The translations under genes were made by a program, and so were the position numbers. This document shows, in pieces, positions 1-35,651 of a stretch of 35,651 bases of DNA (position 1 is the first letter of the stretch; each line of letters begins with the position of its first letter). This DNA is from Candidatus Hydrogenedentota bacterium (GTDB lineage: Bacteria > Hydrogenedentota > Hydrogenedentia > Hydrogenedentales > SLHB01). The stretch lies in contig PWNM01000038.1 in assembly GCA_003557825.1 (NCBI GenBank), forward strand, positions 1-35,651. The letters are read 5' to 3'. The notes under the pieces are model-generated. The model worked only from the letters and a program-made list of their open reading frames with translations. It made no database searches and was not told where the DNA came from.

Positions 1-19
1 GGAAGAGCCGATTTTAGAA
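1..19. repeat. Terminal direct repeat/overlap, copy 1 (ggaagagccgattttagaa), identical to the last 19 bases of the window
   Basis: Exact string match between positions 1-19 and 35633-35651. Confidence 0.95.
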
Positions 20-25
20 ATAACA

Positions 26-392
26 ATGAGCGAGAAACCGAGTCTGATGGATATCGCAGAACGGGCGGGGGTGAGTATAGTGACCGTCTCGCGGGCGATC
101 CGCGGCGTCGGGCGGGTGAACCCGGCGACGCAGGACCTCCGGGTTGCGGGTCCCGAAAGATCTGTCGGTCATGGCCTATCTGGCGGCGGATATCCCCCAG
201 AAGGCCAAAGAAAGGGTGACGTGTCTCGAGTTGCCCTTTCATTTGGTGGGCAAAATCGTGCCGGAGTTAATCCAAAGACACGTAGCCGACCCGGAATGCG
301 CTACCATCACGATCACCCTCGATACGACCCTCAGCCCGGGCAACACGCTCGGAGAAGTTCCTTCTGTCCTAAAATGTGTAAGAGCTGTATAA
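26..392 (+). pseudogene. LacI-family transcriptional regulator, internally deleted and frameshifted remnant
   Basis: The N-terminus MSEKPSLMDIAERAGVSIVTVSRAIRGVGRVNPATQ is a LacI HTH. It is followed after about 36 aa, in another frame, by a LacI C-terminal segment (GLRVPKDLSVMAYLAADIPQKAKERVTCLELPFHLVGKIVPELIQRH). The core of the effector-binding domain is missing. Confidence 0.8.
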
Positions 393-447
393 AGTGTCAG
401 AGCTATTGTGATGAGATTGCAACGGTCTATTTTTAGGAGGTAATATT

Positions 448-1755
448 ATGGAAAAAAACATACAGAATTGGTCAGATTTAAAGTTTGGAATGTTTATCAC
501 TTTTGGACTCTACTCCATTCTTGGTGAAGGTGAATGGGTGATGTTCAATAAGCCCATTGATAAGGATGAGTATTCGATGTTAAAAGAAAGGTTTACTACT
601 GAAAAATTCAATGCAAGCGGGTGGGCAAAAATTGCAAAAGAAGCAGGTATGAAATATATGGTGTTTACTGCAAGGCACCATGACGGTTTTTCTCTTTTCG
701 ATAGTAAAGCTAGTGTCGGCGATTTCACCAGTATGAATTGTGCTGCAAGGAGAGATTTTGTAGCTGAATTCACTAAAGCTTGCAGAGAAGCAGGTCTAGC
801 TGTAGGGTTATACTACTCTCCAATGGACTGGCGCTTTCCTGGCTATTTTTTGCCCCGAATGTATATGAAAAGTGCTTTGCAGATGAAAGAACAGTGCCAT
901 GAACAATTGAGGGAGCTTTTAACCAATTACGGAAAAATAGATATATTATGGTTTGATGGCGGAGATGACTATTGGCTTTGCCATGGTCATAATCTACACA
1001 ATAATTTGAATACAAGACCAGCAAACTTCAGAGAGAACCCCCAGATATCAAATTTTTGGGAAGCTGATAAATTAGACAAGATGGCAAGAGAGCTTCAACC
1101 AGGGATTGTTATCAATAACAGGTCTGGTCAGCGCCAGTATGGAGACTTTCTAACGCCAGAGCGTAAAATTGGTGAATGGAATCCAAATACACCTTGGGAG
1201 ACATGTGATGTATTAGCAGGAAGTTGGGGGTGGGTTCCCGATGCTGTTATGCGATCACTAAGAGATTGTATTCATTTAATAATAAAAATTGTGACTGGTG
1301 GAGGCAACTTGCTATTAAATGTTGGTCCTAGATCCGACGGAACAATTGAGGAACGTCAGGTCTTAAGGTTAAAGGAGATCGGAGATTGGCTTCGTAAATA
1401 TGGAGAAAGTGTCTATGATACGAAAGGAGGACCTCTTTTAAATGGGTCATGGGGCGGCACAACATGGAAGGAGAACAAGCTTTATATACATGTTATTGAC
1501 TGGCAGGAAAATGAAATAATTATACCTAATTTAAGCTCAAAAATAGTTGAAATATCAACACTTACCGCATCTGATTTGTTTGTGGAAAAGCAAGCCAATA
1601 TCATTAGACTAAATGTACCGGAAGAAGATAAATTGGCATTAGACACTATTATAGTTATAGAATATGAATTGAATGTCGACAAAGTGTTTGAAGATTTTGA
1701 TGCGAATTCGTTTCTTCAAACAAGGCACCTAGAATCTGATGCGTTAATAGTATGA
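448..1755 (+). CDS. Alpha-L-fucosidase-like protein, GH29 (no obvious signal peptide)
   Basis: 435 aa; KFGMFITFGLYS, ARHHDGFSLFDSK, ACREAGLAVGLYYSPMDW and IDILWFDGG are GH29-like motifs. Strong Shine-Dalgarno (aggaggtaatatt) upstream; markedly AT-rich. Confidence 0.85.
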   Translation: MEKNIQNWSDLKFGMFITFGLYSILGEGEWVMFNKPIDKDEYSMLKERFTTEKFNASGWAKIAKEAGMKYMVFTARHHDGFSLFDSKASVGDFTSMNCAARRDFVAEFTKACREAGLAVGLYYSPMDWRFPGYFLPRMYMKSALQMKEQCHEQLRELLTNYGKIDILWFDGGDDYWLCHGHNLHNNLNTRPANFRENPQISNFWEADKLDKMARELQPGIVINNRSGQRQYGDFLTPERKIGEWNPNTPWETCDVLAGSWGWVPDAVMRSLRDCIHLIIKIVTGGGNLLLNVGPRSDGTIEERQVLRLKEIGDWLRKYGESVYDTKGGPLLNGSWGGTTWKENKLYIHVIDWQENEIIIPNLSSKIVEISTLTASDLFVEKQANIIRLNVPEEDKLALDTIIVIEYELNVDKVFEDFDANSFLQTRHLESDALIV

Positions 1756-1778
1756 TGGGTCACTTTGCACTGTAGACG

Positions 1779-1996
1779 GCGGCGGCGGCGCGCATACCGT
1801 CGCCTAGGAAGGCTCAAGGCGTTTCTCCCAGAATCATCGTCGGAATCATATCATCGGCATGCTGAGCGAGGGGAGGCTGACGATGATGGGGCTGGTGAAA
1901 CCGGGGAGAAGATGGCGGAAAATGATGCGCCCGTGGTTGGCGCCGAGGAGACGGGCGGAGCCGGCGTAATGTTCGTAAGCGTCCGCATGTCTCCCC
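1779..1996 (-). pseudogene. Relic of an OppC/DppC-family ABC transporter permease (C-terminal part, frameshifted)
   Basis: Minus-strand frames read AYEHYAGSARLLGANHGRIIFRHLLPGFTSPIIVSL, then with frameshifts MIPTMILGET / LSFLGDGMRA. This matches the EAA-loop layout of BPD_transp_1 permeases (ARxLGAxxxRIIFRHxLP ... ILxETALSFLGxG). Confidence 0.6.
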
Positions 1997-2006
1997 CGCA
2001 CCGTTG

Positions 2007-4673
2007 TTATTTTGTGTCAATTCTTACCACTGTAATACTGTTCCAGTCATTTTCAGTATTACCGCCTCCGACGATACGCACATATCTGGCAACTGCTTCA
2101 TCAAAATGATGCTTTTCTAATTGTATCGTCTTACCACTACTCTGTCCACTGTATACTTTGTTCCAATTTTCTCTATCAGTGGACACTTCAATATCAAACA
2201 TTGAGGCCCTTCTGTCTCCTGAATGCCACGCAATCGATACTGAGCCAATCGTCCTTTCTTCATGCAAATCATATTCTATCCATTGCCCCACCCCTTGCGC
2301 TGACCATCGGGTATTCAAATCAAAATCAAGAGTATTTCCCGGTTTATGCTCAGCTTCCGGCACAGCACTCGCTCTTACACCCATGTTAACTGTAGGTCTT
2401 AAATTCACAAGGTATTGACTGATAAGACTTCTATCTTGTTTGTCTGCTACATTGATTATCGCTGTACCCGGCAACTCTGTTGCTTGTATGATTGTTATAT
2501 CATAATTCCCTTGCGCATCCACCTGTGGAATACTGCCGTCCTCAGGCAATACACTAATATTATACTCAAATTCATCACGCTGAAAATTCCCAATTTCCCG
2601 GCCATCAATGGTAATACGATCCAGCATGGGCATAACCAAATCACCATCCGGAATATACCAATCATCCAGTGAACTTACTTCAGGCAATGGGTATTCTGCT
2701 GATTCACCTTCAAGCAAAGGCATAAACATAACTGACAATGTGACTTCCTCCATGCCATGAAAATAAATCTTCAGTTTTCTAATGCCCTCATTACTGTCCG
2801 CCTCCGGCGGATCCGGTGAGGATGGCATGGGTTTTGCGTCTACAACCTCAAAGGCGGCATCGGACGGCAACAATATCCGCGCCAGTAATTCCTTGCCGTT
2901 TTGCTTTAGCCTAGCGGATTTTCCTTCGGAATGTATTTGCACATCGGCCCGGGTATGGGCAAACCAAAATAATTCTGCCGGACCTTCAGTTCTTATTTCA
3001 TCTTGCACAATTACATGCCTTCGATTACCACCTAACATTACTCCTCTTATTACTTCAGTGGCACCGTGAGATGCGTAGGCGGGTGTCATATCAACAATAG
3101 AGAATGCTCCGCGGGGCTTTGATTCAAATTTCACTAGTTCACTAAAGGCAAAAGGATCCTGATCAGGACCAAATCCGGGATTAATAACCAGTGTGTTATT
3201 ACCCTCTGCTCTCATCCGATAATAGGTCCATCTTTGTCCATGGAGACTATAATCCCAGTATCCGGGGACACTATAATCTTCCGGACCCAACTGTGTAATC
3301 CAACGCTCTCCAAGAGCATCCACTACAAAAGTGCCCGTGTTCAGATTCCCGTGAACCTCATTATTATATCCACCCTTAAAACCTACATAAATCTCATTTG
3401 AAAAATCCCAACGACTCCGCATACCAACGGATTCTGTTGGCCCAAAAGATCTGTCAAGAGGGAGATCAATGCGAGATTCAATCCCCTCCGGTCTATACCA
3501 TAAAAGATCCCGTATGCCCCCCCTCTCTCCGATAATAGATAGACGAATATTTGCTAACTCCGGAGATTGATATTTGCCAGCAAACCAGAATAACTCTGCA
3601 GAAATATTGCCAGAAACACTACCTTGGTGACCATTTCCCCAATTAAAAAAACCCATGGGTCCTGTCATATAAACCGGGAAAAAGCCTGCTGTGGAAAGAC
3701 CCGGTGCATCCCCAATACCATAGTCCGTGCCCAAAGCTGTATCCAAAGAACCTACATACTCTACCATAGACTGTGCTGCGAAGAACCAATACATCGGGCC
3801 TTCCCTGCCTGCACCCTCGGGCGCCCACTCAGGCAGAAAATTCTCCAATGACCTCAATGCGGATTCTAAAATTTCACCAGCCATTTCCTCATGTTGCGCC
3901 TCGTCACCGATTGCAAGAGCCATCATAGACAACCCTCCGTTAACGGTTACGTTCCAGTTGTTTCGACCTCTAATCCAATGACTATTTTGATATTTGTAGC
4001 CATCTGGATTGCGATAGGCAGATAAACCGGGCGCTAAACCCTTTTCTATGGCTGCATTACGTATAATATCTCTTTGCTCCTCACTCCAGTAATCATAGAA
4101 CCAATCATATCCAATAGCAAAAGCCTTTAATATATATCCTGTGGTCAACATTTGTCGCTCTGCCTCCCAGTGGTCAAACCCCGCGACAGTCTCTAACTCA
4201 TCCCATGCTCTTTGTGCATATTTTTCTTCGCCTGTCAGTTGGAACATCATGCCAAGGTTAAGCATTCTGCCTAAAACCAGTGATCTTAAATGATTTCCCA
4301 TTTCTGTCGGAACGTCAGCATATAAAATGGCATCCGTGTTATTTTTAACATTGTTATACCATCTGCCTGCATAGAGATCTGTCGCAACCATACTCTTAAT
4401 ATAGTCAAACGTTTCAGGTGTTGCCAGTATACGTGGGTGACGGTTTTGTGGATTTCGCGCTTTCAAATCATTAATGATTTGTTGCGCACCAGGTCTCTCA
4501 TATATTGTCGAATGATTAACTTCGTGGATCTCATTTTCAGGGTCTGCCTCTTGCGCCTTCGCAGTCACTATGTTGTCACGCAAAATCAATGAAAATCCTG
4601 CAAACAGGCATAGGACAAATAATGACGCAAAAGAAAATTTCCTCAGATTAATCACTTTACATGCCTCTTTCAT
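2007..4673 (-). CDS. Secreted heparinase II/III-family polysaccharide lyase with C-terminal F5/8-type C (discoidin-like) domain
   Basis: 888 aa; N-terminal hydrophobic segment; NPQNRHPRILATPETFDYI and WYNNVKNN toroid region; C-terminal NTRWSAQGVGQWIEYDL ... GNTENDWNSIT is discoidin-like. Paralogous to 7107-9809. Confidence 0.75.
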   Translation of the reverse strand: MKEACKVINLRKFSFASLFVLCLFAGFSLILRDNIVTAKAQEADPENEIHEVNHSTIYERPGAQQIINDLKARNPQNRHPRILATPETFDYIKSMVATDLYAGRWYNNVKNNTDAILYADVPTEMGNHLRSLVLGRMLNLGMMFQLTGEEKYAQRAWDELETVAGFDHWEAERQMLTTGYILKAFAIGYDWFYDYWSEEQRDIIRNAAIEKGLAPGLSAYRNPDGYKYQNSHWIRGRNNWNVTVNGGLSMMALAIGDEAQHEEMAGEILESALRSLENFLPEWAPEGAGREGPMYWFFAAQSMVEYVGSLDTALGTDYGIGDAPGLSTAGFFPVYMTGPMGFFNWGNGHQGSVSGNISAELFWFAGKYQSPELANIRLSIIGERGGIRDLLWYRPEGIESRIDLPLDRSFGPTESVGMRSRWDFSNEIYVGFKGGYNNEVHGNLNTGTFVVDALGERWITQLGPEDYSVPGYWDYSLHGQRWTYYRMRAEGNNTLVINPGFGPDQDPFAFSELVKFESKPRGAFSIVDMTPAYASHGATEVIRGVMLGGNRRHVIVQDEIRTEGPAELFWFAHTRADVQIHSEGKSARLKQNGKELLARILLPSDAAFEVVDAKPMPSSPDPPEADSNEGIRKLKIYFHGMEEVTLSVMFMPLLEGESAEYPLPEVSSLDDWYIPDGDLVMPMLDRITIDGREIGNFQRDEFEYNISVLPEDGSIPQVDAQGNYDITIIQATELPGTAIINVADKQDRSLISQYLVNLRPTVNMGVRASAVPEAEHKPGNTLDFDLNTRWSAQGVGQWIEYDLHEERTIGSVSIAWHSGDRRASMFDIEVSTDRENWNKVYSGQSSGKTIQLEKHHFDEAVARYVRIVGGGNTENDWNSITVVRIDTK

Positions 4674-4888
4674 ATTTTACTTTTCGGTTAAACTGTTTCC
4701 ATGTATTTAAATGGATGCTGTCATACTTAATTGCGATCCGCCGTCACTCCCCGCGTTGCCGGATCCACCGGCGTCGGTGCCTTCACCCTGCACAAGGGAG
4801 AGGCTCAAGATGAACAATGGCAAGGCAAGCATCCCTCTGGTAACACTGCGTACAATACGAAGTCGTTCTTTCCTCGGGTTTATGGCCA

Positions 4889-7132
4889 TTATTCTCCATG
4901 GCTGAGTGTGATGATCTTTCGGAAGAAAAGGTTTTTATCGGAATCGGGGATCGGAAGAGGAATGCGTTGCGACAGATTGTTGCCTTCAATTTTTTGGAAT
5001 CCATGCAAAGGCTGCCAATCCTGATCATAGAGGTTATCGGTTGATTGGATCTCGTAATACCTGGTTTGGTCATGATACCCGGGACCAAAAGCGGCAATGG
5101 CGAAAAACCTTGCCTCAAGTTCTCCTGTATCCGGACAAATTCCTATGTGAAGAGCTACGGGATCCGGTTCCTCGGCGGTAAACGGATTGGTGCCGGCGAT
5201 GTATTCAGCTAAATTGGACCGGCCACTTTGATTGACGTCTTCCAGAGGGTCCTGACCCGTCTGGCCAAACCAATACATTTCCCATGCATCGGGCAATCCG
5301 TTGCCATCCCGGTCCAACACGGGGATTGAAGAGAAAAATCCGACTTGAGTAATGCTGTTCCAATCACTCTCGGTGTTGCCATGGCCAATAATCCGGACGA
5401 AGCGAACGTCGTCCATAGGCTCAAAGTGGAAAAATTCGGGATCAATCGTATATCCCGAAGAACTATGGTTCTCAAAAACTGAATCCCATCTCTCCCCGTC
5501 GCGGGAGACGTCCAAGCTAAACTCGGCCTGCCGGGTGTCACCGAGGTAAAATGCCATTGCGACAGTATCGACAGAAGCGGGTGTCTCCAGCTCGAACTGG
5601 ATCCACTCTCCATCTCCAAAGGCAGACCATCGGGAGTCCAAATCTCCATCAAGGGTGTTTTCCGGGATGTTCGGTATCTGGGCAGAACTTGCGCTTACCG
5701 AAACGACATTCCGTTTTTCGGCAACAGTTACGTTCATCGAATTTTCGTAGGCCATGCCGTCATCCATGCGGAGTTGCAGCGTGATGGAGTGCCTGCCTTG
5801 TGGAAGGATAAGCTGAGGGGTCATGCCCTCGCCAAGAAAGACGTTGCCCGTCCACCATGATGCTCCCTCAATTCTCCCCACTCTGACGGGCGATTGCCAT
5901 GCGTTCAAACGTAAGAAAAATTGCGTTGAACCGGGTTCCTTAACGACAAATCGGTCAGGTCCGGCGAAGGGATACACCGGTGCGGGTCCTCCTATTAGCT
6001 TCAGAATTTCCGTCCCGGCGAGCAGGAAGGCACCTACACCAAAATCATGTGTTTCATCCGCCCCGGCCGGTTGTGGATCCAGCCCAACGTTCTGCACAAA
6101 CCCGACGCGGCCACCGGGCTTAAGTGCATCCCGGGTCAATCCCAGCCATGCGGCTTCGAGGACAGGATAAAAGAGATCTTGCGAAAGAAAACCATGTCGG
6201 ATTCCCCATGCGATCCCAGCGGTGAAAAAGGCGGTTCCGCTGGTTTCCGGCCCCGGAAAGTGACTGGGATCGAGCAGATTGGAACGCCAGAATCCATCCG
6301 CTTGCTGGAGCGGAACCAAAGCGTGGGCCATTTTTATGAAATTGCCGATATACTCCTCCCGATCCGGATGGTCGGCCGGCATCTCATCGAGTACGCGTGC
6401 GTGCCCCGCGAACACCCAACCATTGCCGCGGGACCAAAACACCGGCTCACCGTTGGGGCTTAGGCGCAGCTCCGGAAACTGACTTTCATCCCGGAACCAT
6501 AACCCGTGTGTTTCACAGAAAAGATTGCGGGTGATCTTCATGTAATCGTACATTCGCCTCAGATGATTTCGGTAAATTTCGCTCTCCTGTAAATTGGCGA
6601 CCTGTGCGATCATCGGCGCTGCCATGAAATATGCGTCAATCCACCACCAGTCATCCACCGAGTTGTTTGGGTCGGTGCCGCCTGGATCATCCCATGGGAC
6701 GTTGTTGATAAGGTCGTTCATTCGCTCTATAGCTGCAGCCACTTTGTGCGGTGATGGATTCCGCCGGTACAGGTCTATATAGGTCTGATGCGCCAGAAGC
6801 GCATCCGCATGCAACGGGTGCCGCCATCGGTTGTTCCATATACCGCTGCTCCAGTTATTATGAATGGACCATTCCAGTGAATGGTTCCAATAACGTTCCT
6901 CGGCAAGCAACTTCGCGGCTTCCGTGTTGCCGGTGAAATACGTTGCTCGATCCCACCACCATGGATAAGTCAGCTCCCTGTAATCAAAGTACTCAATGAA
7001 ATAGTCATTTGCAGAGCGGATTTTCCTCTCGATCTCTATCGGATCGAAGTCGAACAGAACGGAACCCGACAAGCTACCGCATGCAAACAGATAAAGGAGC
7101 ACACGGTTAATCTTCGCTATCCGTTGTTTCAT
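4889..7132 (-). CDS. GH105/GH88-like unsaturated uronyl hydrolase with F5/8-type C domain and TSP3-like C-terminal module
   Basis: WWWIDAYFMAAP, FWSRGNGWVFAGHARVL and PETSGTAFFTAGIAWGI are GH105-like motifs. Likely start MKQRIAKINRVLLYLFACG (signal peptide) at 7132, overlapping the upstream gene by 26 bp. Confidence 0.8.
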   Translation of the reverse strand: MKQRIAKINRVLLYLFACGSLSGSVLFDFDPIEIERKIRSANDYFIEYFDYRELTYPWWWDRATYFTGNTEAAKLLAEERYWNHSLEWSIHNNWSSGIWNNRWRHPLHADALLAHQTYIDLYRRNPSPHKVAAAIERMNDLINNVPWDDPGGTDPNNSVDDWWWIDAYFMAAPMIAQVANLQESEIYRNHLRRMYDYMKITRNLFCETHGLWFRDESQFPELRLSPNGEPVFWSRGNGWVFAGHARVLDEMPADHPDREEYIGNFIKMAHALVPLQQADGFWRSNLLDPSHFPGPETSGTAFFTAGIAWGIRHGFLSQDLFYPVLEAAWLGLTRDALKPGGRVGFVQNVGLDPQPAGADETHDFGVGAFLLAGTEILKLIGGPAPVYPFAGPDRFVVKEPGSTQFFLRLNAWQSPVRVGRIEGASWWTGNVFLGEGMTPQLILPQGRHSITLQLRMDDGMAYENSMNVTVAEKRNVVSVSASSAQIPNIPENTLDGDLDSRWSAFGDGEWIQFELETPASVDTVAMAFYLGDTRQAEFSLDVSRDGERWDSVFENHSSSGYTIDPEFFHFEPMDDVRFVRIIGHGNTESDWNSITQVGFFSSIPVLDRDGNGLPDAWEMYWFGQTGQDPLEDVNQSGRSNLAEYIAGTNPFTAEEPDPVALHIGICPDTGELEARFFAIAAFGPGYHDQTRYYEIQSTDNLYDQDWQPLHGFQKIEGNNLSQRIPLPIPDSDKNLFFRKIITLSHGE

Positions 7133-9809
7133 CGGTGCCAATAAGTGGAGACTCATAAAGGGGCAGGTAAAAAGTTCCAAATTGGGTTTGAGAAAACGGC
7201 AACCGCCCGCCACGGACTTCAATACCATCTTCTCTGGAAATCAGGTTATTATCGAACAGTTGCAGTGGAGCCCAATCCTTCAAATTCGAAGAGCGCAGAA
7301 TACTGAACTCAACATCCGGAACCCCGGCACGAATTCGATAGCGATAGTGCAGAAGGTTGTCAACCACTATGATTTCGAATGGCCGGACAGAAGCCGGCAC
7401 AAGCGGGTTTGAGCCAATAGCATATTCAACGAAGTTGGAAAGTCCGTCACGATCCGGATCCGCATGCATGCCGGAAATCGAGGGGTCTGCCAATTGTTCA
7501 TCGCTGAAGTAGAGTCTTTGCCAATCCCGGAAGTCGAAATCAGGTTTGAAATGTACAAGGTACTGGCTAGTGAAACTTGCATCATCACTGTTGACTACAT
7601 TGATTATTGCCGTGCCCGGCACCTCTGTTGCTTGTATTATCGCAATATCGTGATATCCTTGCGCATCCACTTGCGGAATGTGGCCGTCTCCCGGTAGCAC
7701 ATTAATGGTGTACTCAAATCTGTTCCGCTGAAAATTATGAATTTCATTACCATCGATCGTGATACTATCCAGCATGGGTATTAAATCACCATCCGGAATA
7801 TACCAATCATTCAGCGCACTTACTTCAGGTAATACAATTTCTCCCGGTTCATCATCAACCAAAGGCACAAACATAACGGACAATGTGACATCCTCTATCC
7901 CGGATAAATTAATTTGAAGTTTTCTAAACTCCTCATTCCTGTTCGCCTGAGGCGGATTGGGCGAGGATGGCAAAGGTCTCGCGTCGACAACTTCAAAGGC
8001 GGCATCCGCCGGCGACAATATTTGCGCCAGCAACTCCTTGCCATTTTTCATTAGTGTCGCGGACCTCGCGTCGAAATGTATTTCCACATCAGCCCGGGTA
8101 TGGACAAACCAAAATAATTCTGAGGGATTTTCAGTTCTTATTTCATCTTGCACAATTACATGTCTTCTATAATCCCCTAGCATAACTCCTCTTTTTACAT
8201 CAGTGGCACCGCGGGATGCATAGGCAGGGGTCATATCAACTATAGAAAATGCTCCGCGAGGCTTCGCTTCAAATTTTACGATTTCACTAAAGGCGAAAGG
8301 ATGTTGATCCGGACCAAATCCGGGATTGATAACCAGTGTATTATTACCCTCCGCTCTCATACGATAATAAGTCCATCTTTGTCCAGCCAGACTATAATCC
8401 CAGTAACCGGGGACACTATAATCTTCCGGACCCAACTGAGTAATCCAACGCTCTCCAAGAGCATCCAAAACAAAAGTGCCTGTGCTAAGACTTCCGTGAA
8501 CCTCATTATTATATCCACCTTTAAAACCTACATAAACCTCATTTGAAAAGTCCCAACGACTCCGCATGCCTACAGACTCCGTTTGTCCGAATTGTCCGTC
8601 AAGAGGTAGATCAATGCGAGATTCAAGCCCCTCCGGTCTATACCATAAAAGATCCCGTATGCCCCCGCTCTCTCCAATGACGAATAGACGAATATTTGCT
8701 AACTCCGGCGTATCATATCTGCCAGCAAACCAGAATAATTCTGCAGGAATATTGCGAGAAAGATTACCTTGGTGACCATTGCCCCAATTGAAAAAACCCT
8801 CTGATCCTGACATATAAACCGGGAAAAAGCCTGTCGTGGAAAGACCTGTTGTATTCCCAATACCGTAATCCGTGCCCAAAGCTGTATCCAATGAACCCAT
8901 ATACTCAACCAAAGACTGTGCTGCAAAATACCAATAAGACGGGCCTTCCCTGCCTGCACCGTCGGGGGCATACTCTGGCAAAAAATTCTCCAATGACCTC
9001 AGTGCGGATTCTAAAATTTCACCAGCCATTTCCTCATGTTGCGCCTCGTCACCGATTGCGAGAGCCATCATGGATAACCCTCCGTTAACGGTTACGTTCC
9101 AGTTGTTATTACCTAGAACCCAGTGACTATTTTGATATTGATAGCCACCTGGATTGCGATAGGCAATTAAACCAGGTGTTAAACCTTTTTCTATAGCTGC
9201 ACTACGTATAATCTCTTTTTGCTCCTCACTCCAGTAATCATAGAACCAATCATATCCAATAGCAAAAGCCTTTAATATATATCCTGTGGTCAACATTTGT
9301 CGCTCTGCCTCCCAGTGCTCAAACCCCGCGACAGCCTCTAACTCATCCCATGCTCTTTGTGCATATTTTTCCTCGCCTGTCATCTGGTACATCATACCCA
9401 GGTTAAGGATTCTGTTTAAAACCAGTGATCTTAAATGATCTCCCGATTCTGCTGGAACGTCAGCATTTAATGTGGAATCCGCGCTATTTTTAACATTATT
9501 ATACCAGCTGGCGGCATAAGGATCCGTTGCAACCATACTTTGAATATAGTCAAATGTTTCAGCTGTTGCCAGTATACGCGGATGACGATTTTGCGGATTT
9601 TTTTCTTTTAAATCATCAATAATTTGTTGCGCACTCGGTCTCTCATAAATGTCCGAACTAGTCGCATATTCGACCATGTTGGTGGCCGAACCCGCAGCCT
9701 GCAGTTCCCAGCCAGTTGGCTCTGGATCGAAGGTTTGAGGATTGACAGTATCCGCCGAAACAATCAGCGGGAAGAGCCAGAGCAATGCATAAATGATGTT
9801 CGTTTTCAT
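7107..9809 (-). CDS. Secreted heparinase II/III-family polysaccharide lyase (paralog of 2007-4673) with TSP3-like C-terminal module
   Basis: Long, highly similar alignment to the 888-aa protein by eye; start MKTNIIYALLWLFPLIVSA (signal peptide) at 9809; C-terminus DPDRDGLSNFVEYAIGSNP instead of a discoidin domain. Confidence 0.75.
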   Translation of the reverse strand: MKTNIIYALLWLFPLIVSADTVNPQTFDPEPTGWELQAAGSATNMVEYATSSDIYERPSAQQIIDDLKEKNPQNRHPRILATAETFDYIQSMVATDPYAASWYNNVKNSADSTLNADVPAESGDHLRSLVLNRILNLGMMYQMTGEEKYAQRAWDELEAVAGFEHWEAERQMLTTGYILKAFAIGYDWFYDYWSEEQKEIIRSAAIEKGLTPGLIAYRNPGGYQYQNSHWVLGNNNWNVTVNGGLSMMALAIGDEAQHEEMAGEILESALRSLENFLPEYAPDGAGREGPSYWYFAAQSLVEYMGSLDTALGTDYGIGNTTGLSTTGFFPVYMSGSEGFFNWGNGHQGNLSRNIPAELFWFAGRYDTPELANIRLFVIGESGGIRDLLWYRPEGLESRIDLPLDGQFGQTESVGMRSRWDFSNEVYVGFKGGYNNEVHGSLSTGTFVLDALGERWITQLGPEDYSVPGYWDYSLAGQRWTYYRMRAEGNNTLVINPGFGPDQHPFAFSEIVKFEAKPRGAFSIVDMTPAYASRGATDVKRGVMLGDYRRHVIVQDEIRTENPSELFWFVHTRADVEIHFDARSATLMKNGKELLAQILSPADAAFEVVDARPLPSSPNPPQANRNEEFRKLQINLSGIEDVTLSVMFVPLVDDEPGEIVLPEVSALNDWYIPDGDLIPMLDSITIDGNEIHNFQRNRFEYTINVLPGDGHIPQVDAQGYHDIAIIQATEVPGTAIINVVNSDDASFTSQYLVHFKPDFDFRDWQRLYFSDEQLADPSISGMHADPDRDGLSNFVEYAIGSNPLVPASVRPFEIIVVDNLLHYRYRIRAGVPDVEFSILRSSNLKDWAPLQLFDNNLISREDGIEVRGGRLPFSQTQFGTFYLPLYESPLIGTDETTDSED

Positions 9810-9844
9810 GTTGGTTGGATATCTATTGTTTATTCGACAGATTA

Positions 9845-12139
9845 TTATTTCCCGAGCCAGACGGCAACTTTGTAGCTGCCACCCGGCTCCCATGGAAGAA
9901 TATCGGATGGATGCGGGGTTCCGTTCACGAGCATGGAAAGAATGCGACCATCCTCGTCCGGCCCCGCGTTGTGATAATCAATATTGTATGTAGCTCCTCT
10001 GAAGATTTTTCTGACGGAGCACTTTCTCCAATCAGGAGGTAAGCACGGATTGATCCTCAGACCCGTCATCTCAGGCTGCAACCCGAAGACATAGAAGGCG
10101 ATGTCCTTTAGAAGCCACGCCCCCGCTCCTGTTCTCCATGTTTGTCCCGCACGCGCGTACCTGTAGCCGGTTTCGAGCGGGAAGTATGAGTTGCACATGA
10201 TGTAGGGCTCACAGTGTTTCTGAACCCACTTGTGATTGGCGGGCAGCATCCGTTCGAGGTTGTTTTGAACCATTCGGTTGCGCTTCAGAATTGCGTCTGC
10301 AGCCGTCTTCCACGCATAGGCATGAATGTAGACACCACCGTTTTCATGCACGCCGGGCAGTTTTCTTGTCGTATCACCGATGTCCGAACGGGAATAGGTG
10401 TAAGGCGGCCATGCCATGCGCACGCCCAGATCGGTCATCATGTGGCGCTCCACCGCATCCATGGCGCGGATTTCCTTCCCGTCCATGCCGATGCCCGCCA
10501 TGACCGACCAGATTTGGGGCATGATGTGCATCTTGCCCTCGTCGTTCTCCATGGAGCCGAGTTTGTCGAGGTTGTCGGTGAAGGCGACCAGGTAGTGTCC
10601 GCCGTCCCACGCGACATCGTTGACAATTTCCTTCATCTGTTGGCCGCGTTCGCGGGCGAGTTTCGCATCGGCGGTGTTACCGGTGAGGCCGGCGATTTCG
10701 GCGAACTGCTTGTTGGCAAGGTACCACGCGATGGAGAGCCATACACTCATGCCACGGCCTTTCAAACCGACTTCGTTGAGGCAGTCATTCCAGTCGCCTC
10801 CGCCGATTTTCACGAGGCCCAGTTCGCCGCGCGAGTTCCACAGGAAGTCGACCGAGCGGCGGAGGTGTTCATAGACCGGCGCTTCACTCCCGTCGTTGAA
10901 GGGAACCATCTCTGCGAGAATGGAAAGGTCGCCAATCTCCTTGAGCAGGTGATAGACGTTGAAGGTTATCCAGACGGTATTGTCCATATACCCGCCACGA
11001 TCCTGCACCGATCCATCCAGAAATGTGCGGGGCGCGTAGCCGCTGCTGTATTGATAGGAGAGGATGCGCTTGGTCCGCTTCCATGCCAATTGCGGATTGT
11101 AGATGCCGAGGCATTCGCAGTCACAGTTGGTGTCCCTGAACCCGTTGTGGCGGACGCGTGCCCAGCGGCTCCCCATGCTGGTCTGGTGTTTGAGGAAACC
11201 GTTGAAGAGGTTGTTCAGGCCTTCGTCGGGGGTTTCGATATGGATGCCCGCGATATCGGCGGCAAGCCGGGCGGTGGTCGCCTCGAACTCGATTTCCACT
11301 TTGTCCGCATCGTCAAGAAGGCGCCCACGCACATCCGCGATTTCCTCCTCGCTGGTGGCAAAACCGGCCATGAAGTGCAGGGTGGTCTCTTCTCCGGGTT
11401 CGAGGTGGAGGGTGTGTTCGAGGGCAAAACAAATTTTCTCAGCGTAGCATTCACTATTTGAGCAGCCTCCGCGTTGCACCGCCAATGGTGTCGAATCATC
11501 TCCATAGGGGCCGATAAAGGCGTCGTTGCGGCCATCGTAACCGTTCTCCTGCGTTCCGCTCATGAGATAGCCGTAGACCCGTTTTGGTATGGCTGAGCCG
11601 AAAGATTGATAAGTCCGGCTGATCACCGCTTGCAAATCCTCATCAAAGTCGGCAGCCCCCATGTCATATGCTTGGGGACGGTAGAATGTGTCGATGGCGG
11701 TCTTTGCGTAGACCAATGTCTTGAGATCGCAGGCCTCCGGACGGTTGTTGCGAATTGTCAACGTCCAGATTTCACCGCAGTCATCGCGAGGAACAAAAAT
11801 CCGCAGCGTGGTCTCAATGCCTCTATGGGTGAGGGTTATCTCTGTGTAGCCAAGGCCATGAACACACCGGTAATTCTCGTACGGATAATGCACGGGCAGA
11901 GCATTTGCGGTCCAATACCCGCCGGCGACCGAATCCATGAGATACACCATCCTGTTGATCAGAAGCATGGCGCGGCGGCCCATGTCATCCTGGGCAAATC
12001 CCTCTCCGTAACCCACCTGGGAGGTGAAGGTAATGTAGTGATCATTCCAAAGATAATTGTACCAGTGCCGGGGAAGCTCGGGTTGGTGGATGACGTAGCG
12101 TTTTCCGCCGTCTTCGAAGTGACCGAATGGTTGGTTCAT
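9845..12139 (-). CDS. GH94-family glycoside phosphorylase (cellobiose/cellobionate phosphorylase-like)
   Basis: 764 aa; GGGDWNDCLNEVGLKGRGMSVWLSIAWYLA, GYAPRTFLDGSVQDRGGYMDNTVW and TGAGAWLLKDIAFYVFGLQP are characteristic of GH94. Confidence 0.88.
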   Translation of the reverse strand: MNQPFGHFEDGGKRYVIHQPELPRHWYNYLWNDHYITFTSQVGYGEGFAQDDMGRRAMLLINRMVYLMDSVAGGYWTANALPVHYPYENYRCVHGLGYTEITLTHRGIETTLRIFVPRDDCGEIWTLTIRNNRPEACDLKTLVYAKTAIDTFYRPQAYDMGAADFDEDLQAVISRTYQSFGSAIPKRVYGYLMSGTQENGYDGRNDAFIGPYGDDSTPLAVQRGGCSNSECYAEKICFALEHTLHLEPGEETTLHFMAGFATSEEEIADVRGRLLDDADKVEIEFEATTARLAADIAGIHIETPDEGLNNLFNGFLKHQTSMGSRWARVRHNGFRDTNCDCECLGIYNPQLAWKRTKRILSYQYSSGYAPRTFLDGSVQDRGGYMDNTVWITFNVYHLLKEIGDLSILAEMVPFNDGSEAPVYEHLRRSVDFLWNSRGELGLVKIGGGDWNDCLNEVGLKGRGMSVWLSIAWYLANKQFAEIAGLTGNTADAKLARERGQQMKEIVNDVAWDGGHYLVAFTDNLDKLGSMENDEGKMHIMPQIWSVMAGIGMDGKEIRAMDAVERHMMTDLGVRMAWPPYTYSRSDIGDTTRKLPGVHENGGVYIHAYAWKTAADAILKRNRMVQNNLERMLPANHKWVQKHCEPYIMCNSYFPLETGYRYARAGQTWRTGAGAWLLKDIAFYVFGLQPEMTGLRINPCLPPDWRKCSVRKIFRGATYNIDYHNAGPDEDGRILSMLVNGTPHPSDILPWEPGGSYKVAVWLGK

Positions 12140-12228
12140 GCCGTGTATTTACTGGTCAGTGTTAAGGATTCAATTACATTCGCTTCGTTCAAGCGGCGGA
12201 CGGAAAGGAATATGTGTGTATCACGGTG

Positions 12229-12262
12229 AAAAAAATCCCACCGGATTTTAAATCCGGCGGGA
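12229..12262 (-). terminator. Rho-independent terminator downstream of the PEP-CTERM gene
   Basis: Inverted repeat ccaccggattttaaatccggcggg next to an A7 run (T-run on the minus strand), just after the stop of 12295-13005. Confidence 0.8.
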
Positions 12263-12294
12263 ACAGAATATGTCCGGCTTGTGGAAGTGATTCC

Positions 12295-13005
12295 TTAGCT
12301 TTTGTGGCGCCGGCGCAAATAGACAAGTCCAATGACAATCAGGCCCATGAAAGCCGCATAGGCGGAGGGCTCGGGAATTACGGTGATACCATCTGATTGT
12401 AAGTCGCGGACACCATCGCTACTGCTCCAACCGGCGACAAACTGAAAGCGATCTACTGGAAGAACATTATTATTCCAATAGTTTGTCGTGACCGACAAAT
12501 TCTCATCATTGTTGACAGTCACATATAGAGCGGTCTCGTCCCATTCTATTACAACATCAAGAAGTTCGCCCGGCTGCAGGGCCGAGAAATTGATAGGCTG
12601 ATATTCATTCCACGCCGTGCCGTGGAATACACGGAGTTCTGTAGAACTCTCAAGGCGAAGACGGATCAATTCTGCAGAAGTTGCCCAATTAAAAAGGGAG
12701 AAGTAGCCCTGGTTGCCGGTAGAGCCAAAATCTGAACCGAGCGTAAAAGATACGGATCCAACACTTTGAGGATCAAAAACCGGTGATCTCAAGTTGGCAT
12801 CTCCGCCGTTGTCATTTGTCAACTGCATTCCGGCATCGGAGAAAGTCAGCGTATTCGCAGGGGCAGCGTTATCCAGAATAATATCCCAGCCTTCGGCCTG
12901 TAGTCCGGCGATTGTTGTGTCTTCGGTAAACGATGTGACTAAAATTGCCCCGGACATCACAAATGGGCAAAGTAGCAGTAGCGTAATTGTCTTGATTGTT
13001 TTCAT
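12295..13005 (-). CDS. PEP-CTERM sorting-domain-containing secreted protein
   Basis: Signal peptide MKTIKTITLLLLCPFVMSGA; C-terminus VIPEPSAYAAFMGLIVIGLVYLRRRHKS is a PEP-CTERM motif plus TM helix plus basic tail. Confidence 0.92.
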   Translation of the reverse strand: MKTIKTITLLLLCPFVMSGAILVTSFTEDTTIAGLQAEGWDIILDNAAPANTLTFSDAGMQLTNDNGGDANLRSPVFDPQSVGSVSFTLGSDFGSTGNQGYFSLFNWATSAELIRLRLESSTELRVFHGTAWNEYQPINFSALQPGELLDVVIEWDETALYVTVNNDENLSVTTNYWNNNVLPVDRFQFVAGWSSSDGVRDLQSDGITVIPEPSAYAAFMGLIVIGLVYLRRRHKS

Positions 13006-13055
13006 TTTTTATATGTTCGTTTTTTTGTTTTTGGTGTGTTTTCACTTACAGCAGC

Positions 13056-13117
13056 TCAGGCGATCACAGCCCGATTTGCGGTAAATTCTGAAAGTCATAA
13101 TGACTGAAACGCTCATT
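13056..13117 (-). pseudogene. Possible relic of a 2-hydroxyacid dehydrogenase 3' end upstream of a PEP-CTERM gene
   Basis: Minus strand reads ...LSEFTANRAVIA*, compared with the intact dehydrogenase terminus TESTADWAVMA* at 29855. Confidence 0.35.
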
Positions 13118-13149
13118 AGATAAGGGTAAGAGTAAGGGTGAATTTGGAT

Positions 13150-13608
13150 TCAGATTCCCATGCAAACCTCTGTGAAAAGTTTACGCAAGAAAAATCCGCA
13201 GAATTTTTTTCTTAAAAACCACGCATCAAGAGTGTAAAAGAGTTCCGCGGTCGTCCACAGGCTGTTACGATGAATCGTAAATCCATTCCGAGTTGGGAGG
13301 CGACCGAAGAGCCTGTCGGCTGCTTTCCCGATGGCCGGGACCGTCGCCGCGACGCGGATGAGATTGCCGTTGGCCGTGGCCACAAAGTTAACGCCGCCGG
13401 CCCAGATTTCGCAGGGCGTGCGGCCGGGCGCGACGGTCAGGATGACGGCGGTGCCACTGGTGCGCGAGGTGACGCTGGATTCCCCGATGCTTTCCTCCGG
13501 ATCGGACGGGTCAAGGGAACCCACGAGGTTCCCGCCCGCCCTAATGAGCGTGTCCCTCCATCCTGTCCCTCTATCCAACGAAGCCTGCGGATCATTATAC
13601 TCTATCAC
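13150..13608 (-). pseudogene. Possible degenerate duplicate of the GH10 protein C-terminal module
   Basis: The ORF abuts the GH10 stop codon; VIEYNDPQASLD...GGN and AATVPAIGKAADRLFGRL resemble the GH10 terminus FEYSTDLASWS...GGN / ITVAPSAAPDGRLFGRIRG. Confidence 0.3.
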
Positions 13609-16600
13609 GGCTGTCCCCTGATACGACCAAAGAGGCGACCGTCCGGCGCGGCGGACGGCGCGACTGTTATCGTCACTGTTTGCAGACCTTCAGCCGGCGT
13701 GTCCGCTTCGATGCTGACGTTGCCGCCGGAGCTTGCCGGTATGCTCTGACTGCTCCAACTCGCAAGGTCGGTGCTGTATTCAAACGTCAGGTCAACGGCC
13801 TCCACCGCATCCGTACGTCGAATGAAGCGGAACAACAACTCACCGTTGGCATTGAACTCAGCCTCAGGCATATTGGCGCTGAAGGGCACGGTCGGGTCGC
13901 CATCGAAAACGAATTCAAACAGATTAGGGAAGCCATCGCCGTCCGGATCCGCGTTGAAAGCGCCATCGCCGTCACTAAGCTCAAATTGTCCGAGCCATGC
14001 AAGATAATTGGGATCATAGGCTTCACCTTCGACCACCAATTGCAAGCCACCCTCCTGGAAGAATGCCGTGCGCCCATCCGGCAGGGTAACCGGGCTACGA
14101 AAATCCAAACCTTCAACCGTACCCGCAATCAGCGTGTAGGAGCCGTTTTCGACATGGCTCCAATCGGTCGCGCCGCCATCAGCACTTACCAGATCGTTAA
14201 CACTGAAGCCGCTGGAGAGGGTTACCGTGCCCGACACCGTCAATGTGGCATCCATGTCAAACACATATTTTGCCCCCTCGGCGAGCCTCACTCCCCCGGC
14301 CAGTGAACCGTTGCCGCCGATACGGGCACCGCTTGCCACAGTCACCATGCTGGTGCTGCCTATGCTGCCATCGACAATCAGTCCACCCGCATTGACATGC
14401 GTTGCGCCCGAATACGTATTCACCCCGGACAGCGTTAATTGCCCTCCCCCTCCAATCATGAGGGATTGAGCGCCCGACGAGCCTCCGGTAATCGGTGTTG
14501 AAATCGCCGCGCTGACGCCGGGCGCAACGTTGATCGAACGATCCGGGCTGTCGATAAGCGTAAGCGTATTGCTGCCAGACCTCGTGAGCACATATCCGGA
14601 AGATTCGAACAAGAGCGAGCGCGCCGAAACATTCTCGGTGATGGTCACCGTGCCCGCTGTGCCGCTAAACATGGCATTGGCCTCGTTGCGGTTGCGCCAA
14701 CTGATCCTCGGGTATCCACTGCCGATATCCCAATTGGCGGTGCTGAGATTCCAGCTTGCCGATCCGCCGTCACTTGCCGCGTCGCCGGTTCCACCGGCGT
14801 CGGATCCGTCCCAGAAAAAGTTTCTGGCCAGGGCATTGGCGACACCGAAATAGGCGGGTTTGCGTTGATGATTGTGATCGAACAACAGTGCATGGCCGGA
14901 ACCGGGACGATGATTGGGAATCCAGGAATTCGTATCGCTATACCCCCAAATGAAGACCGCCGGAGCATTCGGCTGCGCGAGTGCCGTCGCAACGATTCGC
15001 TCGTATTGCACGCCCTGCTCTGCCAATTGCTGGGCGGTTACATTGCCTTCGCTGTTTGGGCTGTCCGTATTCAAGGACAGATCCAATTCCGTTATGATAC
15101 ATTCCAAGCCAAGACCTGCCAGAAAAGTGAATGTATCGCGAAGGCGGTTTGCATCCGTGGTACTGAAGCCTCCCGAACCGTTTTGATTAGGGCCGACAAA
15201 GTGACCTTGCAGACCTACACCTGTGACCGGCACACCGCGGGAAACCATCCCGCTTATCATGTTTCTCATGCGGGTGTTCTTGTAACCGTAAAGTCCTCCG
15301 GAAAGCTCAATATTATAGTCATTATACACCAACCGCACATCCGGATCAGCCTCGCGGGCGGCAATGAACAATGCATCAATAAACGCTTGTTTGCTCTGCA
15401 CACCATCATACCAGGTGCCGGATCGGAAGGTGCCGCCAATTAAAGGAATATCCGAGATCGCCTCGTTGATCACATCCCACTCGTAGATCTCCGGAGCATG
15501 CTCGCGGCAATAGGTCAAAAGTGCCTTGATGTATGAAGTGGCAAATGCGGTGATCTGGGAGGAACTCCAGCCGGGAGCCTCGGAATCAAGCCAGTCTGGT
15601 ATTTGCTCATGCCAGATCAAAGCATGGCCGCGGATTTTGCTCACGCCGTTGGAACGCGCGATTTGAACCATCCTGTCGATCTCAAACGTATTGATGTCGG
15701 ATACCTGAACATTAAATGGATCCGCCGGGCGATTTCGCAGCATAGACCGCATCTTATGATTATTCTCTGCCACATAGCCGTTAAACTCAGCTGCCAGAAT
15801 ATCCCGCTTCTGCTGTGGAATCTGTGGCGATCCCGAGGTAAAATTGGAGAGCATTTGCCAACTCACGGCCGTGCCAATAATAACGCCACGGTCCTCGGCG
15901 AGATCGCGCAGAGAAGTCGCATAGGCGGAAGGCCCGGGAACGACAGTGATTCCATCTGATTGTAAGTCGCGGACACCAGTGCTACTGCTCCAACCGGCGA
16001 CAAACTGAAAGCGATCTACTGGAAGAACAACACTATTAAAATAGCTTGCTGTGACCGACAAATTCTCATCATTGTTGACAGTCACATATATAGCTGTCTC
16101 GTCCCATTCTATTACAACATCAAGAAGTTCGCCCGGCTGCAAAGCCGAAAAATTGATAGCCTGAAATTGATCCCACTCCGTGCCGTGGTACACACGGAGT
16201 TGTGTAGAACTCTCAAGGCGAAGACGGGTCAATTCCGCAGGAGTTGCCCAATTATAAAGGGAGAAGTAGCCCTGGTTGCCGGTAGAGCCAAAATCTGAAC
16301 CGAGCGTAAAAGATACGGATCCAACACTTTGAGGAGCAAAAACCGGTGATCTCAAGTTGGCAGTTCCGCCGTTGTCATTTGTCAACTGCATTCCGGCATC
16401 GGAGAAGGTCAGCGTATTCGCAGGGGCAGCGTTATCCAGAATAATACCCCAGCCTTCGGCTGCGAGTCCTTCAATAGTCGTCCCGGCGTTAAACTGTGTG
16501 CTTAAAATTGCCCCGGGCATTTCCCATTCGCCGTCGTCGTCGTCGAAGTCATTGACGACGATTCCCGTTGAGGCCACGGCTCGGGTCCCGGAACTTGTGG

Positions 16601-17171
16601 TCCAACCCGCGGTGAACTCAAAGCCATCAACCGACAAACCGGCGTTCCGGTAGCCCACGGTGGTCAGCAAATCGCCGTCCAGGTAGATGTCGACAAACTC
16701 ACCATCCCATTCCAAAGTGATGTCGAGGAGTTGCCCGCCCTGTGCAAGGTTGAAGTTGGGGACCACAAGGTCCAACTCCACGTCACCGACCACACGAAGG
16801 GTCGTGTTGTTTTGCTGCAGAATAAGGCGAATGACCTCATTATTGGCACCCCAACCGGCCACAAGCGCAAACCGGCCATGCGTGCCCGTCAAGCTGGCAT
16901 CGGTACCCAGGGTTAACTGAGCTGTGCCTGCGGCAACACTCGTGAATTCAGGCGAACGCAGGTAATAGGCTCCGCCTCCGGTGTTTTCCAACTTCATACC
17001 GGCGCCGGAGAAGGTGAGGCTGTTATCCGCGAGGGCATCGGCGCTGACCGTCCAACCTTCGCCCTGTAGACCGGCCACAGTTGTGTCGGCAGTAAACTGT
17101 TTGCTTAAAACGGCCCCGGACATCAGAAGCGGGCAAAGTAGCAGTAAGGCAATTGTCCTGATTGTTTTCAT
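13605..17171 (-). CDS. Multidomain secreted GH10 endo-xylanase: two N-terminal PEP-CTERM-protein-like domains, GH10, autotransporter-associated beta-strand repeat, TSP3-like C-terminus
   Basis: Start MKTIRTIALLLLCPLLMSGAV at 17171; GH10 motifs GHALIWHEQIPDWL, WDVINEAISD and CIITELDLSL; GGGQLTLSGVNTYSGATHVNAGGLIVDGS repeat; DPDGDGFPNLFEFVFDGDP. Confidence 0.9.
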   Translation of the reverse strand: MKTIRTIALLLLCPLLMSGAVLSKQFTADTTVAGLQGEGWTVSADALADNSLTFSGAGMKLENTGGGAYYLRSPEFTSVAAGTAQLTLGTDASLTGTHGRFALVAGWGANNEVIRLILQQNNTTLRVVGDVELDLVVPNFNLAQGGQLLDITLEWDGEFVDIYLDGDLLTTVGYRNAGLSVDGFEFTAGWTTSSGTRAVASTGIVVNDFDDDDGEWEMPGAILSTQFNAGTTIEGLAAEGWGIILDNAAPANTLTFSDAGMQLTNDNGGTANLRSPVFAPQSVGSVSFTLGSDFGSTGNQGYFSLYNWATPAELTRLRLESSTQLRVYHGTEWDQFQAINFSALQPGELLDVVIEWDETAIYVTVNNDENLSVTASYFNSVVLPVDRFQFVAGWSSSTGVRDLQSDGITVVPGPSAYATSLRDLAEDRGVIIGTAVSWQMLSNFTSGSPQIPQQKRDILAAEFNGYVAENNHKMRSMLRNRPADPFNVQVSDINTFEIDRMVQIARSNGVSKIRGHALIWHEQIPDWLDSEAPGWSSSQITAFATSYIKALLTYCREHAPEIYEWDVINEAISDIPLIGGTFRSGTWYDGVQSKQAFIDALFIAAREADPDVRLVYNDYNIELSGGLYGYKNTRMRNMISGMVSRGVPVTGVGLQGHFVGPNQNGSGGFSTTDANRLRDTFTFLAGLGLECIITELDLSLNTDSPNSEGNVTAQQLAEQGVQYERIVATALAQPNAPAVFIWGYSDTNSWIPNHRPGSGHALLFDHNHQRKPAYFGVANALARNFFWDGSDAGGTGDAASDGGSASWNLSTANWDIGSGYPRISWRNRNEANAMFSGTAGTVTITENVSARSLLFESSGYVLTRSGSNTLTLIDSPDRSINVAPGVSAAISTPITGGSSGAQSLMIGGGGQLTLSGVNTYSGATHVNAGGLIVDGSIGSTSMVTVASGARIGGNGSLAGGVRLAEGAKYVFDMDATLTVSGTVTLSSGFSVNDLVSADGGATDWSHVENGSYTLIAGTVEGLDFRSPVTLPDGRTAFFQEGGLQLVVEGEAYDPNYLAWLGQFELSDGDGAFNADPDGDGFPNLFEFVFDGDPTVPFSANMPEAEFNANGELLFRFIRRTDAVEAVDLTFEYSTDLASWSSQSIPASSGGNVSIEADTPAEGLQTVTITVAPSAAPDGRLFGRIRGQP

Positions 17172-17212
17172 TTTTGAAAATGTTTGTTTTGTTGGGTATT
17201 GTTTACAGTATT

Positions 17213-17275
17213 TCAGGCGGTCACGGCTAAAATTGCGGTGAATTCTGAAAGGCATGGATGGCCGGAACGCTCGTT
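17213..17275 (-). pseudogene. Possible relic of a 2-hydroxyacid dehydrogenase C-terminus
   Basis: Minus strand encodes NERSGHPCLSEFTAILAVTA*, compared with YERDGYPTVTESTADWAVMA* at the end of 29855-30889 (10/20 identical by eye, same stop position). Confidence 0.45.
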
Positions 17276-17366
17276 GGTGAAGGGTGAGGTAAAGGGCATG
17301 ATTTGATTCCGAACTCCATGAGAACATACGTGAAAATTTTCCTCAAGAAAATTCCGCAGGCGCAAA

Positions 17367-17441
17367 ACAGGAACGCAAAGGACATTGACAGATCGCGCTC
17401 CGAACCTACTTTTCGCCCTCTTCCTTGGACAGCCGCGCGCC
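17367..17441 (+). repeat. Dispersed direct repeat, copy 1
   Basis: 46 bp identical (acaggaacgcaaaggacattgacagatcgcgctccgaacctacttt) plus about 29 bp at roughly 80% identity to 26181-26255. Confidence 0.95.
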
Positions 17442-17611
17442 TCTTCACCCTAGTGCGCGGCGTGATATGGGACCGCCACGGGCTCTTCGAACTCGCCGAC
17501 TACGATGGGGCAGCACGGCACCTATACCGGATGTGCCCGAGTCCTCAACAGGCATATTTACCGGGGTTCAGCCCCTGATCCTGTGGGACGACATCATTCT
17601 TAAACGCGCAG

Positions 17612-17640
17612 GGCCCGCCGGAAGGCGGGCCTCATTTTAT
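17612..17640 (+). terminator. Hairpin plus T-rich tail, no intact + strand gene upstream
   Basis: ggcccgcc-ggaa-ggcgggcc followed by tcattttat. Confidence 0.6.
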
Positions 17641-17752
17641 ACCGAAATGCCCGCCGCAGCCGACTGCGGCATTGCCAGTTCGATCGGATGTGTCGCCGGA
17701 TGATTTTCTCGACAGCAGGCTGTCTTCTTGAATTCGAAATTGGTTAACCCGA

Positions 17753-19003
17753 TCACGGTGAGCGCTTTTCGACTTCTTCCATAGCGATCTCACTCCAACG
17801 GAAAAGACGTTGAGGGTCGTTTCGCACCGTGCTGATATCTTTCATGATCAGCTCAAAACTGCACCCCTCAGCCTGGTCCAGCAAACGCACAATATCCTGC
17901 CGCGCCTGACTTTCGTTGAACACATCGGTGGCAAACACTGCCGGATTCGGCTTTATCGACAACACGTATTCGCCTGCGCCGCTCTCAAGGCCTTTTGGAA
18001 TATCGAACCATGGGCTCACGGAAATCTTCCGGAGATTGGGAATGCGTCGCAGGATGCCGATTTTGTTGTGCAGCGGTTCGCAACATCCATAGTATGTCAT
18101 ACCCCAGCGTTCCAGCCAACGCATCTCGTGCTTGAGCGAAAATTCCCAATGCATGTCGGGCGACACGTCCGATAAGATCTGTGCATTTCCACATCCCCAG
18201 AGACTTTGGCATGGCAACCCATCCCTTGCATCCGTCTCTCCGGGTAAATCGCGAGTATATCCGTAAGCGCCAGACCCGACCCGCACATTGAGGGCTCCGG
18301 AATCCAACAGGCCAAGACTTTCCATCTGATCCAGCTCGTGCATTTTGGCGTCAACATATCGCGCGACGAGAGCGTCCACGAAGTCGGGTCGCAAGATCAA
18401 GTCCATCAATATTTCCTGTATATCGACCAGACGAATCAGTTTGTCCCAAGGTGTGAACCAGATATGACGAACACCCGTGAGCCGTACCGGAGCTACGCCT
18501 TCGAGGATGACCGAAAGCATCTCGTAACGGCGTTGCGTTTCTTTCTCATCGCAGGTGACAACCGGCATCTGGATCTTTTCGATGTCTTCCATCTCAGAGA
18601 TCTGGGCATCAAAATGCTGCGAAACAACCGTATCATGAGCGATGGTCGCACCTTTCTGGTTGATGCCGATCCCCGTGGATGAAAACACCTTCGGACATTC
18701 CACTTCGGGCCGAATAATGGAATCAACGGGATAATGCCTCCAGCGGTAAAGGGTGCGTCTGAGTCCTGCTTCAATTGAATTCAAAAACGGATCGATGCAT
18801 TGGCACTGCAACTCTGTCGAATGCGCGGCCAACTCCGCCATCGGCTCTTCGTTTATGTACACAAGCGGACGCGTGGGTTCCCTGTCATTCAGCCGTCGCC
18901 AGAGTTCGGCCTTCTCCGACTGAATCGGCAGCGAACCGATCTCAACAATTTCAGCGGCAAGTTGGCGCAAAACATCGCGGTCTTGTGTGGAAAACTCTGG
19001 CAT
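17753..19003 (-). CDS. Uroporphyrinogen decarboxylase (URO-D)-superfamily-like protein
   Basis: 416 aa; overall layout ALNVRVGSGAYGYTRDLP ... WERWGMTYYGCCEPLHNKIGILRRIPNLRKISVSPW resembles URO-D/methyltransferase-like proteins common in Verrucomicrobia. Confidence 0.6.
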   Translation of the reverse strand: MPEFSTQDRDVLRQLAAEIVEIGSLPIQSEKAELWRRLNDREPTRPLVYINEEPMAELAAHSTELQCQCIDPFLNSIEAGLRRTLYRWRHYPVDSIIRPEVECPKVFSSTGIGINQKGATIAHDTVVSQHFDAQISEMEDIEKIQMPVVTCDEKETQRRYEMLSVILEGVAPVRLTGVRHIWFTPWDKLIRLVDIQEILMDLILRPDFVDALVARYVDAKMHELDQMESLGLLDSGALNVRVGSGAYGYTRDLPGETDARDGLPCQSLWGCGNAQILSDVSPDMHWEFSLKHEMRWLERWGMTYYGCCEPLHNKIGILRRIPNLRKISVSPWFDIPKGLESGAGEYVLSIKPNPAVFATDVFNESQARQDIVRLLDQAEGCSFELIMKDISTVRNDPQRLFRWSEIAMEEVEKRSP

Positions 19004-19100
19004 GTCAGCTCCTCCCTTTGTGTGTGCCCGGCATGGGCGTGATGTGATCGGGTAAAAATCCCGTGTATCATGGACCCACGGAAAACCGAGTTACTAGACA

Positions 19101-19465
19101 ATGGCAACTGCAAAGTCGCGCCTCTCGGGCAATGCGACTTGGTCCGGTTCCTTCGGCCCGGTCTCCACGAGGCATCGCCTCCTGGAACTGAAAGGTTACT
19201 GCGTCGGCTGGTTCCACTACTTTAAGCTGGCCTCGCATACGCCGAGGCCCTGCAGTGGGACCAGTGGATACGCCGCCGGGTCCGCCTCTGTTACTGGAAA
19301 GACTGGAAGGTGCCGCGCAGACGCAGGCGGATGCTCATCCGTCTTGGTGTGTCGCCGGACGAAGTCAGGCAAGCCTCCCGCTCCCGCCCGGCGGGGCGCT
19401 ATCGAGGAACGATGCCAGCACAATCCCTCATTGGCCTGGCGCGCTATCACCAAGATTACCCCTAA
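19101..19465 (+). pseudogene. Group II intron reverse transcriptase/maturase, C-terminal remnant with frameshift
   Basis: LKGYCVGWFHYFKLAS, then after a 1-nt frameshift near 19234, AYAEALQWDQWIRRRVRLCYWKDWKVPRRRRRMLIRLGVSPDEVRQASRSRPAGRYRGTMPAQSLIGLARYHQDYP*. This is the characteristic maturase C-terminal domain. Confidence 0.85.
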
Positions 19466-19543
19466 ATGAAGTTATCTTGTTCCACCCCGGCTGAGTGCCA
19501 GGTTGGAAACACTTTTAACTATTCTGTCCCCTCCGCTCTTCGC

Positions 19544-20248
19544 TTATTGCGTCTCTCTCAACCGGGCGGCGGTGCGTTCCAGGGCGTTGCAGAGGGAAGG
19601 GAGGTTCACCGCACCGCTCTTGGGGGTGACGATGGAGGCGGTCAAAACCCCCAGGATGCGGTCGTCGCTGTCCTGGAGAAGCAGGCCAAGATCGACGACG
19701 CCAACAACATGCTGGCTCTGGCGGTGAAAGGGCTTTTTTGCGCGAACCGCTTCGCGCAGTCCCTTGGGGAGGCGAAGGTCCGCCGGCGTAGGCAGGGCAC
19801 CGCCGGCGGCGAGGATTGCGCCGGAGAGCGTGTCCTTGGGGGCAAACCGGGCTCCCGGTTGCAGGCTCAGGCGGACCAATCCTTCGCCGGGTATGTCGAG
19901 GATCATCAGGGCCGCATCGCCGTCGGGGATGCTGAGGTGGATCGATTGTCCGGTGTTCCGGGCAAACTCCAACAATGCGGGCTCCGCCGCACGGCGCAGG
20001 CGCAGTTGCGGGGGGTGGTGATTGGCAACGGCGAAGAGCCTTCCGGAGAGAATATACGCGCCGGAGGAGAGGTGCCGCAAATAACCCGTCTCCACGAGGC
20101 AGGCCAAGGGACGCTGCACCTCGGGAACGCCCAGGCTCATGCCCTGTGCAATGTGCGTGAGAGTGGCGGGTTCCTCCCGTCCGGCCATCCATTCGAGAAT
20201 TTTTAAACCACGGGCGAGTGCGGGGACGTGGGAGACGGATTTCTTCAT
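19544..20248 (-). CDS. IclR-family transcriptional regulator
   Basis: HVPALARGLKILEWMAGREEPATLTHIAQGM ... LVETGYLRHLSSGAYILSGRLFAVA, IclR HTH and effector domain. Confidence 0.88.
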   Translation of the reverse strand: MKKSVSHVPALARGLKILEWMAGREEPATLTHIAQGMSLGVPEVQRPLACLVETGYLRHLSSGAYILSGRLFAVANHHPPQLRLRRAAEPALLEFARNTGQSIHLSIPDGDAALMILDIPGEGLVRLSLQPGARFAPKDTLSGAILAAGGALPTPADLRLPKGLREAVRAKKPFHRQSQHVVGVVDLGLLLQDSDDRILGVLTASIVTPKSGAVNLPSLCNALERTAARLRETQ

Positions 20249-20257
20249 CGATAAATT

Positions 20258-20270
20258 TTATTGCCAATAA
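20258..20270. promoter_or_regulatory. Candidate operator between iclR-like gene and the divergent operon
   Basis: Perfect inverted repeat TTATTG-C-CAATAA in the 48-bp divergent intergenic region. Confidence 0.4.
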
Positions 20271-20296
20271 TAATCCGATCTGCAAGCTCTAAAAAC

Positions 20297-20962
20297 ATGA
20301 CCCGAATATCCGACCCCTCAAATTACGGCGACCGCCTGGAGGCCTGCTACTCCGGTGCGGTTTATGACACTCTGCGGTCCATGGGATTGCCGGACCAAAT
20401 CCTGCCGCGCACGATCCGACCGCTCGATGCGACCCGTCCGCTGGCGGGGCCGATTTTTACCTTCAGCGGTTATGCCGATCATACGGTGGACGGGCACACG
20501 ACGCTGCTGGAGTGGACGCGCATGCTGTCGAAGGCGCCCTCGGGCTCGGTCGTGGTTTGCCAGCCGAATGACGATACGCTGGCGCACATGGGTGAGTTGA
20601 GCGCGGAGACCTTTGTTTACAAGGGGGTGCGCGGCTATTTGTGTGACGGCGGCTGCCGCGACTCCGTGAGGATTTTGGAAACGGGGCTGCGGGTGTGGTC
20701 GCGCTACTACACGCCGCGAGACGTCGTGGGCCGCTGGGTGCCGGACCGTTTTGGCGAGCCGGTGGTGATTGGCGGAGTGACGATTCGCACGGGTGATTAC
20801 CTGATGGCGGACCGGGATGGAGCGCTCGTCATCCCGCAAGAGCATATTCAGGAAGTCACGGAAAAGGTGGAGGAAGTCTTGCGAACGGAGAACAAGGTGC
20901 GCACGGCGATTTTGGAGGGCGTCGATCCGGTCGAGGCTTATTTGAAATACCGCAAGTTTTAA
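20297..20962 (+). CDS. RraA-family protein (HMG-aldolase/oxaloacetate decarboxylase-like)
   Basis: GVRGYLCDGGCRDSVRI and GEPVVIGGVTIRTGDYLMADRDGALVIPQ are RraA-family motifs. Confidence 0.85.
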   Translation: MTRISDPSNYGDRLEACYSGAVYDTLRSMGLPDQILPRTIRPLDATRPLAGPIFTFSGYADHTVDGHTTLLEWTRMLSKAPSGSVVVCQPNDDTLAHMGELSAETFVYKGVRGYLCDGGCRDSVRILETGLRVWSRYYTPRDVVGRWVPDRFGEPVVIGGVTIRTGDYLMADRDGALVIPQEHIQEVTEKVEEVLRTENKVRTAILEGVDPVEAYLKYRKF

Positions 20963-20966
20963 GGTC

Positions 20967-21275
20967 ATGGCTTCCGACTGTATCCAGCTTTCACCAACGG
21001 ACAACATTGCTGTTCTGACCCGCAGCGTCGGGGCGGAAGACGCCGTGCGGATTGGGGATGCGACGTTTTCCTTTCCGCAAGCGCTTGGCCTTGGGCACAA
21101 GATTGCCTGCCGTGCGATCCAGCCGGGCGAGAAAATCCTGAAATACGGTGCCCCCATTGGTTCCGCGACTCAGGCGATTCAAGTGGGCGAGCACGTCCAC
21201 CTTCATAACATGAAAAGCGACTACCTGCCCACCTATACGCTGGAGGCGGGCAGGGAATTCCATGCAACGCCATGA
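20967..21275 (+). CDS. UxaA-family dehydratase, small (SAF domain) subunit
   Basis: 102 aa; DNIAVLTRSV ... LGHKIACRAIQPGEKILKYGAPIGSATQAIQVGEHVHLHNMKS. Confidence 0.88.
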   Translation: MASDCIQLSPTDNIAVLTRSVGAEDAVRIGDATFSFPQALGLGHKIACRAIQPGEKILKYGAPIGSATQAIQVGEHVHLHNMKSDYLPTYTLEAGREFHATP

Positions 21276-22480
21276 ATACTTTAATTGAGCGAAGCTGGCT
21301 CCGCGCCGACGGGCGTAAGGGAATCCGCAATACACTGGTGGTGGCCTACCTGGTAGAGTGCGCGCACCATGTCGCCCGTGAGATTCAGATGCCCTACCGT
21401 GAGAGCGGGGCCCACCTCATTGGCTTCAGCGGGTGTTATCCCAACGATTATTCCTTCCGGATGATGCGGTCGCTCTGCACCCACCCAAACGTCGGGGGTG
21501 TGTTGCTCTTGTCCCTTGGGTGCGAGGGCTTCAACCGCAACGGTCTTCGCGATGCCATCCGGGCGAGCGGGCGTCCGTGCGAGTTGCTGGTCATTCAAAA
21601 CAGTGGCGGCACCCGCTCGACCATTGCCTCGGGGCGGGAGCGGGCGGAAGCCATCCTTACCGAAATGGCGTCGCAACCGCGTGGTCCCATGCTCACCTCC
21701 GAGTTGTGCGTCGGCACCGTTTGCGGCGGCAGCGACGGAACCAGCGGGATTACCGCCAACCCCGGTATCGGGCGGGCCTTTGACCAACTGGTGAAGGCGG
21801 GGGCGACTTGTATTTTTGAGGAAACCGGCGAACTCATCGGCTGCGAGCAAATCATGGCAGCACGTGCGGCAACACCCGCACTGGCGGCCGAACTCACCGC
21901 CTCGGTGGAGAAGGCGGCGCGATATTACACAACGATGGGACACGGCAGTTTTGCGCCGGGGAATGCGGACGGCGGGTTGACGACGCAGGAGGAGAAGAGC
22001 ATGGGCGCGTATTCGAAAAGCGGCTCCTCCCCGATCAGTGGTCTGATCAAGCCGGGCGATGTGCCGCGCACGGGAGGGCTTTATTTGCTCGATGTCGTGC
22101 CCGACGGTGAGCCGCGCTTCGGGTTTCCCAATATCAACGACAACGCCGAGATCGCCGAGCTGATCGCCTGCGGCTCGCACCTCATTCTCTTTGCCACCGG
22201 TCGCGGCTCCGTTGTCGGCTCCGCCATTTCTCCGGTCATCAAGGTATGCGCCAATCCGGAGACCTATCGCAACCTCCCCGAGGATATGGACGTGGACGCC
22301 GGACGCATCCTTGAAGGGCGCGGCACGCTCGACGAAGTGGGCGCGGAAATCGTGCAAAGCATCGAGTCGACGGCGGCGGGTCACCCGACAGCCTCCGAGG
22401 CCCTCGGGCACCAGGAGTTTGTCCTCGGCTACAAATCCTTTTCACCCATCGGACCATCCTGTCATCCCACCTACCAATGA
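21272..22480 (+). CDS. UxaA-family dehydratase, large subunit (altronate/sugar-acid dehydratase-like)
   Basis: VAYLVECAHHVA, ELCVGTVCGGSDGTSGITANPGIG, EETGELIGCEQIM and IVQSIESTAAGHPTASEALGHQEFVLGYKSFSPIGPSC; ATGA overlap with the SAF subunit. Confidence 0.88.
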   Translation: MNTLIERSWLRADGRKGIRNTLVVAYLVECAHHVAREIQMPYRESGAHLIGFSGCYPNDYSFRMMRSLCTHPNVGGVLLLSLGCEGFNRNGLRDAIRASGRPCELLVIQNSGGTRSTIASGRERAEAILTEMASQPRGPMLTSELCVGTVCGGSDGTSGITANPGIGRAFDQLVKAGATCIFEETGELIGCEQIMAARAATPALAAELTASVEKAARYYTTMGHGSFAPGNADGGLTTQEEKSMGAYSKSGSSPISGLIKPGDVPRTGGLYLLDVVPDGEPRFGFPNINDNAEIAELIACGSHLILFATGRGSVVGSAISPVIKVCANPETYRNLPEDMDVDAGRILEGRGTLDEVGAEIVQSIESTAAGHPTASEALGHQEFVLGYKSFSPIGPSCHPTYQ

Positions 22481-23283
22481 ACCTGCAACTGGAAAACAAA
22501 ATCGTAATCGTCACCGGCGGTGCCAAAGGTATCGGAGAATCCATCACACGCACCTTTGCCCGCGAAGGCGCTGTCGTCTGCATCTTCGGGCGCAACCCGG
22601 AAGAGGCAAATCGCCTCGTCAAAGCCTGTGCCGCCGAAGGGCAACGGGTGGAGAGTTATCATGTCGAAATGACCGATGAGGCGCGCGTCCGCACCGCTGT
22701 TGCCGAAGTTTTGGAAAAGCACAGGCGCATCGATATAGTGGTGAACAATGCCGGAGGCAACGATGCAATCAGCCTGCGCAACACCCCTGCCGCCTTTCGC
22801 GACTCGCTCGAAAAGAACATCGTCCAGTGTTTTTCCCTCATTCACTACACCCTGGACGCCCTGATTGCCTCGCGGGGCAACATCGTAAACATCGGCTCGA
22901 AGTGCTCCGTGACGGGACAGGGTGGCACAAGTGGATACGCTGCGAGCAAGGGGGCGATGAATGCGCTTACCCGTGAATGGGCGCTCGACCTGGGACGCCA
23001 GGGCATCCGTGTAAACTGCGTGATCCCCGCCGAAGTCATCACCCCGCTTTACGAACGCTGGCTCGCCCAGGCGCCCGACCCCAAGGCTGCGCGTGAGCAG
23101 CTCGACCAAACCGTTCCCTTCGAGCGGCGGACGACAACGGCGCAGGAGATCGCCGATACGGTGGTCTTTGTCGCCTCGCCCTGTTCATCCCACACAACCG
23201 GGCAATTGTTATTTGTCGATGGCGGCTATGTGCATCTCGACCGCGCTTGCACCCAGCCCACCAGCCACCTGAAAAGCAGCTGA
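22477..23283 (+). CDS. Short-chain dehydrogenase/reductase (SDR)
   Basis: VTGGAKGIGESI, VVNNAGG and SGYAASKGAMNALTREWALDL motifs. Confidence 0.93.
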   Translation: MNLQLENKIVIVTGGAKGIGESITRTFAREGAVVCIFGRNPEEANRLVKACAAEGQRVESYHVEMTDEARVRTAVAEVLEKHRRIDIVVNNAGGNDAISLRNTPAAFRDSLEKNIVQCFSLIHYTLDALIASRGNIVNIGSKCSVTGQGGTSGYAASKGAMNALTREWALDLGRQGIRVNCVIPAEVITPLYERWLAQAPDPKAAREQLDQTVPFERRTTTAQEIADTVVFVASPCSSHTTGQLLFVDGGYVHLDRACTQPTSHLKSS

Positions 23284-23316
23284 ATTTCCAATCTGCCAGC
23301 AACCCCCGTTAAACCC

Positions 23317-24174
23317 ATGATTGACACCCACCAGCACCTCATCTCTCCGGACCGCTTCACCTACGCCTGGGCGGCGGATGTGCCACAACTTCAGGGCGCT
23401 TTTACCTTGGATACGTATCAGGAACTCGCGTGCGACGCGGGCATTGAGGGCAGCTTGTTTATGGAGGTGGACGTGGCTCCCGCTGAATCCGCCGGAGAGG
23501 CGCGTTTCTTCTGCGAACTCGCGATGGACCCGGTGAACCGCATCCTCGGGGTGATCGCAGGTGCGCGACCCGAGGCAGAAGCGGGTTTTGAGGAGCATCT
23601 CGATGCCATTACCCATCCCAAACTGAAGGGTATTCGCCGCGTCCTGCATACCCAGCCGGACACGCTTTCCACGACCGCGCACTTCCGCGCCAATCTCCGC
23701 ATTCTCGGGCAACGGGGTTTACCCTTTGATTTGTGCATGCGGCAGGATCAGCACGCCCGCGCGCTCGACCTCATCCGCGCCTGCCCCGGGACTCAATTCA
23801 TCCTCGATCATTGCGGTGTCCCCGAGGTTGCGGCCAACGACGCTCCGGCGGGTGAGGGCTTTCAAGCGTGGCGGCAATCCATCCTCCGCCTCGGCGGTGA
23901 GTCCAACCTCTGCGGCAAACTCTCCGGCCTGACCACCTATGCGGCAGATTCCCAGCGAAACGCCAAAGCCTTGCAGCCCTACATCGACACCATGCTGGAG
24001 GCATTCGGCCCAACCCGCCTCGTCTGGGGCGGCGACTGGCCGGTCGTCAATCTCGGCAGCGGGCTTCCGCGCTGGTGCGAACTCACTCGCGAACTCATTG
24101 CCCCCCTGACTCCCGAAGAGCAGCAGATGATCCTTTCCGCCAACGCCCGCCGCATTTACGCTTTACACACATGA
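23317..24174 (+). CDS. Amidohydrolase-2 family, L-fuconolactonase-like
   Basis: MIDTHQHL, LKGIRRVLHTQPD, FILDHCGVPEV and RLVWGGDWPVVNLG. Confidence 0.85.
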   Translation: MIDTHQHLISPDRFTYAWAADVPQLQGAFTLDTYQELACDAGIEGSLFMEVDVAPAESAGEARFFCELAMDPVNRILGVIAGARPEAEAGFEEHLDAITHPKLKGIRRVLHTQPDTLSTTAHFRANLRILGQRGLPFDLCMRQDQHARALDLIRACPGTQFILDHCGVPEVAANDAPAGEGFQAWRQSILRLGGESNLCGKLSGLTTYAADSQRNAKALQPYIDTMLEAFGPTRLVWGGDWPVVNLGSGLPRWCELTRELIAPLTPEEQQMILSANARRIYALHT

Positions 24175-25181
24175 ACGCACACCTATCCGGCATCTTTGTT
24201 CCCAACATCGTTCCCTACGATGCACAGGGGCGTATTCACAAAGACGAACTGCGGCGCATCATCCGCTGGCTGGGCGACAAGGGCGTCACCGGATTTTATC
24301 CCAACGGCAGTATGGGCGAGTTTATCCGCCTGAGTTACGAAGAGCGCAAGCAAGTCGTCAAAATCGTCAGCGAGGAGGCCGACGGCCGTCCCGTCCTTGC
24401 CGGTGCGGCCGAGCCCAACGTCGATCTGGTCCTCGATATGTGCGCCCACTGTGCCGACCTCGGCTGCCGTGCGGTTTCCATCACCGGTCCTTACTACTAC
24501 AAGCTAACGCAGGAGAGCATTGAGGCGTATTTCCGCGAACTTGCCGCCAAGTCGCCTATCGACATTGTCATTTACAACATTCCCGCCTTTGCTAACGAGA
24601 TCAGTATTCCCGTGCTCAAGCGCCTCGCCCTCGATTGTCCCCGCATCGTTGGAACCAAAGACACCTCCCGCGACATGCCCCGCTACTTGCGGGTCTTGCA
24701 TGAAATCAAATCCCAGCGCCCGGACTTTTCCGTCCTCATCGGCTGGGAGGAATTACTCTGCGACGCCCTCTTCATGGGCGGAGACGGCGGCACACTCTCC
24801 AGTGCCGGAGTCGTCCCGGAAGTGATCATGAAGATTTACCATGCCGCCCGCAAGGGTGACTGGGAGAGTGCGAAACACGGGCAGTTTAAGCTCCTCGATC
24901 TGTTCGCCCTCATGGTCAATGCCCCCAACTTCCCCGAAGGCTTTCGCGCCGGTTATGAACTGCGCGGCTTCCATCCCGGAAAGGCCCGCTTCCCGCTCTC
25001 CGATTCGGAGCGCGAGCAAATGACCAGCATTCGTTCCCGCATCGCCTGCGTCCTCGCCGAATGCGGTTTCTCTGAAGCCGCCCACGCCTGTGTTTCCAAG
25101 CATCCCCGCCCCGATGCGATGCGTGCGGAGGTCGAGGAAATCGTGCGCCGGGTCATGGCCTCGCTGCAAACCCCGCGCTAA
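24171..25181 (+). CDS. DHDPS/NAL-family pyruvate aldolase with C-terminal amphipathic helix (possible BMC encapsulation peptide)
   Basis: GVTGFYPNGSMGEFIRLSYEER, YNIPAFAN and VGTKDTSRD (Schiff-base Lys); tail SKHPRPDAMRAEVEEIVRRVMASLQTPR extends past the usual family end. Confidence 0.88.
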   Translation: MNAHLSGIFVPNIVPYDAQGRIHKDELRRIIRWLGDKGVTGFYPNGSMGEFIRLSYEERKQVVKIVSEEADGRPVLAGAAEPNVDLVLDMCAHCADLGCRAVSITGPYYYKLTQESIEAYFRELAAKSPIDIVIYNIPAFANEISIPVLKRLALDCPRIVGTKDTSRDMPRYLRVLHEIKSQRPDFSVLIGWEELLCDALFMGGDGGTLSSAGVVPEVIMKIYHAARKGDWESAKHGQFKLLDLFALMVNAPNFPEGFRAGYELRGFHPGKARFPLSDSEREQMTSIRSRIACVLAECGFSEAAHACVSKHPRPDAMRAEVEEIVRRVMASLQTPR

Positions 25182-25184
25182 CCC

Positions 25185-25817
25185 ATGAATTCCTGTTTCG
25201 CCGGCCTTGAAACCGCGTTCATTAGCGTGACCTCTCTGGTCGCCGACTGCATGGCCAAAGCCGCCGACATCCGTATCCTCGGGTTCGAGCCAACCGGTAT
25301 TGAGACCATTCTTATCCGCATCGCAGCCGATCGTCCCGACTCCCTCCGGGCGGCCCTCGACGCCGGTCGTGCCCGCGCCATCGAGCTGGGCATACCGGAG
25401 CCCTCCGAGGTGCTCCTCGCCCGTCCCGATCCCGCGCTCTTCCGCCTCAACGACAATCCCAACACCATCAACGCTATCTACGGCGGACGCGAGGAAATGC
25501 GCCCTGATGACAATCCGAATCCACCCACCAAAAATCCACTTATGAAAAACAAAGCCATCGGTATACTCGAAACCCAGGGACTCACCGCCGTCCTTGAAGC
25601 GACCGACGCAATGCTCAAATCGGCCGACGTCCAGCTCGTCGGCAAAGAAAAGATCGGTGCCGCCTACGTCGCCATCACCATCTCCGGCAACGTCGCCGCC
25701 GTAAAAGCCGCAATCGAAGCCGGTGCGCAAGCGGTCGGCTCGCTCGGCAAGCTCATCGCCGCCCACGTCATCGCCCGTCCACACGAAGAGTTGACACGGA
25801 TCCTGCCAAAATTGTGA
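25185..25817 (+). CDS. Tandem BMC-domain shell protein (BMC-T-like)
   Basis: The C-terminal half MKNKAIGILETQGLTAVLEATDAMLKSADVQLVGKEKIGAAYVAITISGNVAAVKAAIEAGAQ is a PduA-like BMC domain. The N-terminal half (FAGLETAFISVTSLVADCMAKAADIRILGFEPTGIETILIRIAA...SLRAALDAG) is a divergent BMC domain. Confidence 0.88.
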   Translation: MNSCFAGLETAFISVTSLVADCMAKAADIRILGFEPTGIETILIRIAADRPDSLRAALDAGRARAIELGIPEPSEVLLARPDPALFRLNDNPNTINAIYGGREEMRPDDNPNPPTKNPLMKNKAIGILETQGLTAVLEATDAMLKSADVQLVGKEKIGAAYVAITISGNVAAVKAAIEAGAQAVGSLGKLIAAHVIARPHEELTRILPKL

Positions 25818-26180
25818 CTTCAGAGAAAGAACAAGAAAGAGGTGATCTCACCCCGTTCCCATTCCCGATCTCGATTCTTAATCTTGATCCCCGGATTCTT
25901 CTTCTGCCGAGCTTGCCCGTTTTTTGCCGGGAATGAGTTCGAAGATGGGGTGAACGATTCTTGTGGGAAGTGTTATAGGTGTCCCAATGTTGAACTAAGG
26001 CCGCCGCAAAGATGCATCTGCGGCTATACCTGCAGAGCTTTCTGCCCGCCTTCGCCGTGTCGAGGCATGGGTCGAGATCGACGGCGAGTACGTGCTGCTG
26101 CGCTTCGTCGCTTTCCAGAAAAGCCCAGCTCAACCCACATAACCCCTCAGGCTTCCCCTCTTCAACCATGCCTATTGGAT

Positions 26181-26255
26181 ACAGGAACGCAAAGGACATT
26201 GACAGATCGCGCTCCGAACCTACTTTCCAGCCTTTTCCCTGAACAGCTGCGCGCG
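26181..26255 (+). repeat. Dispersed direct repeat, copy 2
   Basis: 46 bp identical to 17367-17412, with similarity continuing for about 29 bp. Confidence 0.95.
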
Positions 26256-26317
26256 GCTTGCTTGCAGCCCGGATCAGGGAGTTTGCAAATCAACTAATCC
26301 ATCAGGATTCATTCGGA

Positions 26318-28672
26318 ATGAAACAAAAGAAAAAAGCGAAACGCGGAGCAGCCAATACAGCCCCCGGCAAAAATAACCTCGTCATCTGGCACGACAACCC
26401 CGCCTCGGAATGGAACGAAGCCACCCCGGTCGGCAACAGCCGCCTCGGAGCCATGATCCACGGGAATGTCATCAGCGAGCGGATTCAACTCAACGAGAAC
26501 TCGCTCTGGTCCGGTGCGCCACAAGACGCCGACAACCCCGAGGCGCTCGGAAAACTCACGGAAATCCGTACCATGCTTTTCAACGGAAAATACCGCGAGG
26601 CAATGCAACTGGCCGAGACATACATGGTTTGTCGCGGCATCGGCTCGAACCGCGGACGCGGCGCGAAGGTGGCATTCGGCAGTTACGAAACACTCGGCGA
26701 TCTCAACCTCGTCTTCAGCCATCCGCATGACGCCGAAGTCATCGGCTACCGCCGCTCGCTCGAGCTGGACTCCGCCATCTCCACCGTCACCTATTCGATC
26801 AATGGCGTGAATTTCCGCAGGGAAACATTCGCCAGCGCGCCGGACAACGCCATCGTCATCCGCATCACCGCAGACGAACCCGAAGCACTTGATTTCCACG
26901 TTTCATTGAACCGCTGCGAAGCCTTCACAACCCTGCACGACGGCGATTCCCGCCTCCTCATGCATGGCCAACTCTGGAATGGCGAAGGCCCGCACGGCAT
27001 GAAATACGCCGCCCGCCTTGCCGTCAAAACCGGACAGGGAAACATCTCCCGCGAAGGTGAGGGGCTCCGCGTTTCCGGTGCCTCCGACGTCACATTACTC
27101 GTTACCGCCGCAACAGACTACCGCATGTCCCTGCCGGACTGGCGGGACGGCGACCCCATGGCAATCTCGCTCGAACACCTCGATGCCGCCGCCGCCAAGT
27201 GCCCGGACGCCATGCGCGAAGATCACATCGTGGACTACCGTTCCCTGTTCCGCCGCGTTTCGATTGACCTCGGAGAGAACCCGGATGTCGCCGACATGCC
27301 CACAGACAAAAGGATCATCGCAATGCGCGGGGGCGATACCGACCCAGGCTTGATCACGATGTTTTTCCAGTTTGGCCGCTACCTCCTTATCAGTTCCTCC
27401 CGCCCCGGCACTATGCCAGCCAACCTCCAGGGAATTTGGGCGGATACCGTCTCGCCGCCATGGAGCGCCGATTACCATGCCAACATCAACATCCAGATGA
27501 ATTACTGGCATGCCGAGATGGCCAACCTCCCGGAATGCGTCGAGCCGCTCACCCGATACATTGAATTCCTCTCCGGTCCGGGTGCGCGCACCGCGCACAT
27601 CCACTACGGCGCGCGGGGATGGACTGCCCACACGATCACCAACCCGTGGGGCTTCACATCGCCGGGCGAGCGTCCCAGCTGGGGCCTTTCGCCGTCCGCC
27701 GGCGCATGGCTCGCTCAGCACCTATGGGAACATTACGCGTTCTCGATGGATGAGGACTACCTCCTGCGCGTCCTCCCGGTGCTGCGGGCGTCCGCCGAGT
27801 TCGGCCTCGACTGGCTCGTCCAACACCCGGTCACCGGAAAACTCGTCGCCGGCCCGGCCACATCCCCCGAAAACACATTCATCACGGCGACCGGCGAGAA
27901 ATGCAGCCTCTGCATGGGCCCCGCCATGGAGCAGCAGATCGTCTGGGACAGCTTTGCCAACTACCTCGAGGCAACCCGCATCCTCGGCCTCAATGAACCA
28001 ACGGCCGAAGAAGTCAAGAACGCCATGCCCCGAATGCTCGGTCCGCAAATCGGCTCGGACGGGCGACTCATGGAATGGAGCGAGGAATTCAAGGAAGCCG
28101 AACCGGGCCACCGCCACATCTCTCACCTCTTCGCCCTCCACCCGGGTCGCCAGATGAGCCGCAGCGAAACACCGGACCTCGCCGAGGCCGCACGCCAGTC
28201 GATCCTCGGACGCCTCGCACACGGCGGAGGCCACACCGAATGGAGCCGCGCGTGGATCGTCTGCTTCTGGGCACGCTTGGGCGACGGCGCGAAAGCCGGC
28301 GAAAACATGGACGCGTTGATCACCCGATCTACCCTCCGGAATTTGTTCACCACTCATCCGCCATTCCAGATCGACGGCAATTTCGGCGGCGTCGCCGGAG
28401 TGTGTGAAATGCTCCTCCAAAGCCATGCCAACGAAATCGATCTCCTCCCCGCACTCTCACCCTCATGGACCAAAGGCTCCGTCACCGGCCTCCGCGCCCG
28501 CGGCGGTTACGAAGTCGATATCGAATGGGCCGACAACTCACTCGTCTCGGCAACCATCCGCAACCTCGGCGGCAAACCCGGGACCCTCGTGCGATATGGT
28601 GAAAAGACCAAAAATATCCACGTCCCGGATGGCGGCTCCGTGACCTTGGATGAAACTCTCGAAATAGAGTGA
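26318..28672 (+). CDS. GH95-family alpha-L-fucosidase (no obvious signal peptide)
   Basis: DNPASEWNEATPVGNSRLGAMIHGNVISERIQLNENSLWSGAPQDADNPEAL and PANLQGIWADTVSPPWSADYHANINIQMNYWHAEMANLPE are GH95 motifs. Confidence 0.93.
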   Translation: MKQKKKAKRGAANTAPGKNNLVIWHDNPASEWNEATPVGNSRLGAMIHGNVISERIQLNENSLWSGAPQDADNPEALGKLTEIRTMLFNGKYREAMQLAETYMVCRGIGSNRGRGAKVAFGSYETLGDLNLVFSHPHDAEVIGYRRSLELDSAISTVTYSINGVNFRRETFASAPDNAIVIRITADEPEALDFHVSLNRCEAFTTLHDGDSRLLMHGQLWNGEGPHGMKYAARLAVKTGQGNISREGEGLRVSGASDVTLLVTAATDYRMSLPDWRDGDPMAISLEHLDAAAAKCPDAMREDHIVDYRSLFRRVSIDLGENPDVADMPTDKRIIAMRGGDTDPGLITMFFQFGRYLLISSSRPGTMPANLQGIWADTVSPPWSADYHANINIQMNYWHAEMANLPECVEPLTRYIEFLSGPGARTAHIHYGARGWTAHTITNPWGFTSPGERPSWGLSPSAGAWLAQHLWEHYAFSMDEDYLLRVLPVLRASAEFGLDWLVQHPVTGKLVAGPATSPENTFITATGEKCSLCMGPAMEQQIVWDSFANYLEATRILGLNEPTAEEVKNAMPRMLGPQIGSDGRLMEWSEEFKEAEPGHRHISHLFALHPGRQMSRSETPDLAEAARQSILGRLAHGGGHTEWSRAWIVCFWARLGDGAKAGENMDALITRSTLRNLFTTHPPFQIDGNFGGVAGVCEMLLQSHANEIDLLPALSPSWTKGSVTGLRARGGYEVDIEWADNSLVSATIRNLGGKPGTLVRYGEKTKNIHVPDGGSVTLDETLEIE

Positions 28673-29021
28673 CCAACTCCGGGCCGCCCAAACGGGAAAC
28701 CATATCCGTACAAGCGAATAGGAGCAAACCGCCAACACCTGAACAGTCGCGATAAAGAAGAAGAAAGAAAAATCAGGGAAGAGAATGCCATTTCTCCCTT
28801 GACATGTGGCGGAAATTTTTCGCATTTTGGCGCGGAACTGCATCCTCCCCATGACCGATGCCCGAATGACTGTTTGTAAACTGCTCTCGTTCATCGCGCA
28901 TCCGATCGCGGCTGTTGGCGTCGGTCCGCATGTTTACGCCGGAACGGGTGCCTATTACACCTCGGTGCGCCTTGTCTCCCGGCGGACGGTCCGCAACGAG
29001 ACGGGGAACGACGAAGGCTTG

Positions 29022-29054
29022 AAAAAGCGCCCGCCGGATACATCCGGCGGGCGC
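29022..29054 (-). terminator. Rho-independent terminator downstream of the PEP-CTERM gene
   Basis: Perfect 13-bp stem gcgcccgccggat-ac-atccggcgggcgc with an A5 run (minus-strand U-tract). Confidence 0.85.
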
Positions 29055-29101
29055 AGATGTGTCAGGAAGCAATCTCTCCCCGACACCCACTCAATACCCA
29101 A

Positions 29102-29812
29102 CTATCCATTTTTCGAGCGACGACGCAGCCACGCCATCCCGAGGAAGAAAGCCCCGAAAAGGGCGGCGTAGGCGGAGGGCTCGGGAATGACGGTGACTCC
29201 CGTTGAGGCCACGGCTACATTGGCAGCCCCCGACCATCCGGCGACAAATTCAAAGCGATCAGGCGACAACCCGGCGTTCCGATAGCCCACGGTGGTGATC
29301 AAATCGTTATTCACGTAGATGTCGACAAACTCGCCGTCCCATTCCAGATCGATGTTGAGGAATTGCCCATCCTGTTCAATATTGAAGTTGGGGACCATAA
29401 ACACCAAAGCATTATCATCGTTCACACGAAGGGTCGTATTGTTATTCTGCAGCTCAAGGCGAACAACCTCATCGGGACCACCAAAACCGCCTCCCATAAG
29501 CACAAATCGGCCATGGGTTGCCGGCCTCGGATAAGCGGCGGCGAAAGTGAGAGTTGCTGAGCCCACACTGGCAGGTGTAAAGCTGGGCGAACGCAGGTTA
29601 TGGAATCCGCCTGCGAGATTCTCCAACTTCATACCGTCAGCAGAGAAGGAGAGGCTGTTAGCCGTCACGGCATCATCCGTAAGCGACCAGCCTTCAGCCT
29701 CTAGTTCAGCCCAAGTTGTGTCGGCGGTGAAGATTTGGGTAAAGACGCTCGCCGACAGGGCGAACGGGCATAGGGAGAGGAATGCATAACTGAATATTCT
29801 TTTCATGTTCAT
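29102..29812 (-). CDS. PEP-CTERM sorting-domain-containing secreted protein
   Basis: C-terminus VIPEPSAYAALFGAFFLGMAWLRRRSKNG; body homologous to domain 1 of the GH10 protein. Confidence 0.92.
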   Translation of the reverse strand: MNMKRIFSYAFLSLCPFALSASVFTQIFTADTTWAELEAEGWSLTDDAVTANSLSFSADGMKLENLAGGFHNLRSPSFTPASVGSATLTFAAAYPRPATHGRFVLMGGGFGGPDEVVRLELQNNNTTLRVNDDNALVFMVPNFNIEQDGQFLNIDLEWDGEFVDIYVNNDLITTVGYRNAGLSPDRFEFVAGWSGAANVAVASTGVTVIPEPSAYAALFGAFFLGMAWLRRRSKNG

Positions 29813-29854
29813 TTTTGGTTCTTTGGTTGTTGTGTTTCTTCATTACGGCGAATC

Positions 29855-30889
29855 TCAGGCCATCACGGCCCAGTCCGCGGTAGATTCGGTAACGGTTGGA
29901 TAACCATCGCGTTCATAGCGCCCGGCGGCATCGATAAGCGGCTCCGCCAGTTTTTCGAGGTCCCTTCCCACGCAACCCGCGATGTGAGGGACGAGGATGA
30001 CATTAGGCAGATCTCGGAGCGGGTGATCCATGGGGATGGAAATGGGCGTGGTCACGTCGAGAATTGCCGTGAGGTCGGGTCGGCCGGAGAAGATTTCAAA
30101 TAGGACATCATGATCCACCTGCCTCCCGCGCCCGGTGTTGATGAAGGTGGCATTGGGGGGCATCGCTTTGAACTGCTTGGCGCCGAAATATCCGTCCAGA
30201 TCGTCAAGGTCGGGCAGGTGGTTGGAGACCACGCGGGCTTCGCCCATCGCCGTGGCGAGGTCCACCGCGGAAACCCGGCATGCACGCAATTGCCGGGGTT
30301 CCGCGTAAGGATCCACAACCATTACTTCGATTCCGCGGTCGACAAGACGCCTGGCCAGGAGAGTGCCAATCGCACCAAATCCTATAAGGGCAACGGGCCC
30401 GTGGTCCACACCGCTGAAATTCTTATCGGTGAGGAGATGCTTCTTGGCGAACCTATCTTCGGCGTAAGCGCGCAGGGCCTGAAAATGCCCCTTGAGGGCA
30501 AGGTAGATCAAAGCATCGCAGTAGTCGGCCACCAGCCTGGAGTTGATGTCTTTGGCCGACGTCACCCCGATTCCGGCTTCGAGGAGGCGGGGAGCGAATG
30601 CCTTCACCGAACCTCCGGCATAGAACACATGGCGCAAACCGCAAAAGTGGCCCAGCTCTTCGCCCGACAACGGGGGAAATCCCCAGTTGCCGAAAACCAC
30701 CTCCCATTCGGCGACTCTTCCAGCGTGCCGTCGCAGCTCGTCAATGCAGACAGGCTCCGCGTCCAGTTCGTAAAGCGCTCCGATACGCGCGATTACCTCC
30801 GGCGTGTAAATCGCGCGGAAACTATCCCGATACATATCCGCTCCCGAGCCGATAAGGAAACCGGCTTTCCGTTTGCTCACCCTATCCAC
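29855..30889 (-). CDS. D-isomer-specific 2-hydroxyacid dehydrogenase family
   Basis: GPVALIGFGAIGTLLARRLVDRGIEVMVVDPYAEP and ATFINTGRGRQVDHDVL...LDVTTP...HPLRDLPNVILVPHIAG. Confidence 0.9.
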   Translation of the reverse strand: MDRVSKRKAGFLIGSGADMYRDSFRAIYTPEVIARIGALYELDAEPVCIDELRRHAGRVAEWEVVFGNWGFPPLSGEELGHFCGLRHVFYAGGSVKAFAPRLLEAGIGVTSAKDINSRLVADYCDALIYLALKGHFQALRAYAEDRFAKKHLLTDKNFSGVDHGPVALIGFGAIGTLLARRLVDRGIEVMVVDPYAEPRQLRACRVSAVDLATAMGEARVVSNHLPDLDDLDGYFGAKQFKAMPPNATFINTGRGRQVDHDVLFEIFSGRPDLTAILDVTTPISIPMDHPLRDLPNVILVPHIAGCVGRDLEKLAEPLIDAAGRYERDGYPTVTESTADWAVMA

Positions 30890-30916
30890 GCTTCTCCTTG
30901 GTCAGAGGGTCGGTGA

Positions 30917-32050
30917 TCACCGGAAAACATAAGACCAGGATCCGGTTTCGGTGACAGACTCCTGCGGCAAATGCATCCACTTGTTCAGCGTGTAACTGTA
31001 TACATCGGGCGCATGGCCGACATACAGCCAGCCGAGTGGGATTCCTGTGTCGAGAAACTCCGCACCGTTCGTTGCCGGATATCCCTCCAGTTCTCCGGCC
31101 AGGAAGATCCATGCCCCCGCCTCACCGACATGATCTGCCGGAAGATGCAGCCAGCTTTCCAAATCGTAACTATAGACCCAAGGGGTGTTGCCGACGTGAA
31201 GCACGCCGAGGAAGTCTCCCGTGTCAACAGTCACTCCGTCGCTTTCGAGCGGAAAGCCGGCCCACGTCTGCGGAATCACCATCCCCTCGGTTGGATCGGA
31301 GAGATTCATACCCGTATAGTCGATGAATATGTTGTCAAAATAGATCGGCTCCGCGGAATTGAGCGCGTCGAGGCCGCCGGGATGGATGATGAGCATGAAG
31401 GTCAGGAGGTCATCGAACTCCTGCACCCGGTAGATGTAGTCCTGGAAGGCCAAGGTCTGCTCCTCGAACTCGCCCCCCTTCACGTAAAGGCTGTAGCTGA
31501 GGTTGAAATGATCGATGACCCACCAATACTGGTACCAAGTGCGGATAAGGCTTTCACCAAAGGCGGGGGCATAACCGTTGGTGTCGTAGGCATCCTGTCC
31601 GTGGCGACCCATGCGCGAGAGAGCGGCGAAGTTCGCCCATTGCGAGACCACGGTGGTATCCCCCTCCTGCCTGACAATCTGATCGGGCGCGACGCGCTTC
31701 ACGCCGAAAGCGTAATCGCCCATCACATCCTCGATGGCGACTTCCATATAGAGGGTTGTGAGGTCGGTGACGGGGGCCGGCAGAGGACGCCAGATATTTG
31801 TGTGGCTGTAGGGCACGTTCCCGGACGATGCCGCCAAGACGCCGCCTCCCCTCGAGTCGTACGGGCGGTCGACGATTTGGATGAAGCCGTTGCCCTCGGG
31901 AAGGATGTTGTGAATTTGCCAATCTTCGATTTCAGCCGGATCATTGAAGGTGTTGATCACTTCCCATGCCGAGAACAAGGGGGCCGCCGCAACCAGTGAA
32001 GCGGCAACTGTGAGCGGGATAATGAGTTTGGGTATATTTTGTGTTATCAT
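30917..32050 (-). CDS. Secreted protein of unknown function with two C-terminal W/Y-rich repeats
   Basis: Signal peptide MITQNIPKLIIPLTVAASLVAAAPLFSA; repeats FLGVLHVGNTPWVYSYDLESWLHLPADHVGEAGAW and PLGWLYVGHAPDVYSYTLNKWMHLPQESVTETGSW. Confidence 0.7.
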   Translation of the reverse strand: MITQNIPKLIIPLTVAASLVAAAPLFSAWEVINTFNDPAEIEDWQIHNILPEGNGFIQIVDRPYDSRGGGVLAASSGNVPYSHTNIWRPLPAPVTDLTTLYMEVAIEDVMGDYAFGVKRVAPDQIVRQEGDTTVVSQWANFAALSRMGRHGQDAYDTNGYAPAFGESLIRTWYQYWWVIDHFNLSYSLYVKGGEFEEQTLAFQDYIYRVQEFDDLLTFMLIIHPGGLDALNSAEPIYFDNIFIDYTGMNLSDPTEGMVIPQTWAGFPLESDGVTVDTGDFLGVLHVGNTPWVYSYDLESWLHLPADHVGEAGAWIFLAGELEGYPATNGAEFLDTGIPLGWLYVGHAPDVYSYTLNKWMHLPQESVTETGSWSYVFR

Positions 32051-32096
32051 TGCTATAGTACGGGTGGTTGTTGTATGACCGGATAACTCCGGGAAA

Positions 32097-35000
32097 TCAG
32101 AAAGAGAGGCCGACACTGAAACGGATATTGAGGGGCGAGTAGCTCACCTGGGACCGCCGCTTGATCTCCTCGCCGTTCGCACCGGTGTAGGTCACGACGC
32201 GCTCGGCATGGCGTTGATCGGTGAGGTTGTTGATGTTGAGACGGAAGTCCCAGCGAAAGCGGTCGGTATCAAGGCGGTACATGAAAGCAAGGTCCGTGCG
32301 GAGCCGGTCAGGCGTGCGCGGCGTCGGGTATGGATTGATCTCGAGCGAACGCCCGCCGAGGGGGACCGAAGTCTGCGCGGATCCGGTGTAGATGAAGCCG
32401 AGTGCCACCCCGAGATTCTCGAGGGGGCCTTCACGGAAGGTGTACCTGCTCCAGAAAGACGCGTTGTGCTGGGGCGCGAAGTAGAGACTGACACCGGTGA
32501 GACCACTGTTCAGGGTCGTTGGATCCGTCGGATCGTCAAAGTTTTCGCGGCCGAGAAAATACACCCAAATATCGTATTCGGTGCCGAGATTCTCACCGGT
32601 CGTCGGGTGCAGAACCGGGACGAAGCGGAAGGGTGAGGTGGTCTTTCGCTCCACATACGAGTAGTTGACGATAAGCTGGAGACTTTGTCTTGGCGTGAGA
32701 ACGACATTGAAGTCCACCCCCTTCGATTCATCGGCAAAGGTGACAAAGTTTCCGGAGTGGATGGTGTTCCCCGCGTTATTCGCACCGTCAAAATCGGTCC
32801 GGTTCCAATTGATCGGTTTATCGGGGATCTGCCCGACGTTAAAGTTTTCGGGCCACGGGAACGGATCGTTGAATGCTTCTTCCATCACGGAGCGCAGGCC
32901 GGTACTGTCCAGGAGTTCGTAATTCACGAGAACATAAGTCTCACCGGTCGAGGCATTCCTTTCATAGTCGAGTATCCCGGGGTGCGTCTCGACCGTTATG
33001 GGGAGGTTGTCCGGACCACGTATAATCCGGCCATCTTCATCCCGCAGAAAGCCGGACTCCAGGACAATCGCATTGCCGAAGTCGTCTGCTCTTGCATTGC
33101 CCGCGTCATCGAGGAAATAGCGTTCGTGTACCCAGTAGGCGCGCCGATGGTCGGGATCGAAAGCCCGCTCCGGGCGGTTGCGCATGGTTGGTTCAATGAG
33201 AAACTCCGGCCCGTTGAGCCAAGCCCGCGGGGCAGGTGCATAGAGATAATCCCATGTTACGTTATCCCGCTCGATTTTCCAGAGGGCGATGGAGCCGGAG
33301 ATCATCCGCTCCATCAACTCGAACTTCAGACCCACTTCCTGGCTCCGCGTGCTCTCCGCCGGGATGGGGTTGTACAGACCATCCCGCTGGCCCGTATTCG
33401 GAGACACCCCTTCGCCCCGCTGGTAGTAGGCCGAAAGAAATTCGTTGAGGCGGTAATTAACACCGAAGGAGAAACTCGTCTCCTTCTCGGGAGGATCGAA
33501 TTGGTGAAACTGCGACCGCATCTCATCAAAGCCGAGGAGCTGGTTGGGGTTGCCAAAAGCATCAAAGGCCGGGTTGCGCAGGTCTACGCCGATTCCGAAG
33601 TCCTCCGCCGGAATGGCCCAGGACACGCGACGGTAGACCGCCGAAGAGACGTTGTAGCGGTCGTGCCGAGCCCCCGCGATGAGGTTCAGCCGGTCGCGGA
33701 AAAAGCTTCCGAAGTAATTCAGGTAATGACCGGTATACCACACTTTGATGCGGTTGAAATCCATCCCCGGTTCCGGGTAGGGTTCACCCCCGTAACGGAA
33801 GGGCGTCATGTCCGTGACCGCCCGGAACTGCAGGGGCTGCTCGCTCAAATCGGGTCGCCTCCAGTCAATCCGCGCGAAGCTCGGCGTGCCGCTCGCGTAG
33901 TCGACGGTGTCCTGGATGTCGTTGCGGCCCAGAAGGAAGGAGTGGCGTGCCTCGCTGTTGAAGAAAAAGGGTGTTTCCACGACATAGGAAAGCTCGGTCC
34001 GGACCTGGAGGTTTTTTCCCGTGGTCGGCCGTTTTTCCCAGAAGTAGTAGAGTAGCCGGAGATCATCGGCGGGGTCGAACTGCGTGTCGGCGTCCGCCCG
34101 GAAATTGGCGATCGGATACGGGGGCTCGCCCGGTTCCGGTTGCGGAAAGACATCCACCAGGGTCGGATCAATTCTCCCGTCGCGCACGCCTTCGCGGATC
34201 AAAATGGCCGCGTTGCGGTTAGTCACGGTGCCTCCCCGCAATATGCGTTCTTCAATGTTCTGTTTGCCGAAAAGAACGCCCGTTTTCAGAATCAGGTTGT
34301 GGTCGCTGAAGGGTTTGAGTTCGGAGTCGATGAGCTGGCTCCACTCGTCCTTGTGATAATACGTGTCGGGCCCCGTAAGGCGGAAGGAGCGAGGCAGGTT
34401 GCCGTAGTGGGGATCCCTGACCCAATCCACGTATTCACCGAAGTCGTTGCGGAATGCCGTGTTTGTCGTGTCCGCCTCGTTGAAGGAGTCGCGAAAACCG
34501 TAGGAGCCGGTGCCGTGATTGCGTTCCCACGCCGCCTGGGTCTCCGTGAATATCCTCAACATCCGCCCAAACTGCTTCTCAAACTGCAGGCCCACATACT
34601 GGCGTTCCGAACTCTGGAAATCCATCCAACTGTCCGAACTCTGCGCCGAGGCAAAAACCCGGTAGTTCAGACCCGGTGCCATCGTCGGGCCCGTCACATC
34701 CAACTCGCCGCGGACAAAATTCCGCGAACCCGCCATGACCCGCATATTGGCCCGGAACTCATCCAGCGGGCGTTTCGGGATGATGTTCGCAATGCCGGAC
34801 AAGACGCTCAGACCATACAGGAGCGACTGCGGCCCGCGCACGACTTCGATTCGCTGTGTGTTCACCGTGTCCGTGATGCCGCCGAGGTTTACGCCGGCAC
34901 TCGGGATGAACCCACCGATGCGGAAACCATCCCGTAACTGGAAGGGCGTGTTGAAGCCGCGGATTACAATCGCATTGTTGTTGCCGCCCACACCGGCCTG

Positions 35001-35465
35001 GGCGGAAGGCGAGCGATCACGCGAACCCACCGTGTTCACCCCAAGTGCCGTGCTCACCTCGGACTGCGTCGTGAAGACGCCCGCGACGTAGTCAAGCGCC
35101 CCCTTGAAATCCAGCGCCCCCGTGTCTTCGAGAAACTCCGCCGTGAGCACGTCCACCGTCATCGGAACGTCTCGGATCGCGACCGACAAGCGCGTGCCCG
35201 AGACCGAATTCGCTGCGAGGTAACCCATGTCGCCTTCAACGGAGACGATAAACGGCGACAATTCATAAAAATCAATGTCCTCCTGCCCGACCGCCGGAAC
35301 GAACGCCAACACCAAACCAAGCATCGCCGGAGCGCACATACGGCCGCTCACTGGAAGCGCCGGAGCATCGCCCCCCGCCCGCTGCGGCAGACGCTTTAAA
35401 GAAATAGATTTCAAGAGAGTCATGGGGCTCATCAGTTCAACGTTGACGTTGCGAAAAATTACCAT
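32097..35465 (-). CDS. TonB-dependent receptor (Opitutae-type)
   Basis: YELSPFIVSVEGDMGYLAANSVSGTRL plug start; IVIRGFNTPFQLRDGFR; RIEVVRGPQSLLYG; C-terminal RFSVGLSF. Confidence 0.92.
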   Translation of the reverse strand: MVIFRNVNVELMSPMTLLKSISLKRLPQRAGGDAPALPVSGRMCAPAMLGLVLAFVPAVGQEDIDFYELSPFIVSVEGDMGYLAANSVSGTRLSVAIRDVPMTVDVLTAEFLEDTGALDFKGALDYVAGVFTTQSEVSTALGVNTVGSRDRSPSAQAGVGGNNNAIVIRGFNTPFQLRDGFRIGGFIPSAGVNLGGITDTVNTQRIEVVRGPQSLLYGLSVLSGIANIIPKRPLDEFRANMRVMAGSRNFVRGELDVTGPTMAPGLNYRVFASAQSSDSWMDFQSSERQYVGLQFEKQFGRMLRIFTETQAAWERNHGTGSYGFRDSFNEADTTNTAFRNDFGEYVDWVRDPHYGNLPRSFRLTGPDTYYHKDEWSQLIDSELKPFSDHNLILKTGVLFGKQNIEERILRGGTVTNRNAAILIREGVRDGRIDPTLVDVFPQPEPGEPPYPIANFRADADTQFDPADDLRLLYYFWEKRPTTGKNLQVRTELSYVVETPFFFNSEARHSFLLGRNDIQDTVDYASGTPSFARIDWRRPDLSEQPLQFRAVTDMTPFRYGGEPYPEPGMDFNRIKVWYTGHYLNYFGSFFRDRLNLIAGARHDRYNVSSAVYRRVSWAIPAEDFGIGVDLRNPAFDAFGNPNQLLGFDEMRSQFHQFDPPEKETSFSFGVNYRLNEFLSAYYQRGEGVSPNTGQRDGLYNPIPAESTRSQEVGLKFELMERMISGSIALWKIERDNVTWDYLYAPAPRAWLNGPEFLIEPTMRNRPERAFDPDHRRAYWVHERYFLDDAGNARADDFGNAIVLESGFLRDEDGRIIRGPDNLPITVETHPGILDYERNASTGETYVLVNYELLDSTGLRSVMEEAFNDPFPWPENFNVGQIPDKPINWNRTDFDGANNAGNTIHSGNFVTFADESKGVDFNVVLTPRQSLQLIVNYSYVERKTTSPFRFVPVLHPTTGENLGTEYDIWVYFLGRENFDDPTDPTTLNSGLTGVSLYFAPQHNASFWSRYTFREGPLENLGVALGFIYTGSAQTSVPLGGRSLEINPYPTPRTPDRLRTDLAFMYRLDTDRFRWDFRLNINNLTDQRHAERVVTYTGANGEEIKRRSQVSYSPLNIRFSVGLSF

Positions 35466-35632
35466 GCTCAGTCAAGAAAAAACGTCGCCCTCCGAAAAAA
35501 AATCGCGGGGGCTTCCTGCGGGCTCCCGCGCGCCCCGCCCGGACACACGGAGTCCCTCCCCGAAATCCGCTTATACACATTGCCCGTTCGAAAACGAGAA
35601 AGACTCGCAACGGATTGGTGTTGCGTCTCCTG

Positions 35633-35651
35633 GGAAGAGCCGATTTTAGAA
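35633..35651. repeat. Terminal direct repeat/overlap, copy 2
   Basis: Identical to positions 1-19. Confidence 0.95.

Follow-up and report, generated by a model that had tools for sequence, protein, structure and literature searches.

The closest described system is the PVM microcompartment (Erbilgin 2014, Axen 2014, Sutter 2021), which handles fucose and rhamnose (PMC4207490) and sequesters lactaldehyde (PMC4207490, PMC8857213). A class II sugar-phosphate aldolase (PF00596) is the signature enzyme known for it, and BMC-T is cited as missing from the founding PVM metabolosome (PMC4207490). A second precedent is given by the EUT-module satellites of HO/SPU microcompartments, in which an aldehyde-producing enzyme and a BMC-T likewise extend the substrates of the main compartment (PMC8217296). 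The third is the fuc operon of Campylobacter and Veillonella (Watanabe 2020, via PMC11199699 and PMC12566272). The C. jejuni fucose locus includes dapA, a split uxaA, an amidohydrolase gene and an IclR gene, and the FucR regulator has been described (PMC12566272). This non-phosphorylating route (FucA/B/C/H) ends with the cleavage by FucH of L-2-keto-3-deoxyfuconate (L-KDF) into pyruvate and L-lactaldehyde (PMC11199699).

We analysed a stretch of 35,651 nucleotides from a Candidatus Hydrogenedentota bacterium, hereafter the window. It contains an operon whose first gene encodes an RraA-like protein (20261–20962, plus strand, PF03737), divergent from the gene of an IclR-family regulator (19544–20248, minus strand, PF09339/PF01614), the family of FucR in C. 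jejuni. On the plus strand follow the small N-terminal part of a UxaA-type dehydratase (20967–21275, matching TIGR03248 residues 3–80) and the large part of a UxaA-type sugar-acid dehydratase (21272–22480, PF20629 and PF04295), which we predict to be a fuconate dehydratase. Next on this strand are an SDR identified as L-fucose dehydrogenase (22477–23283; NCBIfam FucosDh equivalog, 346 bits for a cut-off of 300) and an amidohydrolase (23317–24174, PF04909), probably an L-fucono-1,5-lactonase, its match to NCBIfam FuconLaconase (E 1e-30) lying below the cut-off. After the aldolase and shell protein genes described below, a GH95 glycoside hydrolase of the alpha-L-fucosidase family is encoded at 26258–28672 (plus strand, PF22124, E 1e-167). 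The region is bordered by genes for a GH10 glycoside hydrolase and a TonB-dependent receptor (13605–17327 and 32097–35465, both on the minus strand), which mark a polysaccharide-degradation neighbourhood. The operon shares dapA, split uxaA, SDR, amidohydrolase and IclR genes, as well as the aldol-cleavage route, with the Campylobacter/Veillonella operon; no BMC gene is described there, and FucH is compared here by its description. The neighbours of the aldolase indicate non-phosphorylating L-fucose breakdown. Thus, lactaldehyde, the intermediate of the PVM, would be expected among the products of the aldolase.

The aldolase gene (24171–25181, plus strand) encodes a DHDPS/NAL-family class I aldolase of 336 residues (PF00701, E 6e-52). 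We took the ATG at 24171 as its start; a longer frame from a GTG at 24075 overlaps the upstream gene. In an alignment of 42 relatives, the GSxGE motif (G46, S47, G49 and E50) was invariant, together with Y135 and K163, and the AlphaFold model, which used this alignment, had a pLDDT of 92.5 and YagE (2v8z) as its top fold match. The DHDPS fold with its Schiff-base lysine and tyrosine is therefore present. Watanabe is reported to have placed FucH in this DHDPS family too. A lysine-pathway DapA (4-hydroxy-tetrahydrodipicolinate synthase) was considered and rejected, as the protein scored 131.6 bits against an NCBIfam dapA cut-off of 206 and its gene sits in a sugar-acid operon. From the operon context, the substrate would be L-KDF and the enzyme a predicted L-KDF aldolase. 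We regard it as most plausibly a second producer of lactaldehyde in the PVM, because FucH-type cleavage yields lactaldehyde, which the PVM sequesters. It is a pyruvate-type class I aldolase of a non-phosphorylating route, in contrast to the class II enzyme known from the PVM.

The initial annotation had noticed a C-terminal extension on this aldolase, and it is indeed there. The chain ends in SKHPRPDAMRAEVEEIVRRVMASLQTPR, and residues 304–336 read AHACVSKHPRPDAMRAEVEEIVRRVMASLQTPR, whereas the Pfam DHDPS match stops at residue 289. In 29 DapA paralogues from related genomes, the protein terminates at a ...ELTxxEKxxxxxxLxxxGLI helix, the counterpart of SDSEREQMTSIRSRIACVLAECGFSE, with nothing beyond; since these paralogues stop at the preceding helix, the tail of the aldolase is an extension. 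A low-conservation linker (residues 308–313, 25092–25109; pLDDT about 65) leads from the TIM barrel to a predicted helix (residues 314–333, 25110–25169; pLDDT about 89), and its length differs among the relatives. Mean entropy in the 42-sequence alignment was 0.95 bits for the barrel, 2.85 for the linker (residues 306–316) and 1.89 for the helix core. Tail occupancy was 98–100% among the 42 relatives. V321, I324, V325, V328, M329 and L332 were aliphatic in 93–100% of the aligned tails; the intervening positions hardly ever were. Just before the linker, Cys307 (25089–25091) was invariant in all 42 relatives. The helix had been put forward as amphipathic. Its hydrophobic spacing is conserved, but the hydrophobic moment taken by itself (0.429) is ordinary with respect to shuffled sequences (mean 0.331, p 0.27). 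We dropped the moment as evidence for a tag; what supports one is the conserved residue pattern.

To compare the tail with encapsulation peptides, we used a 12-position matrix trained only on the tags of the PVM aldehyde dehydrogenase (AldDH), phosphotransacylase (PTAC) and class II aldolase. These tags came from 18 stretches in genomes of the same set, with families confirmed for one locus, and their cores were anchored with hand-written patterns. The AldDH tag (MDEKLIRSVVEDVLSRLQ in the sister MAG, G068) and the PTAC tag (HRAEIEHLVRRALYARLG type) are N-terminal, and that of the class II aldolase (DEALVQRITDMIMEKL type) is C-terminal. The tail of the window aldolase scored 21.1 bits, with VEEIVRRVMASL (25131–25166, plus strand) as its best 12-mer. 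When the same 40 residues were shuffled 100,000 times, this value was never reached, and among 1,790 C-termini in the loci examined only 8 did, all belonging to this aldolase family or to the PVM class II aldolase. Likewise, 46 of 48 family tails outscored the best of the 29 untagged paralogues (5.2 bits), the medians being 15.8 bits for the family and −6.0 bits for the paralogues. As had been stated, no such tail was evident in the other enzymes of the window operon, where the best protein end scored 6.0 bits.

The sole sequence match to the tail in the PDB was the N-terminal tag of EutC (DQKQIEEIVRSVMASM), at an E value of 0.8 that is weak alone. What we take to be the letters of the PduP tag gave no match when searched against the PDB. 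The same string is present in PMC5405515. In the PduP tag, incorporation is reported to depend on E7, I10 and L14 (PMC11157265), and R11 makes a salt bridge (PMC12339742). By eye, E7, I10, R11 and L14 align with E322, V325, R326 and M329. Among the 42 relatives, position 322 was E or D in 34 (81%), V325 was kept in 41 (98%), R326 was found in 25 (60%), and position 329 was aliphatic in 98%. The peptides of EutC, PduP and PduD thus share with the aldolase tag a 12-residue core, its hydrophobic spacing, and an acidic residue and an arginine one helical turn apart. The EutC and PduP tags are N-terminal, whereas that of the aldolase is C-terminal, like the tag of the PVM class II aldolase. Metabolosome tags are recognized by a terminal amphipathic helix of 15–20 residues, joined to the enzyme through a flexible linker of low conservation, and by a conserved hydrophobic face with an acidic/Arg pair as in PduP, and the aldolase tail has both. 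The earlier proposal of a BMC encapsulation-peptide pattern is supported. On sequence grounds, the tail is probably a genuine C-terminal encapsulation peptide, from which we infer encapsulation itself and predict a luminal location of the aldolase. Because its tail matches microcompartment tags, the aldolase is a probable plug-in cargo of the PVM compartment.

The shell gene (25185–25817, plus strand) starts 3 nt past the aldolase stop. The adjacency given by the initial annotation was thus correct, but a whole shell is not encoded here: the gene specifies a single tandem-BMC (BMC-T) protein of 210 residues, with PF00936 matched twice (G000), predicted to form a pseudohexamer tile. Its model (pLDDT 90.8) has two unpermuted BMC domains and fits best a designed tandem BMC-H fusion (6ner, TM 0.75); natural BMC-T proteins (PduT, HO-5812) matched far worse, with TM of about 0.4. 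These matches to a predicted model hint at a domain order different from that of natural BMC-T. The C-terminal domain keeps the ARPH edge motif, and reads KSAD in the window where the family consensus is KAAN. PMC8217296 presents KAAN and (P/A)RPH as facet-interface motifs. The tandem BMC could therefore tile into a facet, and we infer that it would do so in the PVM shell.

A scan of a genome collection with the shell protein gave 80 loci (L028–L107); most are from Verrucomicrobiota and Planctomycetota, and Ignavibacteriae and Omnitrophota contributed one record each. The aldolase immediately adjoins the shell gene in about 40 loci, and the tail is present in all of them except L038, which adjoins the tandem BMC yet has no tag. 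Many planctomycete records (L078–L107) carry a tandem BMC of the same kind (39–45% identical) with no such aldolase adjacent; where planctomycete loci lack DapA, no tagged partner turned up consistently next to the tandem BMC. The vertex protein BMC-P was found in 43 of the 46 genomes with the tandem BMC, nearly always in three copies and together with BMC-H. Among 390 sampled Verrucomicrobiota genomes, 65 have BMC-P, and all seven tagged aldolases in this sample fall in such genomes (Fisher p 2.7e-6, or 1.6e-5 without the search centre). The tail was not a common property of homologues in BMC-less genomes: none of the 29 paralogues was tagged, and the family members in BMC-less genomes (L163, L165 and L166) were all untagged. 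Only one of the four untagged family members, L164, sits in a BMC-P genome, that of a PVM carrier. We make no claim that the tag was lost in evolution along with the BMC; in the tree, L163 and L164 are nested among tagged members, yet their branches are long and their operon is of a different type. Some genomes depart from the general pattern: one (G086) has BMC-H and no BMC-P, another (G109) has tagged aldolase and tandem BMC but neither BMC-H nor BMC-P, and a third (G495) has tagged aldolase and PVM shell but no tandem BMC. Because the last combines tag and PVM without the tandem BMC, the tag follows the PVM and not the neighbouring shell gene.

In the window's own assembly, which is 80% complete, the tandem BMC is the sole BMC gene and BMC-P is absent. 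This first suggested an orphan shell protein without a compartment, a view we rejected given the frequency of BMC-P and BMC-H in genomes with this tandem BMC. The sister MAG is 100% identical over the shared contig (L028). Two of its short contigs, L138 and L139, carry genes for the PVM shell, AldDH and aldolase, and L138 is absent from the window's assembly. Short contigs are often lost in binning. We read the lack of PVM genes in the window's assembly as incompleteness, which we cannot prove. A 2.7 kb contig of the sister MAG (L047) encodes a further pair of aldolase and tandem BMC, with identities of 80% and 57%. In relatives, the PVM main locus encodes a PF00596 aldolase, AldDH, PTAC and a lactate/malate dehydrogenase (L141, Pfam), and most of the 18 PVM stretches yielded homologues of AldDH, aldolase and PTAC. 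A Phycisphaeraceae locus (L077) has AldDH and the class II aldolase of the PVM and, 4 kb downstream of the latter and in the same orientation, the window-type aldolase with its tandem BMC. The window locus is most likely a satellite of the PVM (fucose/rhamnose) compartment, the main genes of which would be located elsewhere in the genome. The likeness to the PVM extends to the taxa, the BMC-P triplet, the predicted lactaldehyde intermediate and the occurrence of tagged AldDH, PTAC and aldolase in the same genomes as window-type modules. Other tag-like N-termini were seen: IQRITQEVIKIL on a 286-residue protein without Pfam match inside the Phycisphaeraceae PVM locus (2672–3532), and, near the pair in L041, MNRDKISQIVRRALKESG on a medium-chain alcohol dehydrogenase (2670–3932, plus strand, Pfam) and MNRDQISQIVRQVLKDTG on a second gene (18726, minus strand). 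Given this alcohol dehydrogenase, NAD-recycling enzymes with such tags may form part of the module.

The tail and its conservation, its likeness to PVM tags, the genomic association with the PVM and the family assignments were computed. Beside them, we propose with good though not full confidence that an encapsulation peptide targets a DHDPS-family L-KDF aldolase into the PVM lumen, the tandem BMC being an added facet tile. Fucose dehydrogenase, lactonase and UxaA-type dehydratase would form L-KDF in the cytosol, and the tagged aldolase, working within the compartment, would split it into pyruvate and L-lactaldehyde. The PVM AldDH and PTAC, which bear the same style of tag, would then take the lactaldehyde. 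The adjacent tandem BMC would have joined the PVM shell along with the pathway and perhaps serve as a sugar-acid port. A wider version, which we entertain without quite favouring it, makes aldolase and tandem BMC an entry module for a dual-input PVM, fed with lactaldehyde by class II phosphorylating and class I non-phosphorylating routes, with the tandem BMC as a dedicated port that admits the 2-keto-3-deoxy acid and perhaps lets pyruvate out. The port, likened to the EUT-module satellites, is the weakest step.

The tag could instead serve an independent assembly made of tandem BMC only (sheet, tube or scaffold). The usual proximity of the two genes and the solitary BMC gene of the window assembly and of G109 fit this idea, but it is improbable given the prevalence of BMC-P, the genome with tag and PVM shell alone, the Phycisphaeraceae locus that ties the module to a PVM locus, and the resemblance of the tag to those of PVM core enzymes. 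We give even less credit to a shell-independent role of the tail as an oligomerization or condensation helix of the aldolase. Metabolosome tags do drive cargo condensation themselves (PMC12339742), and the unexceptional hydrophobic moment would suit such a role, yet neither the 29 paralogues nor the family members in BMC-less genomes have the tail, which accompanies BMC-P across genomes, matches PVM tags position by position, and is attached through a flexible variable linker instead of continuing the barrel. Less easily dismissed, though still unlikely, is an encapsulated aldolase acting on another 2-keto-3-deoxy acid, of the L-rhamnonate series or derived from L-galactose or D-arabinose. In some relatives, the aldolase has as neighbour an MR/MLE enolase-family dehydratase (L041) or the L-rhamnose transporter RhaT (L043), which suggests that the module also serves rhamnose, and the PVM handles both sugars (PMC4207490). 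However, the window SDR exceeds the curated L-fucose dehydrogenase cut-off, and the GH95 gene comes after. Since KDF and KDR would both yield lactaldehyde, a rhamnonate substrate would leave the mechanism unchanged.

Our preferred reading, a tagged L-KDF aldolase plugged into the PVM, departs from the founding PVM in bringing a tandem-BMC gene, and from the EUT-module satellites (PMC8217296) in enzyme, BMC-T and host compartment. Encapsulation peptides, satellite loci, the PVM and KDF aldolases have all been described before; the papers searched contained no account of them in this combination. Nor was any link there between PF00701 or a 2-keto-3-deoxy acid aldolase and a BMC, the supplementary tables of PMC8217296 lying outside this search, so that a prior PVM-satellite listing is possible. 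If our reading is true, a catabolic microcompartment can admit another upstream pathway, of different chemistry but leading to the same toxic aldehyde, by means of one tagged enzyme and a single additional shell tile. A shell protein conserved across Verrucomicrobiota and Planctomycetota would also gain a role, and the result would be relevant to the handling of lactaldehyde by these groups, which are important degraders of algal polysaccharide rich in fucose.
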